Shown: one piece after another, positions 1 to 64,000 of the stretch
How positions within the stretch are numbered: the first letter of the stretch is position 1
Layout of the letters: every line of letters begins with the position of its first letter
Source: Phycisphaeraceae bacterium
GTDB lineage: Bacteria; Planctomycetota; Phycisphaerae; Phycisphaerales; Phycisphaeraceae
Assembly (NCBI GenBank): GCA_028284155.1
Contig: JANQSF010000016.1
Coordinates: 1 to 64,000 of the forward strand
Direction: 5' to 3'
Length of the DNA: 64,000 nt
Translations under genes and position numbers: made by a program
Notes under the pieces: model-generated
The model's database searches: none
Told to the model about the DNA's origin: nothing
What the model saw: only the letters and a program-made list of their open reading frames with translations

Positions 1-432
1 GCCCCGCGACGGGGAAACCCACCGCCGGGCCTTGAAAGCCATGACCAGGCCGCGACCGTGCAACGCCCACCGTGGAACAACAGGTCGCGGCCTTTGAACG
101 CCATGCGGCGACAGATTGCCGCAGTTGATTAGATGATCACCTGGAGGCGCACGTGCGCAGCCGATCACAAACACGCAGTTACCTCTACACCCCGCACCGA
201 GAGTCCAGCCACCTTTCTTGTGCGGGGTTTGCAACCCTACCCACGCGGGGGCGCTGCCCTGCACCCATCCACCGCGTGAGGTCCTTGACCGGGCACGGGG
301 CACGACGCCCCCTTGACCACACGGACGTCGGTGTGCCCGGCGTGGCAGCTTGACCGTCGCAATCGGCATGTCGGCAACGTAGCCGACGGCCTGACTGCAC
401 GGATGCAGTGATACCGCACGGACGCGGAAAGT
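1..432. other. Non-coding leader upstream of the Mu-like operon
   Basis: I see no convincing gene in this stretch; the short open frames here have no recognisable content. It contains an 11-base perfect inverted repeat (47-57 with 83-93, 25-base spacer) and two related direct-repeat-like words near 31-45 and 90-105 (both read roughly 'ccttgaa-gccatg'). Sitting immediately upstream of an HTH regulator and the transposase operon, it is the natural place for the element's operator/promoter and possibly its left end. No clear copy of the 14-base repeat found at the right side (11756-11812) is visible here, so the left terminus probably lies outside the window. Confidence 0.45.
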
Positions 433-960
433 ATGCAGCACACCGAGACGACCATGCTCAACGCCTTGCTCGAACGCCTGCGCCGCGACGACATCCTCAA
501 CGTCAAGCGCATGGCCGAGGTCACCGGTCTCGACGAGACGACGATCATGCGCTGGTGTACGGGTCAGACCGACCCGCAATTCCGCAACGTGCAGCTGATG
601 TTCCAGCACGGCGGGTTCGACGTTCAGGCCGCGTTCCTGAATCTCATGTTCGGCGGTACGGGCTGGGTCCCCATCTACGTCGAGGACACGCCCGAGGAGT
701 TGGACGTCAACGGCGACGGCCGGATCGACCTGGCCGACTCGCTAGCGGCGCAGCTCAACGCGCTGCACAACCTGTCGGACCTGTTGCAACAGATCGACCG
801 CGATCGCGACGGTGGCCAGCGTGTGACCGACGCGGCGTTGGCCAACTACCTGCGCCTGATGGACCAGGTCATGCGTTCGCTGGTGCGCGGCAAACGCGTG
901 TTCGAGCACGTTCACAAACAGACCAACAAGCGCCGCAAGTTGAAGGCGGCGAACGGCTGA
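433..960 (+). CDS. HTH regulator with an EF-hand-like loop
   Basis: 175 aa. The N-terminal ~45 residues look like a helix-turn-helix that senses or binds DNA ('VKRMAEVTGLDETTIMRWCTG'-like, read as two helices joined by a tight turn). Residues 91-102 form a complete EF-hand/dockerin-type calcium loop with acidic or Asn ligands at D91, N93, D95, D99 and D102 (pattern DxNGDGxIDxxD). The C-terminal third is basic and helical. It is the first gene of a co-directional operon with the MuA and MuB homologues, so a regulator of the element (analogous to Mu Ner or c) is the most likely role; that is inference from position and the HTH. The ATG at 433 has a purine-rich GGAAAG just upstream; an in-frame ATG at 454 is an alternative start. 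I do not recognise a named family. Confidence 0.7.
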   Translation: MQHTETTMLNALLERLRRDDILNVKRMAEVTGLDETTIMRWCTGQTDPQFRNVQLMFQHGGFDVQAAFLNLMFGGTGWVPIYVEDTPEELDVNGDGRIDLADSLAAQLNALHNLSDLLQQIDRDRDGGQRVTDAALANYLRLMDQVMRSLVRGKRVFEHVHKQTNKRRKLKAANG

Positions 961-983
961 CACCAAACCGCGAAGGAGCGCCC

Positions 984-1463
984 ATGTCCCCAACACTCGA
1001 AGCCCCCGCCGACCCGACGACCCCGCAACGCGCGAAGCGACGAACATCGACCCTACGCCGCGTACCGACGCGCGAGGTTGAGTCGACGCAACACTCCGCA
1101 GTGCGGACGGTCGCGCGCACCGAGTGCGAGTCGTGCGGGCGCACGTTCCTGGCGACGGTCATCGCGACACCGACACGTCGCGAGTTGGACGATTGGCAGA
1201 AACACGACGCCGACTTCCGGCATTGGCTCAAGCGGATGGTCGAGCACCACAAGTACCAGCTGCCGGCCGGGTGCGGACACACCGACTTCCGCGCCCTGTA
1301 CTGCCCGACGTGCGACGACGTGTTCGTCCGTCTGGTCGCGTTCGGCGGCGACGGCAACGTCCACCCCGTCGACGCGGGCGGATTCGTGATCGCCGACCGC
1401 GACATGATCGACCGCTTCCTGCGCAACCACCCGCAGGCGAAGGAGGCGATCGAGGCATGCTGA
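984..1463 (+). CDS. Zinc-ribbon-like hypothetical phage protein
   Basis: 159 aa, starting at an ATG preceded by AAGGAGCG. The N-terminal ~45 residues are basic, Pro/Thr-rich and probably disordered. Two CxxC knuckles (C48-x2-C51 and C107-x2-C110), plus a Cys-Gly-His in between, suggest a zinc ribbon that binds one metal ion. The start lies 24 bases after the HTH gene and the stop overlaps the next ATG (ATG at 1457, TGA at 1461), so it is translationally coupled in the operon. No enzymatic motif is visible. I do not recognise the family; a nucleic-acid-binding or adaptor role is only a guess from the zinc ribbon and context. Confidence 0.6.
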   Translation: MSPTLEAPADPTTPQRAKRRTSTLRRVPTREVESTQHSAVRTVARTECESCGRTFLATVIATPTRRELDDWQKHDADFRHWLKRMVEHHKYQLPAGCGHTDFRALYCPTCDDVFVRLVAFGGDGNVHPVDAGGFVIADRDMIDRFLRNHPQAKEAIEAC

Positions 1464-1678
1464 AACGCTTCGCGATCTTCATGCTGGCGCTCGCGCTGAT
1501 CGTCTTCGTCGCGTTCGCGTTCAACCTGGTCGTCGGCCTTGTGCTGGCGCTGCTGCTGGCGATGGCCATGCCCGCCGACCCGGAAGACGTGAACCGCACG
1601 CGCAAGCGTGACCCGACGCCGCTGGTGATGAACAACCAGGGCGACTACCAAAAGCACTACCACGGGGAGCGGCTTTGA
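1457..1678 (+). CDS. Small inner-membrane protein
   Basis: 73 aa. Residues about 4-38 are almost entirely hydrophobic (two closely spaced or one long membrane segment), followed by a charged C-terminal tail of about 35 residues. The ATG overlaps the stop of the upstream gene, and its own TGA overlaps the TTG start of the transposase, so it is embedded in the operon by coupled translation. In phages such small membrane proteins are often holins or exclusion proteins, but nothing here decides between those. Too short to assign to a family by eye. Confidence 0.5.
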   Translation: MLKRFAIFMLALALIVFVAFAFNLVVGLVLALLLAMAMPADPEDVNRTRKRDPTPLVMNNQGDYQKHYHGERL

Positions 1679-3873
1679 GCGACTCGGCGCGACAGTTCGT
1701 TGACCTTGGCGCCGTCGACTACGACGCGTGGGTCCCACTGTCCGAGGCGGCGCAGAAGCTGGACCGCAGCGTCGGCCAGTTGCGTCGTCAGTGCAAGGAC
1801 AAGCTCGCGCCGCGCGGCGTTGCGTTTCACATGGCGCCGAACGGCGGCGGGCAGCGTGTGTGGCACATCCACGTCTCGCACGACGCGCGCCTGCTGCGTG
1901 GCCCGGTCGGCGACGCGAACACCGCGCCCGACCTGAGCATGTACACGCAGCAGCAACGCGCCGACACGTTTGCGCGTGTCGCCTGCGTCGAAGCGTTCCG
2001 CCGCGCACGGCGCGGCGACGACCCGCTGTGCGTCGGACCCGCCACACAATGGATGGGCACGCTGATCGCCCATCTGCGTCGTGAACACACGACGATCAAG
2101 ATCAGCCAGACGTCGTTGTATGAGTGGCATCGCAAGTACAACTGTCCGGCCGACACGGTCAAGCTGATCGACCACCGCGGAGGCGACCGACGCAGTGGGC
2201 AGCAACACAAGCGCCGCGCCCGTTGCATCGAAACCTTCAAGGGATATTACCTCGACCAGCGCGGCACGACGCTGCGCGAGGCGTGGCGTCAGACGCGTGC
2301 CTGGGCACAGGCCAACGGCCTGGCCGACGCGTGGGTGTCCGAGGCGACCTGCGGGCGCAAGCTCGACGAGTGGATTCCGGCCGAAGTCCAACTGATGCAC
2401 CGCGACCCGTCCCGCTGGCGAGACACTTGCGCACCGCGCATCGTCGGCGCGCACGCGGACCTCGAACCGGGTCGCATCTGGATGGGCGACCACGGCCAGT
2501 GCGACTTCTTCTGCTGGTGGCAGAACACGCTGATCCGACCGTGGGTCACGGTCTGGATGGACGGAGGAACGCGTCGCGTCGTCGCGGCCGTGCTGTGCGT
2601 GTCGCCGTCGAGTGACACCATCCTTGCCGCGTTCGGCGACGGCATGCGCGACCCGGCCAACATGGGCGGGCCGACACGCGTCCACGTCGACAACGGCAAG
2701 GACTATCAGGCGTTGACGTTCCACGGTCAGACCAGGACCGAACGGCGGCGCACGATCATCAAGCGCGGCGAGCACTGCGACGAGCAGCAGTTCGCCGGTA
2801 TCTTCGCCTGGCTCGGTATCGAAGTGGGTTTCTCACTGCCGTACAACCCGACGGGTAAGAGCTTCGTCGAGCGGTGGTTCGGGACGCAGCGCGCGCAGTT
2901 CGACAAAACCTTCTGGACCTACCGGGGCAAGGACACGACCAGCAAGCCCGAGCAGCTGGCCGACATCCTCAAGCGCGGGCGCGACATCCCGACGTTCGAG
3001 CACGTCGCCGCGCGGCTCAAGGACTTCGTCGCCGCGTACAACGCCAACGCCGACCATCAGATGCAAGAGTTGCGCGACCACCCCGGCCCCGACGGGATGC
3101 TCTCGCCCGACCAGGCGATGCAGCAATGGGCGGCGCGCATGATCCCCAAGGACCCGGGCGCGATCGACCTGGTCTGCCGTCACTGGCACAAGCCGGTCAC
3201 CGTCGGCAAGCACGGCGTGCGCATCGCGCCGCTGGGTGTGCCGCTCAGCTACGACAACCGGCACGACCTGTCGCTGGCCGAGTACCGCGCGCCCGCGCGG
3301 AAGGGCAGGAAGAAGACGCGCGTGCTCGTCTCCTACGACCCGGCCGATATGCGCACCGTCCAGGTGTGGACGCTCGACGGCCGGTTCGTCTGCGTCGCCG
3401 AGTCGCCGCTGTTGGGTGACTTGCCCGATGCCGTGACCCGAGACCACCTCGCGCAGCAGCAGCGCGAAAACCGTCAGTACGCCAAGGCGCTCAAGGCCGT
3501 GCGTCAGTTCGCCCCGCGCGAGTACCGCTCGGCGGCCGAGCTGATCCGCGACGCCGTCGTCGCGGAGCACGTCGAGGAACGACTGGCCGCCACCGGCACG
3601 GACGACGCGACGCCCGGTCCGTTGAAGCTGCGTCAAACGGCCGTCGACGGTCAGTCGAGCGCCGCTCAACGCGCGCACGCGCAGGCGAACGCGCGGCCGG
3701 TCCTGAGCATGGCCGGACGACATCCGTCGTCGACGCCCAAGGCCGGGCCGCTGTCACGCAGGCCGCTGATTCAGGGTGGCCGGTCGCCGCGCGTGTCGAC
3801 GGCGGGGCGCTCGATTCCACGGGTGAACATTCAGCAACTGACACGGCCCAAGGACCAAGAGGACGAGTCATGA
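1675..3873 (+). CDS. Mu-type DDE transposase (MuA homologue)
   Basis: 732 aa, about the size of Mu A (663 aa). It would bind the element ends and catalyse strand cleavage and transfer as a tetramer. The N-terminal part carries a Mu-type DNA-binding HTH ('VPLSEAAQKLDRSVGQL'). The catalytic core follows with D272 in 'IWMGDHGQCD' (cf. the Mu 'INGDG' motif), D339 in 'VHVDNGKDY' and E399 in 'GKSFVERWFG', giving an intact DDE triad. A beta-barrel-like domain follows (about 490-570), and a basic, low-complexity tail (about 640-732) corresponds to the MuB/ClpX-contacting region of Mu A. The start is TTG at 1675, overlapping the previous TGA (TTGA) and preceded by GGGGAGCGG. The stop overlaps the MuB start. 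Looks intact; high confidence in family, inference on activity. Confidence 0.93.
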   Translation: MSDSARQFVDLGAVDYDAWVPLSEAAQKLDRSVGQLRRQCKDKLAPRGVAFHMAPNGGGQRVWHIHVSHDARLLRGPVGDANTAPDLSMYTQQQRADTFARVACVEAFRRARRGDDPLCVGPATQWMGTLIAHLRREHTTIKISQTSLYEWHRKYNCPADTVKLIDHRGGDRRSGQQHKRRARCIETFKGYYLDQRGTTLREAWRQTRAWAQANGLADAWVSEATCGRKLDEWIPAEVQLMHRDPSRWRDTCAPRIVGAHADLEPGRIWMGDHGQCDFFCWWQNTLIRPWVTVWMDGGTRRVVAAVLCVSPSSDTILAAFGDGMRDPANMGGPTRVHVDNGKDYQALTFHGQTRTERRRTIIKRGEHCDEQQFAGIFAWLGIEVGFSLPYNPTGKSFVERWFGTQRAQFDKTFWTYRGKDTTSKPEQLADILKRGRDIPTFEHVAARLKDFVAAYNANADHQMQELRDHPGPDGMLSPDQAMQQWAARMIPKDPGAIDLVCRHWHKPVTVGKHGVRIAPLGVPLSYDNRHDLSLAEYRAPARKGRKKTRVLVSYDPADMRTVQVWTLDGRFVCVAESPLLGDLPDAVTRDHLAQQQRENRQYAKALKAVRQFAPREYRSAAELIRDAVVAEHVEERLAATGTDDATPGPLKLRQTAVDGQSSAAQRAHAQANARPVLSMAGRHPSSTPKAGPLSRRPLIQGGRSPRVSTAGRSIPRVNIQQLTRPKDQEDES

Positions 3874-5027
3874 ACGACGCCCCGACACCGGACGGATCGC
3901 GGGCGACGGAACGCCTGGTCGAACTCGACCGCATTCAAAACGAGGCACGGATGCTTCCACAAGGCAAGAAACTGACCGCCGCGCAGATCAGGGGGGTGCG
4001 CGCGGCTTTCCAAGACTTCAACGAGGGCGACAACGGCGGCTGGCGCTACCCGCTGGCGCGTGTGGCCAAGGACATCGACCGGTCGCCCAGCGTCGTCAGC
4101 CAGTGGCTGGCGGACAAGTACAAGGGCGATGTCGACTCGGTCACGCGGCTGATCAACTTGTGGATCGAGCGCGTGTCCCGCCGCGAGCAATCGCAACACG
4201 TCAACACGTACGTCGAGACGTGGGTGTGCGAAGAGATCGCGGGCTGGGTCCGTCACGCGGACAAGCGACAGAAGATGGCCGCGATCGTGGCGCCCGCCGG
4301 GTCGGGCAAGGACATGATCATCAAGGTGCTCGCCGAGGAGATGGACGGGCACATCATCTATTGCGACCAGGACACGACCAGCCGCGAGCTGTTGAAGCTG
4401 ATCGCCGCCACGATCGGACTCAAGGTGACGCACGGATCGGCCAAGGCCATCCAGCGCAGCGTCGTCAACTCGCTCAAAGGCCGATCGACCATCCTGTTCC
4501 TGAACGAGGCGCACCAGTTACATCAGCGGTGCGCGTCCACCGTGCGGTCGCTGTTCGATCAGACGGGCGTGCCGATCATCATGATCGGCGCAAGCGAGAT
4601 ATTCAGCTTCGTCGACGACCGCGTCAACGGCGGCGGTCAGTTCGCGCGGCGTTGCCTGATGATCGACATCAACAAGCGGCTCGGTCGCACGGCCGACCCG
4701 GACAACCCGGAGCGCCTGCGCGAGCGACTCTGTTCACCGGCCGAGATACGCCGCTTCCTGGCGATGAAGAAGATTCGCCTGGCCGACGACGACGTGCTGT
4801 CGCTGCTGACCGCGTTGGCCTGCGCGGACGGGTCGGGCGCGATCGACCTGGTCAACGAACTGGTCGAGACCGTCGTCGAGTGGTGGCCGGGCGAGTTGGT
4901 CACACGCGAAAACGTGCTCGAAGTCCTGGCCTCCATCCGCCTGGGCGAGCACGACACGCTCATGAATCAAGCCCACCTATTCCTGCCCGACATCGAGGGC
5001 GAGATCGCCGCCGCGCTCAGCGCTTGA
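3870..5027 (+). CDS. MuB-type AAA+ target-capture ATPase
   Basis: 385 aa. MuB-like ATPases coat target DNA as filaments, deliver it to MuA and give target immunity. Residues about 55-90 form an N-terminal lambda-repressor-like HTH ('LARVAKDIDRSPSVVSQWL'), as in Mu B. The ATPase core has a Walker A at 141-148 (A-P-A-G-S-G-K-D, with Asp where Ser/Thr is usual) and a Walker B at 208-215 (I-L-F-L-N-E-A-H, with Asn where Asp is usual). A C-terminal helical domain follows. The ATG overlaps the transposase stop (ATGA), as expected for an A-B pair. The two non-canonical ATP-site residues are odd but lie in an otherwise well-preserved frame. Family call is firm; whether it still hydrolyses ATP is open. 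Confidence 0.9.
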   Translation: MNDAPTPDGSRATERLVELDRIQNEARMLPQGKKLTAAQIRGVRAAFQDFNEGDNGGWRYPLARVAKDIDRSPSVVSQWLADKYKGDVDSVTRLINLWIERVSRREQSQHVNTYVETWVCEEIAGWVRHADKRQKMAAIVAPAGSGKDMIIKVLAEEMDGHIIYCDQDTTSRELLKLIAATIGLKVTHGSAKAIQRSVVNSLKGRSTILFLNEAHQLHQRCASTVRSLFDQTGVPIIMIGASEIFSFVDDRVNGGGQFARRCLMIDINKRLGRTADPDNPERLRERLCSPAEIRRFLAMKKIRLADDDVLSLLTALACADGSGAIDLVNELVETVVEWWPGELVTRENVLEVLASIRLGEHDTLMNQAHLFLPDIEGEIAAALSA

Positions 5028-5069
5028 CGACCGACCGACACTCCCTCTCACCGTCAAGGACGACGACCC

Positions 5070-5477
5070 ATGACCGACAACAACGCCCTGCACTACGAAG
5101 CGGTCCTCGCCGCGTTCCGCGCTTACCGGTCGTGCGCCCGCCCGACGGCCGCGCGTTCGTGTTGCAAGGCTGTCGTCCACGAGCGCACGACGTACATCCG
5201 GCTCAAGCCCGACGGCCCAGCCTGGTCGTTGGTCGGTGAACACCTACGGCGCGTCCCGACGGCCACGTCCCGACGCGTCACGACCGTCTGGATCAAGCAT
5301 GCGTGGGGGCTGTGCAAGCTCGGCCTGATCACGCGCGAACAGCGAGACGGATTCGAGGCGGTCATCCGCGAGCGGATCGAGGCTCAGTCGCGCAAGGACA
5401 ACCTGGCCTATCTCAGGGCCGACGCGCGCCGCATCGGCTGCACCGTCATCGACCCGCAGGAGGAGGACGCGTCTTGA
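5070..5477 (+). CDS. Hypothetical protein of the Mu-like element
   Basis: 135 aa. Not recognised. Alpha-helical appearance, basic, with several Cys near the N terminus (C22, C31, C32) but no regular metal-binding spacing. It follows the MuB gene by 42 bases, in the interval where Mu-like phages keep small early accessory genes (kil, gam and similar), and it is coupled to the next gene, whose TTG start overlaps its TGA. Start is ATG at 5070 with a weak purine stretch (AAGGACGACG) upstream. No function proposed. Confidence 0.55.
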   Translation: MTDNNALHYEAVLAAFRAYRSCARPTAARSCCKAVVHERTTYIRLKPDGPAWSLVGEHLRRVPTATSRRVTTVWIKHAWGLCKLGLITREQRDGFEAVIRERIEAQSRKDNLAYLRADARRIGCTVIDPQEEDAS

Positions 5478-6373
5478 CCACGGCGACGGCCGACAACCCG
5501 ATCGTCAGGTCGCTGGCCAACTGGTACGGCAGTAACCGGTCGTGCGGTCGGCGCGCCGCCGCCGAGTGCGCGGGCTCGCGGTTCATCGCCGTGCCCTTCG
5601 CGGGCGGGATGAGCGAACTCATCCACATGAACGCGCGCACGATCGACGTCAACGACAAGCACAAGCACCTGATCAACATGGCGCGGGTGATCGCAGACCC
5701 CGTCAACGGGCCGAAGCTCTACCGGCTGCTGCGCCGTATCGCTTACCACGTCGACGCGCTACGCCGCGCCCAGTCCAACTGCAAGCACCGGGACGCGATG
5801 GACGCGTCGCTGCTCTTCCCCAGCGGTGACACGCCGTCCGCGCTGTCGGATGACGAGTCGATCGCCTGGGCGTTGGACTACTTCGTCTGCTGCTGGATGG
5901 GCCGTGCGTCGAGCGCCGGGACGAAGCGCGAGTTCGACGCGTCGTTCTCGATCCGGTTCGACGCCAACGGCGGCGACTCGGCGACGCGCTTCGCCAACGC
6001 GGTGCGCTCGCTGCCGAAGTGGCGCCGCGTCTTCCGCTCTTGCACGTTCACCGATATGGACGGCTTCGAGTTCATCGAGCGCGTCAGCGACGACGGCAAG
6101 GAACTGCGCACGATCTATTGCGACGTCCCGTTCCCGGGGCCGGGCGACAAGTACAGCCACCCGTTTACGACGCGCGACCAGCGACACGTCGCCGAGTTGC
6201 TGGCGTCGTTTCAGAACGTGCGCGTCGTGTGCCGGTTCTACGACCACGCGCTGATCCGGGACCTCTACCCCGAGGACCGATGGAACTGGACGTTCCCCGA
6301 GGGAGGCAAGGCGCAGACGAACGACGGACGCCCCGAAGTCCTGCTGATCAACGGGGAGAGCTACATCTCATGA
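5474..6373 (+). CDS. D12-class DNA methylase-like protein, degenerate motif
   Basis: 299 aa. Resembles D12-class (Dam-like) N6-adenine methyltransferases: an SAM-binding motif-I equivalent at residues 42-48 (F-A-G-G-M-S-E, for the usual FxGxG) and 'TIDVNDKHKHLINM', matching the 'xNDxxxxLxNF' segment that follows motif I. At the place of the catalytic DPPY it has D217-V-P-F, so two of the four catalytic motif residues differ. The region usually forming the target recognition domain is present (about 75-200). The TTG start at 5474 overlaps the upstream stop (TTGA) and has AGGAGGA eight bases before it. The stop overlaps the next ATG. It could be an altered-specificity enzyme, an inactive DNA-binding relative or a decoy; the intact D12 enzyme further along (10271) makes loss of function plausible. 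Confidence 0.65.
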   Translation: MTTATADNPIVRSLANWYGSNRSCGRRAAAECAGSRFIAVPFAGGMSELIHMNARTIDVNDKHKHLINMARVIADPVNGPKLYRLLRRIAYHVDALRRAQSNCKHRDAMDASLLFPSGDTPSALSDDESIAWALDYFVCCWMGRASSAGTKREFDASFSIRFDANGGDSATRFANAVRSLPKWRRVFRSCTFTDMDGFEFIERVSDDGKELRTIYCDVPFPGPGDKYSHPFTTRDQRHVAELLASFQNVRVVCRFYDHALIRDLYPEDRWNWTFPEGGKAQTNDGRPEVLLINGESYIS

Positions 6374-7554
6374 GCCGCATCGAGTGGACCGACAAGTCGT
6401 GGAATTGCGTTCGCGCGCGACGGCGCGACACGGGCAAGGTCGGCACGCACTGCGTGAAGGTGTCGCGCGGCTGCGCCAACTGCTACGCCGAAAGCCACAA
6501 CCGGCGCATGCTGCCGCACGGCGGCACGGGTCTTAAGTACACGGCGGGCAACACGGACAAGGTCGACATCTTCATCGACGAGAAGGCGCTGCGCAAGCCG
6601 CTGCACTGGTGCGAGCCCCGTGACGTGTTTGTCTGCTCCATGACCGATCTGTTCGGTGAGTTCGTCAGCGACGAACAGATCGACCGCGTCTTCGCGATGA
6701 TGGCCCTGTGCCCGCAACACCGGTTTCAGGTGCTGACCAAGCGGCCGGAGCGCGCGGCGGCCTACCTCAACGGCATCGAGCACTACAACGGCGACCTCGG
6801 CGGCGCAGACGGCGGCGATCGGTTGAGTGCGGCGGCGGGCTGCCTTCTGGACGGCGGCTGGATTCACGGCAAAGGCAAACGCTACCGACGGCGGATCGAG
6901 CGGTTCATTACGGACGGAATCGGTGAGACGTGTGAGGACGACGAATACGAGCCGCGTCCGATCAAGTGGCCGCTGCCCAACGTCCTGATCGGAACGAGCG
7001 TTGAAGACCAGCAAGCCCTTATCAAGCGTCTCGCGTGGCTGATGAAGTGCCCGGCCGCCGTGCGGTTCGTGTCGGCCGAACCGTTACTGGGACCGATCGA
7101 GCTGCCGCCGGACAACTTGCGCGGTTACAGCGTCCATCCGATGCACGCGCCTGAGTGCGACGATTTCGGGTGCTCACCCGATTGCCCCGTCCCCGATTAC
7201 GAGCACGCCCCCAGTATTGACTGGGTCATCGTCGGTGGTGAGAGCGGCGCGGGTGCGAAGCCGTGCGCGGTGGACTGGATCGACGACATCATTGACGACT
7301 GCGTCGAAGCCGACGCTCCCGTGTTCGTCAAGCAGCTCGGCTCATTCCCCGTCGCGCTCGACGAAACCTTCTGCGACGACTGGCCGGGGCAGGGCGGGCA
7401 AGACGGACGGACGGAGTTCGACTTCGACGTGCCCGACCCGTGGCACTGCCGTTACCGGCTCAAGCACTCGAAGGGTGGCGATCCATCGGAGTGGCCCGAG
7501 CGTCTGCGAAGGCGCGAGCAACCAAAGGAGGCGCGCGATGTGTGTGCGGTGTGA
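6370..7554 (+). CDS. DUF5131 / phage Gp37-Gp68 family three-Cys protein
   Basis: 394 aa. Opens with 'MSRIEWTDKSWNCV', then the hallmark three-cysteine motif C28-x6-C35-x2-C38-Y-A, and later 'VLTKRPERAA', 'LIGTSVEDQQ', 'RFVSAEPLLGP' and 'WVIVGGESGAGAKP', all typical of the phage Gp37/Gp68 (DUF5131) family. The Cys arrangement resembles an iron-sulfur (radical-SAM-like) site. The family is common in phages and mobile elements and is sometimes encoded beside a three-Cys-motif partner protein (TcmP); I see no TcmP here. Biochemical role is unknown. An internal insertion (about 135-195, including 'GGADGGDRL' and a basic patch) lengthens it relative to short members. ATG overlaps the upstream stop. 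Confidence 0.85.
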   Translation: MSRIEWTDKSWNCVRARRRDTGKVGTHCVKVSRGCANCYAESHNRRMLPHGGTGLKYTAGNTDKVDIFIDEKALRKPLHWCEPRDVFVCSMTDLFGEFVSDEQIDRVFAMMALCPQHRFQVLTKRPERAAAYLNGIEHYNGDLGGADGGDRLSAAAGCLLDGGWIHGKGKRYRRRIERFITDGIGETCEDDEYEPRPIKWPLPNVLIGTSVEDQQALIKRLAWLMKCPAAVRFVSAEPLLGPIELPPDNLRGYSVHPMHAPECDDFGCSPDCPVPDYEHAPSIDWVIVGGESGAGAKPCAVDWIDDIIDDCVEADAPVFVKQLGSFPVALDETFCDDWPGQGGQDGRTEFDFDVPDPWHCRYRLKHSKGGDPSEWPERLRRREQPKEARDVCAV

Positions 7555-7717
7555 CCACTGCGGCGAGTGCTTCGCGTTCGACGACGTCGTCCACCACGAC
7601 GTGGATGAAGTCACTAACGGCATCGACGAAGTCTGCATCTGCCACGACTGCGCGCAATCGATCGAACACGAACTACCGGACATCCAACCCACCCAACACG
7701 CAGGAGCACAATCATGA
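7538..7717 (+). CDS. Small zinc-ribbon protein
   Basis: 59 aa. Two paired-Cys knuckles ('MCVRCDHCGEC' near the N terminus and 'CICHDC' near residue 40) predict a zinc-binding mini-domain. The ATG at 7538 is preceded by AAAGGAGG, a strong ribosome binding site, and lies 17 bases inside the end of the DUF5131 gene. Its stop overlaps the next ATG (ATGA at 7714). The good ribosome binding site and coupling on both sides support it being a real gene despite its size. Function unknown. Confidence 0.65.
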   Translation: MCVRCDHCGECFAFDDVVHHDVDEVTNGIDEVCICHDCAQSIEHELPDIQPTQHAGAQS

Positions 7718-8115
7718 ACGAAGCCGTCCAAGAGTTCGCCCGCCTGGCCCGACGCCGTCACGACCTGATGCAGCGACTGAACCAGGTCGAGAAGCTGATG
7801 GACAAACTGATGCCGCGATGCCGCAGGCACATGAAGAACAACGGGCTCAACCTCGTCAAGTCGCACGGCATGGAACTGGAGGTCGGCCACAGACTCAAGG
7901 TCAGCGGGACCAAGGACACGCCCGACATCACGCGCGCCATGTTGCCCGATCACGCGGACCTGATCGGTGTCAACTGGCCCGCGACGCTGGCGTTCGCCTC
8001 CAGGCACTACCGGGAGCACGGCGAACTGCCCGACGCGCTCAGCGACGTGCTCACGGTCAAGCGCAAGCCGGTCGTGACCGCCAAACGATGCGCGAAGAAG
8101 AAGAGGAAGAAGTGA
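7714..8115 (+). CDS. Basic hypothetical protein of the Mu-like element
   Basis: 133 aa. The first ~45 residues look like a coiled coil ('LARRRHDLMQRLNQVEKLMDKL'-type heptads) and the last 15 are almost all Lys/Arg. The middle part is rich in Asp/His and beta-like. Its place between MuB and a GemA-like gene is where Mu keeps gam, and a helical hairpin plus basic surface would suit an end-binding protein, but I see no sequence match to Mu Gam and do not assign it. Coupled to the upstream gene by ATGA. Confidence 0.55.
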   Translation: MNEAVQEFARLARRRHDLMQRLNQVEKLMDKLMPRCRRHMKNNGLNLVKSHGMELEVGHRLKVSGTKDTPDITRAMLPDHADLIGVNWPATLAFASRHYREHGELPDALSDVLTVKRKPVVTAKRCAKKKRKK

Positions 8116-8161
8116 CCCGAACGCGCGACCAACAGCCTCGCCAACTAATACCGAGTTGACC

Positions 8162-8731
8162 ATGTCCTGGAGCAACAAACAAAAGGGAATCGCCGCCCGC
8201 GCCTGCAAGGGCTGGATGGCGGACGAGCACCGTCGCATGATCCTCGGCTACGGCGAGTTCGGCGGCCGCGCGTTCTTTGATCGGAACGGCAACCGCTCAA
8301 AGGTCGCCAGCACAACATCGAAGCGCCTCACGCAGCGCGACTTCGAGTTGTTCATGTCGATCGTCGAAAGCTGCCGCGACCGGCCGGTTGAGGGTTTCTC
8401 GAAAAGGTATTGGGAGGAGCGGGCTAACGAGGGCACGCGGCGCCGCATGCGCTTCCACGTGCAGAAGCTGGCCAACACGCTTGAATTGACCTGCTATAGC
8501 GACGCCGACGCGCACCTGCCGGACAGCGACCGGCGTCGCGCGCTGGAGCCGCACGGCGTCGGGCTGCGCGGCTGGGTGCGGAACATGACGAACGGTCGTA
8601 CGGACGACCTGGACGACTGCGTCGAGGGTGAGCTGTACGCACTGGCCGAGGGCCTCAAGGCATACGGGCGCCGTCACGGGGTTCGTTGGCCGTCGGCGTC
8701 TTCGTCGCTAGCAGTGCTGTCACAACCGTAG
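8162..8731 (+). CDS. GemA/Gp16-like (DUF1018) protein, tentative
   Basis: 189 aa from the ATG at 8162 (an in-frame TTG lies two codons upstream). The first ~75 residues ('NKQKGIAARACKGWMADEHRRMIL' split over two helices, then 'SKRLTQRDFELFMSIVES') resemble the start of Mu GemA/Gp16, where a basic helix, a 'DDExYR'-like helix and a 'LTxxELxxVL' helix follow each other. The C-terminal part has no clear match. It follows the preceding gene by 46 bases. Its 3' end runs 58 bases into the convergent TIR gene, so either the cargo gene overlaps it or the C terminus was changed when the cargo arrived. Family assignment is by pattern only. Confidence 0.5.
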   Translation: MSWSNKQKGIAARACKGWMADEHRRMILGYGEFGGRAFFDRNGNRSKVASTTSKRLTQRDFELFMSIVESCRDRPVEGFSKRYWEERANEGTRRRMRFHVQKLANTLELTCYSDADAHLPDSDRRRALEPHGVGLRGWVRNMTNGRTDDLDDCVEGELYALAEGLKAYGRRHGVRWPSASSSLAVLSQP

Positions 8732-9960
8732 TAACGGCGCAAGCCGTCAATGACTTTTCGGTAACCGTCCCTATAGGACTTCTCGCTCGTGTCCCAATTG
8801 CTGAAGTCAATCACATTCTTCTTGGCGACTTGCCTCCACAGCACGGCTGACTCCGGCTGCTCACACTTGGCTTTCCAGTCGTCGTCGAGTGCAACGGGCA
8901 ACAGGACATCTCTCTCATTCTGTTTCTCTTTGCGTCGTGCGCGATCAAGTTCAAGCTCGACCCAATCGCTCCTGACGGACTCCCTTGAGAGCACCAGGAT
9001 CACCACATCGTTTAGGCGGATCGCGTCGAGCAACTGGCGTTCGACCGGACCCGCCACCATGTGGTGCTTGTCGCGCCACGTGTTGACACCGTCGGCGCAG
9101 AGAGACGATTCCAGCTTGTCCACGAACGCGTCATTCGCCCGCGAGTATGAGATGAACGCTCCGCCAACCAGGATCACGCCTTTCGTCCGTTTCTCGAAAA
9201 TCTCGTTGTTGATCTCCGACACCTCCAATCCTGTCAGGTCCGTCTCGAACAACCTGGTGGCGGCGACCTCCCAAGGAGTCAAGCCACATCGACTCAGGAA
9301 CCATCCTGGCAATTGCCCACGCGACCGCGCGAGAGTGGATCTATCGATCGTACATGGTCCAGAGATCTTCAAATCGTGGGCGTTCAACTCGCACTGGATG
9401 TCCGACGTGCGTAGGTCCATCTCGACAAACGTGGTGCCCGCCAGATATGCCCCCTTGAACTTGGTGTGGTCTGCAGAGCAGTCACTGAACGACGTCCCGA
9501 AGAGTTTCGAGTGTGATAGATCAGCCCACGCCAGATCAGTGCGTCTGATCTGCGCTGCGCGCAAGTCGGCCATGTCGAACCGTGCCCGACTCGCGCTGAC
9601 ATCGTGCATATGTCCCCCATCTAGAGTGGCCTTCCGGAGGTCGGCACCGCACAGATTGCAATTCACAATCGACGCGGACTCAAGTATTGCTGAGTTGAGA
9701 TTTGCCGACTCCAGAGAGGTGTGGTTGATCGTGGCAAACTGCAGATACGCACCTGTTAAGTCGGCCCCAGTTAGCTCAAGAAAACAAAGATTAAACCTCG
9801 CAAGATTCGCATCCCGCAGCTGGGCACCGTGTAAGTCTACAACCGGATCGGCTCGCCCGCTGGCCAGTTTGGCCGTGATTTCTTTGCTGCGACGCTTGTT
9901 CCACTCATCGCGAGCGCGGTATCCACTGCGCAACAACGTCAGGGCTTCGTCCCGGTTCAT
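8674..9960 (-). CDS. Pentapeptide-repeat / TIR-domain fusion, putative defence cargo
   Basis: 428 aa. Residues about 41-190 are tandem pentapeptide repeats ('A[D/N]Lxx' units such as ADLTGAYLQ, ADLRKATLD, ADLSHSKLF), which fold as a right-handed quadrilateral beta-helix. A linker of about 70 residues leads to a TIR domain (about 266-405): the box-1-like 'GGAFISYSRANDAFV', the BB-loop region near 'TWRDKHHMVAG', and 'SDWVELELDRA', where W333 and E337 match the Ser-x-Trp-x3-Glu pattern holding the catalytic Glu of bacterial NADase TIRs. Bacterial TIR proteins commonly deplete NAD+ during phage infection, so an abortive-infection role is a reasonable inference. It is the only gene of the element on the minus strand, is visibly less GC-rich than its neighbours and lies between coupled plus-strand genes: the signature of a cargo (moron) insertion. 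Confidence 0.88.
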   Translation of the reverse strand: MNRDEALTLLRSGYRARDEWNKRRSKEITAKLASGRADPVVDLHGAQLRDANLARFNLCFLELTGADLTGAYLQFATINHTSLESANLNSAILESASIVNCNLCGADLRKATLDGGHMHDVSASRARFDMADLRAAQIRRTDLAWADLSHSKLFGTSFSDCSADHTKFKGAYLAGTTFVEMDLRTSDIQCELNAHDLKISGPCTIDRSTLARSRGQLPGWFLSRCGLTPWEVAATRLFETDLTGLEVSEINNEIFEKRTKGVILVGGAFISYSRANDAFVDKLESSLCADGVNTWRDKHHMVAGPVERQLLDAIRLNDVVILVLSRESVRSDWVELELDRARRKEKQNERDVLLPVALDDDWKAKCEQPESAVLWRQVAKKNVIDFSNWDTSEKSYRDGYRKVIDGLRRYYGCDSTASDEDADGQRTP

Positions 9961-10270
9961 GTGCGCATGTTACCGCGCCCCTGGTGGCCGGGCTATTGAG
10001 TTGTACGTAATGCCGATTTACCGGCGGCGCAAGGACGCGCCGACCCGCAACCGAAAGGACTCAGACATGCGGAACCACTGACAACACAACCAACGCGCAC
10101 AAGCGACCACCCCCAGGAGCTGACACTCCCGGAGGTGGTCTGACCGTCACCATCCTTGCTTGCACAAGGACAGCTGGGCTATGGCCTATGTCGTTCATCC
10201 CGAGGCGCGACTTAACGCGATCGTCACGTTGTGCGCGATCGCGGCGCGCCGTTGCAGCAAGGTGGGTCCG
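9961..10270. other. Non-coding gap between cargo gene and methylase
   Basis: About 310 bases with no supported gene. It must hold the promoter of the minus-strand TIR gene and a start signal for the plus-strand methylase. The only strong structure is the hairpin listed separately at 10105-10140. In-frame codons upstream of the methylase (from TTG 10160 or ATG 10181) could extend it, but that sequence does not look like part of the D12 fold. Confidence 0.4.
10105..10140 (+). promoter_or_regulatory. Strong hairpin upstream of the D12 methylase gene
   Basis: A 15-bp stem with two mismatches (GACCACC at the base pairing with GGTGGTC) and a six-base loop CTGACA. There is no T-run after it on the plus strand, so it does not look like a simple intrinsic terminator. 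It could be an operator, an RNA attenuator or a bidirectional transcription block protecting the cargo gene. Confidence 0.5.
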
Positions 10271-11152
10271 ATGAAAAAGAAAGTCTCCCCCGTGCCGTGG
10301 TTTGGGGGCAAGTTCTCGATGCGCAAGAAGCTGTTGCCGCTCTTCCCCGACCACCACATCTACGTCGAGGTCTTCGGCGGCGGCGCCGGGCTGCTGTTCG
10401 CGAAGGAACCGGCGCCCGTCGAGGTCTACAACGACCTGGACAGCGGCCTGGTCAACTTCTTCCGCGTGCTGCGTGACAAGGACAAGTGCGCGCATCTCTA
10501 CATGAAGCTGGGGCAGACGCCGTACAGCCGCGAGGAGTACGAGCACTTCCGTCATACGTGGCGGCAGTGCGACGACCCGGTCGAGCGCGCTTACCGATGG
10601 TTCATGGTCGCGCGCATGGCGTTCTCCGCGAAGTTCGGCAACAACATGTCGATGGTGGTCGGTCACTCGACGCGCGGCATGGCCGCCAGCGTCTCGCGCT
10701 GGATGCACGGCCACGCGGCGATCGCCGACGTGCAGGACCGCTTCATGCGCTGCCAGGTCGAGCAGGACGACTTCCGCGCCATCTTCCCGCGCTACGACAC
10801 ACCCGACACGCTCTTCTACGTCGACCCGCCATACGTCACCGACACGCGGCGGGGCGGCCAGTACACGCACGAACTGACCGACGACGACCACCGCGACCTG
10901 GTCGAGCTGTTGCTCAACATCGAGGGGATGGCGCTGCTGTCCGGCTACGACCACGCGCTCTACAAGCCGTTGTCGCGTGCGGGCTGGTCGAAGCGGAAGT
11001 TCGACGTGTACTGCGCGGCGGCGGGCAAGAGCCGCGCGACCGGTCTGCAGGGAGCGGGCAGTCTCAAGGGCAAACAGGAGCGCGTCGAAGTGGTGTGGGT
11101 CTCGCCGTCGGCACGGAAGCGATTGAGCAAACGACCCCGCAAGAAGACATGA
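10271..11152 (+). CDS. D12-class DNA adenine N6-methyltransferase
   Basis: 293 aa, typical length for Dam/D12 enzymes. Begins 'MKKKVSPVPWFGGKFSMRKK', the standard opening of the family. SAM-binding motif I is at 35-40 (F-G-G-G-A-G), followed by 'VYNDLDSGLVNFF', and the catalytic motif is an intact D185-P-P-Y. 'LLSGYDHALYKPL' and the C-terminal 'ERVEVVWVS' are also family features. It transfers a methyl group from SAM to adenine N6. In phages such solitary methylases protect against host restriction. Start chosen at 10271 because it gives the canonical N terminus and has AAGGTGG upstream. The stop overlaps the next ATG. Confidence 0.92.
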   Translation: MKKKVSPVPWFGGKFSMRKKLLPLFPDHHIYVEVFGGGAGLLFAKEPAPVEVYNDLDSGLVNFFRVLRDKDKCAHLYMKLGQTPYSREEYEHFRHTWRQCDDPVERAYRWFMVARMAFSAKFGNNMSMVVGHSTRGMAASVSRWMHGHAAIADVQDRFMRCQVEQDDFRAIFPRYDTPDTLFYVDPPYVTDTRRGGQYTHELTDDDHRDLVELLLNIEGMALLSGYDHALYKPLSRAGWSKRKFDVYCAAAGKSRATGLQGAGSLKGKQERVEVVWVSPSARKRLSKRPRKKT

Positions 11153-11595
11153 CACGACCCAACGACCAGACCGCGCTCGAAGAACGCAAGGCCGAATTGC
11201 GCGGGCTGTTGATGCGCCGACGGCGGCGGAAGAAGGGGGACAAGCCCAGGCCGATCTCGGCGTACCGGATCGCGCTGGCGCTGGGTATCCGACCCGGTGG
11301 TTCGAGGGAGAGCAAGAGGCGTGGCGCCCGCAGGCTGATCAAGATGATGCGCGACGAAGACCACCCGATCGCCCACGGCCCGGCGGGCTATTGGTGGTCC
11401 GAGACGGTGGGCGATCACCAGGCGTATCGGCGGCAACGCCGCCGCGTGGCGATGGCCAACCTGGTCGCCGAAGCGGCCGACCGACACTCGCCCCAGGCGG
11501 CCGCTGTGGCCGGTCAGATGGGCCTGTTCGGCGAGGGCGGGCCGACGATTGAGAACCCGTCGACGGCCGTTCAAACGGCCGTTGAATGCGGATAG
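11149..11595 (+). CDS. Winged-helix-like phage protein, last gene of the operon
   Basis: 148 aa. Highly basic N terminus ('LLMRRRRRKKGDKPRP'), then a helix-turn-helix-like region ('SAYRIALALGIRPG...ARRLIKMMRD') ending in 'HPIAHGPAGYWWSETVGDH', which resembles the wing and C-terminal part of the winged-helix domain found in phage regulatory or replication proteins ('...IcS...GYyla...e'). The rest is Ala-rich and helical. ATG overlaps the methylase stop (ATGA). Two hairpins follow directly after its TAG, so it closes the operon. DNA binding is likely; the target is unknown. Confidence 0.6.
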   Translation: MTRPNDQTALEERKAELRGLLMRRRRRKKGDKPRPISAYRIALALGIRPGGSRESKRRGARRLIKMMRDEDHPIAHGPAGYWWSETVGDHQAYRRQRRRVAMANLVAEAADRHSPQAAAVAGQMGLFGEGGPTIENPSTAVQTAVECG

Positions 11596-11657
11596 CTGGC
11601 CGGGTGGCCAGCGACAACCGAACCGCCGAAAAGGCCGCGCCAGAACGGCCGTTTTTT
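11595..11657 (+). terminator. Tandem hairpins ending in a T-run
   Basis: Immediately after the TAG of the last element gene there is GCTGGCC-GGGT-GGCCAGC (11595-11612), then GGCCG-8 bases-CGGCC followed by G and six T (11633-11657). The second has the classic form of a rho-independent terminator on the plus strand and would end the long Mu-like operon. A further direct repeat ACGGCCGTT occurs twice just before the stop. Confidence 0.7.
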
Positions 11658-11755
11658 CGTGCGCGCACCGGGCGGTTTTTGACAGCGCGCGACCAGCGCG
11701 CGGCGCGCGGCTTGGGGTCGCGCGCGATCGCCGCCAGGGTGCGATGAGCGCGTCC

Positions 11756-11812
11756 GCTTTCCCGTTTTGCTCGTCACACCGCCGCCCGATCCGGGGTGGC
11801 TTTCCCGTTTTG
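11756..11812. repeat. Two 14-base direct repeats, candidate MuA end-binding sites
   Basis: GCTTTCCCGTTTTG occurs at 11756-11769 and again at 11799-11812. Read on the minus strand (inward from the presumed right end) it is CAAAACGGGAAAGC, which differs by one base from AAAACGCGAAAGC of the phage Mu right end as I remember it. Repeated transposase-binding sites at the ends are a feature of Mu-like elements. The position, after the last element gene and before the first chromosomal gene, fits. The exact terminal dinucleotide and target duplication cannot be fixed without the left end. Confidence 0.5.
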
Positions 11813-11895
11813 ATTGGCGGCCGTTCTGGCCCGTAACTGTTGCGCTCCTCGCCTCTTCCCGCCTCCCCCCTGAGATTCCCTGTTTGCTGGAGGTT

Positions 11896-12171
11896 TTACA
11901 GCGGCAGGTTCCGTCTTGCCCGCCCCGTGTCAGGATTTACCAGAAATGTAATTGGATGCCAGCGTTCAGGGTCAATCGCACATTCGAATGAGACGAACCA
12001 ATTGCCCACGAGGTCAGAACGAACACCCGGCGGCGTTGGGCCTGGAATCTGACTTGCCACCGCATCGAAGTACTCGTCGTCGACGAACTCGACCCTCTCT
12101 AGCTCGCCAATAGCTAAACCACGGCGCCGAGCAAGCCTGCGCGCAATCTCTACGGCTTCATACGCGTTCAT
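11896..12171 (-). CDS. Hypothetical protein
   Basis: 91 aa, unrecognised. Starts 'MNAYEAVEIARRLARRRG' and has a compact alpha/beta look with 'WFVSFECAIDPERWHPITFLVN'. It is the first gene on the chromosomal side of the Mu-like module and runs toward it, with its stop about 85 bases from the last 14-base repeat. The product ends 'RARRNLPL', so the 3' end could have been set by the element's insertion; this is speculative. Confidence 0.5.
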   Translation of the reverse strand: MNAYEAVEIARRLARRRGLAIGELERVEFVDDEYFDAVASQIPGPTPPGVRSDLVGNWFVSFECAIDPERWHPITFLVNPDTGRARRNLPL

Positions 12172-12267
12172 CGTGTTTGTCCGCTATTGGGAACCAGTCG
12201 TGAACCGGTTGATCATATGTGTGTGGACTGTGGGAATGAGTGGCAGAATCGATGCCTCACCAGAGCT

Positions 12268-13749
12268 TCAATCTTCAGGCCGTTCGCCAGCAGGGGCCAT
12301 CTTGACCAGCTTCGGGTCGAAGCGGGCCAGCGTTTCGACCAGGTCTTCCTGGGCGGCCATGACCTCGTCGATCTTCTTGTAGACGAATGGCACCTCGTCG
12401 AGCCCGGCGCTGAGCAGTCGCACGCCGCGGTCTTTCAGGTACTGATTGACCTGCGACCACGTGTACGTCTGCTTGGCCTGCTTTCGGCTCATCACTCGGC
12501 CTGCGCCGTGCGAGGCTGAACGCAGGCTCGACGGATCGCCCTTGCCGCGCACGACGTAGCAGGGGCTGGCCATCGAGCCGGGGATGACGCCGAGTTCGCC
12601 TTCGCTTGCGGGCGTTGCGCCCTTGCGGTGGACAATGACCTCGCGTGGTTCGGCCGAACTGTTGTCGTCGCTGCTTCCGGGGGCATGCGATTCGCGCCAC
12701 GCGAAGTTGTGGTGGTTCTCGACGCCCGCGAGCGCCTCCGCGCCGAGGTTCTTCAGCACGTGCTTGTGAATCATCTCGTGGTTGGCGTGCGCGTAACGAC
12801 CCATGAGCTGCATCGCAGCCCAGTATTCCTGACCCTCGTGACGGTCGAGGTCGAGCCAGGCCAGGTGGCGCAGCTCGCGCGGCAGTTGCGGGTGCAGGTC
12901 CATCGCCAGCTTCGAGTAGTGGTTCGCCACGGCCGCGCCCGCGCCCCGGCTGCCCGAGTGCGACAACAGCGCGAGGTATTCGCCCGCGGAATCGAGACCC
13001 AGTGCTTGGGCGCCCGCCTCGTCCACCGTGAACACACCGAACTCGACAAAGTGGTTGCCCGAACCGCTCGTGCCGAGTTGTTCGTGCGCCTTGCTCTTGA
13101 GCGTGCGCGTGATGGGCGTGACGTTCCAGTCTTCGTCGAGCACGTCGTGCTCGCGGCGTTTGACGCCGTGCGGGTCGCCGCGCTTGCCGAACGCCGCGCC
13201 GATGCCGAACTGCGTCTCGCGCTCGATCGCGTTAATCAGCCGGTCGGTCTGCGATTCGAGCGCCTTGGCCGGCAGGTCGAGCACGGTCAGCTTCATGCGG
13301 CAGGCGATGTCGACGCCGACGGCGTAGGGGATGACGGCGTTGTCCGTCGCCAGCACGCCGCCGATCGGCAGGCCGTAGCCCAGGTGCGCATCGGGCATCA
13401 GCGCGCCGCGCACCGCCACGGGCAGGTGGCAGGCGTTGCGCATCTGTTCGACCGCCTGCGGCTCCAGGTCGTCGCCCCATTGTTTCCAGTCGACCGGCTC
13501 GTCGCGCGGCTCTGCCTGCACGTCGCCGGCGTTCGCGGCGGCCTGTTGGCTGCGCGCGATCGCCTGCGCCAATTCGCCGAAGTGCTCGTCGTCCCGGTAG
13601 GCGTCCGGGTCGGCCACGATCGCCTCGAGCTTGGCCTTCACCTCGTTCGGCTTCATGCCCGTCGCGTCGCGCACGTCGGCCGCGAGCCACTTGGCGGCCT
13701 TCGTCAGGCTCGGCGGGATGCCCAGTTTTTCAAGTTGACGCGCTTTCAT
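12268..13749 (-). CDS. rtcB: RtcB-type RNA ligase
   Basis: 493 aa from the ATG at 13749 (an in-frame ATG at 13767 is the alternative). RtcB joins 2',3'-cyclic-phosphate or 3'-phosphate and 5'-OH RNA ends using GTP and Mn2+, in tRNA splicing or RNA repair. Family signatures: 'MPDAHLGYGLPIGGVLA', 'DIACRMK', 'GTSGSGNHFVEFG', 'LLSHSGSRGAG', 'NHHNFAW', 'VHRKGATPA' and 'SASHGAGRVMSR', with H414 as the histidine that takes GMP. Metal-binding Cys and His are present. It is longer than E. coli RtcB (408 aa), mostly through an N-terminal ~85-residue extension. Monocistronic; no archease or RtcR neighbour is seen. Confidence 0.95.
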   Translation of the reverse strand: MKARQLEKLGIPPSLTKAAKWLAADVRDATGMKPNEVKAKLEAIVADPDAYRDDEHFGELAQAIARSQQAAANAGDVQAEPRDEPVDWKQWGDDLEPQAVEQMRNACHLPVAVRGALMPDAHLGYGLPIGGVLATDNAVIPYAVGVDIACRMKLTVLDLPAKALESQTDRLINAIERETQFGIGAAFGKRGDPHGVKRREHDVLDEDWNVTPITRTLKSKAHEQLGTSGSGNHFVEFGVFTVDEAGAQALGLDSAGEYLALLSHSGSRGAGAAVANHYSKLAMDLHPQLPRELRHLAWLDLDRHEGQEYWAAMQLMGRYAHANHEMIHKHVLKNLGAEALAGVENHHNFAWRESHAPGSSDDNSSAEPREVIVHRKGATPASEGELGVIPGSMASPCYVVRGKGDPSSLRSASHGAGRVMSRKQAKQTYTWSQVNQYLKDRGVRLLSAGLDEVPFVYKKIDEVMAAQEDLVETLARFDPKLVKMAPAGERPED

Positions 13750-13867
13750 GCGGCGATTGTATGACAACCGCGCGCGTCCGCTCGATCGGAATCACCAAGA
13801 CCACCACGCCACGCCCCCACGCACAGCGTCACTCGGCGCGACTGCACGCACTCGGAGAAAAGAATTG

Positions 13868-14055
13868 GAACGCAGAGAGCGCAGAGGACGCAGAGAACGC
13901 AAAGATGATGGGCGGGGTCAAGGCAGGGGAAGGCGGCCCTTCCGGGGGCGGGGTCGCCGCTAAACGGCGCTTCGATCTGTATTGGCTTTCCGGTCGGTCG
14001 TTCTCAACACTCTTGTCATCTTCGCGCCTCTTGCGCCTCCGCGCTCTTTGCGTTC
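13868..14055. repeat. Long imperfect inverted repeat of GCAGAG-type motifs
   Basis: Arm one (13868-13906) is a run of 'GAACGCAGAGAGCGCAGAGG'-like words. Arm two (14018-14055) is its approximate reverse complement, 110 bases away, followed by a CTT-repeat tract (about 14057-14078). No gene lies in the 300-base gap between rtcB and the hydrolase gene. GCAGAG-rich intergenic repeats of this type are, to my knowledge, widespread in planctomycete genomes. The structure could fold in RNA or act as a bidirectional terminator. Confidence 0.6.
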
Positions 14056-14082
14056 ACTTCTTCTTCTTCTTCTTCTTCAGAG

Positions 14083-15450
14083 TCACTTGGCCCTGACAAT
14101 ATCACGCCCCGCGCGCAGCCTTGCCATCACGACCGGCACGGCCGGCGGGACGCGCTTGCTCGGACTGGTCCAGCAGTTGGTCACGATGTCGGCGTGCGAC
14201 GCGTCGAGCAGGACGAAGTCGGTCACACCCTTGAGTCGGGTCGAGCGCACGGTCACGACGCCGTCGCCCAGGTCGCCACTGACTTCCTTGGCCGCTGTGG
14301 CCAGCGCTTCGGCCATGCGGTCGCTGATGTGGCAGTAGCGTCGCATCCAACGCACGCCCGCGTCGATACGTTGTGGCGTGATCTCCTTGAGCCGTCCGGC
14401 CACGACCGTCATCCGCACGTACTTCGCGTGCGGCCGGGCGTTGAGGCGGAGCAGGAACTCGCTGCGTGGCTGCAGGTCAATGCGTGCCTCGCCCAGCCCG
14501 TCGAAGATCGCGCCTTGGACGGATGCGGTCTTGCTGAACACCGCCCGCTGGGCCTGCTCGCGCACCTCGGACATCACGCCCAGCTTCGCGCACCGCGAGC
14601 CGTGGTTCGGCGGCGCGAGCATGACCAAATGTTCGACCTGCGGCAGTCGGCTGTCGCCGCGCGCGTCGCCTTTGTAGTAACGCGCGTTGGTCAACGCCTC
14701 GCGGGCCAGCAGCGCGCCCATGCTGTGCGTCACGATGCTCACCCGCTCGACCCCGCGGTGGTGCAGCCGGGCCAACTCGTCAACCAGAAACCTGGTCGAC
14801 TCAGCCAGGCTCTGGTCGTTGGGGTATGTCAACTCGCATGCGGTGAGTTTGTCGTTATGTAGCTCTTCGACCAACTGCGGCCACATCCCGCCGCCGTCGT
14901 CAAGGCCGTGCACCAACACGACGGCGTGGTCGGTTTCCTTCAAGCGGTCGATCGACACGTCGCCGTTCGGCGTCACCCAGACCAGCCCGTACTTGCGCCG
15001 TTCTTCCTCTGCCTTGTCAGGCCACTTCTTCGCCGCGTACTTGCGCAGCTTGCCGAGCAGCCGCTTCTGGTCGCGGCGCACCTTGATGCGGTCGAACTCG
15101 ACCAGCACGCGGTCGTCGTTGACGCGGAGCGTGAGGTAGTTGTTCGTGATGAGCTTGAACGCTTCGAGCTTGGCTCGCCCAGCTACGCCTTTGACCTTGA
15201 TCCGCCAGGAGACGTGGTCGCGCACCCAATCGCCGTTCAGCCCGCTGCGGTCGAACGCCGCGCCCAACATTCGGCCGACGTGCAACCGACCGTTGTCGAG
15301 CTTGACGGTGAATCGCTCGTACCGGTCTTCATAGGGGATGCCGTTGATCGTTCGCGGGTGGGCATGCACGCGGCCGACCAAGCCGCCGAGCAACGCGAAC
15401 ATGGCCAGCAGAGGAACAAGCCACATGGTCCAGCGGGTTTGCTTGGGCAT
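14083..15450 (-). CDS. Secreted alpha/beta hydrolase (lipase-like)
   Basis: 455 aa. A signal peptide is clear (hydrophobic core 'LVPLLAMFALLGGLVG', cleavage near 'VHA-HP'). The catalytic domain begins near 165: 'DHAVVLVHGLDDGGGMW' supplies the oxyanion-hole HG motif, 'VSIVTHSMGALLAREAL' the nucleophile elbow (THSMG, for the usual GxSxG) and 'LLDASHADIVTN' a plausible catalytic His. 'MLAPPNHGSRCAK' is typical of PGAP1/triacylglycerol-lipase-like hydrolases. The region before residue 160 is a beta-rich extension without match. Probable exported esterase or lipase; substrate unknown. Confidence 0.8.
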   Translation of the reverse strand: MPKQTRWTMWLVPLLAMFALLGGLVGRVHAHPRTINGIPYEDRYERFTVKLDNGRLHVGRMLGAAFDRSGLNGDWVRDHVSWRIKVKGVAGRAKLEAFKLITNNYLTLRVNDDRVLVEFDRIKVRRDQKRLLGKLRKYAAKKWPDKAEEERRKYGLVWVTPNGDVSIDRLKETDHAVVLVHGLDDGGGMWPQLVEELHNDKLTACELTYPNDQSLAESTRFLVDELARLHHRGVERVSIVTHSMGALLAREALTNARYYKGDARGDSRLPQVEHLVMLAPPNHGSRCAKLGVMSEVREQAQRAVFSKTASVQGAIFDGLGEARIDLQPRSEFLLRLNARPHAKYVRMTVVAGRLKEITPQRIDAGVRWMRRYCHISDRMAEALATAAKEVSGDLGDGVVTVRSTRLKGVTDFVLLDASHADIVTNCWTSPSKRVPPAVPVVMARLRAGRDIVRAK

Positions 15451-15593
15451 AAGAGATCCCCGTATCGGGCCGTGGTGAGAAGATGTAAATAGTACGCACC
15501 GCCGATTCGCGTCCCTGCAACGAATGCGTGGGGCGTTTGCGTGTATGGGAAACGCACCTTGCGAGGCGTCGCTGTGAGCGGACTCGATTCTGG

Positions 15594-15668
15594 GTGGCTG
15601 TGAATGGCGAAGCCTTTCACGGAATACGGCGCCGAAAGCCGTGAAACGCTTCGCTTATTCACAGGCAC
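15594..15668. repeat. REP-like palindrome, family A (copy 1)
   Basis: Arm 15594-15622 (GTGGCTGTGAATGGCGAAGC then TTTCACGG) pairs with 15639-15668 (CCGTGAAACGCTTCGCTTAT then TCACAGGCAC). The same element recurs at 32539-32613 with nearly identical arms and a different loop. It lies in the ~295-base gap upstream of pyrH, in which no gene is supported. Confidence 0.75.
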
Positions 15669-15745
15669 TCATTCAGTTCACGGTGTCGCTCCCGGGGCCG
15701 ACTTGACGCGGGCGGGGAAAACCCGTCCAATCTCCCGACTCAGCC

Positions 15746-16552
15746 ATGCCAAGCACGCCTTCCAACCCGACCGCTCGCCGCGAGGCATCATCCCAAAGCT
15801 CACCCGAGTCGTCGGACGACCCCGACCCGGACGCGGCGGCGCTTCGTCGGGTCGTTCTGAAAATCAGCGGGGAGGCGTTCTGCTCGCCCGGCGGGTTTGG
15901 TATCGACCCGGAAGAACTGAACCTGATCGCCACCGAGATCGCCGCGGCCGCGTCGCTTGGCGTGCGGTTGGGCGTGGTGGTCGGCGGCGGGAACATCATC
16001 CGCGGCCAGACGCTGGCCAGCGAGGGTCACGTCAACAAGGCCACGGCCGACTACATGGGCATGCTGGGCACGGTGATCAACGGCCTTGCTTTGAAGGAAG
16101 AGTTGGAACACCTCGGGCACGAAGCCCGCGTCATGACGGCGCTCAACCTGTCGTCGGTGGCCGAGCCGTACATCCGCGGCCGGGCGCTGCGTCACCTGGA
16201 AAAGGGGCGCGTCGTGATCTTCGGCGCCGGCACCGGCAACCCGTTTTTTACGACCGACTCGGCCGCCGCCCTGCGCGCAGCCGAGATCAACGCCGACCTG
16301 CTGCTCAAGGCCACCAAAGTCGACGGCGTCTACGACAAAGACCCCAACAAGCACGACGACGCGAAGCGCTACGATCAATTGACCTTCCAGGCCGCGCTCG
16401 ACCAGCGGCTGGGCATCATGGATACCGCCGCGTTCGCGCAGTGCCAGGACAACAACATCCCGATTGTCGTGTTCGACATGAAACGAAAGGGCAACATCGC
16501 CGCCGTGGTGCGCGGCGAACCGATCGGAACGCGGGTTGTGAACGATCAATGA
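15746..16552 (+). CDS. pyrH: UMP kinase
   Basis: 268 aa. Phosphorylates UMP to UDP with ATP in pyrimidine nucleotide synthesis; hexameric and allosteric in bacteria. Family markers: 'VVLKISGEAF' (nucleotide binding), 'GVVVGGGNIIRG', 'ADYMGMLGTVINGLAL', 'IFGAGTGNPFFTTDSAAALRA' and 'KATKVDGVYDKDP'. The N terminus has about 30 extra Ser/Pro/Asp-rich residues before the core; an internal start is possible but no better ATG lies close to 'RRVVLK'. Followed by frr, the common pyrH-frr order of bacteria. Confidence 0.95.
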   Translation: MPSTPSNPTARREASSQSSPESSDDPDPDAAALRRVVLKISGEAFCSPGGFGIDPEELNLIATEIAAAASLGVRLGVVVGGGNIIRGQTLASEGHVNKATADYMGMLGTVINGLALKEELEHLGHEARVMTALNLSSVAEPYIRGRALRHLEKGRVVIFGAGTGNPFFTTDSAAALRAAEINADLLLKATKVDGVYDKDPNKHDDAKRYDQLTFQAALDQRLGIMDTAAFAQCQDNNIPIVVFDMKRKGNIAAVVRGEPIGTRVVNDQ

Positions 16553-16565
16553 CGAATGAGGAAAA

Positions 16566-16679
16566 CCAAATGTCGAAAGAATGATGAAGCACGAATGGCT
16601 GAGGTTGACCCGCAACGGACGTGGTTCGTGCAGTGCACGCGTCGACTTTCGCCCTTCGACTTTTGACTTTCGACATTGG
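16566..16679. repeat. Inverted repeat between pyrH and frr
   Basis: CCAAATGTCGAAAG (16566-16579) pairs with CTTTCGACATTGG (16667-16679) with one extra A in the first arm. The interior is made of variants of 'cttcgactttcgac'. Its own family recurs in other genomes as far as I recall. It separates pyrH from frr by about 150 bases and may attenuate between them. Confidence 0.5.
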
Positions 16680-16701
16680 ACCCTATGCCGGAGGCACACC
16701 A

Positions 16702-17268
16702 ATGGACCTCGATGAAATCCTGTTGACCGCCGAAGAGGCGATGGACAAGGCGGTGACGTACCTCAAGAGCGAACTGAAAGGCATGCGCACCGGCCGGGCG
16801 TCGACGGCGCTGGTCGAATACATCAAGGTCGACTACTACGGCTCGCCGACCGACCTGCGGCAGCTCGCGCTGATCAGCGTCAGCGACGCGACGCAGATTG
16901 TGATCAAGCCGTTCGACGCCGGCAGCACGCAGGCGATCACCAAGGCCATCCAGTCGTCGGACCTCGGCCTGAACCCGCAGAGCGACGGCAAGCAGATCCG
17001 CCTGAGCATCCCGCCGCTGTCCGGCGAACGCCGTCAACAGCTCGTCGCATCCGTCAAGAAGATGGGTGAAGACGCGAAGGTCACGCTCCGCAACGCGCGA
17101 CGCGACGCCAACAAGCACATCGATCAGATCAAGAACGACAAGGAAGCCCACGTCAGCGAAGACGACTGCGACTCGTCCAAAGACGAAGTTCAGGACCTGC
17201 TCAAGAAACACGAAAAGCAGGTCACCGACGCGGTCGACTCGAAGTCGAAGGAGATACAGGAAGTGTAA
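16702..17268 (+). CDS. frr: Ribosome recycling factor
   Basis: 188 aa, the normal RRF length (about 185). With EF-G it splits post-termination ribosomes. Markers: 'MDKAVTYLKSELKGMRTGRA', 'IKPFDAGSTQAITKAIQSSDLGLNPQSD', 'IPPLSGERRQQL' and 'ARRDANKHIDQIKND'. The start at 16702 (after GGAGG at 16690) fits the usual N terminus. The C-terminal helix is more acidic than usual ('VSEDDCDSSKDEVQ'). Paired with pyrH. Confidence 0.95.
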   Translation: MDLDEILLTAEEAMDKAVTYLKSELKGMRTGRASTALVEYIKVDYYGSPTDLRQLALISVSDATQIVIKPFDAGSTQAITKAIQSSDLGLNPQSDGKQIRLSIPPLSGERRQQLVASVKKMGEDAKVTLRNARRDANKHIDQIKNDKEAHVSEDDCDSSKDEVQDLLKKHEKQVTDAVDSKSKEIQEV

Positions 17269-17349
17269 ACGCGCCGCCGCTTGCGGCTTAGCGCGTCGCG
17301 GCTGTGCCGGTTGAGGCTGTAACGTCCGTCGTACCAAAGATCATGGGCA

Positions 17350-17685
17350 ATGGCGGACCCTCCCATCCGAGAACGCCGTTGGACAATCGACCTGCTGCCG
17401 GACGAAGTCCGTCTACGCTGCTCCTATAAGCGCGCGGGACAGCGGATGATCCGATACGTCGTTCAGCTTGAGTTGCGGATTCAAGGCCGTTGGGTGGCGG
17501 TTGAGCGGTACGACAACGCTCACGGCTTCTGCCACTGGGATACAATTCATGCGGACGGGACGACGGACAAGACGCCGGTCTATTTCGGTGACGCTGCCGA
17601 AACGTTCACGCGGGCAATCACCGCGTTGCAGACGGACTGGCCCGCCCATCGCGCCCGCTACCTGGCTGAGTTGCGTCATGATTGA
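17350..17685 (+). CDS. DUF7718-like small protein (first gene of a pair)
   Basis: 111 aa. Beta-rich: 'YVVQLELRIQGRWVAVERYDNAHGFCHWDTIHADG' is the hallmark of a small domain I recall as DUF7718, with the conserved RYDxAHGxxHxD core that could be a catalytic or metal site. The next gene starts 8 bases before this one ends, so the two are co-translated. Such small overlapping pairs are typical of toxin-antitoxin modules, but no biochemical role is known to me. The family name is from memory. Confidence 0.55.
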   Translation: MADPPIRERRWTIDLLPDEVRLRCSYKRAGQRMIRYVVQLELRIQGRWVAVERYDNAHGFCHWDTIHADGTTDKTPVYFGDAAETFTRAITALQTDWPAHRARYLAELRHD

Positions 17686-17965
17686 TCCCGACACCTTCGC
17701 CCGACGACAGAGTGAACTGCACGCCGAGTTTGCGCGCTACGTCTTGGACCATCCCGAGATCGACGAGCAGTTGCCCGAAGACGCACACATCTATTTTGAA
17801 GTGGCCGGTGACGAACCGTTTAACGAGTACAGTCGGTCTTTGGCTATGCGTCGCGAACGCGAAGAAGGTGTCAAGATCGTTTGCATTCGGGTCAAAGGGT
17901 TGGCGCCCAAGCAAGGGTCGCGTCTGCTTGACCCGCAGATCACGGCGACGCCGAGCGTTGGCTGA
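17678..17965 (+). CDS. DUF5647-like small protein (second gene of a pair)
   Basis: 95 aa. 'LHAEFARYVLDHPEIDEQLPEDAHIYFEV', then 'NEYSRSLAMRREREEGVKIVCIRVKGLAP', matches the layout of the DUF5647 family (a helix with RYVLEHPE, a beta strand, a helix and a final RIKGL strand). Overlaps the upstream gene by 8 bases. The neighbouring convergent sulfatase gene ends 14 bases beyond its stop. Function unknown; possibly the antitoxin or partner of the first gene. Confidence 0.55.
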   Translation: MIDPDTFARRQSELHAEFARYVLDHPEIDEQLPEDAHIYFEVAGDEPFNEYSRSLAMRREREEGVKIVCIRVKGLAPKQGSRLLDPQITATPSVG

Positions 17966-17978
17966 CAGCTTCAGCGAC

Positions 17979-19421
17979 TTACCGCGCCTCCTTCGGCCCA
18001 TACAGATGCTCACCCCGCCGCGCCGCCTCGATCGCGCGCTTCGTGTCCTGCGCCTTGCCCGGGTCGCCCTGAGACGCCATCCACTTGTCCAACTCGGCGC
18101 TCAGGCGGGCCTTGACCTTCGCCTGGGCGGGGTCGTTCGCCAGGTTCGTCATCTCGTACGGGTCGGCCTTGGTGTGATAAAGCTGCTCGGCCGGCCGACT
18201 CATGTACCGCTTGACCAGCCGATACGTGTGCGGGTTTGCCCACGCCTCGCGCATCCAGGTCGGCCAGTAGGGGTTGTGCTTGGCGCTGCCGCCGATCTGG
18301 CCCATCAGGTGTTTCTCGATGTAAAGCTCGTTCGGCGTCAGGTTGCGGATGTACCGGTATTCGCCGTCGGTCACCGTGCGTGTCGGGTAGGGCGGGCCTT
18401 CCGGGATGTTGTTGTGCAGGCCGAACGCGTACTGACGGTGTGTCTGCTTCTTGCCCGTCAATACGGACAGGAAGCTCGACCCGTCATACTTATGATTAGA
18501 CGGCTTGCCGTCGGCCAATTCGACCAGCGTCGGCATCACGTCGGCGTACTGCACGATCGCGTCCGTGCGTTTGCCGACCGGCACCTTGCCCGGCCAACGG
18601 GCGATCAAGGCCGTGTGCACGCCCGTGTCCCAGGTCGTCCACTTGTTGCCGGGGAATTGCGACCCTTGTTCGGACGTGAACAGCACGAGCGTGTCGTCCG
18701 CGAGGCCTGCTTTTTCCAGCGTGCCGAGCAACTCGCCGACCTGCCCGTCCATGTACGTAATCTCCGCGAGGTAGCTGCCGAAGTCCTCTCGCGTCTTGGG
18801 CGTGTCCGCGATGTTGGGCGGCAGCTTGAGCTTCTTCGGCGGGTACTGCGATGCGTCGCCCATCACCCACGGCACGTGCGGCTCGACCAACGCGACGACC
18901 AGACAGAACGGCTGCGTCGGGTCGCGCGTCATGAACTTGTACGTCGCGTCGAGATCGTGATTGCGTGTCGGGCTGCGCACACAATTCGGGTCGAACCCGC
19001 CGACCTTCTCGAACGGAAACGCCTTGGCCGGCTTGACGTGCACCTTGCCGGCCAAGCCGACGCGATAGCCAAGCTTGCCCAAATGATGCGGCATGCTCGT
19101 CACGTCCGGCCGACTGGCTGAGTGGTTCCACGCGCACCCGTTGGTCATCGGGTATTGACCCGTATACAACTCGGCACGGCAAGGCTGACACATCGACTCC
19201 GCCAGGTACGCCCGGTTGAACACCAGCCCCTGATTCGCGAGCCGATCGATGTTCGGCGTCTTCGCGTTCCGCCCGCCGTACGCCGGCAGGTCGTTGTACG
19301 TGCAGTCGTCCGCCATGATGATCAGCACGTTCGGCCGATCGGCGGCGGCGCTGGGCCGCGCAAAGGCAATCAATACGGCGGCGAGTGCGAAGGGAAGGAC
19401 GATGTGAAGGCGCGTCATCAC
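17979..19421 (-). CDS. Secreted sulfatase (type I, formylglycine-dependent)
   Basis: 480 aa with a signal peptide (cleavage near 'SAAA-DR'). The metal site begins 'NVLIIMADDCTYNDL'. The formylglycine motif is C78-Q-P-C-R, with Cys instead of the usual Ser at the fourth position but still CxPxR, then 'AELYTGQYP'. 'GKVHVKP' and 'VLFTSEQGSQ' supply further active-site residues. It would hydrolyse sulfate esters (or N-sulfate) of polysaccharides in the periplasm after maturation by a formylglycine-generating enzyme, which is not in this window. It resembles the sulfoglucosamine/heparan-type group by the CxPxRxxLxTG and C-terminal layout, but the substrate is not assigned. Confidence 0.9.
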   Translation of the reverse strand: MMTRLHIVLPFALAAVLIAFARPSAAADRPNVLIIMADDCTYNDLPAYGGRNAKTPNIDRLANQGLVFNRAYLAESMCQPCRAELYTGQYPMTNGCAWNHSASRPDVTSMPHHLGKLGYRVGLAGKVHVKPAKAFPFEKVGGFDPNCVRSPTRNHDLDATYKFMTRDPTQPFCLVVALVEPHVPWVMGDASQYPPKKLKLPPNIADTPKTREDFGSYLAEITYMDGQVGELLGTLEKAGLADDTLVLFTSEQGSQFPGNKWTTWDTGVHTALIARWPGKVPVGKRTDAIVQYADVMPTLVELADGKPSNHKYDGSSFLSVLTGKKQTHRQYAFGLHNNIPEGPPYPTRTVTDGEYRYIRNLTPNELYIEKHLMGQIGGSAKHNPYWPTWMREAWANPHTYRLVKRYMSRPAEQLYHTKADPYEMTNLANDPAQAKVKARLSAELDKWMASQGDPGKAQDTKRAIEAARRGEHLYGPKEAR

Positions 19422-19489
19422 TGCTCTCCGATGTCAGGAAGAGTCGCCAGTGTACCGCGCGAGTCTGCGCATTGAATTGGAGGCAATCG

Positions 19490-20950
19490 CTACCGCACCA
19501 CCGCTGCGGTCAACCGTTTCCCAACCTCCCACACGGGGCCGGGGAACTTGTGGCATGCCGCGACGACGGCTTCGACGCCGTCGGCAATGGCGTTGATGTC
19601 CTGCTCGTTGACGACCAGCGGGGGCAGGAACTTGATGACGTCCATGTTGTGGCCGGCGACCTGCGCGAGGATGCGGTGGTCTTGCAGCAGGGGGATGAGC
19701 ATCGCCTGCGGGAACAGGCTCTGATCGAGTTTGTGCAGCAGCGACCAGCCCATCTTGAGTTTCAGGCCCTTGGGCGGGCCGAACTCGATTGCGAGCATCA
19801 GGCCCTTGCCGCGCACCTCGGCGACCATCTCGTGTTGGTCTTGTAGCGCTTCGAAGCGTGACTTGAGGCGGTCGCCCATGGCGGCCGTGTTCTCGATCAG
19901 TCTCTCTTCCTGGATGACTTGCAACGCGAGCAGGCCCGCGGCCATCGCCAGGTCGTTTTGGCTGAATGTCGTCGAGTGGACCATGCAGCGGTCCATCGAG
20001 CCGAATACCTTGTCGTGGATCCAACGCTTGCTCATGACCGCCGCGACCGGCACGTATCCCCCTGACAACGCCTTGGCGGTGATGAGGATGTCCGGCTCGA
20101 CGTTCCAGTGTTCGCAGGCAAACATCTTGCCCGTTCGGCCGTAGCCGGTTTGCACTTCGTCGAGCGCGAACACCGCGCCGTGTTTTCGGCACAGCTCGGC
20201 CACGCCGGGCAGGTAGTCGTCGTCGGCGACGAACACGCCCTTGCCCTGGATCGGCTCGACGATGAAGCCCGCGACGTCGCCCTTGCTCAGCTCGCGTTCG
20301 ACCGCGGCCAAGTCGTTGAAGGGGATCTGCGTGCAGTCGTCCATCATGTTGCCGAAGCGTTCGCGAAACTCGACGCCACCGTTGAGCGACAGCGCGCCGT
20401 AGGTCAGGCCGTGGTACGCCTTGTTGCAATAGACGATGCGCTGCCGACCCGTCGCCGCGCGGGCGTACTTCATGGCCGTCTCGACGCCTTCTGCGCCCGA
20501 ATTGCAGAAGTAGACCATCTCCAAGTCACCCGGCGCAACGGCGAGCAGCCGCTCAGCCAGCAGGCCGGATAACCGCGGCACGCCGAACTTCGGCAGGCTC
20601 GGCAGGTCGAGGTCCATGACCTGCTTGAGCCCCTCGCGGACGGTCGGGTGGTTTCGGCCGACGGCGAACGTGCCGAACCCGCCGAGGCAGTCGATGTACG
20701 TGTTCCCGTCCTCGTCGAACAGGTGCGCCCCTCGGCCGTGCGTGTAGTGGACGTGGTAGCCCAGCGTTTTGAGCACCTTCGACAGCGACGGGTTGACGTG
20801 CTCAGCGAACAGTTTGGCCTCGTCGTCGCCGCGGGTTTCGAGCAGTTGCTTGAAGTCCAGCGGCGCGGTCGCGGGCCGATCGGCGACGGGTTTTTTCACG
20901 TCGCTCGGCGGCGCGTTCGGCGGCACATCGGGTATGGGCGAAGCGGTCAT
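19490..20950 (-). CDS. PLP-dependent class III aminotransferase
   Basis: 486 aa. Family markers: 'GRGAHLFDEDGNTYIDCLGGFGTFAVGRNHP', 'YFCNSGAEGVETAMKYAR', 'YHGLTYGALSLNG', 'GFIVEPIQGKG', 'FALDEVQTGYGRTG' and the PLP lysine in 'ITAKALSGGYVPVAA'. The C-terminal 'ILAQVAGHNMDVIKFLPPLVV' recalls putrescine/acetylornithine-type and hopanoid (HpnO-like) aminotransferases. An N-terminal extension of about 30 residues rich in Pro and Ala is disordered. No hopanoid or polyamine genes are adjacent, so the substrate is open. Confidence 0.88.
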   Translation of the reverse strand: MTASPIPDVPPNAPPSDVKKPVADRPATAPLDFKQLLETRGDDEAKLFAEHVNPSLSKVLKTLGYHVHYTHGRGAHLFDEDGNTYIDCLGGFGTFAVGRNHPTVREGLKQVMDLDLPSLPKFGVPRLSGLLAERLLAVAPGDLEMVYFCNSGAEGVETAMKYARAATGRQRIVYCNKAYHGLTYGALSLNGGVEFRERFGNMMDDCTQIPFNDLAAVERELSKGDVAGFIVEPIQGKGVFVADDDYLPGVAELCRKHGAVFALDEVQTGYGRTGKMFACEHWNVEPDILITAKALSGGYVPVAAVMSKRWIHDKVFGSMDRCMVHSTTFSQNDLAMAAGLLALQVIQEERLIENTAAMGDRLKSRFEALQDQHEMVAEVRGKGLMLAIEFGPPKGLKLKMGWSLLHKLDQSLFPQAMLIPLLQDHRILAQVAGHNMDVIKFLPPLVVNEQDINAIADGVEAVVAACHKFPGPVWEVGKRLTAAVVR

Positions 20951-21075
20951 GTTTCGATCGTAAGGTCACGCCGCGACGCCGGTCAAACGCCCCGGATCGG
21001 CGCTGGATTGACACCGGCCCTCGGCCGATCTAACGTCAGGGCTACCGCCGCAGGCCTCGTGCCGGCGGCCGATCG

Positions 21076-21149
21076 GGGCTCGTAGCTCAGTTGGTCAGAG
21101 CGCACCGCTGATAACGGTGAGGTCGGAGGTTCGAATCCTCCCGGGCCCA
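21076..21149 (+). tRNA. tRNA-Ile (GAT anticodon)
   Basis: 74 bases with a full cloverleaf: acceptor GGGCTCG/CGGGCCC (one G-T pair), D-arm GCTC...GAGC, anticodon stem CACCG/CGGTG with loop CTGATAA (anticodon GAT at 21110-21112), and T-arm GGAGG-TTCGAAT-CCTCC. The discriminator is A. CCA is not encoded. It stands alone, without adjacent rRNA genes. Confidence 0.97.
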
Positions 21150-21320
21150 CTTCCCATTTCTGTTAGTCGATCTCGAATCGTGACATTCGTGGTGTGTACC
21201 AGCGTTGAGGGAGACGATGCTCGCTTTGCGCGTGGCTGTGGCGTCTTTGCGTGCAAGAGACGGATGTGGCGTCGCGCGAAGGATTAGACTGGTAAGCCGC
21301 TAAGATGTACCGGCCCTCCG

Positions 21321-21460
21321 AACAACCTCTCCCATTGGGAGAGGTCGGCGGCTTTGCCGCCGGGTGAGGGTTCGGCGCGGCCGTGCCCCGGCTTAAAGCG
21401 GATCGTTCACGGCGCAGAGCCCTCACCCCAACCCTCTCCCCGAGGGAGAGGGAGTTGTTC
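21321..21460. repeat. Inverted repeat of CCTCTCCC/GGGAGAGG type
   Basis: Arm 21321-21370 (GAACAACCTCTCCC then GGGAGAGG and GGGTGAGGG) pairs imperfectly with 21420-21460 (CCCTCACCCC then CCCTCTCCCC and GGGAGTTGTTC). Each arm also folds on itself (CTCTCCC...GGGAGAG). It fills most of the 370 bases between tRNA-Ile and the DUF1592 gene; the rest shows no gene. Repeats with this CCCTCACCCCAACCCTCTCC wording are common intergenic elements in many bacteria. Confidence 0.65.
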
Positions 21461-21521
21461 TGAATCCCCGGACATTGGTGAGACTCGAACAACGGCCATT
21501 GTGTCGAGACGGATCGCACTC

Positions 21522-23453
21522 ATGCATCCCACACGTTCCATTCCACGTATTGCCAGGACGGTTTCGGCATTGGGCTGTGTCGTGGTCTTGTTCTTCGGAA
21601 CGCGCGGTTGGGCCCAGGTGGGCGGCGTCGGGCCGGACGAGGCGGCGTTGCGGGCGGACGCCAGGAAGGTCTTCAAGGAAAGAGTGGAGCCGTTTGTCAA
21701 GCGGTACTGCACGCGGTGCCACGGCAACCGGGCCAAGGCGGGGATCAATTTTTTGGCGGCGCTGAAACACCCCGGGGGCGCGTCCTCGGCGTTGCAGTGG
21801 AAAAAGGCCGTCGCCAACGTCAAGGTGCACGACATGCCGCCGGACGGTGCGCCAAGGATTCCTTCCGACGAGGAGCGTCGCAAGTTCATCGAGTGGGTCG
21901 GCAAGATCAAGTACCTGAGCCCGCGCGACCCCGGCCCGTTCGTGATCCGCCGTCTGACCAAGGTGGAGTACGGCAACACGCTGCGCGACCTGTACGGCGT
22001 GGACCCGTCGATTGCCGACCGCCTGCCGGACGAGGTGTTCGGCGAGGGCTATCTCAATTCGATCTCGCCGCTGCAGTCGGAGTTGTTTCTGGGGATCGCC
22101 GACGATGTCGTCAATCAGGTCGTTGCGCCGGAAGGCAAGGCGCCGACCGCGATACAGAAACGCCTGTTCGGTGAGGCGCCGCCCAAAGGCGCCGACCTGC
22201 GAAAGGCGGCCCGGCGGGTCGCGCGTTCGTTGGCGCGGGACGCTTACCGTCGGCCGGCGTCCGAAGCGGAGTTGGAAGTCCTTGTCGATGTTTACGATCT
22301 GGCCAAGGCAAACAAGCTCAACCACACGGCCGCGCTTGGGCTGATGCTCAAGGCCGTGCTCGTCTCGCCGCAGTTTCTTTTTATCACGCCGGCCGGCAAG
22401 CCGAAGTCGTCCGAGCCGATCGTCCGGCTGGACGACTACCAGTTGGCCTCGCGCTTGTCGTATCTGTTGTGGTCGTCGCCGCCCGATGCGGAGTTGTCCG
22501 CGCTGGCTGACCGCAACGAACTGCACAAACCCGAAGTGCTGCGCGCTCAGGCGGAGCGTTTGATAAAGCATCCCCGTGCGCGGGCACTGTTTGACGGGTT
22601 CGGCGCCCAGTGGCTTGGGCTGAGCGAACTGGAGCGCCAGGAGTTCGACCCGGAAATGTTCCCACAGGCGACGCCCGCACTGCGCCGGGCGATGGTGGAA
22701 GAGGCGCGTCTGTTGTTCGAAAGCATCGTGCGCGAGAACCAGAGCGTCGTCCGGTTTGTGGACAGCGATTACACCTTCGTCAACGGGCCGCTCGCCAAGC
22801 TGTACGGCCTCGAACAAGACGTTCAGGGCACGGAGATGCGCCGGGTCAAACTGAATGACCCTAACCGGGGCGGCATCCTCGGTATGCCGGCCACGCTGGC
22901 AGCGACGTCGTTCCCGAATCGGACCAGCCCTGTGCGTCGTGGCGTGTGGGTGCTTGAAAAGGTGTTGGGCGAACGCGTCCCGCCGCCCCCGCCCGACGTG
23001 CCCGAACTGGCTGAGCAGGACAGCAAGCAGGTCGAGGGTCTGACGCTGCGGCAACGGACGGAGCTGCACCAATCCGACCCCACCTGCGCCAACTGTCACA
23101 AGGTGCTCGACCCGATCGGGTTTGGCCTGGAGAACTTCGACGCCATCGGCCGATGGCGGCAGAAGGACGACGCCGGGGTCGCGATCGACTCGGCGGGCAA
23201 ACTGCCGAGTGGAAAAGGCTTTTCCACCCCGGCCGAGTTGAAACGCCTCCTGGCTGATCGCAAGGCCGACCTGGCCCGCAACCTGACCGAACGACTCATG
23301 GCCTACGCGATCGGCCGACAACTGGAAGGCTACGACGAGATCGTGGTCGACCGGCTGATGGTTAAGATTGCCCAGGACAATTACCGCGTCCGGACGATCA
23401 TCACCGAGATCGTCACCAGCTACCTGTTCACGCACCGCCGAGTCAAGGGATGA
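21522..23453 (+). CDS. DUF1592/DUF1588 planctomycete cytochrome-type protein
   Basis: 643 aa from the ATG at 21522, which gives a signal peptide (hydrophobic core '[13 protein letters not shown]'). Class c haem motif C63-T-R-C-H67 near the N terminus, followed by the DUF1587 region ('[20 protein letters not shown]'), DUF1592 ('[23 protein letters not shown]'), DUF1588 ('[34 protein letters not shown]', then '[23 protein letters not shown]', a second CxxCH) and DUF1585 at the C terminus. Function unknown; exported electron-transfer role inferred. The stop overlaps the DUF1552 start (ATGA), the usual two-gene unit in planctomycetes. Confidence 0.9.
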
Positions 23454-24832
23454 CCCACATGAACAACCAATCCCGTGTCGATCGTCGCAGCTGGCTCAAA
23501 GGGGCGGGCGTTTCGCTCGCGCTGCCGCTGCTGGATTCGGTGGGCTGGGCGGAGAACCGCGGGCAGGTCGCCAAGCCGCCGGTGCGACTCGGGTTCATGT
23601 ACATGCCGCATGGCGTGATCATGGACGAGTTCTGGCCGAAGAGCCCCGAGGCCTTTCTCAAGTCGCCGCCGCCGGCCATCCGGTCGCTCGGCCCGGTCCT
23701 CGACCAATGCCTCATGATGAAGGGGATCTCGGGCGTACCGATCTCGCCGTTCAACGGCGCGCCGCACGCGCTGGAGTTGTCGACCTGGCTCACAGCGACA
23801 CTGCCGGATGCGGACACGCGCAGCCGGGTCAACATCGCGATCTCGGCAGACCAGATCATGGCCAACTACGTGGGCGCTCACACGTCGCTGCCCTCGCTTG
23901 AACTGGCGACGATGCCGCAGACGTGGAAGGAGAACCAGGAAGGCCTGCACGAGGCGTACTACTCGCACTGCAGCTACCGCTCGCCCACGCAGCCCGTCCC
24001 CGCCGAGATCGACCCGCGCAACGTGTTGAACAGGTTGTTCGGCAAGCGCGGCAAGTCCGGGCGGGTTACGCCGGTCAATCCGCTCGACCGGCAGATGCTG
24101 GACAAAGTGCTCGGCGGCGCGAAAGACCTTCGCCGAACGCTGTCGCGGACCGACCAGCGTAAGCTCGACGAATATCTCGACAGCGTGCGCGCGGTGGAAC
24201 GCCGCATCGCCGCGATCGTGTATCGTCAGAAGGAAGCGGCGCTGGAGAAGGCGGGCGTCCGGTCAGCCAAGCGCAACGCCAGCGACTCGCCGCCGATCGA
24301 GGTGAAGATCCCCCTGGGCGACAAGCGCAGCGAGTACATGCAGGTCATGTGCGACCTGACGGTGTTGGCGTTCCAGACGGACACGACGCGCGTCAGCACC
24401 TACATCGGCTCGACGCCTAATGGGGTCACGTACCCCGAGTTGGGTTTCACGGACCAGCACCACTCGCAGACGCACCACAACAACCGCAAAGAGATGGTTC
24501 GGAAGGTGGCGGCGATCACCGAGTTCAACATCGCCCAGTTCGCTTACATGGTCAAAAAGATGCACTCGCTCAAGGAAGGCGACGCCACGCTGCTGGACAA
24601 CTGCATCATGATGTGGGGCTCGGGCCTGGAAGACGGCAACAGGCACCAACGCCACAACCTCCCGTTCATCGTCGCCGGCAAGGGCGGCGGGTCGATCCGC
24701 ACCGGTCGGTTCCTGCCCAACACGAAGGGGAACCAGGGCGACCTGCTCACGACACTGCTCGCGTGCGCCGGCGTGCCCCTGGATCGTCCGATCGGCATCG
24801 CGACCAAGCAGTTGAATGAGATCAAGGCGTGA
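23450..24832 (+). CDS. DUF1552 Tat-exported protein
   Basis: 460 aa. Twin-arginine signal ('[19 protein letters not shown]') and the DUF1552 pattern: '[10 protein letters not shown]', 'GISG', '[11 protein letters not shown]', '[13 protein letters not shown]', '[20 protein letters not shown]', '[11 protein letters not shown]', '[30 protein letters not shown]'. Structure prediction of related DUF1501 proteins places them near the alkaline-phosphatase/sulfatase fold, and that may apply here. Always seen with DUF1592 partners; overlaps the upstream gene by four bases. Role unknown. Confidence 0.9.
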
Positions 24833-24966
24833 GCGGCGGCGCGGTATCTCCATTGCTGGGTTGTCGGTCTCATCCCGATAGAATTGCCCGAAGTGGAACT
24901 CCCTTCAAACGATCATCCCGCGTATGTCTTGACGGATTGGGGGCGTACTTAAGCCTGTCATTTGAA

Positions 24967-24992
24967 ACAACCCCGATGTGAGTCGGGGTTGT
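24967..24992. terminator. Bidirectional hairpin between convergent genes
   Basis: ACAACCCCGA (24967-24976) and TCGGGGTTGT (24983-24992) form a perfect 10-bp stem with a six-base loop. It lies between the stop of the plus-strand DUF1552 gene and the stop of the minus-strand PEP-CTERM gene, the expected place for a shared terminator. The T-run is weak on both strands. Confidence 0.65.
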
Positions 24993-25015
24993 GTGTACTT
25001 GGATTGTTTCTTGGA

Positions 25016-25822
25016 TCAAGCCGTTCGTCGACGGCGCGGCCGCGTGATGCCGAGCAACCCGAGCAGCGGCAGGCCGAGGCCGGCGGCGGCGGGGGAGGGG
25101 ACGACAGGTTTTGATGCGAGCCCATAAACAGCACTGTGACCAACGTCACCGACCAACGTCTTGGCGGCTGTCGAGGTATTGATGGAGTACAGCTTGCTAG
25201 AAGGATCCGTTCCAAAGAGTGTGTTGGTGTGGGAGTCAAAGGTCAACCCATAGATGATCCCAACTTCTCCAACCACTGTGCTGGCGGCTGTCGACGGATT
25301 GATGGACAGCAAATCCGGATCATCGGGATCACCGTTGCTGGCGTAAAGCGTATTCGAGTTCGGATCGAACGCGAGCCCGAGGATGTTTTCTGCATTGTTT
25401 ATGACCCCCACCAATGACGTTGCAGCTGTGGTCGTGTTGATCGTAAAGAGTCGATCAGTATTCGGTTCTGCGCCATAAAGCGTGTTGGTATTTGGATCGA
25501 AAGCCAAGCTTGTCGGGGTACTTGTTGTGAGATCACCCACCTTTGTCGCAAGGCCTGTTGTCGTATCGATCGTCAAGAGTGTGTCATTGAGTGAATCAAC
25601 GCCATACAAGGTGTCTGTGTTTGGGTCGTACGCCAGGCCTTGCACGTTCGGTCCCTCTGTACCCAAACCGCCAATGGCCGTCCCCGCCCCTGTCCCCGAG
25701 TCAATGTTCAGAAGCTCGTCATCGACAACGTCAGATCCAAAGATGATTGGGCCCGCGGCGACCGGCTGTGACACGAAGAACAGGAACAATACAGCTACGG
25801 AAAATGAAATGCGTCTCATCAA
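25016..25822 (-). CDS. PEP-CTERM-like secreted beta-propeller protein
   Basis: 268 aa. Signal peptide ('ISFSVAVLFLFFVSQPVAA'), then five to six repeats of about 40 residues of the form 'GLAYDPNTDTLYGVDS-LLTIDTTTG' (residues about 35-235), which fold as a beta-propeller. The C terminus 'VPSPAAAGLGLPLLGLLGITRPRRRRTA' has the three parts of a PEP-CTERM-type sorting signal: a Pro-rich 'VPSP', a hydrophobic stretch and an Arg-rich tail. Visibly less GC-rich than its neighbours. Likely a surface or exported protein processed by an exosortase (not in the window). Confidence 0.82.
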   Translation of the reverse strand: MMRRISFSVAVLFLFFVSQPVAAGPIIFGSDVVDDELLNIDSGTGAGTAIGGLGTEGPNVQGLAYDPNTDTLYGVDSLNDTLLTIDTTTGLATKVGDLTTSTPTSLAFDPNTNTLYGAEPNTDRLFTINTTTAATSLVGVINNAENILGLAFDPNSNTLYASNGDPDDPDLLSINPSTAASTVVGEVGIIYGLTFDSHTNTLFGTDPSSKLYSINTSTAAKTLVGDVGHSAVYGLASKPVVPSPAAAGLGLPLLGLLGITRPRRRRTA

Positions 25823-26030
25823 ATCGATCTCCTTTTAGTGGGCATTTACCCTAACTAGTTGTAAGCAAACTACGGTAATTCAGAGCCGTGCCCCAATCCC
25901 CCTAATCAGGGGTTGCCTTGCTCACATCGCTCCGATGGAGGTACTTCACCCTCATGGTTGGTCGGTCGAAACAGTGAATTTCAATGGAACATGGTTGCCG
26001 CGCCAGCCGGGGTCATTTGGTCCATGATTC

Positions 26031-26978
26031 CTAGTTGTTGGCCCCCGGCCAGGCATCCCACCAAGTCTTAAATGACTTCCACTGCGCTTCGATGAAGCCG
26101 CGTTGTGAGTCGGTGAGTTTGTCGGTCTGATTGAAGTGGTGCTGGTACTCGGGGTTGCCTTCCAGGACCATCAGGTGCTTGTAGTACAGCACAAGGTCCG
26201 GCCCTTCGTCGTACGTCGCCAGGACGTGCATCTCGTCGTCCAGTTCGGCTGCGAGTCGTCGCGCTTCGTAGTCACCGCCGGCAGCGCGTTCGCACAGTTC
26301 CATGAGGCGAAGGACCTGCACGGGCAGGGCGTTGCCGACGCCCGTGATCGCGCCGGCTGCGCCGCATCGGACGAATCCGTGGAAGACCTGCGTGTCGACG
26401 CCGACCATCAGCGTCAAGTCGGGGTCGCCGCTGGTGATGTGCTCGGCCGCGTAGGACAACGAGTCGGACCCGCCAAACTCCTTGAAGCCGATCAGGTTGG
26501 AGAACTCTGTGCGGAGATTGAAGAACAGTTCAGCCTTCGTTTCAAAACCGTAGTACGGGCTGTTGTAGATCACCGCGGGCAGGCCGGCGGCCGCCTTGAG
26601 GATGCCGGCGAAGTGCGCCCGCTGGGCCGCGCTCGACGTGCCGCGCGAGAGCACTCGGGGGATCACCATCAAGCCGGCCGCGCCGACCTTCGCCGCGTGC
26701 GCGGCGTGCTCGGCCGCGAGGCGCGGATTCTGCGCGCCCGTGCCGACGACCACCGGCACGCCCGCGGCGGCGAGCTTACCCACGCCCTCCTGCCGTTGGG
26801 CGTCCGACAGCAACGGCCAATCGCCCATCGACCCGCAGTAGACCACGGCCCGCATCCCGATCTGGATCAACTCCTGAGCCTTGGCGACCAGCGCGTCGAA
26901 GTCGGGCTGGCCGTCCGCGGTGCACGGCGTCATCAATGCTGGGATACAACCTCGGAAGATGGGTTCGGCGTCGGCCAT
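26031..26978 (-). CDS. DapA/NAL-family lyase (class I aldolase)
   Basis: 315 aa. TIM-barrel of the dihydrodipicolinate synthase family: 'RGCIPALMTPCTADGQPDFDAL', 'YCGSMGDWPLLS' (GSMGD in place of the usual GTTGE), Y138 in 'AVIYNSPYYG', and Schiff-base K166 in 'NLIGFKEFGGSD'. Such enzymes condense or cleave pyruvate-like substrates. The altered GTTGE motif argues against a true DHDPS; related enzymes act on hydroxyproline, KDG or sialic-acid derivatives. No neighbouring catabolic operon settles the substrate. Confidence 0.85.
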   Translation of the reverse strand: MADAEPIFRGCIPALMTPCTADGQPDFDALVAKAQELIQIGMRAVVYCGSMGDWPLLSDAQRQEGVGKLAAAGVPVVVGTGAQNPRLAAEHAAHAAKVGAAGLMVIPRVLSRGTSSAAQRAHFAGILKAAAGLPAVIYNSPYYGFETKAELFFNLRTEFSNLIGFKEFGGSDSLSYAAEHITSGDPDLTLMVGVDTQVFHGFVRCGAAGAITGVGNALPVQVLRLMELCERAAGGDYEARRLAAELDDEMHVLATYDEGPDLVLYYKHLMVLEGNPEYQHHFNQTDKLTDSQRGFIEAQWKSFKTWWDAWPGANN

Positions 26979-27063
26979 GCGTGCTCCAGTCCGGTTGTTG
27001 GCTCAGGTGAGGGGCGTCATGGTACAACGACTGCGGCGCTTCGGCTGCGCACTGGCCGTGCTC

Positions 27064-27194
27064 GGCAGTGGTTCACTTCCAATTCGGCGACTGTCTCGTG
27101 CCACGGCCGTGTCGGCCGTGTGGTGCAGCAAGGACGCTCCGCACGGCCGACACGGCCGTGGCACAATACACGATCTTCAAAGTAAACCACTGCC
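27064..27194. repeat. Nested palindrome, family B (copy 1)
   Basis: A 23-bp perfect inverted repeat (27098-27120 with 27142-27164, reading GTGCCACGGCCGTGTCGG and on) inside an outer pair of 15-base arms with one mismatch (27064-27078 with 27180-27194, GGCAGTGGTT-type). A diverged copy of the inner part is at 44730-44795. It lies between the DapA-family gene and the Na/Pi transporter gene. Confidence 0.75.
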
Positions 27195-27215
27195 CCGCGC
27201 TTCGGCCGCGCCGCG

Positions 27216-29444
27216 TTACTTCTCACCCGTCACGGCCTCGGCGATGTTCAGGATGTGGTCGCGGACGCGGCGGTAGCCGTTGAGTTGGCGGTGCAGAGTC
27301 ACGCTGACGCGCGGCGGCAGGCCGTTGGCGCCCATGCTGTCCAGCGTCGTGCGGCGCACCTCGCGGATGCGCTGGTTGATCTCCTGTCCGCGCGGCGCAG
27401 CCTCGTCCGACTTCTCCCCCTCGCCGGATCGGGCCAACTCGTTCACGAGGTCGAGGTACTGTGCGACCATGTCGTGCAGCGCGAGCAACTCGGTCGGGTC
27501 TTCCGGCGGCAGGTTGTCAACTTCGGCGCGGAGCTTGACCTGGTATTTGAGGATGCGGGCGAGGTAGTCGCTGACCGACTCGTACTCGTCGCCCATGCGC
27601 AGTTGCCGCCTCGCCTCGTCCGTCAGGTCGTGCGGGATATTGGCTGACAGCAGGTTGGTCATGAACGTAACGATCTCGTCCTGGATCAGGTCGATCCGCT
27701 GCTCGGTGTCTTTGACCCGCTGCACGATTGTTTCGTTGGTCTGCGGGTTGGCCAGCACCTGTCTGATCTGCTTCATCATCTGGGCGCAGCCGTCAGCCAT
27801 GTGCATGATCTCGACGTGCGACTGCTCGATCGCGATGACGGGCGACTCGAGGATGCGCATGTCGAGGTTGGTCAGCTTCGGCTCGCTGTCCGTCTTCTTG
27901 TCGGGCACCAGCCTTTGCAGGATGCGCGCAACGACGCCCGCGAACGGCAGGAACATCAGCGTGTTGACGACGTTGAAGCCCGTGTGAGTCGCGGCGATCG
28001 CGCCGGTCACCTCTTCGCCGACGTGGCCGTCCATGTCGCCGACCACGATGTACTTGATGAGCTTGATATAGAACGGGAACAGCGCGGTGATCCACGCGAC
28101 ACCTGCCATGTTGAACAGGACGTGGAAGTAGGCCGCGCGTTTGGCGTTGGTCGTCGCGCCCAGCGACGCAAGCCACGCGGTGATCGTCGTGCCGACATTT
28201 TCACCGAGCACCAGCGCCGCTGCCGTCTCGTACGGGATGACGCCCATCTGCGCCAAGCCGATCGTGATGCCCAGCGTCGCCGACGACGACTGCACGATGA
28301 ACGTCAACACGCACCCCACGGCCGCGCACTTGAGCACGCCGAGATAAGTGTCAGCCGAAAACGTCTCGAACCACGCCTCGAACGCTGGCAGTTCCTTGAC
28401 GATCGCGAACCCGTCCTTCATCAATTCCAGGCCGAGGAACACCATGCCCAGGCCCATGACCGCCATCGACGTGTACCGCGCCCGGTCGCGCTTAAGGAAC
28501 AGGTAGCCGAACGCCGCGACGCCGGCGATCGGCAGGCCGTACTTCCCGATCTTCAGAACGAGAATCCACCCGGTGATCGTCGTGCCGATGTTCGCGCCCA
28601 TGATGACGCCGATCGCCTGCGCCAGCGTCATCAAGCCGCAACTGACGAAGCCGACGGTCATGACCGTCGTGATCGAACTGGATTGCACGACCGTGGTGAC
28701 CAGCGTGCCGACGCCCGTGGCCATAACGCGGTTGTTCGTCACCGCGCCGATCATGCGGCGAAGCCGTTTACCCGCCACGGCCTGCAACCCGTCGGACATG
28801 CTCTTCATGCCCAGCAGGAAGATGCCCAGCCCGCCGACGACGGTCATGGCCAACTTCCAGAAGTCCGGGTCCCACACCTGCACGTTGAACTTGCTGTGGA
28901 TCACGTCGCCCGACGCCTGCCGCGCCTCGATGATGATCTCGGTCTTGCCGACGCTGCCCGGTTCGAGCACCAGCGTGGCGCTGTCTTCAATCGTCGCGCC
29001 GACGACCTTCTTCTTCTTGTTCAGGACGATGTCGATCGACGTGACTTTGTCGACGGTGTCCGCGTTGGCGAACAGCGGGCGGATGTCGATGACCGTCTTG
29101 GGCGACCCCTTGAGAATCTTGAAGTCGGGGACCAGCCGTTTGATGACGCGCTTGCCGTCGGCGTCGGGCGCCGCTGCGTTTTCGTCACCGTCGGCCGACG
29201 TGTCGTCCGCGTCGTCGTTCGGATCGGGGTTCGCGAGGGCCGTGGCCGGCAGGGCGTGGACGGGTTGCAGCGTCTGCGCATGCGTCGTGGGCGCACCGCG
29301 GTCAACGTTCCAGGAGTAGACGAGCACCAACGCCGCGGCCAGGGCGATCGCCAGCCGCGCGACGGGCCAGCGCGGGCGACGACCACTCGGCCGGCTGTGA
29401 TTCGGTTGGTCGTCCAGGCTCGCTCGGCCGAGGTCGCGCTTCAT
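27216..29444 (-). CDS. Na/Pi cotransporter family protein with PhoU-like tail
   Basis: 742 aa. An N-terminal membrane anchor (about 25-45) leads to a periplasmic beta-sandwich-like region of about 150 residues ('SIDIVLNKKKKVVGATIEDSA'), unusual for the family. The transporter core (about 205-530) contains two inverted QSSS motifs ('VVQSSSITTVMTVGFVSCG' and 'IVQSSSATLGITIGLAQMG') with 'MGANIGTTITG' and 'GENVGTTITA', the sodium/phosphate binding repeats of the NptA/PNaS family. A cytoplasmic PhoU-like helical domain (about 570-742) follows. Predicted Na+-driven phosphate uptake or efflux in the inner membrane. Confidence 0.9.
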   Translation of the reverse strand: MKRDLGRASLDDQPNHSRPSGRRPRWPVARLAIALAAALVLVYSWNVDRGAPTTHAQTLQPVHALPATALANPDPNDDADDTSADGDENAAAPDADGKRVIKRLVPDFKILKGSPKTVIDIRPLFANADTVDKVTSIDIVLNKKKKVVGATIEDSATLVLEPGSVGKTEIIIEARQASGDVIHSKFNVQVWDPDFWKLAMTVVGGLGIFLLGMKSMSDGLQAVAGKRLRRMIGAVTNNRVMATGVGTLVTTVVQSSSITTVMTVGFVSCGLMTLAQAIGVIMGANIGTTITGWILVLKIGKYGLPIAGVAAFGYLFLKRDRARYTSMAVMGLGMVFLGLELMKDGFAIVKELPAFEAWFETFSADTYLGVLKCAAVGCVLTFIVQSSSATLGITIGLAQMGVIPYETAAALVLGENVGTTITAWLASLGATTNAKRAAYFHVLFNMAGVAWITALFPFYIKLIKYIVVGDMDGHVGEEVTGAIAATHTGFNVVNTLMFLPFAGVVARILQRLVPDKKTDSEPKLTNLDMRILESPVIAIEQSHVEIMHMADGCAQMMKQIRQVLANPQTNETIVQRVKDTEQRIDLIQDEIVTFMTNLLSANIPHDLTDEARRQLRMGDEYESVSDYLARILKYQVKLRAEVDNLPPEDPTELLALHDMVAQYLDLVNELARSGEGEKSDEAAPRGQEINQRIREVRRTTLDSMGANGLPPRVSVTLHRQLNGYRRVRDHILNIAEAVTGEK

Positions 29445-29520
29445 GCGGTCGAATCCCCTGTCGCCGGGCGGTCAATACGGCCCATCGCCGCACGTCAGGC
29501 GGGCATCCGGCCCGCGTACG

Positions 29521-29541
29521 CCAACCCGCCCGGCGGGTTGG
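29521..29541. terminator. Short GC palindrome between minus-strand genes
   Basis: CCAACCCGCC and GGCGGGTTGG flank a single base, so it folds as a tight hairpin. It lies between the sulfatase stop (29608) and the transporter start (29444), both on the minus strand. No T-run, so termination is only a possibility. Confidence 0.4.
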
Positions 29542-29607
29542 GCCGGGAGTATACCCAATTGTTAACGATTGGTTAAGAAATGATGAGCGTGCCGGCGAAT
29601 GAGGGCG

Positions 29608-31056
29608 TCAACGCCGCGGCGCACGCACTTTCCAGTTCAGGTCGGGCTCGTGCATCTTGTCCAGCAGGTTCGCCGCGTGCTTCGCCAGGTCGGGGCGGCG
29701 CTTCGCGTAGTCGCGCTTCTCGCCCGCGTCGTTGGACATGTCGTACAGCTCGATCGGCCCGGTGAACATCGGCTTGCGGATCGCCTTCCACTTGCCGAAC
29801 CGCACGGCCTGCGCCGACCCGCGCTCGTAAAACTCCCAATACATCTTCGACTTGCGATTCCAACGCTTCTCGCGCGGCTGACCCTTCAACGGCCCGGCAA
29901 AGCTGTCGCTGTCGATGCCGTCCGGCGGCTCGACGCCCGCGAGTTCAGCGAACGTCGCCATGAAGTCGCCGAAGTACCAGTGCGCGTCATCGACCGTGCC
30001 GTTATCGTCGCCTGGTTGAACAGTGCCCGGCCAATACGCGACCGTCGGCACGCGAATGCCGCCCTCCGTCAGGTCGCGCTTGATCCCGCGCAACGGGCCG
30101 TTGGAGTCGAAGAAGTCAGCCTTGTGGCCGCCTTCCTGGTGCGGGCCGTTGTCCGACGTGAAGATCACCAGCGTGTCCTTGTCGATCCCCAACTCCTTCA
30201 GCAGGTCGACAATGCGCCCCGTGTCGCGGTCGATGTTGCGGATCATCGCCGCAAAACCCTTCTCCGGCTCCGGCCAATCCTTTGACGCGAACTCACCGAG
30301 GTCGGGCACGTCCATCCCCTTGTTCCCCGCCTCGTTGTTCGCGTGCGGCACGTTCATCGCAAAGTAAAGGAAGAACGGCTTGTCCTTGTTCATCTTGATG
30401 AACGACAGCGCGTCTTCAATGAACAGGTCGGGCGCGTATTGCCCCTTCTTGACCGCGACGCCCCGCCCGGCCTGCGGCAGCTTCGGGTCCTGGTACGGCT
30501 TCCACTTCTCCGCCACGACGTTGTCGAGCTTCACGACCTTGCCGTTGCGGATGAGGAATTCGGGGTAGAAGTTGTGCGCATGCCACATGTTGACGTAGCC
30601 GAAGAAGTGGTCGAAGCCGACGTCGTTCGGGTTCGTGAAGTTGTCCGGCGTGCCCACACCCCACTTGCCGATGCAGGCCGTCTTGTAGCCCGCGCCCTTG
30701 AGCACCGACGCGAGCGTCGGCTGACCGGGTTGAATCACGATTGGCGCCGTCGAGTTGCCGCGCACGACGGTGCGCCCCATGTGACGCCCCGTGAGCAACA
30801 CGCTCCGCGACGGCGCGCAGACGGTGCAGCCCGCGTAGAACTGCGTGAAGCGCATGCCGTGTTTCGCCATCGCATCCAGCCGCGGCGTCTTGAGCGTCTG
30901 TTGCCCGAAGCTGCCGAGGTCGCCGTACCCCAGGTCGTCGGCGAGAATCAGCACGATGTTCGGCTGCTTGCGCTGCGCATATGCGTCAGTCGCAACGCCA
31001 AGCGTCATCATCAGGCCAAGAATCAAGAGCAGGGCGGTGGTGGATCGCAATGGCAT
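29608..31056 (-). CDS. Secreted arylsulfatase-type sulfatase
   Basis: 482 aa with a signal peptide (cleavage near 'AYA-QR'). Metal ligands in 'NIVLILADDLGYGDLG', canonical formylglycine motif C80-A-P-S-R followed by 'SVLLTGRHMGRTVVRGN', 'CIGKWGVG', and 'VIFTSDNGPHQEGGH' for further active-site residues. Resembles S1-family arylsulfatases (S1_16/S1_20-like) of planctomycetes acting on sulfated polysaccharides. Substrate not assigned. Confidence 0.92.
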   Translation of the reverse strand: MPLRSTTALLLILGLMMTLGVATDAYAQRKQPNIVLILADDLGYGDLGSFGQQTLKTPRLDAMAKHGMRFTQFYAGCTVCAPSRSVLLTGRHMGRTVVRGNSTAPIVIQPGQPTLASVLKGAGYKTACIGKWGVGTPDNFTNPNDVGFDHFFGYVNMWHAHNFYPEFLIRNGKVVKLDNVVAEKWKPYQDPKLPQAGRGVAVKKGQYAPDLFIEDALSFIKMNKDKPFFLYFAMNVPHANNEAGNKGMDVPDLGEFASKDWPEPEKGFAAMIRNIDRDTGRIVDLLKELGIDKDTLVIFTSDNGPHQEGGHKADFFDSNGPLRGIKRDLTEGGIRVPTVAYWPGTVQPGDDNGTVDDAHWYFGDFMATFAELAGVEPPDGIDSDSFAGPLKGQPREKRWNRKSKMYWEFYERGSAQAVRFGKWKAIRKPMFTGPIELYDMSNDAGEKRDYAKRRPDLAKHAANLLDKMHEPDLNWKVRAPRR

Positions 31057-31231
31057 CGTCAGGTCGTTCCTGTCGCTGAGGGCTTGAGGTAGGTCAGGTC
31101 ATCGACCTGACAACAGATCTCTCTGAAGCCGGTTGACGGTGGGTTGTCCCGGCCCAAGACGCACAGGATAACACGGCCCGTCGGAGGTTGGCAGGTGATG
31201 CGCCTTCAAACGACTCGTTACCATGTGAAAC

Positions 31232-32518
31232 ATGACACACGCGATCCGCCTGTTCCTCGCCGTTGTTTTGACATTCGCGACCTTGTGGCCGGCCATGCCC
31301 GCCGACGCGCAAAGCGACGGCGAGCCGATCACCGTCGGCCCCAACGATTGGCCCTGGTGGCGAGGCCCGATGAGCAACGGCCACGCCGCGCCGAACCAGA
31401 AGCCGCCGCGGCAGTGGAGCGCGTCGAAGAACATCCTTTGGAAAGTTGACCTGCCGGGCCGCGGCCACGCGTCGCCGACCGTCGTCGGCGACGACGTCTA
31501 CCTGCCCACAGCCGACCACGGCACCAACCAGCAACTGGTCATCTGCTACGACCGCGCGACGGGCAAGGAGAAGTGGCGCACGGTCGTGCACGACGGCGGC
31601 CTGATGTCGGGTAACAAGAAGGCGTCGCAGGCGTCGTGCACCATCGCCTGCGACGGCAAGCGGCTATACGTCAACTTCGTCAACGGCGGCGCAGCCCACA
31701 CGACGGCCCTGGACCGTTCGGGCAAGAAACTCTGGCAGAAGCGGCTCACGAAATACACGATCCACCAGGGCTATGGCTCGTCGCCCGCGTTCTACAGGTC
31801 GCTCGTGATCGTCTCGGCGGACAACAAGGCTGGCGGCGTGATCGCCGCGCTCGACCGCAAGTCCGGCGACGTGGTCTGGAAGATCGATCGGCCGAAGAAA
31901 CCCAACTACGCCTCGCCGCGCATCGTCCGCGCCGCCGGCCGTGACCAACTCGTCTTCACCGGCTGCGATCTCGTCACCAGCCTCGACCCGATGACGGGCA
32001 AGACGATCTGGGAGATCGCCGGCGCGACGACCGAATGCGTCACGACGACCGTCACCGACGGCACGCATGTCTACTCCAGCGGCGGCTACCCGAAGAACCA
32101 CGTCGCCGCGATCAAGGCTGACGGCTCCGGCAAGATCGCCTGGCGGAACGGCACACGCGTCTACGTGCCGTCGATGTTCGTCAAAGACGGCTACCTCTAC
32201 GCCGTGGCCGATGCGGGGCAGGCTGTGTGCTGGAAGTCGGACACGGGCAAGGAAATGTGGAGCGAGCGTTTGCGCGGGTCGTTCAGCGCGTCGCCCGTGC
32301 TCGTCGGCGACCACGTCTACGCCGTCAACGAAAAGGGCACGACCTACGTCTACAAGATCAGCCCGCAGGCATTCGACCTGATCGCGGAAAACCAACTCGG
32401 CAACGAGGCGCTCTCGACGCCGGCGATCTGCGGCGGACGGATCTACATGCGCGTCGCGGAGCGCAGGAACGGCAAGCGGCAGGAGTCGTTGTATTGCATC
32501 GGCACGACGGGCGAGTAA
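31232..32518 (+). CDS. PQQ-type beta-propeller secreted protein (BamB-like)
   Basis: 428 aa with a signal peptide ('LFLAVVLTFATLWPAMPADA-QS'). Repeated blades with the 'GxKxW' type motif ('ATGKEKWR', 'RSGKKLWQKR', 'KSGDVVWKI', 'MTGKTIWEI', 'DTGKEMWSER') define a PQQ-like (pyrrolo-quinoline quinone/BamB) propeller of about seven blades. The opening 'DWPWWRGPMSNGHA' is the 'WPxWRGPxxNG' signature common to planctomycete members. No PQQ site is certain. Divergent from the sulfatase gene across 175 bases. Role unknown. Confidence 0.85.
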   Translation: MTHAIRLFLAVVLTFATLWPAMPADAQSDGEPITVGPNDWPWWRGPMSNGHAAPNQKPPRQWSASKNILWKVDLPGRGHASPTVVGDDVYLPTADHGTNQQLVICYDRATGKEKWRTVVHDGGLMSGNKKASQASCTIACDGKRLYVNFVNGGAAHTTALDRSGKKLWQKRLTKYTIHQGYGSSPAFYRSLVIVSADNKAGGVIAALDRKSGDVVWKIDRPKKPNYASPRIVRAAGRDQLVFTGCDLVTSLDPMTGKTIWEIAGATTECVTTTVTDGTHVYSSGGYPKNHVAAIKADGSGKIAWRNGTRVYVPSMFVKDGYLYAVADAGQAVCWKSDTGKEMWSERLRGSFSASPVLVGDHVYAVNEKGTTYVYKISPQAFDLIAENQLGNEALSTPAICGGRIYMRVAERRNGKRQESLYCIGTTGE

Positions 32519-32538
32519 ATGGGTCGTCCTGGATTGGG

Positions 32539-32613
32539 TGCCTGTGAATAAGCGAAGCGTTTCACGGTATTGAGCGTCCAGCTCTGTGAGACGCTTCGCT
32601 TATTCACAGGCAC
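32539..32613. repeat. REP-like palindrome, family A (copy 2)
   Basis: Arms 32539-32567 and 32585-32613 are near-identical to the arms of the copy at 15594-15668, with a different 17-base loop. It sits between the convergent PQQ-propeller and DUF1501 genes and may act as terminator for both. Confidence 0.75.
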
Positions 32614-32639
32614 CCTGCGCAACCCGCGAGTAGCTCCCG

Positions 32640-34088
32640 CTACGCCAACACCTCACTGATCATATTCCCCGCCACGTCGGTCAATCGGAAATCGCGCCCG
32701 TTAAACCGATACGTCAACCGCGTGTGCTCCAACCCGAGCAGGTGCAGCACGGTCGCGTGGATGTCGTGCACGCTCACGCGGTCTTCGACCGACTTGTAGC
32801 CGAACTCGTCGGTCGCGCCGTACTGCGCACCGCCCTTGACACCCGCGCCGGTCATCCAGGTCGTGTACGCGTGCGGGTTGTGGTCGCGGCCCTTGCCGCC
32901 CTGCGAGTCCGACGTTCTGCCGAACTCGCCGCCGTAGATCACCAGCGTGTCTTCGATCAGCCCGCGCGATTTCAGGTCGCTCAGCAGCGCAGCCGTCGGC
33001 TGATCGACGGTCGACGCGCACGCGCGGTGGTTGACGTTGATGTCGTTGTGTCCGTCCCAAGGCACGTCGCCGACGCCGCCGCCGGGCGTCTTGGGGATCG
33101 CGGGGAAGACCTGCACAAAACGCACGCCGCGCTCGATCAATCGTCGCGCGATCAGACACTGCCTGCCGTAGTCTTTGCTGTCAGGCCGATTCAGCCCATA
33201 CATCTCCTGGATGTGCTTCGGCTCCTGCGACACGTCGAACACTTCGGGCGCCGCCGTCTGCATCCGGTACGCCAGTTCAAACGACTCAAGCCGCGCAGCC
33301 AGATCGGAATCGAACGGCCGGCGCTTGAGGTGGTCGCGGTTCGATGCACGCAGCAGGTCGAGCATCGAGCGTTGCTGCGGGTCGTTCATCTCCGCGTGGC
33401 GTTGCAGGTTGGCGATCGGCTTGCCCTGCCGCGGGTCGAGCGCGGTGGCCTGGTAGACCGAGGGCAGAAAGCCACTCGACCAGATCGGGTCGTTGCCGCG
33501 CGGCTTCGTCCCGTGCATCACGACATAGGCGGGCAGGTTCGTGTTCTCGCTGCCCAGCCCGTACGTCACCCACGACCCCATGCTCGGGAAGCCCTGGCGG
33601 ATCATGCCGCTGTTCATCTCGAGCATGGCCGGCGTGTGGTTGTTCGACTGCGAGTAGCACGAGTAGATGAACGCCAGGTCGTCCGCGTGCTGCGACAGGT
33701 TCGGGAACAGTTCGCTCATCCACGCGCCGGATTGCCCGTGCTGCTTGAACTTGAATGGCGAACCGAGGCACTTGCCCGTCGTCGTGAAGAACCCAGTCTT
33801 CGGGTCGGCCCCGTTGAGCTTCTCGCCGCTGCGTTTTTGCAGCACGGGCTTGTAGTCGAACGTATCGACCTGCGACGGGCTGCCGGTCTGGAACAGCCAG
33901 ATGACAGCCTTGGCCTTGGGCGAGTAGTGGGGGTGTTGTGCAGCAAGCGGGTTCGTCGCGCTCGCCGACGACGCGACCGCACCAGTCTGGTGCAACAACG
34001 ACGTGAACGCCAACGACCCGAAGCCGAGGCCGGCCCGTTCGAGGAAACGTCGGCGTGAGGTGAGAAACGATGATGCGCGATCGGTCAT
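32640..34088 (-). CDS. DUF1501 Tat-exported protein
   Basis: 482 aa from the ATG at 34088 (an in-frame ATG at 34127 is less likely; AAGGCGACG precedes 34088). Twin-arginine signal 'TSRRRFLERAGLGFGSLAF'. DUF1501 markers: 'AKAVIWLFQTGSPSQVDTFDYKP', 'PAMLEMNSGM', 'GLGSENTNLPAYVVM', 'IYGGEFGRTSDSQGGKGRDHN' and 'HDIHATVLHLLGLEHTRLTYRFNGRDFRLTDV'. Related to the alkaline-phosphatase-like fold. Encoded downstream of a PSD1 cytochrome protein on the same strand, the usual planctomycete partner. Confidence 0.92.
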   Translation of the reverse strand: MTDRASSFLTSRRRFLERAGLGFGSLAFTSLLHQTGAVASSASATNPLAAQHPHYSPKAKAVIWLFQTGSPSQVDTFDYKPVLQKRSGEKLNGADPKTGFFTTTGKCLGSPFKFKQHGQSGAWMSELFPNLSQHADDLAFIYSCYSQSNNHTPAMLEMNSGMIRQGFPSMGSWVTYGLGSENTNLPAYVVMHGTKPRGNDPIWSSGFLPSVYQATALDPRQGKPIANLQRHAEMNDPQQRSMLDLLRASNRDHLKRRPFDSDLAARLESFELAYRMQTAAPEVFDVSQEPKHIQEMYGLNRPDSKDYGRQCLIARRLIERGVRFVQVFPAIPKTPGGGVGDVPWDGHNDINVNHRACASTVDQPTAALLSDLKSRGLIEDTLVIYGGEFGRTSDSQGGKGRDHNPHAYTTWMTGAGVKGGAQYGATDEFGYKSVEDRVSVHDIHATVLHLLGLEHTRLTYRFNGRDFRLTDVAGNMISEVLA

Positions 34089-34112
34089 GTTTTCGTCGCC
34101 TTTTGATTTAAA

Positions 34113-34243
34113 ACCACAGATGAACACAGATGGACACAGATGAAGACAATTGATTAAGTAATACGTTCACCCCTAACGCCCGCGGACCGCCGTCCGCGGG
34201 CTTTCCGCTCCCCATCTGTGTTGATCTGTGTTCATCGGTGGTT
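34113..34243. repeat. ACCACAGATGAACACAGATG inverted repeat with internal hairpin
   Basis: Arm 34113-34143 (ACCACAGATGAACACAGATG type) pairs with 34213-34243 (CATCTGTGTTGATCTGTGTT type). Between them GCCCGCGGA (34178-34186) and TCCGCGGGC (34193-34201) form a nine-base perfect hairpin. Partial tandem words of the same family recur at 49798-49825. It lies between the PSD1 gene stop and the DUF1501 start. Confidence 0.65.
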
Positions 34244-34247
34244 CCTT

Positions 34248-37235
34248 CTAATCAACGTACACAAACTCGTTCATACACAACAGCGTGTGACACGCGTCGC
34301 GGAAGGCCAGCGCTTCGGCGTTGCCGCCGCCGCGCGCTTTAGCTTGGTGTTCGATGAAGCCTTTCATACGGACCAGTTCGTCGGCCGTGGGCGGCCTTGA
34401 GAACGCGATGCGGTACGCGTTGGCGATCGCGTCGTCGAGCGTGGTCTTGGCATCAGGTCGTGCGCGGGCGGCGAGTTTGCCGGCGATGTCGCGGACCAGC
34501 GGCGAGTTCATCATCGCCAACGCCTGTGGCGCGACCGTGCTCGCCTCGCGCTTGCCGATGCTCTGCATCGCGTCCGGCGCGTCGAACAGTTGCAGCATCG
34601 GGATCAGTCGGCTGCGCTTGACCGTCAGGTAGACGCTCCGCCGGGGTGTGCGCTCGTCGAGTGAGCCCTTGCCGTACATCGTCGTGTCAAGCGTGCCCGC
34701 CACGGCGAACAGTGAATCGCGGATCGCCTCGGCCTCGAGCCGTCGCGGTGAACGCCGCCAAACGAGCATGTTGTCGGGGTCGGCCTTTTCACTTGCGCTG
34801 TACTCGCCGCTGCCCAACCGGTACGCTCGGCTGGTCATCATCAGCCGGTGCATCGGCTTGAGTCGCCAACCGTTGCGGATCAGTTCGCTGGCAAGCCAGT
34901 CGAGCAGTTCGGGGTGCGTCGGCCGTTCGCCGCGCGTGCCGAAGTCGCTGGGCGTCAGGACGATGCCCTGGCCGAAGTGATGCTGCCAGAGCCGGTTGAC
35001 GATCACGCGTGCCAGCAGGTGACCCGCGCCGTGCTGCGTGTCGGTCAGCCAGTCCGCCAGCGCGAGCCGTGACGGCTTGGCCTGTTTCTGTTGATTGGGC
35101 TGCGTCGCGTCCAACCACCTCTGCCCGCCGTTCGGCGACCGCATGAGCACCTGTAAAAAGCCGGCCGGCGCTTCGCCCTGTTTGTTGTCGGCGTTGCCGC
35201 GACTGAGGTAATAGACCTTGTACGTGTCGCCGCCGAAGTTGTACGTCGAGCCGCGCGTCTTGGCTGCGTACATCATCGTCAGCTTCGGCTTCGGCTCCTG
35301 CTTCTTGTGCTCCTCGACGGCCGTGTTGAGGGCCAGCCAGTTCTCGTCGGTCGTCTTGAACCAGTCGAGCACCTGCTTGCGTTGCTTGTCGTCCCACTTG
35401 TCCTGCGCGACCTGGAGAATCTTCTCAACGTTCGCGGGCGTGCCGTCCAGCGACGACTTGAAGTAGAAGCCCGACGGGCCGCCGCCGTTGACGATCTTGA
35501 TCAGCAGCTCGTTTCGGCCTTTCTTCAACGGGATCGTGACCTTCTCCTGGTCGGCCGCCGCGCCTCGCCCGATCTTGTTGCCCAGGACGTGCTTGCGGTT
35601 GATCCACACGCGGATCGCGTCGTCGCTGCCGAGTGATAACGTCACCTTCCGCGCGACCGGCGACTCGACGACGCGGAACAGGTAGTTCGCCGCGTTCTCA
35701 CCGGTCAGCGTGTTGTGCACGACGCCGTCTTTCCACGTCGGCTGCTCGGTCCACTTGAGCCTGCCATCGGCGAACGTCTTCTTGAGATCGACCTGTTTCT
35801 GGTTTTCTGGGCCGAACGCCTGGTCGTACGCCTTGTCGAAGCTCTCAGCCGGAAACGGGCCGATGTGCTGCCAGGTCGAGAAGCCCGGCGCGGGCATGTG
35901 CTCGGGTCGGTTGTCGAGCCAGGTCGTCAACGCGACGGGCAGTTGTTCCTGCTCGAAACTGGTCCTTGCGGCGACGATCGGCGCGTGTGCCTTGTCGAAC
36001 GCGGCCTTGGACTGTGCGAACTTGGTCGGCTCCATGTTGATGCCGACGTCGGCAAAACCGACCTGCGAAAAAATCGCGATCATGCGGTAGTAGTCGGGCT
36101 GCGGCAGTGGGTCGTACTTGTGCTCGTGGCACCTTGCGCAACCGACCGTCAGGCCGAGCAACGACGTGCCGAGCGTGTGAACCATGTCGTCGAGCTGCTC
36201 ATACCGGCTGCGCTCGCGTTCCTTCTGCGTCTGCTGCGTGGTGAACGGGCCGGCCACGAGGAAGCCGGTCGCGGCAATCTTCTGGGCCGCGGCCTGCGCC
36301 TCTTCGGGGGTCGTCGGATTGAGCTTGGCGAGCAGGTCGCCGGCGACCTGCAAGCGGACGAACCGGTCGTACGGCATGTCGTCGTTGAACGCGCGGATGA
36401 CGAAGTCGCGGTAGCGGTACGCGTTGGCGCGGTCTTTGTCGAACGCGTAGCCGTTCGACTCGGCGAAGCGGGCCAGGTCGAGCCAGTGGCGACCCCACCG
36501 TTCGCCGTAACGCGGGCTGGCGAGCAGCTCGTCGATGAGTTGCGCGTAGGCGGCCTGCGCGTCTTGTTCATATTGCTTGACGAATGCGTCGACCTGCGCG
36601 GGGGTCGGCGGGAGCCCGATCAGGTCGAAGTAGGCGCGGCGGATGAGTGTTTGGGGTTGCGCGACACCCACGGATTGCAATCCGTGGGCTTCGTGGCGCG
36701 CGGCGATGAAGCGGTCGATTGGGTTGTGTGACCACGATTTGTCTTTGACCTGCGGCGGCGCGGCGTGTTTGAGCGGTTGGAACGACCAGAACCGTTTGCC
36801 TTCGTCGATGTCGATCGGCGCGCCCAGACGCAGGTCGAGCGCTTCGCCCGTGCGCGAGTCGGGCGCGCCGAGCTTGACCCACCGCTCGAAGTTGGCGATC
36901 ACGTCGTCGCCGAGCTTGCCCTTGGGCGGCATCTTGAGCTTGTCGTGGTGTCGGATCGCCTTGATGAGCAGGCTGTCAGCCGGCTTACCCGGCACGATCG
37001 CCGGGCCGCGCTTGCCGCCTTTGAGCAGGCCGGCCGCCGTGTCGAGCGTCAGCTCGCTCTTGAGCTTACGCTGCGACGCCGCCTGAGCAGAGTGACACTG
37101 ATAACAGTGCTGACTCAACACCGGCCGAATCTTCGACTCGAAGAAGTCGAGGTCGGCCTGGGACGGTTTTGGCTCGGCCGCGAGAGCGGTCGGGCCGGTC
37201 AGCAGAAGAGCGAGCAAAGCGATTCGGTGCGTCAT
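34248..37235 (-). CDS. PSD1 planctomycete cytochrome c protein (DUF1549/DUF1553)
   Basis: 995 aa from the ATG at 37235 (signal peptide 'MTHRIALLALLLTGPTALAA'). Class c haem motif in 'LSQHCYQCHSAQA', DUF1549 core ('PIDRFIAARHEAHGLQ', 'LIRRAYFDLIGLPPTPAQVDAFV', 'RWGRHWLDLARFAESNG') and DUF1553 at the C terminus ('VIVNRLWQHHFGQGIVLTPSDFGTRGE' and 'PLVRDIAGKLAARA'). A beta-sandwich-like insertion (about 500-625, 'SLGSDDAIRVWINRKHVLGNK' and 'IPLKKGRNELLIKIVNGGGPSGFYF') resembles a PA14/carbohydrate-binding module. Exported; proposed in the literature to be linked to polysaccharide use, but the activity is unknown. Pairs with the DUF1501 gene. Confidence 0.92.
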   Translation of the reverse strand: MTHRIALLALLLTGPTALAAEPKPSQADLDFFESKIRPVLSQHCYQCHSAQAASQRKLKSELTLDTAAGLLKGGKRGPAIVPGKPADSLLIKAIRHHDKLKMPPKGKLGDDVIANFERWVKLGAPDSRTGEALDLRLGAPIDIDEGKRFWSFQPLKHAAPPQVKDKSWSHNPIDRFIAARHEAHGLQSVGVAQPQTLIRRAYFDLIGLPPTPAQVDAFVKQYEQDAQAAYAQLIDELLASPRYGERWGRHWLDLARFAESNGYAFDKDRANAYRYRDFVIRAFNDDMPYDRFVRLQVAGDLLAKLNPTTPEEAQAAAQKIAATGFLVAGPFTTQQTQKERERSRYEQLDDMVHTLGTSLLGLTVGCARCHEHKYDPLPQPDYYRMIAIFSQVGFADVGINMEPTKFAQSKAAFDKAHAPIVAARTSFEQEQLPVALTTWLDNRPEHMPAPGFSTWQHIGPFPAESFDKAYDQAFGPENQKQVDLKKTFADGRLKWTEQPTWKDGVVHNTLTGENAANYLFRVVESPVARKVTLSLGSDDAIRVWINRKHVLGNKIGRGAAADQEKVTIPLKKGRNELLIKIVNGGGPSGFYFKSSLDGTPANVEKILQVAQDKWDDKQRKQVLDWFKTTDENWLALNTAVEEHKKQEPKPKLTMMYAAKTRGSTYNFGGDTYKVYYLSRGNADNKQGEAPAGFLQVLMRSPNGGQRWLDATQPNQQKQAKPSRLALADWLTDTQHGAGHLLARVIVNRLWQHHFGQGIVLTPSDFGTRGERPTHPELLDWLASELIRNGWRLKPMHRLMMTSRAYRLGSGEYSASEKADPDNMLVWRRSPRRLEAEAIRDSLFAVAGTLDTTMYGKGSLDERTPRRSVYLTVKRSRLIPMLQLFDAPDAMQSIGKREASTVAPQALAMMNSPLVRDIAGKLAARARPDAKTTLDDAIANAYRIAFSRPPTADELVRMKGFIEHQAKARGGGNAEALAFRDACHTLLCMNEFVYVD

Positions 37236-37318
37236 GGCGGGCCTCGGGTCGGACGCGGCGGCGGTCAGCCGTCGCGGTACCATTCTACTTGTTCAAACCG
37301 GCCGGATCGTTTCAAGCG

Positions 37319-37427
37319 GCTGGGAGGGAGAGGCTCCCGAGAGCGGCCGAGCCGCGGGGCGAGCCAAACGCACAAGTTTCACCACGGCTCGGACGGAGCC
37401 TCGCCCTCCCGTGTATCTTCGCGTCGG
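37319..37427. repeat. GGGAGGGCGAGGCTC-type palindrome (copy 1)
   Basis: CTGGGAGGGAGAGGCTCCCG at one side and CGGAGCCTCGCCCTCCC at the other enclose 'GAGCCGCGG...CACCACGGCTCGG'. A second copy lies at 52553-52640. Located between divergent PSD1 and metallophosphoesterase genes. Confidence 0.65.
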
Positions 37428-37469
37428 CTATTCAGGACCGATCTAACCCATCCATCGGAGGCTCACGCC

Positions 37470-38372
37470 ATGCGTCAAGACAAAGTTGGAGCGGCCCTGC
37501 CGGATCGACGCGCGTTTGTGCGCGACGGGGCGTTGTGGCTGTTGGGTGTTGGGGTTGTTGGGTCGCAGGTCGATGGCCTGCTGGCCGCCGAGCCGAAGCG
37601 GCGGGTTCGCATCGGGCTGGTCACCGATGTGCACTACGCGGACAAGCCGACGCGCGGGTCGCGGCATTACCGCGAGTCGTTGGCCAAGCTTGAAGAGGTG
37701 GGCGAGCAGTTCGCCAAAGATCGCCCGGACCACGTCGTCGAGTTGGGTGACTTCATCGACGCGGCCGACTCGGTCGATGTCGAGGAGAAGTACCTCAAGC
37801 GCGTCAACAAGCTGTTCACGTCGTTGCCTGGCAAGAAGCACTATGTGTTGGGCAACCACTGCGTCCACACACTGAGCAAGGCGGAGTTTCTCGGCGGCGT
37901 CGGGCAGGCCAAGTCGCATTATTCTTTCGACGCGGGCGGGTATCACTTTGTCATACTGGACGCGTGCTTCCGCAGCGACGGTCAGCCCTATCACCGCGCC
38001 AACTTCAAGTGGTACGACGCGAACATCCCGGCCGACCAGATCGACTGGCTACGCGCCGACCTGAAATCGGCGAAGGGGCAGGCCGTGGTGTTCGTTCACC
38101 AGCGGCTCGACGTGAAGAACCAGCACGGCATCAAGAACGCCGCGGCTGTGCGGAAGGTGCTGGAGGCGTCGGGGAAGGTGTTGGCCGTGTTCCAGGGGCA
38201 CAGCCACCAGAACGACCACCGGCAGATTGCGGACATCCACTACTGCGTCCACGCGGCGATGGTCGAGGGTTCCGGCGAATCGAACAACGGCTACGCGACG
38301 ATGGACCTTTACGACGGCGGTGTGATCCGCATCAAGGGATTCCGCAGGCAGAAGGACTACGCGTGGTCGTGA
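37470..38372 (+). CDS. Exported metallophosphoesterase (calcineurin-like)
   Basis: 300 aa from the ATG at 37470 (ATCGGAGG ten bases upstream). Tat-like N terminus 'DRRAFVRDGALWLLGVGVV'. Dinuclear metal motifs: 'GLVTDVHYAD' (D-x-H), 'VVELGDFIDAAD' (G-D), 'HYVLGNHCVH' (GNH), 'VVFVHQRLD' and 'VFQGHSHQND' (GHxH). This is the complete calcineurin-like phosphoesterase set. Substrate unknown; periplasmic phosphodiesterase or phosphatase likely. Confidence 0.88.
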   Translation: MRQDKVGAALPDRRAFVRDGALWLLGVGVVGSQVDGLLAAEPKRRVRIGLVTDVHYADKPTRGSRHYRESLAKLEEVGEQFAKDRPDHVVELGDFIDAADSVDVEEKYLKRVNKLFTSLPGKKHYVLGNHCVHTLSKAEFLGGVGQAKSHYSFDAGGYHFVILDACFRSDGQPYHRANFKWYDANIPADQIDWLRADLKSAKGQAVVFVHQRLDVKNQHGIKNAAAVRKVLEASGKVLAVFQGHSHQNDHRQIADIHYCVHAAMVEGSGESNNGYATMDLYDGGVIRIKGFRRQKDYAWS

Positions 38373-38416
38373 ACGTGTCGATTGTCTGTGTAAACCTTTC
38401 GCCTATCGGTGGGTGT

Positions 38417-39430
38417 TTACTTGGCGAATAGTCGTTTGTCGGTCAACACACGGAAGAACTCCTCCCGGCACGCCTTCATGTTCGTCGATGACTTGGGGAT
38501 ATCCAGTACGTCGGCCTGTTCGCCCTCCTTGATCGGGTCGAACGTCGCGTACTTGCCCCGCCAGGTGGCTTTTCGGAGCTTGACGCCGGTCCAACAGTCG
38601 TGCCGCCAGAGCCAGACGAGGGGCGCGCCGTCCCCCAGTTGGTTCGCTTGTCCCAGGTTCGATCGAATCAGTCGGCGCATGTCGTCGCAGAAGGGGTTCT
38701 TGGGTAACCGTTCGAAGTCCTTGGCGGTGAACACGCTGTTCTTGTCCCAAAAGGTTCCGGTTGCCCAATCCACCAAGCGGGTTCGTTTGGCCACGACGTA
38801 CGGGCTCCACGCGTCCTTGCCGTTGTAGCCGTAGGAACTGACCGTCAGGTTGAAGACCACGATGCGCGGGGCAATCTCGGGGTTGCTCAGCAGCGCGTTG
38901 GCAACGGTGGTGAGCGGCCCGCCGGCGATGACCAGCAGCGGCTTCTCCGGCGACGCCTTCTTGGCCTCAGCCACGATGAGTCGGCTGCCTGCGGTCGCGA
39001 AGTGCTGCGTGTCCTCGATGCGCCCGCTGGCCGGCCGGGTCAAGACCCGGTCCGACCCACGGGTCAGGTCGGGGATGTTCTTGAGCCCGGCGCGTTTGGC
39101 CAGGTCGATCGCCTTCTGCGCGTCTTTCCAGCATTGGTCGAACTTGTACTGATAGCCCTTCTGCCAGTCCCACATGTCGCGTGTGACGATGTTGCCGCGC
39201 AGGTTGGCGTGCCCCAGGCTCGCCTGCGCCCACAGGTAGTTGTTGTCAAAGACGTCGAACCACCAGTCGTTGTCGTAGATGATTGGGTTGGTCGCATCGA
39301 TGCCCTGGAGTCGCACACTCCCTTGCACAACCTCGTGGGCCGGCGCGGCCGCGTGCGCTGCGAGCGGGGCGCAGACACAGAGCAAGAACAAGAGCGCGCG
39401 GCAATCGTTGCATCGAAAACACAGGTCAAA
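38417..39430 (-). CDS. Nucleoside-hydrolase-like secreted protein
   Basis: 337 aa from the ATG at 39430 (GAGAGG nearby; in-frame ATG at 39472 is the alternative), with a signal peptide ending near 'AHA-AA'. 'NPIIYDNDWWFDVFDNNYLWAQASLG' aligns with the N-terminal calcium-binding 'DxDxxxDDxxA' segment of inosine-uridine nucleoside hydrolases, but the spacing and the second acidic pair are altered. 'KPLLVIAGGPLTTVANALLSNPEIAPRIVVFN' is the strongly conserved second segment. Nucleoside-hydrolase fold is likely, activity uncertain. Confidence 0.75.
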   Translation of the reverse strand, partial: FDLCFRCNDCRALLFLLCVCAPLAAHAAAPAHEVVQGSVRLQGIDATNPIIYDNDWWFDVFDNNYLWAQASLGHANLRGNIVTRDMWDWQKGYQYKFDQCWKDAQKAIDLAKRAGLKNIPDLTRGSDRVLTRPASGRIEDTQHFATAGSRLIVAEAKKASPEKPLLVIAGGPLTTVANALLSNPEIAPRIVVFNLTVSSYGYNGKDAWSPYVVAKRTRLVDWATGTFWDKNSVFTAKDFERLPKNPFCDDMRRLIRSNLGQANQLGDGAPLVWLWRHDCWTGVKLRKATWRGKYATFDPIKEGEQADVLDIPKSSTNMKACREEFFRVLTDKRLFAK

Positions 39431-39519
39431 CATCGGCGGCCTCTCGAACGAAGGGGCGGGTGACTGTGCCAATACTTAGCCGATGTTTTGCTCGATTGTC
39501 AATCGCGCCGGCGCGTTCG

Positions 39520-40947
39520 TTACGCCAGCAGCGCCCCGATCGGCTCGTGCGCCATGCCGTTGACCGGGATGCCGAACGACTCGTGCGGTTGACCGGCGGC
39601 GGCGAGGAGCGTCGCCCAAACGTCGCCGAGGCGGGTGTATTTGTCCTTGGCCCGGTCGATCTTTTCGGGGTTGCCGGGCGCGAAGTATCGGCCTCGCTTC
39701 AGTCGGCCGGCCAGGTCGCCTAACAACATGATGGGGTAGTTGACGCCGGACGAGTGGTGCGTCTCGCCGTTGTCGGACGTGTAGACGATGACGGTGTTAT
39801 CGAGCATCGTGCCGTCGCCCTCGGGCATGTCGTGCAACGCCTTGGCGATTCGGGCGACCTGCTCGAACTGGAACGTGCAGATCTTTCGGCGGGCATCGAT
39901 GATGTTCTTGACCTGCCCGTGGCCGACGCCGCCGTGCAGGCCGCCGATGCCCTGGTAGCTGGTCGAACCGAGCAGGTCGAAGCGGAGGGTGACGACGTTG
40001 GTCAGGCCGCTGAGCAGGGCGGCGATGGCGATCTCGGCGTTGCCCTGGCCGATCTTCATCGTCGCGTTGGCTTCGATCTCGGCCGGCGGGGGCGGGGCGA
40101 ATTGGCGGAGGCGGTCGCTCATCGCCTCGATTTTCACGCGGCTTTGGCGGATCGAGTCGAACGCGTTGAGGTAGCGGTCGAGTTGTTGGCGTTCGGGGCC
40201 GGCGACCTGAGATTGCAAACGCTTGGCGTCCTGGGCGAAGAAGTCGAGGATGCCGGACTGCGCGTCGTATTCCGCCTTGGCCGCGCCCCTGCCCACGACG
40301 CCGAACAGGTCTTTGTACGCGCGCTTGGGCTTGGTGTAGAACGGGATCGGTTTGCCGACGCCTTCGCAGGACATGGGCACGTACGCGACGCCGGACGGCG
40401 AGCGCGGGTCGTGGCCGAGGCAGACGTGCGGCACCGGCGCGGCGAACGCCTTGGCGAGCAACGAGTCGACGGTCGGGCCGAGCGTTTCGGACGAGTTGCG
40501 GTTGCGGCCCTGGAACGCGCCGAGCGTCTGGTACTGACCGAGGTGATAGACGTTGAAGCCGGAGTTGACGCCCTGCAAGATGCTGATTCGGTCCCGGAAG
40601 GGCTCGAGCGGTGACATCACGTCGCTGAGTTGCACGTCCTTGCCCAACGCCAGGTCGGCGGCGGGCGTAGCCTTCTTACGGATGTTGCCGTTGTTGGAGT
40701 CGATGAGTCGGCCGCGCCCGTCGTACTCGACCTTGAACGGCAGCCTGTCTTCCATGCCCTTGGGCTGAATGTTCTCGGCCCACAGGCCGTTGGCCTTCAT
40801 GCAGAAGACGAATCGCAGCGGTGGTTTGTCCCGCCCGTCGGCCCGCGCGGCAATGGCGGCGTGGACGGATTGCATCAAGGGGGACAACGTCGCGCCGCCG
40901 AGGCCGGCGGTCGTGCCCGCGAGGAATTGTCGTCGGTTGAGGGGCAT
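39520..40947 (-). CDS. DUF1552 Tat-exported protein (second copy)
   Basis: 475 aa from the ATG at 40947; the frame stays open upstream but that part is only the palindromic repeat. Tat signal 'LNRRQFLAGTTAGLGGATLS'. DUF1552 features: 'RFVFCMKANGLWAENI', 'ISILQGVNSG', 'VAGPERQQLDRYLNAFDSIRQ', 'LSGLTNVVTLRFDLLGSTSYQGIGG', 'DNTVIVYTSDNGETHHSSGVNYPIMLLGDLAG'. The last part looks like the alkaline-phosphatase/sulfatase C-terminal motif. Follows the DUF1592 gene on the same strand, as in the first pair. Confidence 0.88.
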   Translation of the reverse strand: MPLNRRQFLAGTTAGLGGATLSPLMQSVHAAIAARADGRDKPPLRFVFCMKANGLWAENIQPKGMEDRLPFKVEYDGRGRLIDSNNGNIRKKATPAADLALGKDVQLSDVMSPLEPFRDRISILQGVNSGFNVYHLGQYQTLGAFQGRNRNSSETLGPTVDSLLAKAFAAPVPHVCLGHDPRSPSGVAYVPMSCEGVGKPIPFYTKPKRAYKDLFGVVGRGAAKAEYDAQSGILDFFAQDAKRLQSQVAGPERQQLDRYLNAFDSIRQSRVKIEAMSDRLRQFAPPPPAEIEANATMKIGQGNAEIAIAALLSGLTNVVTLRFDLLGSTSYQGIGGLHGGVGHGQVKNIIDARRKICTFQFEQVARIAKALHDMPEGDGTMLDNTVIVYTSDNGETHHSSGVNYPIMLLGDLAGRLKRGRYFAPGNPEKIDRAKDKYTRLGDVWATLLAAAGQPHESFGIPVNGMAHEPIGALLA

Positions 40948-40980
40948 GGTGGGTGTGCCTGGTTGAGTGATTGTGTCTTG

Positions 40981-41058
40981 GTGTGCCACTGGCGGCTTGT
41001 CCGCCAGTGCATTGATCGTTCGGTTTGTACACTGGCGGACAAGCCGCCAGTGGCACAC
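40981..41058. repeat. Perfect 29-bp inverted repeat with self-complementary arms
   Basis: Arms 40981-41009 and 41030-41058 are perfect reverse complements over 29 bases (GTGTGCCACTGGCGGCTTGT and on), with a 20-base spacer. Each arm contains ACTGGCGG-CTTGT-CCGCCAGT and can fold alone, so cruciform or alternate structures are possible. It lies between the stop of the minus-strand DUF1592 gene and the start of the DUF1552 gene. This repeat wording is, as I recall, widespread in planctomycetes. Confidence 0.85.
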
Positions 41059-41076
41059 AAATAGCTTGCGTTTCAG

Positions 41077-43395
41077 TCACTTCCGATACAAGAACGAGTC
41101 AGATGTCAACAACGAAACAATCACCTCATTAAAACTCCCGCCGCTGTTGACGTACGCCTTGTCGGCCGCGATGAGTGTGGGCGAATCGCTGAGCAACTCA
41201 TTCCGGCCCATCCAGTAGCGGAACGCGTGGCGGATGATCGACTGCCGGACGCGCGGCGACCTGGCGAGCTTGTGCACCAGGTCGATCGCGTCGTCGACCG
41301 GGCCGTCCAGCGACGGGTCGCCGCTGTCGAGAACCGCGCCGCTGGGGTCGATGTCCATCGCCTTGTTCTTGCGAGCGCCGACCATTTCCTTTTCGCGGTA
41401 GTGGCCGTAGTGGTCGTAGATCTCGAACGGGAAACCGAGCGGGTCCATGCGGCGGTGGCAGCGGATGCAGCGCTCTACGCGGGTGACGCGCATGCGGTGG
41501 CGGAGCGTGCTGTCCGGCTCTTCGGGGACCTGCGCTTCGACGTCGATCGGCACGTCGGGGATATTGCCCGCGAGCAGCCGCGTGCGGATCCAGTGGCCGC
41601 GGCCGACGACATCGTTGTCGAAGTTGGTCGAGTGCGCGACGAGCCAGGCGGGGTGCGTCAGGATGCCCGCGCGTCGGCCGGGCACTGGGATCGGCTGATC
41701 GTCCGTCCAGTTGAACGTTGCGCCGTCGATGCCGTACACGCGGATGTAAGACATCTCCTTCGCGCCCGCGTCGTTGTGCACGGTGCGCGGGATGAGTCGG
41801 TAGCCCTGCTTCAACGCCCACGCGCGGCTGTATTGGCCCTTTTTCGGCGCCGTGATCTCTCGGCCGCGCTGTTTCGTCCGCTCGATGCCGGACTTGGTCT
41901 GCTCGATCGTGAACGCCTTGATCGCCTCGAACAGCTTCGGGTCTTCGACGAACGGGAACGCGACGAAGTATTTGTCGGTCGTCAGCAGTCGGGCGAAGAC
42001 GTCCTTGTCCTGATCGAGGATGTGTTCGACGAGCATGTCCGCGTCGCGGACGAGGTACTGCACCTCGAGGTTCCAGCCGCCCTTGTCCTTGAACACGTCG
42101 TGGGCGTGCGGGTAGCCGAAGAACTCCTGGAAGAAGCGCAGTCGGCGGTGCTTTTCGATCGACCTGTCAGCCAGGATGCGGCGCACCTCGCGCTCGACGT
42201 CGGCGCGGGTCTTGAGTTTGCCGTCACGCGCGGCCTGTCGCAGCGCCTCATCCGGGCCGTTGTCCGACAGGGCGTAGCCGATCGCGTAGACCAGTTCGTT
42301 CGGCGCGAGCATGCGTCGGCCGTGCTCGTCATTGTCACCCAAGCCAAGCTCCATGCGGAACACGAACTCGGGGCTGACGAAGACGGCCGTGATCAGCCCG
42401 CGCAACGCCGCCAATGGGCCGCTCTTGTCGATCGTGCGGTCGAGCAGTCCGCCGTACCGCTTCGCCTCGTCGTCGGTCGGCCGGCGATTGAGCACGACTT
42501 TGAACACGTCGACGACGGCCGCGCGTCGTTGCTCGGCCGACAGCGTTGCTTTGTCGTCGGCGCTGGTCGTGATAAACGGCTCGAACGACGCGGGTCGTTT
42601 CGGCGGCTCGACCTTGAACTTCTCCCACGGGCTGTTGCGCCGGATGCTTGGGATGCCCACGGCGTGTGGCGGTTGGTGCTCCTTCGCGTACGACGTCTTG
42701 TCAGAGGTAAGTCGTTCAGCGATCTGCGCGCCGGCATTCATCAACGCACGCAGCGTCGCTTCGTCGGCGTTGACCCGGCCCGAGTAGTTCGTGAAATGCT
42801 CGGGGTCGAGTCCCGTGAACGGTTGGCTGTAGCTGTAGGCCGCCCACTTCGGGTCGTTTCGGCGGTGCGTCTTTTCGTAACGCAGTTTCGGGATGACCCA
42901 CAGTCGCTCCATCAGCGCGTCGTACTGCGGTTGACTCTTCCGCCAGAAGCGCGGCGGCGACGACGCGGGGCCTTGGTGTCGCCCACTGAACAGTTGTTCG
43001 TGATCGACCAGGTTCCCGTCGCCGGGCAACGGCCCGCCGGGCATGTGCGGGTTTCGGCCGACCGCAGCAAGCGAGCGCATCAACACACGGATCACCTCAT
43101 GTCGGTCTTCGCCCGTCGGTTGCGGCTTTTTGTTCTTCGGCGGCATCTCGCCGGTGGCGACTTGTTGGAGCACGTCTTCCCAGGTGTCGGCCGTCTTGTC
43201 CGAGACGGCCCCCAGGTCGTGCAGAGACAGGTCACCTTTGGGCTTGTCCTGCCCGTGGCAGGTCATGCAGTACCGTTTAACGAATTGTTGAGGGTCGTCG
43301 AACGCGGTCTGCTCGGCCGCGTCTATGGCCTTGGCGGGCCACAGCGCGCAGCAGGCGGCGATCAGCAGGGGTATTCGGCTCGGCATCGGTCCCAT
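41077..43395 (-). CDS. DUF1592/DUF1588 planctomycete cytochrome-type protein (second copy)
   Basis: 772 aa from the ATG at 43395 (43437 and 43386 are alternatives), with a signal peptide ('SRIPLLIAACCALWPAKAIDA'). Class c haem motif 'RYCMTCHGQDKPKGDLSLHDL', MPP motif 'GEMPPKNKKPQP', DUF1592 core ('FVSPEFVFRMELGLGDNDE', 'LAPNELVYAIGYALSDNGPDEAL'), DUF1588 ('RAGILTHPAWLVAHSTNFDNDVVGRGHWIRTRLLAG' and 'RCIRCHRRMDPLGFPFEIYDHYGHYRE', a second CxxCH) and DUF1585 at the end. Domain order equals the copy at 21522; pairs with DUF1552 downstream. Divergent from the XylR-type regulator. Confidence 0.9.
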   Translation of the reverse strand: MGPMPSRIPLLIAACCALWPAKAIDAAEQTAFDDPQQFVKRYCMTCHGQDKPKGDLSLHDLGAVSDKTADTWEDVLQQVATGEMPPKNKKPQPTGEDRHEVIRVLMRSLAAVGRNPHMPGGPLPGDGNLVDHEQLFSGRHQGPASSPPRFWRKSQPQYDALMERLWVIPKLRYEKTHRRNDPKWAAYSYSQPFTGLDPEHFTNYSGRVNADEATLRALMNAGAQIAERLTSDKTSYAKEHQPPHAVGIPSIRRNSPWEKFKVEPPKRPASFEPFITTSADDKATLSAEQRRAAVVDVFKVVLNRRPTDDEAKRYGGLLDRTIDKSGPLAALRGLITAVFVSPEFVFRMELGLGDNDEHGRRMLAPNELVYAIGYALSDNGPDEALRQAARDGKLKTRADVEREVRRILADRSIEKHRRLRFFQEFFGYPHAHDVFKDKGGWNLEVQYLVRDADMLVEHILDQDKDVFARLLTTDKYFVAFPFVEDPKLFEAIKAFTIEQTKSGIERTKQRGREITAPKKGQYSRAWALKQGYRLIPRTVHNDAGAKEMSYIRVYGIDGATFNWTDDQPIPVPGRRAGILTHPAWLVAHSTNFDNDVVGRGHWIRTRLLAGNIPDVPIDVEAQVPEEPDSTLRHRMRVTRVERCIRCHRRMDPLGFPFEIYDHYGHYREKEMVGARKNKAMDIDPSGAVLDSGDPSLDGPVDDAIDLVHKLARSPRVRQSIIRHAFRYWMGRNELLSDSPTLIAADKAYVNSGGSFNEVIVSLLTSDSFLYRK

Positions 43396-43462
43396 CGACG
43401 GACTCCCATGCACCGGTCGGGCAGGCTCAGTATTCACGCCGGCCGCTTTCGATTATAGTTTT

Positions 43463-43492
43463 GTGTGTGTACGATTACACGACAATATTGTC
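43463..43492. promoter_or_regulatory. Dyad symmetries in the divergent promoter region
   Basis: GACAATATTGTC (43481-43492) is a perfect 12-base palindrome, preceded by GTGT-ACGATT-ACAC (43467-43480). Both lie in the ~135-base gap between the divergent DUF1592 gene and the regulator at 43531, about 40 bases before the latter's start. This is the expected place for an autoregulatory operator. Confidence 0.5.
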
Positions 43493-43530
43493 CGCTTGTG
43501 CGCCCGCCTTCCGATTGACCTGACAGAGCC

Positions 43531-44712
43531 ATGAGTAAGCGTATCGGCGTCATGTTGGAATTGACCTGGCCTTACCGGCGGCACCTCGACGTGTTCGCGG
43601 GCATCCAGCGGTATGCGCAGGACGCGGGCTGGCAGTGCGAGTTGGACGAGTTCATTTTCAGCGAACTCGGCCCGAATGACGGGTTGATGGGGCGGTTCGA
43701 CGGCATCATCGCGCGGGCGGACGCTCAATTGGCCAAGCACTCCGCGGCGGCGGAGGTGCCGCTGGTCAACGTGTGGTTCACCTCGCCGGTGCGCGACGAC
43801 CTGCCGGGCGTGTTCCCCGAGTTTGCGGAGGTCGGCCGACTCGCGGCTGAGCACCTGATCGATCGCGGCTACCGACGGTTCGGCTGCCTGGGCGTGTCGC
43901 GCGAGTTGGCGCACCAGGTGATGTCCGGCGCGTTTCACCAGGTTCTGGAGTCGCATGAATGCACGTGTCAGTGCGCGCACGTCGCCCGGCGGTTTTACCA
44001 GTCGGCCGGCGCCTGGTCGCGGTTCCAGGCGGCGTTGGATGAGTGGATCGATTCATGGACGCTGCCGATCGCGTTGTTCGTCGCGTTCAACGACGTGACG
44101 TCGCGGTACGTGGTGAACGCCTGCCGGCGCAAAGGCCTGCGTGTGCCGGAAGACGTCGCGATCATCACGCTCTCGAACGAGCCGCTGATCAGCACGATGC
44201 CGCCGCCGTCGCTTTCGTCGATCGAGGTGAACTATGAGCAGATCGGCTATCAGTCCGCCAAGCTGCTGACCCGATTGATGGACGGCGCGGCCCCAAGCCC
44301 GCACCACAAGTTTCTCAAGCCGACCGGTATCATCGCCCGCGACTCGACCGACTTCTTCGCCGTGGAAGACGACGTCGTCGCCGCCGCGATGCGTTTCATC
44401 GAGACGCGCGTCGGTCAGCGGCTCGATGTGGACGACGTGGCGACCGCGGCGTGCGTTTCGCGCCGAACACTGGAGCGCCGGTTCCGCGCGGCGGCGGGCC
44501 GGTCGGTCGCCGCGGAGATCCGCCGACTCCGCACGCTCAAAGCGCAACGCCTGCTGGCTGAGACCGACCTACTCGTGAAACAGGTGGCGGAGGAAGCGGG
44601 GTTCCGCAACGCCATCCGCATGCACGAGGTGTTCATCCGCGACGTGGGCATGTCGCCCAGCGAGTACCGCCAAACGGCGACGGGCGGGACCGCGAGGCGG
44701 GGGCGTGGTTGA
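43531..44712 (+). CDS. XylR-type regulator (LacI-like sensor, AraC HTH)
   Basis: 393 aa. Residues about 1-275 are a periplasmic-binding/LacI-type sugar sensor ('KRIGVMLELTWPYRRHLDVFAGIQRYA', 'VPLVNVWFTSPVRDDLPGVFPEFAEVGRLAAEHLIDRGYRRFGCLG', both typical of the XylR family). Residues about 285-385 are an AraC double HTH ('VATAACVSRRTLERRFRAAAGRSVAAEIRRLR' and 'KQVAEEAGFRNAIRMHEVFIRDVGMSPSEYR'). It likely senses a sugar and controls adjacent or distant genes. The divergent planctomycete cytochrome/DUF1552 genes are the obvious candidates; this link is inference. Confidence 0.88.
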   Translation: MSKRIGVMLELTWPYRRHLDVFAGIQRYAQDAGWQCELDEFIFSELGPNDGLMGRFDGIIARADAQLAKHSAAAEVPLVNVWFTSPVRDDLPGVFPEFAEVGRLAAEHLIDRGYRRFGCLGVSRELAHQVMSGAFHQVLESHECTCQCAHVARRFYQSAGAWSRFQAALDEWIDSWTLPIALFVAFNDVTSRYVVNACRRKGLRVPEDVAIITLSNEPLISTMPPPSLSSIEVNYEQIGYQSAKLLTRLMDGAAPSPHHKFLKPTGIIARDSTDFFAVEDDVVAAAMRFIETRVGQRLDVDDVATAACVSRRTLERRFRAAAGRSVAAEIRRLRTLKAQRLLAETDLLVKQVAEEAGFRNAIRMHEVFIRDVGMSPSEYRQTATGGTARRGRG

Positions 44713-44729
44713 CTGCGACATCGGGATTC

Positions 44730-44795
44730 GTGCCACGGTCGTGTCGGCAGTGCGAAACCCCTCGATGAACCGCACGGGCGACGCGGCCGTGGCAC
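44730..44795. repeat. Family B palindrome (copy 2, diverged)
   Basis: Arms 44730-44753 (GTGCCACGGTCGTGTCGGCA type) and 44771-44795 are imperfect reverse complements and match the inner arms of the repeat at 27064-27194 with several changes. The rest of the ~240-base gap before the PEP-CTERM gene shows no gene. Confidence 0.65.
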
Positions 44796-44952
44796 GAGAC
44801 AAGCGCTCGTCCCCAAATGGTGCACTATCTGGACTCGGTCGGCGTGGACCTGAGGGGGAGTGTCGGGTATGCTTTGCAGGCTCGCCGATCCGATCCCGCG
44901 TCGGAAAGGCCGTCTAAGACTACTCGATTGCGTCATCTGAAATGGAGACGAA

Positions 44953-46437
44953 ATGATGACTACCCGGATGATCCGTGCGTTGCTGGTTGTTGTCGCCGCC
45001 ACTTCCATGCTACTCCTGCCGCAGGTCAGCCGGGCGGTCGTCGTGACATCGATCCAGACCGATCGCTTCAACGGCACGGACGACCTGGATGACGTGGCCA
45101 ACATCATCCGCGTGACGTCGAACGGCATCCAGCACCGCGACCTGATCGTGCCGACGGACGTGGACATCACCGGCGGTGGGGCCGTGCTCATCCCGAACAA
45201 CCTGTACGAGGGTCAGAACAACAGCGGCGCGACGCCGACGGGGCTGTCGGACGTGTTGCTAAATGCGGACGTCACGACCGGGTACACCGACCCGAGTTTC
45301 ACGACGCCGGTCAACGTGATGTTCGGCCAAACGATTGTCGATAACGGCGCGCAGCCGGACGTGTTCCTTTTTGACATCACGACGGGTGACACGTGGACGG
45401 TCACAGCCATCACCGGCGGCACGGCGACCGCGCCGGTGTTGGGTGGTTCGGCCAGCATTACGGCGAACAACATCGGGCTCGACGCCGATACGATCCGCGC
45501 CAGCGGGACGGACATCGCCGCCGCGGACCTTTTCGGTTTCGGTGTGGACATCAGCGGCGACCTGGGCGAGGCCAGCGTGATCGGCGTGCGAGTGACCAGC
45601 AGCGGGGCAGACCCTTCGGTCGTGGTCGCCAGTTCCGGACTCGGCGACAGTCTCACCGCCGCGACCACGATGGATGTGGGCGACCTGACGAATCTGACGA
45701 GCGTGACGACGGCGTTGCGCGGCACGATCGACGCGGCCGACCTGGTTGGCGTGACGGTCTTTCACCTGCACGCCGCGAGCAACAGCAACACGGTGCTCAG
45801 CCCTGGCGCGGCCGACCCGGGCGGCGCGCTCCGCACGTCGTTGATCGACGGCGATCTGGCGTTGAACACCGGTCTGATCAACCCCGGCGGCGCGGGGACC
45901 CTCACGGCTGCTGAGCAAGCATCGCTTGGCCCGGCCAACGCCAACATCAATGGTCTGGGTGTCAACTTCGACCGCAGGCTGGAGAACGGACCGGGCATCG
46001 ACCTGGTGGTGTTCGACATCGCGACGAACGGGTTCGGCGATGTGGACGGTTTTCTCGTCAACCGGATCGACGGCGTGGAAGGCTCGCTCTTCGTGACGCC
46101 GGGCGATTACACGATCACCGGCGCGAACCTGCCGACACAGCTCGTCACGCCCGACTCCTCTTCGCTGGGCGCGTTCATCGCCGGCCCCTGGAATGCCGGC
46201 AATGGCGTGTCGCAGCCCTGGGTCGGCGTGGGTATCGACTTGTCGGACCTGGGCTACCTCGAGGGAGACATCGTCAACGGCCTGCTGTTCTCCGACGGCC
46301 CGGGCAGCGGCAACGTGGACTTCGTCCTGATCGCCGGCCTGCCGACCGCGCCCGTCCCCGAGCCGGCGACGCTCGGCTTGCTCGGCATCGGTGCGATCGG
46401 CCTGCTCGGCCGACGCCGACGCCGTCAAGCGGCATGA
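44953..46437 (+). CDS. PEP-CTERM sorting-domain secreted protein
   Basis: 494 aa. Signal peptide ('MIRALLVVVAATSMLLLPQVSRA'), a beta-rich Thr/Asp/Gly-rich body without catalytic motif, and a textbook C terminus 'VPEPATLGLLGIGAIGLLGRRRRR': PEP motif, hydrophobic segment and Arg cluster. This is recognised by an exosortase and placed in the envelope or exported with exopolysaccharide. Body family unknown. GAGACG just before the ATG at 44953. Confidence 0.88.
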   Translation: MMTTRMIRALLVVVAATSMLLLPQVSRAVVVTSIQTDRFNGTDDLDDVANIIRVTSNGIQHRDLIVPTDVDITGGGAVLIPNNLYEGQNNSGATPTGLSDVLLNADVTTGYTDPSFTTPVNVMFGQTIVDNGAQPDVFLFDITTGDTWTVTAITGGTATAPVLGGSASITANNIGLDADTIRASGTDIAAADLFGFGVDISGDLGEASVIGVRVTSSGADPSVVVASSGLGDSLTAATTMDVGDLTNLTSVTTALRGTIDAADLVGVTVFHLHAASNSNTVLSPGAADPGGALRTSLIDGDLALNTGLINPGGAGTLTAAEQASLGPANANINGLGVNFDRRLENGPGIDLVVFDIATNGFGDVDGFLVNRIDGVEGSLFVTPGDYTITGANLPTQLVTPDSSSLGAFIAGPWNAGNGVSQPWVGVGIDLSDLGYLEGDIVNGLLFSDGPGSGNVDFVLIAGLPTAPVPEPATLGLLGIGAIGLLGRRRRRQAA

Positions 46438-46465
46438 TCGCGTCCACACAGTTTTCTCATAAAAC

Positions 46466-46493
46466 AAACCCCGCCGATTGAGGCGGGGTTTTT
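46466..46493. terminator. Rho-independent terminator, bidirectional
   Basis: AAACCCCGCC and GGCGGGGTTT form a 10-bp stem around a six-base loop, followed by T residues on the plus strand and preceded by A residues that give a T-run on the minus strand. It sits between the convergent PEP-CTERM and DUF418-type genes. Confidence 0.85.
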
Positions 46494-46532
46494 AATACTC
46501 GGTTGTGTTGTGAGACACGACCATGCAAGGCA

Positions 46533-47618
46533 TCAAGTGGCGACTTTTCTCAGTACCCACTCCAACGGTCCCAGGCGGAAGCGGCGTCGATACAGCATTG
46601 ACAAAACGACCATGACCGCGAAGAAGAGTGCAGAAACGATCCACGCGCCCAACATCGGCATGTCGCCGTCGAAACCGGTCAGCCAACCGCCCGCGATGAC
46701 CAACAGGATGTGCAGGATGTACCACGTAAAGGCCAACTGACCGGCCGAGGCCACCGGCCTGCTCCACTTGGCGACGCGCTCGCGCTGCGCAAGCCAAACA
46801 CACGCCGCGATGCCGGCGACGACCAGGCCGCAACTCGAAAGCAGGAACAGCGGCATCGCGGGGAGCGAGTCCGTTCCGAACAGCGCGTCGATCGTTTCAT
46901 CGTCGAGATCGGGCGTGCCGTACAGGCTCCGCCGGATCGCAAACGAAGCCAGTTCCGCGACCGCCCAGCACAGCAGGCCGAACCCGATCAGCTTCTTCTG
47001 AACGGACCTGGATCGCAGGTCGAGTTTGCCGATAACCATGCCGAACACGAAGACCGCAAGCCAGGGGAAGACGGCTCGGAAACCGTTGTAGAACAGGTTC
47101 AACGCCGCGCCCTTGGGCGTCCACAGGTTCGCGTAGTGCAGCGTGTCAAAGTCCCAGTTGGTCTCGAAATCGATCAACACGCCCAGCACCAGGAACGCGC
47201 CAACGGACGCGGCCGACAGCGCGCACAGCACGCGTTTGTTGCACGCGATGAACAGCACGGCCGCGAGGTAGGCGACGCCGTACACGCGCAGGATGTCGCC
47301 GTCCCAGATCAGCAGATTGAGGTAGCCGACCGCGAGGAAGAACAAGCCACGCCGCCACAGGCGACGGCGTGTCGCGTCCAGCGGGCGGGCCGCTTGCAGC
47401 GCAACGCCGATGCCGGCTAACAGCATGAACGCCGTGGCCGGCCGGCCCGCCAGCCGGTCGTTCCACCAGCCGAGCGCCGAGTCCGAGTCGGCGCTCGACA
47501 AGACCATGGCAAAGTGAATCAACGCCATCCCGCCGATCGCAAACGCCCGTGCGACGTCGAGGCCGAGGATGCGGGATGTCGATGGTGTGCTGGTCAAGTC
47601 GGAAGGGGGCGGATTCAT
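46533..47618 (-). CDS. DUF418-type multipass membrane protein
   Basis: 361 aa with about nine or ten hydrophobic segments. Opens 'RILGLDVARAFAIGGMALIHFAMVL', the start shared by the heparan-alpha-glucosaminide acetyltransferase-like and YeiB/DUF418 families. C-terminal 'QLAFTWYILHILLVIAGGWLTG...YRRRFRLGPLEWVLRKV' is the DUF418 signature. Inner-membrane acyltransferase-like protein; substrate unknown. Confidence 0.8.
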   Translation of the reverse strand: MNPPPSDLTSTPSTSRILGLDVARAFAIGGMALIHFAMVLSSADSDSALGWWNDRLAGRPATAFMLLAGIGVALQAARPLDATRRRLWRRGLFFLAVGYLNLLIWDGDILRVYGVAYLAAVLFIACNKRVLCALSAASVGAFLVLGVLIDFETNWDFDTLHYANLWTPKGAALNLFYNGFRAVFPWLAVFVFGMVIGKLDLRSRSVQKKLIGFGLLCWAVAELASFAIRRSLYGTPDLDDETIDALFGTDSLPAMPLFLLSSCGLVVAGIAACVWLAQRERVAKWSRPVASAGQLAFTWYILHILLVIAGGWLTGFDGDMPMLGAWIVSALFFAVMVVLSMLYRRRFRLGPLEWVLRKVAT

Positions 47619-47645
47619 CGATTCAGTTGTTGCACGGACTTGCCT

Positions 47646-48197
47646 CTACTTCGGCTGATCCGCGTTGACCAGCTTCACCACCTCGTCCGTGATATCCACC
47701 GCGTCGATGGCGTAGACGACGGTGTTCTTGTCCGCGGCGTTCAGCACGATCGTGGCCTGGCGCGCTTTGGCGATCTTGGCCACGGCGTCGCGGACTTCGG
47801 CTGTGTAGAGTTTGATAATGGCCTGCCGCTTCTGCTCGAACGTGCGGCTGCTCTGTTTGCGGTAGTCAGCCAGTTCGGCCTCCATGCGACGCATCTTTTT
47901 GATCTGGGTCTCGATGTCCGCCCGCAGCGCGGGGGCGGACGCCTGGGGCAGGTCGGGGCTCTTGAGCTTGGCCCGCATCTTGTTGATCTGACTAGCCAGG
48001 GCCCGACCGGCGTCGACCCGTCGTTTGATCTCGGCCTGCACCTGTTCGACGGTCTTGCGGAATGCGGCCTCGGCCGACTGGGTCTTGTGGTAGCCGTTGT
48101 AGGCCTTGACCATGTCGACGGTGAGCAGTTTCTGCTCGGCCTGCGCGGCGGTGGTAAACATGAGGACGACGGTCAGGGTGGCGAGCGAGAGCTTCAT
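47646..48197 (-). CDS. OmpH/Skp-family periplasmic chaperone
   Basis: 183 aa. Signal peptide 'MKLSLATLTVVLMFTTAAQA-EQ', a short beta strand 'KLLTVDMVKAYNGYHKTQ', a long coiled-coil tentacle (about 45-140, rich in Lys/Glu/Gln/Arg) and a C-terminal strand ('KNTVVYAIDAVDITDEVVKLVN'). This is the Skp/OmpH layout. It would shield unfolded outer-membrane proteins in the periplasm. No bamA or lpxD neighbour is present. Confidence 0.85.
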   Translation of the reverse strand: MKLSLATLTVVLMFTTAAQAEQKLLTVDMVKAYNGYHKTQSAEAAFRKTVEQVQAEIKRRVDAGRALASQINKMRAKLKSPDLPQASAPALRADIETQIKKMRRMEAELADYRKQSSRTFEQKRQAIIKLYTAEVRDAVAKIAKARQATIVLNAADKNTVVYAIDAVDITDEVVKLVNADQPK

Positions 48198-48693
48198 GGC
48201 GGGCTCCGGGTGGGGCGGTTGGGGGTGCTGTCTTGATGCGAGTTCAGGCGGACAAGTCTAACTGACGGTGTTGAATTCAGTGTTTTGGTTCGCGTTTGTG
48301 CGCACACGCCTTGCGCGCCGTCCCCTATTGGTGCCGCGCGTTTTCCCACTCAATCCGACGTGTCCAACCGGCTCGAATCGGCCGATCAACGGTGTCGTTC
48401 GGTCGCGTTTTGTGACATGCCCGGACATGCCAAGTCAGCTTCACGCGACGAGGGAAGGGGGCGGACGCCCGGGTGACAAACGACATGTTTGTTGTAAGCG
48501 ATGGCACGATATGGGTTTGCCGGCCAAACGCGCCATTGGGGGGAGGGGGAGGACCCCCCGAGGGCGGACACGGCCGAGCGCGGGTCGCGGTTTTGGGTCG
48601 GTTGGCGGCGCACGCACGGTTCACGCGGGAGACAAAACGACTTTGTTACCATGCCTTTTTCCTCTTGCCCTCTCCCCAACTCTGGAGCCGATC
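48198..48693. other. Non-coding stretch between Skp-like and secreted-protein genes
   Basis: About 500 bases. I see no gene with a credible start and content, and no strong palindrome. Frames that stay open here are high-GC chance ORFs. Because the flanking genes are divergent, this gap must contain both promoters. Confidence 0.4.
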
Positions 48694-49785
48694 ATGACAC
48701 GCCGAACCTGGTTACCGCTTGTAGTGTTGATTGCCGCCTGTTTGTTGCCCGCTGGTGTGGCGAGCGCTGATCTGGGCCTCAAGGCCGGCAGCGTCGAGTT
48801 GAAGTCGGTCGGGCCGCTGGCGTTTGGGCCGGGAGGCGTGCTGCTGATTTCGGACCCGAAGGCGGCGACGATCTACGCGGTTGCGACGAACGAGTCGGCC
48901 GACGCGGCGAAGGGCGAAGTGAATGTTCCAGGCATCAACGGCAAGATCGCGTCGATGCTGGGCACGTCGGCGTCGAACGTTCGTATCGTCGACATGGCCG
49001 CGAACCCGATCACGGGCACGGTCTACCTCGCCGTGACGCGCAGCGGCAAGCCGATCGTCATGCGTGTGACGCTTGCGGGCAAGATCAGCGAGTTCGCGCT
49101 GAGCAACGTGCGGATGTCCAGCGCGTCGATCCCCAACGCGCCCGAAGACAAGACGACCGGTTCCGGACGACGCCAGCGCAACAACCGGCTGTTCTCCGTG
49201 ACCGACCTGGCGTACGTGGACGGCCGGGTGATCATCGCCGGCCTGTCGAACGAGCAGTTTGCGTCGAACCTGCGCGAGGTGCCGTTCCCGTTCAAGGAGT
49301 TGCATGGCGGCACGGCCATCGAGATCTACCACGGCGCGCACGGCAAGTACGAGACGCGGTCGCCCGTCCGCACGTTCGTCCCGATCGACCTGGCGGGCGA
49401 CCCGCAGATCATCGCGGCATACACCTGCACGCCGCTGGTCCGCATCCCGCTGGCCGACTTGCAGCCGGGCAAGAAAGTCCGCGGCACGACCGTCGCCGAG
49501 TTGGGCAACCGCAACCGCCCGCTCGACATCATCGCGTACAAGAAGGGCGGGCAGGGATTCCTGCTGATGGCCAACAGTTCCCGCGGCGTGATGAAGATCC
49601 CGACCAAGGGCCTGGACACGCAGAAGCACATCGAGACACGCGTCAGCGGCAAGGCCGGTCAGGAGTATGAAACGATCGCGTCGCTGACGAACGTCACGCA
49701 ACTGGACAAGTTGAACAATGACCACGCGGTGATCCTCGTCGAGGCAGACGGGAACGCGGACCTCAAGACGGTCGCGCTGCCGTGA
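48694..49785 (+). CDS. Secreted protein of unknown function (propeller-like)
   Basis: 363 aa from the ATG at 48694 (TGGAGC upstream), with a signal peptide ('WLPLVVLIAACLLPAGVASA-DL'). 'GPLAFGPGGVLLISDPKAATIYAV', 'IVDMAANPITGTVYLAV', 'SVTDLAYVDGRVIIAGLSN' and 'IAAYTCTPLVRIPLADLQPGKK' suggest repeated blades of a beta-propeller-like fold. No catalytic motif seen. Starts after a ~500-base gap and stands alone. Confidence 0.7.
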   Translation: MTRRTWLPLVVLIAACLLPAGVASADLGLKAGSVELKSVGPLAFGPGGVLLISDPKAATIYAVATNESADAAKGEVNVPGINGKIASMLGTSASNVRIVDMAANPITGTVYLAVTRSGKPIVMRVTLAGKISEFALSNVRMSSASIPNAPEDKTTGSGRRQRNNRLFSVTDLAYVDGRVIIAGLSNEQFASNLREVPFPFKELHGGTAIEIYHGAHGKYETRSPVRTFVPIDLAGDPQIIAAYTCTPLVRIPLADLQPGKKVRGTTVAELGNRNRPLDIIAYKKGGQGFLLMANSSRGVMKIPTKGLDTQKHIETRVSGKAGQEYETIASLTNVTQLDKLNNDHAVILVEADGNADLKTVALP

Positions 49786-49797
49786 GCCGGGATGGAA

Positions 49798-50038
49798 CCA
49801 CAGATGGACACAGATGGACACAGATTTGGCTTGATAAGTGACCGGCTTGCGTGTTGAGATGCATCGATGGGGCAGAAACCGGGTCTTTCCGAAGACCCTG
49901 ATCGCTACGACCCAAGCAATGGGTGGCTGTGGTTGAGGCTCTGATCAACCACGGCCGAGCGTCCTTGCACCGCGCATCGCGCATTCGTGTTTGGACGAGA
50001 CAGGCCGACCGTCCGGGGTTGCTCAAAGCAGCAACCCC
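49798..50038. repeat. ACACAGATGG tandem words and a strong hairpin in a gene gap
   Basis: The ~320 bases between 49785 and 50105 hold no gene I can support. ACCACAGATGGACACAGATG and a third partial word occur at 49798-49825 (the family seen at 34113-34243). GGGGTTGCT (50015-50023) and AGCAACCCC (50030-50038) form a perfect nine-base hairpin. Confidence 0.55.
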
Positions 50039-50104
50039 AGCCACCCCGACCTGGACCCGGCTCAGGGACAATCAGATTCAATCGACTGACGGATACCCAT
50101 TGAC

Positions 50105-51370
50105 ATGAACCAACCTGTGCGAGCCTCAACCCAACGCACACGACGAAGCGCGGCCTCGGCCGTGCTTCGTTCGTTATGCGTTTCGTGTGTGACCGGTTTG
50201 TTTGTTGGCTGCGAGGCGAGTGGGCCGAGGATCGACATCAACACGTGGGTCGTTCCGGGTGTCGCCGAAGTTCATGGGTTGGACGAAGCCACGCTGGCGA
50301 CGATCGCGGCCTGGCCGATACACGACGAGCGTTGGAAACAGACGTTGGCCGTGTATGTACGACCCGGCCTCTTTGAACCTATTCATCGGCCCGGTGTGCC
50401 CGCTCCGCCCACGGATGTCGGGCCGCAGCCATTGACCACGCCGATGATCGGTCGTTACAGCGTCGTCGACGGCGTGCTGCGATTCGAGCCGCGGTTCGGT
50501 TGGGAGAAGGACAGGGCATACGAAGCGGTTTACACGCCGCCGCCGTTGGCGGACGGATCGCCGCCCATCGGCCAACGTCTCACCACATTGACACACCTAT
50601 CTGAGGACAACCCGCCCCCGCCCGCGCGGGTTGTTGCGATCCACCCGTCGAGCGACCGGTTGCCCGAAAACCTGCTGCGCATCTATGTCACGTTCGCACC
50701 GCACGTGCAGATGCGCATGGGTGATGTCTATCGATACCTGCACTTGTACGACGAGTCCGGTCGCAAGATCGACCAGCCGTTTCTCGAATTACCCGAGGTG
50801 TTGTGGGACACTTACGGCGACCGACTGACGATCCTGTTCGACCCCGGGCGTGTGAAGCAGGGGCTCAAGCCGCGCGAGGTCGCCGGGCCCGTGCTCGTGG
50901 CCGGCAAGCGTTACACGTTCGTCATCGACGCCGATTGGCCGGACGGTTTGGGCCGACCGCTGGGTAAGCGGGTGAGCAAGACCTTCACCGCGACCAAGGC
51001 CGACACGGCCCAGCCCGACCCGAACCAGTGGAAGATCAAGACGCCTCGGGCCGGGACGCGGGAGCCATTGACGATCGACTTCCTCGAATCGTTGGACTAT
51101 TGGATCCTGCTCGGCGCGATCGACATTGAAGGGCTGCCGGACGGATTCGATTGGGGGCGCTCGGTCAAGCACAGCGAACACACGTGGGAAGCGACGCCTA
51201 CCCAACCCTGGCCCGCCGGCCGCTACGAATTGATCGTCGACACGTCGTTGGAAGACCCGTCCGGCAACAGCATCGCTCGGCCGTTCGAGGTTGACTTGGA
51301 GAAGCCGGATCAACCGGACAAGGTCGCGAAGTTCATCCGCATCCCGATCGTGATTGAGAGCAAGCCTTGA
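50105..51370 (+). CDS. Putative lipoprotein of unknown function
   Basis: 421 aa. N terminus has a basic start, a hydrophobic core and 'GLFVGC', a lipobox-like site (Phe at -3 is unusual). The body looks like several Ig-like (Big-5/SbsA-type) beta-sandwich domains ('RVVAIHPSSDRLPENLLRIYVTFAPHVQ', 'KRYTFVIDADWPDGLGRPLG', 'YELIVDTSLEDPSGNSIARPFEVD'). No enzyme motif. About 110 bases upstream of a moxR gene on the same strand; connection unclear. Confidence 0.7.
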   Translation: MNQPVRASTQRTRRSAASAVLRSLCVSCVTGLFVGCEASGPRIDINTWVVPGVAEVHGLDEATLATIAAWPIHDERWKQTLAVYVRPGLFEPIHRPGVPAPPTDVGPQPLTTPMIGRYSVVDGVLRFEPRFGWEKDRAYEAVYTPPPLADGSPPIGQRLTTLTHLSEDNPPPPARVVAIHPSSDRLPENLLRIYVTFAPHVQMRMGDVYRYLHLYDESGRKIDQPFLELPEVLWDTYGDRLTILFDPGRVKQGLKPREVAGPVLVAGKRYTFVIDADWPDGLGRPLGKRVSKTFTATKADTAQPDPNQWKIKTPRAGTREPLTIDFLESLDYWILLGAIDIEGLPDGFDWGRSVKHSEHTWEATPTQPWPAGRYELIVDTSLEDPSGNSIARPFEVDLEKPDQPDKVAKFIRIPIVIESKP

Positions 51371-51479
51371 CCCGCGTCATTCAGTACTGGTATGCAATGT
51401 GGCATTGCCCTAATATCATTGTTTCGCCTGTCACGATTCTGCGCGGAATCTCACGACACGATCAGGGTGGAGGTGATGG

Positions 51480-52535
51480 ATGAACCGCTCCACCGCAGAC
51501 ACGCCCATGCTTGACACGACGACACCCGGCACGACTGAATCGCACGACCCGCAGGTACTCGCCGTCGCAGAGAACGTGGCCGAGGCGCACCGCCGGCTGC
51601 GCGAGCAGATGGGGCGGGTCATCGTCGGGCAGGACCGCGTGATCGACCTGATCATCCTCGCCCTGATGTGCCAGGGCCACTGCATCCTCGAAGGCGTGCC
51701 GGGGTTGGCCAAGACGCTGATGATCTCGAGCGTCTCGAAACTGCTCGGCCTGGAGTTCGGCCGAATCCAGTTCACGCCCGACCTGATGCCCAGCGATATC
51801 ACCGGCACGGAGATCCTCGAAGAGGACCACACAACCGGCAAGCGCATGATGCGGTTCGTGCAGGGGCCGCTGTTCGCCAACATCATCCTGGCTGATGAGA
51901 TCAACCGCACGCCGCCCAAGACGCAGAGCGCGTTGTTGCAGGCGATGCAGGAGTATCAGGTCACCGTTGCCGGGCAGAGCTATTCACTCGATAGGCCGTT
52001 CTTCGTGCTCGGCACGCAGAACCCGATCGAGAGCGAGGGCACGTACCCGCTGCCCGAGGCGCAGCTCGACCGGTTCATGTTCAAGATCCGCGTCGACTAC
52101 CCGACGCTGGAACAGGAGATCGACGTCGCGCTGACGACGACGGACGACTCATCGACCGAACTGGAGCCGGTGATCACACGACAGATGATCCTCGACATGC
52201 AGCACGTCGTGCGCCGCGTGATCGTCGCTCGACCGATCGCGTCGTACGCGGTACGCCTCGTCCGCGCGACGCGGCCGCCGGAAACGGATACGCCGGAATT
52301 CGTGCGCCACTACCTGACGTGGGGCGCGGGGCCGCGCGCGTGTCAAGCGTTGTTGTTGGGCGCCAAGGCGCGGGCGCTGCTCGACGGGCGAGCGAACGTT
52401 TCGATCGACGATGTGCGCGACTTGGCCAAGCCCGTCTTACGGCATCGCCTGGTGACGAACTTCACGGCTGAGAGCGAGAACGTGAGCACCGACGACGTGA
52501 TCGATCGTCTGATCGAGCAGTTGCCGGAGCTGTGA
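51480..52535 (+). CDS. MoxR-family AAA+ ATPase
   Basis: 351 aa. Walker A G72-V-P-G-L-A-K-T79, Walker B '[24 protein letters not shown]', sensor region '[29 protein letters not shown]'. MoxR ATPases act as chaperones for assembly of protein complexes, often with a VWA/DUF58 partner. The DUF58 gene lies just downstream on the same strand, across a repeat of about 90 bases. Start ATG at 51480 preceded by GGAGGTGATGG, a strong ribosome binding site. Confidence 0.93.
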
Positions 52536-52552
52536 TGTATGCGGGCGACTTC

Positions 52553-52640
52553 GGGCCGGGAGGGCGAGCCTCCGTGCGAGCCTTGGGCGCGAATCGATGC
52601 ACAGACTTCACCGCGGCTCGGACGGAGCCTCGCCCTCCCA
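52553..52640. repeat. GGGAGGGCGAG-type palindrome (copy 2)
   Basis: CGGGAGGGCGAGCCTCCGTG on the left and CGGACGGAGCCTCGCCCTCCC on the right, enclosing CTTCACCGCGGCTCGG, as in the copy at 37319-37427. It separates moxR from the DUF58 gene without obvious disruption of the operon. Confidence 0.7.
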
Positions 52641-52654
52641 TTTGACGCCACGCC

Positions 52655-53557
52655 ATGCCCGACGCCGACCGCTATCTCGACCCGCCTGGCCTGGCGCTCG
52701 TCGCGCGGATGGAACTGGTCGCGCGGCAGGCGGTCGAGGGGTTCCTGTCCGGCCTGCACCCGTCGCCTTACTTCGGGTCGAGCGTCGAGTACGCCGACCA
52801 CAGGCCTTACACGCTCGGCGACGACCCGCGATCGATCGATTGGAAGCTGCTGGCCAAGACCGACAAGCCCTATGTCAAGCTGTTCGCCGAGCAGACCAAC
52901 TGCCGGTGCACGGTCGTGCTCGACGTGTCGAAGTCGATGGCGTTTACTGACGGCGAAAGACAGAGCAAGTTGGAATACGGGTCGTACCTAACGGCGGCGC
53001 TGGCCTATCTGTTGCTTAGACAGAACGACGCAGCCGGCCTGGCGTTGGTCGACAACGGTATCCGCCGACACATCCCCGCGCGCAGCACGGCCACGCACTT
53101 CCGCGCCATCACGCAGACGCTTGCCGAGACCGAGCCGAACAACGACACCGGCCTCGGCGACGTGCTGCACGAACTGGCCGGCCGAATCGGCCCGCGCGGG
53201 ATCGTCGTCGTCGTCAGCGACCTGATTGATGACCCCGACAAGATCACGCACGGCCTGGGTCACCTTCGGCATAAACGGCACGACGTGATCGTGATGCACG
53301 TCATGGACCCGGACGAGCTTTCGTTCCCGTACGAACGGCTCACGCGGTTCCGCGACATGGAGGGGGCGGGTTCGCTGATCGCCAACCCGCGACGGCTGCG
53401 AGCGCAGTACATGGATCGCATGAATGACTGGCTCGACCGGTTGCGACGCGGTTGCCACGAACGACATGTCAGCTACGAGTTGGCGCGGACGGACACACCG
53501 TACGCACAGTTGCTCAGCGCGTTTCTGGAACGCCGGTCGGCGACAAAGGCGGGGTGA
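52655..53557 (+). CDS. DUF58 protein (MoxR partner)
   Basis: 300 aa. 'YADHRPYTLGDDPRSIDWKLLAKTDKPYVKLFAEQTNCRCTVVLDVSKSMAF' is the DUF58 hallmark, leading into a VWA-like Rossmann domain with a 'DVSKSM' MIDAS-type motif (DxSxS) and 'IVVVVSDLIDDPDK'. Works with MoxR in envelope or metabolic complex assembly; the mechanism is not defined. Last gene of the moxR unit. Confidence 0.9.
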   Translation: MPDADRYLDPPGLALVARMELVARQAVEGFLSGLHPSPYFGSSVEYADHRPYTLGDDPRSIDWKLLAKTDKPYVKLFAEQTNCRCTVVLDVSKSMAFTDGERQSKLEYGSYLTAALAYLLLRQNDAAGLALVDNGIRRHIPARSTATHFRAITQTLAETEPNNDTGLGDVLHELAGRIGPRGIVVVVSDLIDDPDKITHGLGHLRHKRHDVIVMHVMDPDELSFPYERLTRFRDMEGAGSLIANPRRLRAQYMDRMNDWLDRLRRGCHERHVSYELARTDTPYAQLLSAFLERRSATKAG

Positions 53558-53561
53558 CCGT

Positions 53562-53627
53562 GTAGGGTGGGCACTGCCCACCACAATCGTCATTGGTCGT
53601 CCGATGGGTGGGCAGTGCCCACCCTAC
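53562..53627. repeat. GTAGGGTGGGCACTGCCCACC palindrome, family C (copy 1)
   Basis: Left arm 53562-53584 and right arm 53605-53627 are reverse complements over about 20 bases with a 20-base spacer. A second copy is at 59666-59737. It lies between convergent DUF58 and sulfatase genes, and the sulfatase TAG stop (53624-53626 on plus) lies inside its right arm. Confidence 0.8.
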
Positions 53628-55081
53628 TTGTAATCGTCGCCGTTCAGACTTCGCACGACCGACCTCTGCCACGCGAGCAGTTCGGCCTTCATCTTCTCGA
53701 CACGCATCGGCTCCGCTTCAAGCAGGTCATTCTTCTCAGACGGGTCGTTGCCCAAGTGATAAAGCTCCCATGTGACCTTACCGCCCCGGCCGACGATGCG
53801 GTGCAACTTGTAATCACCATCGAGCCAGGCGCTGTGACCGGGCAGGTCGTTTTCGTCGTACTGCTTCGACACGTCGGCGGCGTTGAGGTCTTTGGCGGGG
53901 GTCTGTTGGCCGGCCTCCTGTTCTTCGAGCAGTTGTTTCATTAAGCGTGCGGCGGGCGTTGAGATGCCGCCGATCTTGTGCTTCCAGAAACCCATCGGCT
54001 TGTCGCGCGACTTCATCCTGCCGTTGATCAGCGGGACGAGGCTCACGCCGTCCAACGGTTTGACCTGACCCGGCACGTCGAGGCCGACGATGTCGATCAG
54101 CGTCGGGTATATATCGACGGTGCCGGCGTTGACACTCGTGCGGCGCGGTCGTTTGATCTTCGCCGGCCACTCGATGACCGCCGGCACGCGCAGGCCGCCT
54201 TCATAGATGCTCCCCTTGCGCGCCCGCAGCCCGCCGGTCGATCCGCCCGGGATCGCGCCGTTGTCGGACGTGTACCAGACGATCGTGTTGTCGGCGATGC
54301 CCATGCTGCGCAGCTCGGTGCGTAGCCGACCCATCGCGCGGTCGATGCCGGTGATCTCGCCGTACAGGTTGGCCAGCTTCTTCGATTGACCTTCGTACAG
54401 GGCTTGCAGCTCGGGCGTCGCGACGTTGGGCGTGTGCGGGTTGCCGAACCAGATGACAGCCAGGAACGGCTTCTTGTCGTCGCGTGCCTTCTTCATAAAG
54501 GGCACCGCCAGTTCGACCGTGACCATCGAGCTTTCGCCCTGCGTTTCGACAGCCTTGCCGTTGTGGCTGAGGATCGGGCTGTTCTCATAAAAGTTCGGGC
54601 TGGAATACCACACGTCGAAGCCGCTGTTGCCCGGGCAAACCGGGCTGTCGGCCCGCACGGACCCGACGTGCCATTTGCCGAAGTGGCCGGTCGTGTAGCC
54701 GGCCTGTTTGAGCGCCTCGGCGATCGTGATCTCTTGCGGCCGCAACGTTCTGCCCCACGAGAAGCAGCCGAATCGGTTGGGGTGTCGCCCGGTCAACACA
54801 CTGCCGCGCGTCGGCGAACAGACGGGCGCGGCCGCGTAGAAACGGTCGAAGCGCAGGCCTTTCGCGGCCATCTCATCGAGCACGGGCGTTTGCAGCACCT
54901 TGTGCCCGTTGTACGCGACGTCGCCCCAGCCCTGGTCGTCGGCCATGCAAAGAATGATGTTCGGGAACCGCTCTTGTTCCGCGTACGCGTCTGAGATGCC
55001 GTTGAGTAACGGCACTGTTACCGTCGTGGCAGCAAACACGATTGCAGAAAGTCGGTGCAGTAAGTGTCTCATCTGCGTCAT
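53624..55081 (-). CDS. Secreted sulfatase (third copy)
   Basis: 485 aa with a signal peptide (cleavage near 'AYA-EQ'). Metal motif 'NIILCMADDQGWGDVAYNGH', formylglycine motif C88-S-P-T-R then 'GSVLTGRHPNRFG', 'GHFGKWHVGS', 'WYTSDNGAIPGGSTGGLRARKGSIYEGGLRVP'. This is the planctomycete arylsulfatase (S1_16-like) pattern. Its stop codon is supplied within the palindromic repeat at 53562-53627. Substrate not assigned. Confidence 0.92.
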   Translation of the reverse strand: MTQMRHLLHRLSAIVFAATTVTVPLLNGISDAYAEQERFPNIILCMADDQGWGDVAYNGHKVLQTPVLDEMAAKGLRFDRFYAAAPVCSPTRGSVLTGRHPNRFGCFSWGRTLRPQEITIAEALKQAGYTTGHFGKWHVGSVRADSPVCPGNSGFDVWYSSPNFYENSPILSHNGKAVETQGESSMVTVELAVPFMKKARDDKKPFLAVIWFGNPHTPNVATPELQALYEGQSKKLANLYGEITGIDRAMGRLRTELRSMGIADNTIVWYTSDNGAIPGGSTGGLRARKGSIYEGGLRVPAVIEWPAKIKRPRRTSVNAGTVDIYPTLIDIVGLDVPGQVKPLDGVSLVPLINGRMKSRDKPMGFWKHKIGGISTPAARLMKQLLEEQEAGQQTPAKDLNAADVSKQYDENDLPGHSAWLDGDYKLHRIVGRGGKVTWELYHLGNDPSEKNDLLEAEPMRVEKMKAELLAWQRSVVRSLNGDDYK

Positions 55082-55476
55082 CCCAGTGGCTTGTGATCAT
55101 GCAACCCATGTTCGAAGAATCGGGTCGGACTATGTCTACTTTCCATTCTAATCGTCTGTACAACAATTCACCCGGCTAAACAGAACCAACTGTCCCCTGG
55201 CTGCAACCCTAAGGGAACGGTTGGTGACTGTTGAATGTTGGCATTGCATGCCGCACTCCTTGTCCGCTGCTACGGGCGCAACCCGAATGGGTCCTCTCAT
55301 TGCTGTTCGGCGGTTGCGCAAGTGCCGCCTCGGGGGGTGCGCATGGTATCTCAAGCACGACAGAGGGCCTTCGCTTCGCTGTCCCACCGGATCACGCCAA
55401 TGCTTGGGGAAGTGTACGTTCCGGAAGGACCTATTGGCGTCAGATTTGTCGGTGATGGTCCAAGTGTGTCCAGCGA
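55082..55476. other. Non-coding stretch
   Basis: About 395 bases between the start of the sulfatase gene and the stop of the cytochrome gene, both on the minus strand. I find no gene, tRNA or strong palindrome here. It should contain the sulfatase promoter. Confidence 0.35.
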
Positions 55477-57960
55477 TTACCGGCCGTCTTTGGCCGCGTC
55501 GCGGGCCGCGCGGAACTGCTGGACCCATTGCCGCACCTGCGGGTCGGCCGGGGCGAGTTGTTGCAAGCGTTCGATGTAGTGCACGGCTTCGTCGTGTCGG
55601 CCGAACTCGTAGTAGAAGTGGGCCAAGGCGTTGACGTAATCCGTCGATGTCGGCCGCAATTCCAGCGCCTTTTTCATGACCTGTTCGGCTTCATTTGTCC
55701 GCTTGAGCAGTCGCAACACCTGCCCGAGGTTGTAGTAGAGCCGCGACTGATTCGGCGCCTGGTCGATCGCGTTTTTGAGCAGGCGTTGGGCTTCGTCGTA
55801 GCGCGTGTCGTCGCGCGCGACGAGCAGTGCCAGGTCTTGCAACGTCGTGGCGCGCAGATAGCGCGCGGCATCGGTATCGGGCGTGAGCTTGACCGCTTCG
55901 CGCAACTCCTTCTCCGCCTCGTCTGCCTGGCCGCGTTCATTGAGGAACCGCGCGAGGTTGACTCGCGCCTGCGGGTGCGTCGGGTCGGATCGGATCGCGT
56001 CTCGATAAGCCTGCTCGGCTTTTTCGAACTGCTGTTGTTGTCGGTACAACTCGGCCAAGTTGACGTACGCCTGGAAGAACAGCGGGTCGAGCCGCAGGGC
56101 CATGCGGTAGTCGGCCTCCGCGCCCTGCAAGTCTCGCGCCATCTCGCGGACCGACCCGCTGTGCAAGTGTGTCGCGGGTTGATCGCCCATTGCGTTGTGC
56201 AGCTTGCTCAACTCTTCGAGCACAGCATGGAAACGCTCGGTGTCTGCCGAGCTGAAACCTTGCAGTCGGCTGCGCATGAATGGCAGCAGCGCCCGCGCCG
56301 CTTCCATACGAACATATCGAAACCGGTCGTCCAGCAGCGGGGTCACGCCGCGCAGCATGCGCACCGGCTGGAGCGCCTGCGACATCTCGGCCGCGGCTCC
56401 GCGCACGAGCGGCTCCGGGTCATTGAGTAAGGCAAAGATCGTGTCGGCCGCGTCGTCCATGTCGTAGCCGGCCATCAGCTCAATCGCGGTGGCACGCACG
56501 ATGGCTGGGCGTTCCGCGTCGCGGGCGATCGTGATCAACTGCGGCAACGCTTCGAGCCGCGCGCGACGTGCCGCCTCGAACGGGACCGCAAAGTGCGGGT
56601 CGTTCGGCCGATTCGGCCCGTACCACTTGACGACATGATCGGCCGCCCACTGCGGCGTCTGGTCGTTGTGGCAGTCGTTGCACGCGTTGGGCAGCCCGAG
56701 CTTGACCGTCAGGTCGGGGCGGGGCAGTTGGAAACTGTGGTCGCGTCGCGGGTCGACGACCATATACGTCGTGTCCCGCATGTGGCATTCGACACACTGT
56801 GCGCCCTTTGACTCGACCGGGTGGAAGTGGTGCTGCGGGCCGTTGAATTTCTGCGCGTCGTGGCAGCGGATGCACAGGTTGTTGCCTTCAGCCAAGAGTT
56901 TGGTCGTGTGCGGGTCGTGGCAGTCGGCGCAGCGCACGTCCTTGTGGTACATCTTGCTCTGCAGGAACGATCCGTAGACGTACACCTCGTCCTGAATTTG
57001 CCCGTCCGGGTGGTACAGGCCGAGCGACAGTCGGCTGGGCGTGTAATGGTCGAGGAACGGCTTGCCCGGTTTGTACTCCGGGTAAACGACGCGGCGGCGT
57101 GAGTGGCACTGGGCGCACGCGTCGACCTGCGCCTTGGCGTTTTCTTTGCCCTTCAGTTTGGTCGTCAAGCCCTGCGGCTTGCCGAACGCCAACTCTTCCT
57201 TCGACGCGGCCCTAGCCCACTTGACGTGTTCGCTGCCCGGGCCGTGGCACGCCTCGCAGCCGACGTTGATTTCGCGGAAGGTCGTGTCGAACGTGTTTGT
57301 CTCGACATCAAAGTTCTTGCGCACGTCGGTCGAGTGACAGTCGGCGCACATGTGGTTCCAGTTCTGGTACAGGCCGGTCCAGTGCAGACGGTCGTCGTGC
57401 TTGATGCGCTCGTCGGGGTAGACGCTGAACCACTTCTTGTTGACCGTGTCCCACGCGACGTTCAGGCATTGCACACGGCCGTCGGGGAATTCGATCAGGT
57501 ACTGCTGCAACGGCTCGATGCCGAAAGTCCACTTGACCTTGTACGTCTCCATCTGCCCAGTCGGGCCTTCGGTTTCGACGTAGTAGTTGCCGTCCTTTTG
57601 GCTGAACGACGTGACGAGGCCAAAGTGCTCAAACGACGTGTTGTTGAAGTCGCCGACGACCGTCTTGTCGGTCGGCCGTTTCATGGCCATGTCGTGGTGC
57701 GAGCCGGCCCACTTGTTGGCCTCCTCTTGGTGACATTCGACGCACGCGTCGCGCCCGACGTAGGTCGCCCTTTCGAGCAACTCGGAGATGGGGATGGTTG
57801 GCGTGTTCGCGCTGGGCTTGTTCGCTGGCGAGTCGCCATTGTCGCAGGCAGGTAGCAGCAGGGCGGTTGACAACAGGACAAGCGACGCGACCAGTCGGAC
57901 GGCGATCGGCCGTCTGCGGGCGAGGCCGGCGTTCAGCGCTTCCAAGTGTGGTTTGGACAT
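55477..57960 (-). CDS. Multiheme c-type cytochrome lipoprotein with HEAT/TPR repeats
   Basis: 827 aa from the ATG at 57960 (earlier in-frame starts give no sensible leader). Lipoprotein signal ending 'LLSTALLLPAC'. Eight CxxCH haem motifs are visible in the first half: CVECH, CADCH, CEACH, CAQCH, CADCH, CIRCH, CVECH and CNDCH. A HEAT-like stretch follows (about 460-560), then at least six TPRs (about 580-810, e.g. 'FQAYVNLAELYRQQQQFEKAEQAYRDAI'). The layout matches octaheme/tetrathionate-nitrite-type multiheme proteins fused to TPRs, seen in planctomycetes. Probable periplasmic electron transfer with a protein-docking tail. Confidence 0.9.
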   Translation of the reverse strand: MSKPHLEALNAGLARRRPIAVRLVASLVLLSTALLLPACDNGDSPANKPSANTPTIPISELLERATYVGRDACVECHQEEANKWAGSHHDMAMKRPTDKTVVGDFNNTSFEHFGLVTSFSQKDGNYYVETEGPTGQMETYKVKWTFGIEPLQQYLIEFPDGRVQCLNVAWDTVNKKWFSVYPDERIKHDDRLHWTGLYQNWNHMCADCHSTDVRKNFDVETNTFDTTFREINVGCEACHGPGSEHVKWARAASKEELAFGKPQGLTTKLKGKENAKAQVDACAQCHSRRRVVYPEYKPGKPFLDHYTPSRLSLGLYHPDGQIQDEVYVYGSFLQSKMYHKDVRCADCHDPHTTKLLAEGNNLCIRCHDAQKFNGPQHHFHPVESKGAQCVECHMRDTTYMVVDPRRDHSFQLPRPDLTVKLGLPNACNDCHNDQTPQWAADHVVKWYGPNRPNDPHFAVPFEAARRARLEALPQLITIARDAERPAIVRATAIELMAGYDMDDAADTIFALLNDPEPLVRGAAAEMSQALQPVRMLRGVTPLLDDRFRYVRMEAARALLPFMRSRLQGFSSADTERFHAVLEELSKLHNAMGDQPATHLHSGSVREMARDLQGAEADYRMALRLDPLFFQAYVNLAELYRQQQQFEKAEQAYRDAIRSDPTHPQARVNLARFLNERGQADEAEKELREAVKLTPDTDAARYLRATTLQDLALLVARDDTRYDEAQRLLKNAIDQAPNQSRLYYNLGQVLRLLKRTNEAEQVMKKALELRPTSTDYVNALAHFYYEFGRHDEAVHYIERLQQLAPADPQVRQWVQQFRAARDAAKDGR

Positions 57961-58308
57961 ATGCTCGGGGCTTGTGTGCCGGTCAGGTGGGAAGGGGAGT
58001 TGAGCCGAGTGTCCGGCCATTCCTCTCAGGGCCTTCGCCCGGCGACATCGCCGAACTCCTGTACGGACAATAGAACCGCCTCCCCTCAGATTCCAAGTCC
58101 GATGCCGCTTCGGTTGCATGGAAGCTCGCCGATCAACTGGGAAACACACGCCAAAACAGCTCGTTCTTCATCCTGCCGGGCCACCGGTCGACGAGCATGA
58201 TGCCAGACACAGACCAGCATTGTAATCGGACTCACTTCTATGGAATCCGTTCGAACGCGGGCGTTAGGACCGACCATGTTAACGCACGGCCGCGTACAGT
58301 AAGGGGCG
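57961..58308. other. Divergent promoter region
   Basis: About 350 bases between the divergent multiheme cytochrome and aminotransferase genes. No gene supported and no obvious operator. AAGGGGCG before the aminotransferase ATG is its ribosome binding site. Confidence 0.35.
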
Positions 58309-59595
58309 ATGCAGGACGTCTCGACGACATACCGATTCTCACAGCGGGCCGGCCGAACGACCCCGCAGCCGATCTCGTTCCTGATGACGACGGCGCTGCG
58401 TCGACCGGACCTGATCTCACTGGCCGCCGGATTTGTGGACGGCCGAACGCTGCCCGCGACTGAGACGGCCGAACTCTTCAAGGCGATCCTGCACGACACG
58501 CCCGAGGGGCGCACGCCGTTGCAGTACGACACGACGGCCGGTTCGCTTGACCTGCGCAAGGCTTTGGTCGAGCACCTGGCCGCCCTCGACGGGATGAGCG
58601 TCGACGAGTTCGGCGCGTCGGCCGACGACCTGGTCGTGACCAACGGCAGCCAGCAGTTGCTGTACCTCATCAACGACGTGTTGCTGGACCCGGGCGACAT
58701 TGTGATCTGCGGTTGGCCGAGCTATTTCGTTTACACCGGTGCGCTGTCGACGTTCGGAACGCAGGTGCGCTGCGTCGACATGGACGACGACGGGATGATC
58801 CCGGAGAAGCTCGACGCGCTGCTCGCCGAGTTGGCCGAGGCGGGCGACCTGCCGCGTGTCAAGATCGTTTACGTCGTCGATTACCACCAGAACCCGACGG
58901 GCATCACCCTGTCGGCCCAGCGTCGGCCGGCGTTGCTCGACATCGTCAAGAAGTACTCGACCGAACACCGCATCCTGCTGCTCGAAGACGCAGCCTACCG
59001 CGAGCTTGGCTACGCGGGTGACGCGCCGCCTTCGATCCGCCGTTTTGACGAAGACGGCGACACGGTCGCGCTCGTGCAGACGTTCAGCAAACCGTTCGCG
59101 CCGGGCGTCAAGACCGGCTACGGCCTACTACCGCGAGACCTGCTCGACGCCGTACTCGAACAGAAGGGCAACCAGGACTTCGGCACGGGGCATCTCGATC
59201 AGTGCATGCTGTTGGCCGCATTGCGCACCGGCGTGTATCAACAACACGTGCGCGAGCTGCGCGCCGCGTACAAGGCCAAGTGCGACGCGTTGCTGGCGGC
59301 GCTCGACAAGTACCTGGGCGATTTCGAGCCAATCGAAACGACCTGGACTCGGCCGACGGGCGGCATGTACGTCTGGCTGTCGCTACCGAAGCGTTTCAAC
59401 ACCGGCCGCGACGGCCGGCTCTTCGAGCGCGCGGTCGAGGAGGGGATGCTCTACGTCCCCGGCGGATACTGCTACGGCCCCGACCCGACCCGCGACGTGC
59501 CGACACACCAGATGCGCTTGAGCTTCGGGTTGGCTGAGATCGAGCAGATCGATGAGGGCGTCGCGCGGCTGGCGCGGGCCGTGAAGTCGGCGTAA
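58309..59595 (+). CDS. PLP-dependent aminotransferase, class I/II (LysN-like)
   Basis: 428 aa. 'TPLQYDTTAGSLDLRKALVEHL', 'VVTNGSQQLLYLINDVLLDPGDIVICGWPSYF', 'DYHQNPTGITLS', 'ILLLEDAAYRELGYAGDAPPSIRRFD' and the PLP lysine region 'VQTFSKPFAPGVKTGY' place it with 2-aminoadipate/kynurenine-type aminotransferases (MocR-like catalytic domain without the GntR HTH). The substrate is probably an aromatic, branched or aminoadipate acid. Start with AAGGGGCG upstream is convincing. Confidence 0.88.
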   Translation: MQDVSTTYRFSQRAGRTTPQPISFLMTTALRRPDLISLAAGFVDGRTLPATETAELFKAILHDTPEGRTPLQYDTTAGSLDLRKALVEHLAALDGMSVDEFGASADDLVVTNGSQQLLYLINDVLLDPGDIVICGWPSYFVYTGALSTFGTQVRCVDMDDDGMIPEKLDALLAELAEAGDLPRVKIVYVVDYHQNPTGITLSAQRRPALLDIVKKYSTEHRILLLEDAAYRELGYAGDAPPSIRRFDEDGDTVALVQTFSKPFAPGVKTGYGLLPRDLLDAVLEQKGNQDFGTGHLDQCMLLAALRTGVYQQHVRELRAAYKAKCDALLAALDKYLGDFEPIETTWTRPTGGMYVWLSLPKRFNTGRDGRLFERAVEEGMLYVPGGYCYGPDPTRDVPTHQMRLSFGLAEIEQIDEGVARLARAVKSA

Positions 59596-59665
59596 ACGCT
59601 CAATTTGATATGTTGCCCAACGCCCGCGAAAAAGCGAGGGGTTGGGATTAAGCTCGGTGTGAAAA

Positions 59666-59737
59666 GTAGGGTGGGCACTGCCCACCACGTCTTCTCTTCG
59701 CGTTGCCGTGCTCCGTGATGGGCAGTGCCCACCCTAC
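59666..59737. repeat. GTAGGGTGGGCACTGCCCACC palindrome, family C (copy 2)
   Basis: Left arm 59666-59686 and right arm 59717-59737 are the same arms as in copy 1 (53562-53627) with a longer spacer. Lies between the convergent aminotransferase and LptA/OstA-like genes. Confidence 0.8.
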
Positions 59738-59802
59738 GTCGGCATCAAATCGAATTGACAGATTGTGCCTAGTTCTCTGTCCGCCTTGTTTCTTCGGGTT
59801 TG

Positions 59803-59838
59803 GGGTGCCACACTTTGCAAAGCCAAAGTGTGGCACCC
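59803..59838. repeat. GGGTGCCACACTTT palindrome, family D, compact copy
   Basis: GGGTGCCACACTTT (59803-59816) and AAAGTGTGGCACCC (59825-59838) are a perfect 14-bp stem around GCAAAGCC. The same sequence forms the ends of the element at 62368-62460 inside the neighbouring gene. It lies 24 bases beyond that gene's stop codon. Confidence 0.85.
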
Positions 59839-59861
59839 GAAAAGTGAACGCAGACAGTTGA

Positions 59862-62800
59862 CTAATCCTGCCGGCTGATCGGCGCTCGGCCGACCCCCAC
59901 GTTCTTGGCCTCGAACCGGTCGCGGTCGAGGTCCCACGTGAAGCCCGTGGCCGTCGCGCCCGACGGTCGGCCGACTTCGGTCAGCGTGCTGACACGGCCC
60001 GGGTCGGCTTCGATGGTGACCGTGCGCGTCGCGTCGTCGAAGTTCAGATGGTCGCTGGTGATCTCACGCACGCGGCGTCGGCCGGCGCTGTCGGTCGACG
60101 TGATTGTGATGCGCAACGCGCCGCCCGACCCGTCGGCCTGCAACTTCTGGAAGCGCGGCTGCGGCCCGCTGCCTTCGATCCACACGGCCATCCCACCGGT
60201 CGATTGGAAATCGGCGTGCAGCGTCTTGCTGTCGAGTTGCATCAGGTGTTTTTTGTCGAGTGTGCGGTGGACCATCTGCACTTGGCCCATGAAGTCCACG
60301 TCGTTACTTTCCGCGTCGATCGTCATGCTTCGCTGCCATGTGAACAACGTCGCGCCGCGACCGGTGAACTTGCCGGCCGGCGTCGCCGCGGTGGCCGGCT
60401 TCTTGTTGTCGCCGTTCTTGGCGAGTTTTTCAGGCCGGTAGTCTTCGACCAGCATCGTCCCCGCGCCGGGCACGACCACGCCCTCACGGCCGGTCGCGCC
60501 GAACCGGTCGAACGAAACGATTGGTCCGGTCAGTTTGAACCGCGTGTTGAGCTTCCCGCCCGGTCGGTCCGCCCAGTTCTCAGCCACAAACGACACCGGC
60601 TTGCCCTTGCCGTCCGCCGACGGTTCGGCTGAGGCAACGGCCGCGGCGATGTCTTTGCCGCCGTCCATCAGTTCTGTTGCGCTTCGCGACTTGGTCTTGC
60701 TTGCCCCGTCGTTCGGCTTGTCGCGATCGACCAGCGTCAGTTCGAGTTTGTGGGCCAGCAGTTCCGTCACGTCGCGGTCGCCCAGCGTCTGTGTGCGGAC
60801 ATCGCCGACGAAGTAAGCCCGGTTGCCCAGGTTGTCGTAACGCATCTGTCGTTGCCAGGCGACGACGACCAGCGTGCGCCCGACGTCGCGCTTCAACTCG
60901 GTGGGGATCTGCATCGTCAAGCGGTGTCGCGTCGCCGGTTGGTCCGCGGCCTTGTCGGACGCCTCGTCTTTGGCGGTTGCTTTCGGCTTGCCCGTGATCA
61001 TCGCCATCTTGCCCTTGCCCGGCACGAAGACGGTCTGGCGTTTCTGATCGACCACGATTTCGTTACCGATGAACAGCACGTCGTCCCGCCAGAAGATGGC
61101 CGGCCGCTCGTCGTTGCCGTATAGCGTGGCCTGCTCCGTGGCCGCGTCGGCGACGACGCGATCCGCCCAGATGTGCCAGTCTTCGTCGAGCGAGTCAAGC
61201 CAAACGCCCGCCTCGGCCGACAGACGCGTGACCTTCAACCTCGACGAGAGTGACGACGAACCGTCGACCCACTTCGGCTTGTCCCGCACGACGGCGACCA
61301 GCGGGCCGACCGGCCGGGCCGCGTCGTGCTGCCAGGTCAGCGCGAGGCGTGCCGGCTGGTCGAATCGCAGCGGCGGACCAGCGTCGGGCTCGCGGCGCAC
61401 CAGGCGGGTGATCCACGGTTGCGCGTCGGCCGCGTTGCGCTCGACCGACTCGAAAGTGATCTCCGCCAACCCGGTGCGCAACCGTTCCTTCGAACGCAGC
61501 ACGTCAACCTTGCCCCACACGCGGACCTTCCCACCGCCCGGCTTGTCGCCGGTCGCCTCGGTGAACGAACCCTCCAGGTGTTCGCTGCGCACCGTCATCG
61601 GCCCATCGCCGTTCGTGTCGGGCGTATGAATCACAACGCGACCGTCGGCCTGCACAGTCTTGATCGGCAGGTCGTTTTTGGATGGCGTGCCGTCGGCGCG
61701 CGGTGGGTGGAACGTCACCGCCAGGGTGTCGCCGTCGAGGTTCATCGACGGGTGACGCAGCCGAACGTCGCCCGCCACGTCGATGCGTTTGAACGGGCCG
61801 AACAGGTCGCCGAACGGGTTGTCGGGCTTGTCTTGTTCGTCCTTGTCGACTTCAGGCTTGCGGTGGAAGGCCACGTCGAGCCGTTCGCTGAACGTCAGCG
61901 TGCCCTGCCGTTCGCTGTCGCCGGAGTCGGGCAGGATTTCCACACGGCCTGCCGGGCCGACGACGTGCGCCTTGTTCGTCCGCCGGTCGAGCGTCAGCGA
62001 TCGGCCAATGAGTTTGCCGTAACGCGGCGAGTGCAGCAGCAACGGGTCGGTCGGCGCGCCTGTGAGCGTGACCAGTTCGGTCGCTTCGACGTACTCGAAC
62101 GACTGGCAACGCCCCGTCTCCTGCTTGTCGGTGACGAACGTCACGGGCGCGCCGCGCAGCGCGATCGACTCCAGCCCGGCCTTCGTCGGCTTGTCCTGCG
62201 TCGGTGTGTCACGCGGCGTGATGACCAACGGCCCGTCCCACCGCACCACGACCTCGTTCAGCCCGCGCTTGTAAAGCGACCGCGCGTCGGCGGGGTTCGG
62301 ATTCGATGCGATGACGGCCGTGTATAGAAAAGTCTGCAGCGAGACGTCGAACGTCGTCGCGCGATTCGGGTGCCACACTTTGGCTTTGCAAAGAGTGTGG
62401 TTCGAAACAGGTGCGCTCCCTGCGTGCTGACACACTTTGCAAAGCCAAAGTGTGGCACCCTGCGTGTCGTTCTGGTGACGACGACTCAACCCATCAAACA
62501 GGTCGTCCCCCTCGCCGCCGTCGCCGAGCACGACGCCCAGCTCCAACTGGTCACCCGTCGCCCGGACGCCCGACATGTCGATGCGGATGTTCTTGGCCAA
62601 CGTGACGCGGTAGCGTTGCAGCTCTTCCTGCTTGCCGACCTTCTTGGCTTTGGGCTTGTCGGTCTTCTTTGGCTTCGACTGGTCGTCGGCCTTGGCTTGC
62701 TTGTCGCGCAGCGGTTTGGAGTCGAAACGCAGGACGTCGCCGCGGGCGATCTCGACGCGGTCCAGCCGCTTCTTTGCCGCATCGTAGATCAGGTTGAAGC

Positions 62801-63407
62801 CCTGACCGCGGATGTCGAACGGTTGGCCGGTCATCTGCACGTCGCTCGAACTGTGCAGCCGACTCAACTCGATGTCGAAGTAGGCCTGCTTGGCGAACGC
62901 CCGCCAGCGGGCGTGCTTCGCGCCGTCGTAATCGATCGCCTCGCCGTCCGGCGACTCGAACATCGTGACCACGACGTGGCCGGTCAGCTCGCCGCTGCGC
63001 AGCTCGTTGTTCGGTGCGCGGATTCGGCCGTGGTCGGCCCGCACCTCGATCACGCGGACGTGGTCTTTCAGATGGATGCGCGCGATCGGCCCGCCCACGT
63101 TCGACTCGCCGCTGGGCAGGGGGTCGAATGTTTGGCCGCCGAACTCGACGAGTTGCCCCTTCTTGTTGCGCGAGGCGTACGCGTAGTCGCGGGCCGAGCC
63201 GGGCTGACGCAGCCGACGTGGGTCGTCGATGCTCGCGCCGCGCCCGGTCAGGCCGGGCAGGGCGTCGGGGTTGTCGATGTCGTCGAGGGACAGGCCGTCG
63301 CCGTCGACCGGGTCTTTGGTCTTGGCCGGCTCGAACGACATGGCGACAATGAGCACGCCCAGGGCGAGCGTACACGCGGCGGCCGTGATGATCTTGCCCT
63401 TGGACAT
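59862..63407 (-). CDS. Large LptA/OstA-like envelope protein
   Basis: 1181 aa. N-terminal membrane anchor ('AAACTLALGVLIVAMSF'), then several segments of the OstA/LptC-LptA beta-jellyroll kind ('IEVRADHGRIRAPNNELRSGELTGHVVVTMFE', 'RIDVAGDVRLRHPSMNLDGDTLAVTFHP', 'TIDAESNDVDFMGQVQMVHR', 'LHADFQSTGGMAVWIEGSG'). LptA/LptC shuttle lipopolysaccharide across the periplasm; planctomycetes have unusually large relatives. Residues about 316-347 are encoded by an inserted palindromic repeat (see 62368-62460), which brings four extra Cys into an otherwise Cys-poor protein. Lys/Asp/Pro-rich linkers occur at about 235-260 and 660-680. Assignment to the Lpt system is inference from fold pattern. Confidence 0.7.
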   Translation of the reverse strand: MSKGKIITAAACTLALGVLIVAMSFEPAKTKDPVDGDGLSLDDIDNPDALPGLTGRGASIDDPRRLRQPGSARDYAYASRNKKGQLVEFGGQTFDPLPSGESNVGGPIARIHLKDHVRVIEVRADHGRIRAPNNELRSGELTGHVVVTMFESPDGEAIDYDGAKHARWRAFAKQAYFDIELSRLHSSSDVQMTGQPFDIRGQGFNLIYDAAKKRLDRVEIARGDVLRFDSKPLRDKQAKADDQSKPKKTDKPKAKKVGKQEELQRYRVTLAKNIRIDMSGVRATGDQLELGVVLGDGGEGDDLFDGLSRRHQNDTQGATLWLCKVCQHAGSAPVSNHTLCKAKVWHPNRATTFDVSLQTFLYTAVIASNPNPADARSLYKRGLNEVVVRWDGPLVITPRDTPTQDKPTKAGLESIALRGAPVTFVTDKQETGRCQSFEYVEATELVTLTGAPTDPLLLHSPRYGKLIGRSLTLDRRTNKAHVVGPAGRVEILPDSGDSERQGTLTFSERLDVAFHRKPEVDKDEQDKPDNPFGDLFGPFKRIDVAGDVRLRHPSMNLDGDTLAVTFHPPRADGTPSKNDLPIKTVQADGRVVIHTPDTNGDGPMTVRSEHLEGSFTEATGDKPGGGKVRVWGKVDVLRSKERLRTGLAEITFESVERNAADAQPWITRLVRREPDAGPPLRFDQPARLALTWQHDAARPVGPLVAVVRDKPKWVDGSSSLSSRLKVTRLSAEAGVWLDSLDEDWHIWADRVVADAATEQATLYGNDERPAIFWRDDVLFIGNEIVVDQKRQTVFVPGKGKMAMITGKPKATAKDEASDKAADQPATRHRLTMQIPTELKRDVGRTLVVVAWQRQMRYDNLGNRAYFVGDVRTQTLGDRDVTELLAHKLELTLVDRDKPNDGASKTKSRSATELMDGGKDIAAAVASAEPSADGKGKPVSFVAENWADRPGGKLNTRFKLTGPIVSFDRFGATGREGVVVPGAGTMLVEDYRPEKLAKNGDNKKPATAATPAGKFTGRGATLFTWQRSMTIDAESNDVDFMGQVQMVHRTLDKKHLMQLDSKTLHADFQSTGGMAVWIEGSGPQPRFQKLQADGSGGALRITITSTDSAGRRRVREITSDHLNFDDATRTVTIEADPGRVSTLTEVGRPSGATATGFTWDLDRDRFEAKNVGVGRAPISRQD
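62368..62460 (+). repeat. 93-bp palindromic element (family D) inside a coding region
   Basis: A 26-bp perfect terminal inverted repeat (62368-62393 with 62435-62460, beginning GGGTGCCACACTTTGGCTTT) encloses about 41 bases. The unit is 93 bases, exactly 31 codons, so the host reading frame is kept. In the minus-strand protein it encodes a Cys/Trp-containing segment ('TLWLCKVCQHAGS' and 'HTLCKAKVWHP') unlike the flanks. A compact relative of the ends is at 59803-59838. Confidence 0.9.
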
Positions 63408-63480
63408 GCGGTAAGTGTAGTGCCTAATAGATCATCACGTTAATCGACCAGGTCAAATGAAGACCGTACTGACGCGAGGG

Positions 63481-63549
63481 AAGCCGGGTCTGTCCGCAGA
63501 CCCGGAGCAGGCGGCGACAGAGGTGCGGGTCTGCGTACAGCCCCGGCTT
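63481..63549. repeat. Hairpin repeat between divergent genes
   Basis: CGGGTCTG-TCCG-CAGACCCG (63484-63503) is a perfect eight-base hairpin. AAGCCGGG (63481-63488) also pairs with CCCGGCTT (63542-63549). The rest of the ~235-base gap before the phosphomutase gene has no gene. Confidence 0.55.
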
Positions 63550-63641
63550 GACGTGTTGGAACTCTAACTCGATCAATCCGCTCAAATCGCACCGCGCCGC
63601 GTATCATCGCCCCACACGGCAATCGAAAAGGGAGTGCAACC

Positions 63642-64000
63642 ATGACCGACCGGCTTGAACAGGTTTTTCACGCGTACGACGTGCGGGCGATCCACCCCGA
63701 CCCGCTGGATGAGAACACCGTCTGGCAGATCGGCGTGGCCGTCGGCCGACACCTCAAAGACAGCCCGTTCGAGGACGAGTGCGACCACCCGGACACCGTC
63801 GTGGTCGGCCGAGACATGCGCCCCAGCAGCGCGAAGCTGCGTGACGCGCTGAGCGACGGCATCCGCGCCGCGGGGATGAACGTGATCGACGTCGGCCTGG
63901 TCGACACGCCGTTCGTCTACTTCGCCGTCAACCGCTTGAGCTGCGCCGGCGGCGTGCAGGTGACCGCGAGTCACAACCCGATCGAGTACAACGGCTTGAA
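63642..64000 (+). CDS. Phosphomannomutase/phosphoglucomutase, N-terminal part
   Basis: Partial (119 codons, runs off the window). Starts 'MTDRLEQVFHAYDVRAIHPDPL' after GGGAGTG. 'AVGRHL', 'TVVVGRDMRPSS', 'GLVDTPFVYFAVNRL' and the catalytic phosphoserine region 'GVQVTASHNPIEYNGLK' (S110) define the alpha-D-phosphohexomutase family. It interconverts hexose 1- and 6-phosphates, for nucleotide-sugar and polysaccharide synthesis. Divergent from the LptA/OstA-like gene. Confidence 0.93.
   Translation, partial: MTDRLEQVFHAYDVRAIHPDPLDENTVWQIGVAVGRHLKDSPFEDECDHPDTVVVGRDMRPSSAKLRDALSDGIRAAGMNVIDVGLVDTPFVYFAVNRLSCAGGVQVTASHNPIEYNGL

Follow-up and report, generated by a model that had tools for sequence, protein, structure and literature searches.

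A pentapeptide-TIR gene as candidate anti-phage cargo of a Mu-like planctomycete prophage

The pentapeptide-TIR gene and its product

The DNA analysed here (the window) comprises the first 64,000 nucleotides of contig C68 in a Phycisphaeraceae draft genome of 7.2 Mb in 161 contigs. The following features lie towards its left end:

1–99, no strand: overlap (100% identity) with C95 and C130, contigs on which phage late genes or related DNA lie
433–960, forward: repressor-like HTH gene (phrog_3949 transcriptional repressor, 1.5e-5)
1675–3873, forward: MuA-like transposase (phrog_310, 2.7e-79; Pfam Mu-transpos_C)
3870–5027, forward: MuB-like AAA ATPase (phrog_296, 1.4e-34)
5474–6373: second methylase-like ORF (phrog_56, 4.4e-18), without a Pfam match
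6370–7554: DUF5131 gene in the phage early region (Pfam, 1.6e-62; weakly similar to radical SAM mobile pair protein A)
8162–8731, forward: GemA-like gene (ORF 8156–8731), bordering the slot on its left (73% identity to the C19 sibling; weak Pfam support)
8674–9960, reverse: pentapeptide-repeat/TIR gene, an intact ORF of 428 aa with an ATG start (Pfam and AlphaFold2 model)
9841–9960, reverse: N-terminal helical domain, residues 1–40 (two helices in the model; also in pentapeptide proteins without TIR)
9391–9840, reverse: pentapeptide beta-helix, residues 41–190, 30 units (Pfam, unit count, model and fold matches)
9166–9390, reverse: conserved helical linker, residues 191–265 (alignments and model)
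8722–9165, reverse: TIR domain, residues 266–413 (Pfam TIR_2; closest enzyme folds SPARTA and SARM1)
8950–8964, reverse: W333 to E337 codons, WxxxE with the putative catalytic glutamate (alignments, AbTIR comparison)
8697–10006, no strand: variable slot, DNA not in common with sibling prophage L030 (homology breaks at 8696 and returns at about 10007)
10007–10180, no strand: conserved, mostly non-coding block right of the slot (85.6% identity to L030 over 10019–10216)
10181–11152, forward: Dam-type DNA methylase (Pfam MethyltransfD12, 6.8e-17)
11152–11595, forward: p12, the last early gene (71% identity in L030; also in L034, L036, L062, L139 and L143), with no Pfam family
11596–11733, no strand: right end region of the prophage (L030 homology stops at about 11730–11733)

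The pentapeptide-TIR gene is real and intact. Its product matches both Pfam Pentapeptide (1e-20; 73.3 bits against a cut-off of 20.2) and TIR_2 (1.5e-20; 74.4 bits against a cut-off of 28), and no NCBIfam family up to its cut-off. AlphaFold2 returned a model with a pLDDT of 86.8 and a pTM of 0.66 when supplied with 21 relatives (pLDDT 33.5 from the single sequence alone), in which two N-terminal helices are followed by the beta-helix, the helical linker and the TIR domain. The possibility of a chance open reading frame is ruled out by the two Pfam domains and the high-confidence model. Among the matches listed from a viral structure library, none convincingly covers both domains. A promoter scan of 8000–11200 detected no promoter-like site, including any for lysogen expression, and Rfam had no match within window positions 1–15000.

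The fusion of a TIR domain to a pentapeptide beta-helix, as claimed by a sequence-only reading of this DNA, is confirmed by Pfam, the model and the fold matches. Within the rod, 28 of the 30 five-residue units match the simple small/hydrophobic pattern, and Pfam, model and fold comparisons agree on the right-handed quadrilateral beta-helix of five-residue units that characterizes pentapeptide repeat proteins. Structural comparison places it close to known pentapeptide proteins, with Z scores of about 19–25 (about 20–21 for QnrB1 and MfpA).

The predicted TIR fold is closest to those of NAD-cleaving TIRs: in structural comparisons of the model, it aligns with SPARTA (8i87_G; Z 19.7, 1.8 Å RMSD, 135 residues aligned, ~22% identity) and SARM1 (9mw2_A; Z 17.9, 2.0 Å RMSD, 130 residues aligned). 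The TIR domains of Hydra TRR-2 (Z 17.5, 2.3 Å RMSD, 123 residues aligned) and MyD88 (Z 16.8, 3.0 Å RMSD, 133 residues aligned) also match, and therefore the fold alone does not show catalysis. The glutamate within WxxxE that is catalytic in NAD-cleaving TIR enzymes corresponds here to E337. The W333/E337 pattern is present at the positions previously proposed: the best solved TIR by sequence is AbTIR, whose Trp and Glu align with W333 and E337, and both residues are conserved in 22 of 22 rows of our alignment A5. In an earlier alignment, A1, E337 was found in all eight rows and W333 in seven, the exception being the L047 copy. Since the TIRs of animal TLRs, which are not NADases, have WxxxE as well, the pattern is by itself weak evidence of catalysis.

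The Mu-like carrier and its variable slot

The early half of the element encodes, in order, the HTH repressor-like, MuA-like, MuB-like, methylase-like, DUF5131, GemA-like, pentapeptide-TIR, Dam-like methylase and p12 proteins. C95 ends, and C130 begins, with a sequence identical to window bases 1–99, which looks like an assembly-graph overlap. On C95, genes for a terminase (phrog_5909, 2.7e-36) and a portal protein (phrog_2662, 9e-26) belong to a lengthy series of genes that share one strand, opposite to that of the early genes in the window; C130 has DNA in common with C95. The related elements L034 and L035 show the same order, in which the late genes and the repressor/MuA/MuB side point in opposite directions. 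The overlap with contigs bearing terminase and portal genes, together with this shared order, indicates that the window carries the early half of a temperate phage of the Mu type. The element, which combines MuA and MuB with phage structural genes, is accordingly a Mu-like prophage, of which the window holds the early region and C95 or C130 would be the partner contig. The Mu-like element recognized in the sequence-only reading is thus borne out and extended to a prophage. A free-standing transposon was considered and dropped on the evidence of the terminase and portal genes on the overlapping contig. The presence of the same 99 bases at the ends of both C95 and C130 is a hint of two related prophages or of an assembly branch. 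The prophage ends at about 11730 on the right, its left end lies on another contig, and a repeat search for the element ends gave no clear signal.

Two further descriptions hold in part. The name "GemA-like" is weakly supported: the window copy has no Pfam match, and its relative in L034 reaches PF06252 (GemA) only at an E value of 0.0049, below the cut-off. The pentapeptide-TIR gene was said to lie opposite to all other genes of the element; this is so for the early genes inside the window, but the late genes on C95 run in the same direction as it does.

Comparison with L030, a sibling prophage in the same genome, shows 75% identity over 8161–8696, 86% over 10019–10216 and 81% over 11155–11733. 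The 58-base overlap (8674–8731) with the 3′ end of the GemA-like gene, noted previously, is confirmed and is explained by the slot junction at 8696: the GemA-like frame runs on into cargo DNA for its final dozen codons. Both slot borders are found on one contig in seven elements (the window, L030, L034, L036, L062, L139 and L143, with the GemA-like gene of L036 assigned by eye), and the slot contents differ among them. In the related viral contig L143 the slot is empty and the GemA-like and p12 genes overlap; in three of the seven (the window, L030 and L036) it holds genes reversed relative to the early operon. The slot of L030 contains three genes in about 2.8 kb; a scan of the first and third showed a weak prepilin motif (0.0014) in the former and no more than a weak DUF1358 match in the latter. 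Relatives' slots hold small uncharacterised genes, pseudopilin-like genes, a PadR-like gene and a DUF6161 gene (AbiZ-like at only 2.3e-4). These comparisons support reading the stretch between the GemA-like gene and methylase/p12 as a variable cargo stretch, and the pentapeptide-TIR gene is an accessory gene in a variable prophage slot, as is seen for prophage defence cargo. A defence island in this slot is unsupported, with sibling slots mostly holding genes without a defence link.

Several observations concern the contents of related elements. The pseudopilin-like genes carried as cargo by L030 (12208–14276, reverse) are odd for a phage. Genes for an nSTAND1-LRR protein (L060, 1958–5185) and an NB-ARC-WD40 protein (L061, 13886–16463) directly follow the GemA-like genes of related elements, whose unclear limits kept them out of the slot count. 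A contig with another related element encodes a match to the candidate phage-defence family PDC-M30A (L064, 1445–2575, reverse; 2.5e-29).

The lower GC content reported for the gene stands: it has a GC of 0.570 and a GC3 of 0.685, the lowest among the window's gene calls, against a window mean GC3 of 0.863 (sd 0.034) over 39 calls, one of which is the 3′ part of the pentapeptide-TIR gene itself. By base composition the gene is thus foreign to its surroundings.

Relatives, phage-borne copies and a shared front module

A search with the single protein detected matches at 1e-15 in at least 9 of 397 genomes of the same class, and a search with a profile of alignment A1 detected matches at 1e-30 in at least 21 of 392 genomes of the same phylum, with some rows matching only over the repeats; both counts include the genome studied here and are lower bounds, as no more than four candidates per genome were scored in most cases. 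Scanning named genomes yielded 17 loci, distributed over Planctomycetota, Chloroflexota (including Anaerolineae), Dokdonia and a Falkowbacterium. Separate single-protein searches returned no match in the genome_contigs, viral_contigs and plasmid collections, and four records among annotated phages that match over the pentapeptide part only. Tandem arrays of four pentapeptide-TIR genes occur in an Anaerolineales genome (L123, 1392–6079) and in a genome of the planctomycete phylum (G660, contig C204, 43421–48690). Among 11 contig stretches around relatives other than the window, ten appear chromosomal by eye and one, L047, prophage-like.

The association of the fusion with mobile elements, on which the earlier proposal depended, is seen in L047 and in five IMG/VR contigs. 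Both domains are confirmed by Pfam in all five of these (L082, L083 and L131–L133); three further matches, L134–L136, cover the front part only and were left out of the count. Terminase and primase genes accompany the fusion in L082, and an integrase and primases in L083; for L131–L133 the phage label comes from the IMG/VR collection and gene calls. L047 encodes RecT, a RecE-like exonuclease and a tape measure protein. It also has two TIR genes, one for a TIR-TM protein at 6489–7316 (PADLOC, 2.5e-41) and one, at 9239–10423, for the pentapeptide-TIR copy that lacks the Trp of WxxxE. The search for the fusion in other MuA neighbourhoods gave a different result: the related MuA elements examined hold no other copy, and the other carriers are different phage types.

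In a tree of 39 rows, the seven phage rows need seven label changes, at least three of them forced by well-supported branches, and a shuffle test shows no clustering of phage rows, as expected for repeated captures. From this scatter and the forced changes, it appears that phages probably took up pentapeptide-TIR genes more than once. The window row sits on a long branch (1.57) with weak support around it, and a changed or relaxed function is therefore possible.

The front of the protein is found in other contexts. A search with a profile built from residues 1–40 also picks up pentapeptide proteins without TIR. One protein with the same front module (L040, 18294–19352), whose gene adjoins a pentapeptide-TIR gene, ends in an Ion_trans_2 domain (6.7e-13). 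In another (L111, 691–1932), the C-terminal stretch contains a TLGFGD motif, which we take to be a channel filter; it matches an NCBIfam potassium channel family at only 7.6e-4. A third gene (L041, 8336–9604) faces a pentapeptide-TIR gene in convergent orientation and encodes a protein whose tail seems to be membrane-bound and matches no Pfam family. One shared front joined to different killers would be expected if a sensor or scaffold is combined with an effector, although two or three cases are few. We put forward only tentatively the wider idea that planctomycetes and some other bacteria possess a modular immune family, in which the helical domain and pentapeptide rod would serve as sensor or scaffold for an interchangeable TIR NADase or ion channel, with tandem expansion in chromosomes and repeated capture by temperate phages for use against rivals.

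Proposed role and comparison with known systems

On balance, we lean towards the view that the gene is captured cargo of the Mu-like prophage, a single-gene system that would deplete NAD to act against phages or block superinfection. A temperate Mu-like planctomycete prophage may have captured a host pentapeptide-TIR gene into the stretch between the GemA-like gene and methylase/p12. The N-terminal helices and beta-helix would keep the protein inactive and detect either a target surface or some sign of infection; through the helical linker the signal would be passed on and TIR domains could assemble; and the assembled TIR would cleave NAD+, such that the cell stops or dies before a competing phage finishes, protecting the resident prophage and sister cells. 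Because it is reversed relative to the early operon, the gene could be transcribed in a lysogen in which the early genes are silent.

This anti-phage or superinfection reading draws on the presence of both domains, the NADase-like fold, the retained W333/E337, the prophage context, the slot, the low GC3 and repeated phage carriage. The fusion of the front module to an ion-channel domain also counts in its favour, as do the protective TIR systems of prophages and satellites described in the accessible text of Rousset et al. 2022 (PMC9122126). Counting against it are the mostly chromosomal location of relatives (10 of 11 stretches), the sibling slots, most of which lack defence-linked genes, the occurrence of WxxxE and the TIR fold in non-enzymatic TIRs, the long branch of the window copy, and the lack of a detected promoter for lysogen expression.

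The chromosomal relatives, sometimes in tandem arrays, and the sibling slots with genes unconnected to defence would also suit a passenger with a non-defence role: the protein could perform an internal planctomycete job, such as stress or death signalling via NAD+ products, and the phage copy could be accidental or a generally useful lysogen gene. We regard this as unlikely, as repeated independent phage carriage and the TIR-TM protein beside one copy fit conflict better than housekeeping.

Counter-defence is a more doubtful explanation. Made on phage entry or induction, the protein could block a host system, with the rod mimicking DNA or attaching to a protein of the host, in the way that Qnr and MfpA bind gyrase, or with the TIR acting as a decoy for host TIR systems. 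The rod does match the folds of QnrB1 and MfpA and the gene is located in the early region, but it is reversed relative to the early operon, its TIR retains residues a decoy does not need, and a net rod charge of −5 over 150 residues would be modest for a DNA mimic. We consider least probable a Thoeris-like arrangement, in which the TIR would not deplete NAD+ itself but would make a cyclic ADP-ribose messenger that acts on another protein, the effector: a Pfam ThsB_TIR match (2e-4, just above the cut-off) and a ThsB-type PADLOC match (5.2e-7) are in line with it, but the flanking genes scanned include no ThsA-like or other partner, and the closest folds, SPARTA and SARM1, belong to NAD+ depleters.

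This intact, single-gene, phage-borne case with an NADase-like TIR allows a direct test of a pentapeptide beta-helix as an infection sensor, and the cargo slot of planctomycete Mu-like phages could be mined for more such genes.

Several known systems share parts of this architecture. The TIR fold is held in common with SPARTA TIR-APAZ (Z 19.7, ~22% identity), which is an APAZ fusion triggered by Argonaute; here a pentapeptide rod takes the place of APAZ. AbTIR has the aligned Trp and Glu in common with the pentapeptide-TIR protein. The beta-helix rod is shared with Qnr, MfpA, HetL and other pentapeptide proteins (Z 19–25), none of which, among those listed, has a TIR, and the protein scores far below the NCBIfam cut-offs of those families. 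The Thoeris TIR gene thsB is paired with ThsA, whereas no ThsA-like PADLOC match occurs among the flanking genes scanned here. A literature search, with most subscription journals outside its reach, found no description of the function of a pentapeptide rod in a TIR protein.

Viral TIR genes have been reported as rare, with superinfection limitation proposed as a role (Iyer et al. 2022, PMC9503650). They likewise place a TIR domain in a viral genome; those described in the accessible text, where the word "pentapeptide" is absent, are from Firmicutes phages, typically beside a SLATT gene, and from algal giant viruses. The accessible text of Rousset et al. 2022 (PMC9122126) describes protective TIR systems in the hotspots of P2-like prophages and P4-like satellites, in which a TIR effector likewise occupies a variable slot of its carrier. 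The E. coli examples are a TIR-STAND-TPR protein and a TIR gene accompanied by membrane partners, whereas here a single predicted pentapeptide-TIR protein is carried by a planctomycete Mu-like phage. We thus rate prophage TIR defence as known in kind, and the pentapeptide-TIR architecture and its type of carrier as new.

Follow-up and report, generated by a model that had tools for sequence, protein, structure and literature searches.

How a protein gene comes to carry a long palindrome that leaves its reading frame intact, and whether such a palindrome is a coding element or a tolerated repeat, are questions raised by a 93-bp unit (62368..62460, minus strand) in the window, i.e., the whole 64,000-nucleotide stretch of Phycisphaeraceae DNA analysed. 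The unit lies within an LptA/OstA-like gene (59862..63407, minus strand; 1181 amino acids from an ATG start), and the first-pass annotation had described it as an in-frame, 31-codon insertion with 26-bp perfect terminal inverted repeats that left the ORF unbroken. This description was borne out: over 26 bases, GGGTGCCACACTTTGGCTTTGCAAAG (62368-62393) is the exact reverse complement of CTTTGCAAAGCCAAAGTGTGGCACCC (62435-62460), and the unit would be translated, without a stop, as GATLWLCKVCQHAGSAPVSNHTLCKAKVWHP (residues 317-347). It reads open in five of the six frames, and when folded as RNA gave -61.9 kcal/mol versus a shuffled mean of -29.2 (z = -9.8). The insert had also been called rich in both Cys and Trp: the former holds, with three of the five Cys residues of the whole protein present as a CxxC plus a third Cys (the other two lie at positions 12 and 434), but enrichment in Trp is weak (2 of 17).

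With the exact insertion boundaries set from the family consensus, the unit resolves into a first REP unit (62368..62397, plus strand) comprising a GGGTGC foot and a hairpin with one stem mismatch, CAAAGAGTG in place of CAAAGTGTG; a spacer (62398..62430) resembling by eye those of the 93-bp doublets at loci L009, L048 and L063; and a second REP unit (62431..62460, minus strand) matching the consensus GGGTGCCACACTTTGGCTTTGCAAAGTGTG exactly. Compared by eye with other 93-bp doublets, the window copy differs once within the stem and once directly after it. The extra AG of CAAAGAGTGTG was considered as a frame-restoring 2-bp insertion, and rejected because the alignment (by eye) to the other 93-bp doublets is gapless and 93 bp is a common doublet length.

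The claim that the palindrome is a repeated element with further genomic copies proved correct. A 21-nt core has 79 matches at up to two mismatches in the 7.2-Mb genome (161 contigs), the reversed control pattern having none at the same threshold, and at up to three mismatches there are three real matches in the window versus none in shuffled windows. Clustering of the matches yielded about 56 loci and 92 REP units, a count that takes single units at contig ends as loci and may miss a few doublets in which both units have decayed. The 30 complete doublets, 74-119 bp in length and exactly 93 bp in seven cases, share a design in which a variable spacer separates two hairpin units of 30 nt, inverted relative to each other and each with a GGGTGC foot. 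The presence of an inverted REP pair with a spacer, capable of folding into a long hairpin, in many dispersed and mainly extragenic copies, identifies the 93-bp unit as an ordinary member of a REP-doublet (REPIN-type) family. The GTAG/GTGG tetranucleotide is absent from the hairpin foot in both the unit consensus and the RAYT-flanking relatives described below, GGGTGC directly preceding the stem. Among 51 genomes of the same taxonomic family, the sole other carrier of the strict core is G033 (five places); a sister repeat family beginning GGGTGCCACTGGCGGCTTG has 86 units in the window genome and is present in 15 of 151 genomes of the order.

A related compact palindrome, which the first-pass annotation had placed 24 bases beyond the stop of the same gene, was confirmed at 59803..59838 (36 bp), the gap to the gene's last base (59862) being 23-24 bases according to the choice of palindrome edge. 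The compact form recurs at L024 and L049, and from its sequence looks like a doublet lacking the middle between its two CACACTTTG copies. Another doublet, at 59666-59737, carries a canonical GTAG foot (GTAGGGTGGGCACTGCCCACC) and 24-nt arms that are 96% complementary, its core being present at 118 places in the genome (55 forward, 63 reverse), and at 63481-63549, upstream of the LptA/OstA-like gene, lies a doublet of a third type (AAGCCGGGTCTGTCCGCAGACCCG), whose arms are 92% complementary.

Gene context was scored by means of a custom codon model, built from 35 window ORFs, which is not a gene finder, and covers the 45 loci scorable on both sides, 11 others being left out. The count of in-frame intragenic copies that the first-pass annotation had proposed was thereby made: 24 loci lie between tandem genes, 19 between convergent genes and one between divergent genes, and a single locus, the window copy, lies inside a coding ORF. 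The other copies are thus all or nearly all intergenic, the window copy alone (one of the 45 scorable loci) being clearly intragenic, and no family-B locus was inside a gene among 19 scored in the window genome and 16 in G045. Copies sit at a median of 43 nt from gene ends, mostly just beyond the end and with tandem or convergent neighbours, a preference shared with the REPs described by Di Nocera et al. 2013 (PMC3733652).

The host ORF runs uninterrupted, with coding signal to either side of the insert, and its product, presumably an exported protein, matches Pfam LptD_N slightly under the cut-off (19.9 versus 20.4 bits) and has relatives in 47 of the 51 family genomes, a figure that counts the window genome itself. 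Alignment of orthologues of the LptA/OstA-like protein, proposed earlier both as a check on the insertion and as its possible refutation, demonstrated that the insert residues are absent from all 23 of those with both flanks aligned. The corresponding linker (residues 296-375 in the window protein) ranges among these orthologues from 31 to 113 amino acids (median 57), and measures 80 in the window protein with the insert and 49 without; as judged from this variability in length, it is probably unstructured.

RAYTs, the REP-associated tyrosine transposases, are IS200-like single-strand transposases. Matches to Y1_Tnp (PF01797) were scanned by script for nearby GTGCC[AG]C-hairpins in genomes selected partly for sister-family repeats, so that the scan establishes an association and not its frequency. 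REPs with GGGTGCC-hairpins adjoin or flank ten RAYTs, and in addition a broken copy in G033, across seven other genomes of the order (G033, G029, G040, G041, G045, G063 and G155), the loci with hairpins near a RAYT being L114 (a broken RAYT gene), L119 (=L191), L120 (=L197) and L121 in G033, and L180, L183, L185, L187, L189, L194 and L195 in the other six. In most, an inverted pair of hairpins brackets the gene; at L185 two lie on a single strand, and additional copies are present at L180, L183 and L189. The stems vary (TGGCGG, TACTC, ATGGCG, TGACAA, TGCTGG) and the foot is nearly constant, and comparison of these repeats suggests that REP stems may diversify while the foot stays fixed. A tree of 28 RAYTs placed all ten foot-bearing ones used within one clade of 13 (support 99/96), the foot label undergoing 4 changes versus 8.4 in shuffles, so that it clusters on the tree, but not exclusively. 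Viewed individually, the RAYT-flanking REPs at L120, L121, L183, L185 and L187 have a near-constant GGGTGCC start and differing stems.

The window genome yielded no intact RAYT of the foot-bearing clade, although at its completeness of 95.7% an unassembled copy is possible; the best match to this lineage is a fragment with an internal stop (contig 38:71044-71274, E = 4e-4), located 88 bp from a doublet of the window family. None of the RAYTs examined was seen to be flanked by exactly the stem sequence of the window family: the RAYT-flanking REPs of the seven genomes share its foot and design with other stems, and the exact family was seen close to RAYT sequence only at the RAYT fragment. A long doublet (L062:1326-1522) looks as though it were a deletion product of a REP-RAYT-REP unit: its spacer shares an exact 27 bp with the DNA that adjoins the L044 RAYT fragment. 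The two intact Y1_Tnp genes of the window genome (L032:1291-1887 and L033:1423-2064) belong to another RAYT clade and have TTTAGCCGCG-type inverted repeats alongside (by eye); their separate clade and different flanking repeats disfavour them as movers of the window family.

The reading that best accommodates these data, to which we assign a probability of about 0.88, is that the 93-bp unit is a non-autonomous REP doublet, copied in by a RAYT-type transposase and tolerated in the linker of the LptA/OstA-like gene. An unlikely alternative mover is a DDE transposase recognising GGGTGCC ends, the unit then being a MITE, as its terminal inverted repeats and length of about 93 bp would allow; each end is, however, itself a hairpin, the same foot with varied stems adjoins RAYT genes in seven genomes, and no target duplication was seen by eye in the flanks listed. 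The continuous ORF and the coding signal on both flanks would equally suit a true segment of the LptA/OstA-like protein with DNA palindromic by chance, a notion rendered hardly credible by the lack of these residues in every aligned orthologue and the recurrence of the same DNA at about 55 other, mainly intergenic places.

It is very unlikely that the inserted peptide, with its CxxC and third Cys, has been put to use, for example by way of a disulfide that would alter the linker. A Rickettsia-like coding palindrome, adapted to intragenic spread and translation, is likewise most improbable. The unit is palindromic, in frame and open in five of six frames, yet a large share of copies in frame inside ORFs was not seen, with only one of 45 family-A and none of 19 family-B loci in coding ORFs; by a rough estimate that assumes random landing, harmless in-frame insertion and 85% coding density, the expectation would be about 64 in-frame intragenic copies per 44 intergenic ones. 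The single intragenic locus, the length-variable linker and the absence of the insert from orthologues thus mark the window copy as one tolerated insertion, and not a Rickettsia-like coding-palindrome system.

Insertion of the REP doublet would most likely have been effected by a RAYT-type transposase copying it into a new site, given that its inverted GGGTGC-foot hairpin units are like those at RAYT genes in relatives, and we infer that this enzyme would belong to the foot-bearing clade. One copy would have entered the probably unstructured linker of the LptA/OstA-like gene; since its 93 bp amount to 31 codons with no stop in the frame used, it would have left the gene readable and been tolerated, the 31 added residues presumably being translated, neutral and probably of no function. 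As about 26% of in-gene landings of family doublets would keep the frame, this requires no special mechanism.

Other bacteria are already known to harbour in-frame palindromic repeats, and the window copy belongs to that kind. Rickettsia palindromic elements, nearly half of which as first reported lie in ORFs (PMC10969869) compared with one of 45 loci here, had been put forward as the known precedent for a palindromic insert in frame in a protein gene, but are not the only one. Intragenic enterobacterial repeats with ORFs were described in 2007 (PMC2759123); these RU/ERIC repeats are likewise small, mobile and found with open frames inside genes, but their units (RU-1 to RU-3, 103-168 bp, MITE-like) are by description set apart. 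Di Nocera et al. 2013 (PMC3733652) report several species in which REPs lie within ORFs, over half of these REPs occurring as dimers or groups that encode 20-30 residues; O. terrae, a member of the PVC superphylum, is the richest in intragenic GTAG repeats, and the authors propose that flexible linkers or loops render intragenic REPs neutral. The window copy, with 31 residues, is therefore a case of a known kind, differing from those of that report in its host lineage (a Phycisphaerae-type planctomycete) and repeat family. The GGGTGC foot was not found in the available parts of PMC3733652 or PMC6006769, within a literature coverage that was not exhaustive. REPINs (PMC3116915) and RAYT-associated REPs resemble the window family in their inverted short-hairpin pair, variable spacer, length of about 70-120 bp and intergenic dispersal, and the same design adjoins RAYT genes in relatives of the window genome; they differ in their canonical GT[AG]G foot, as opposed to GGGTGC, and in that the window genome has only a fragmentary RAYT of the matching clade and the window copy is intragenic.

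As an in-frame REP dimer, the locus adds a planctomycete example. Of greater use, it points to an apparent RAYT clade in the order, the REPs of which would have kept a GGGTGC foot beneath varying stems.
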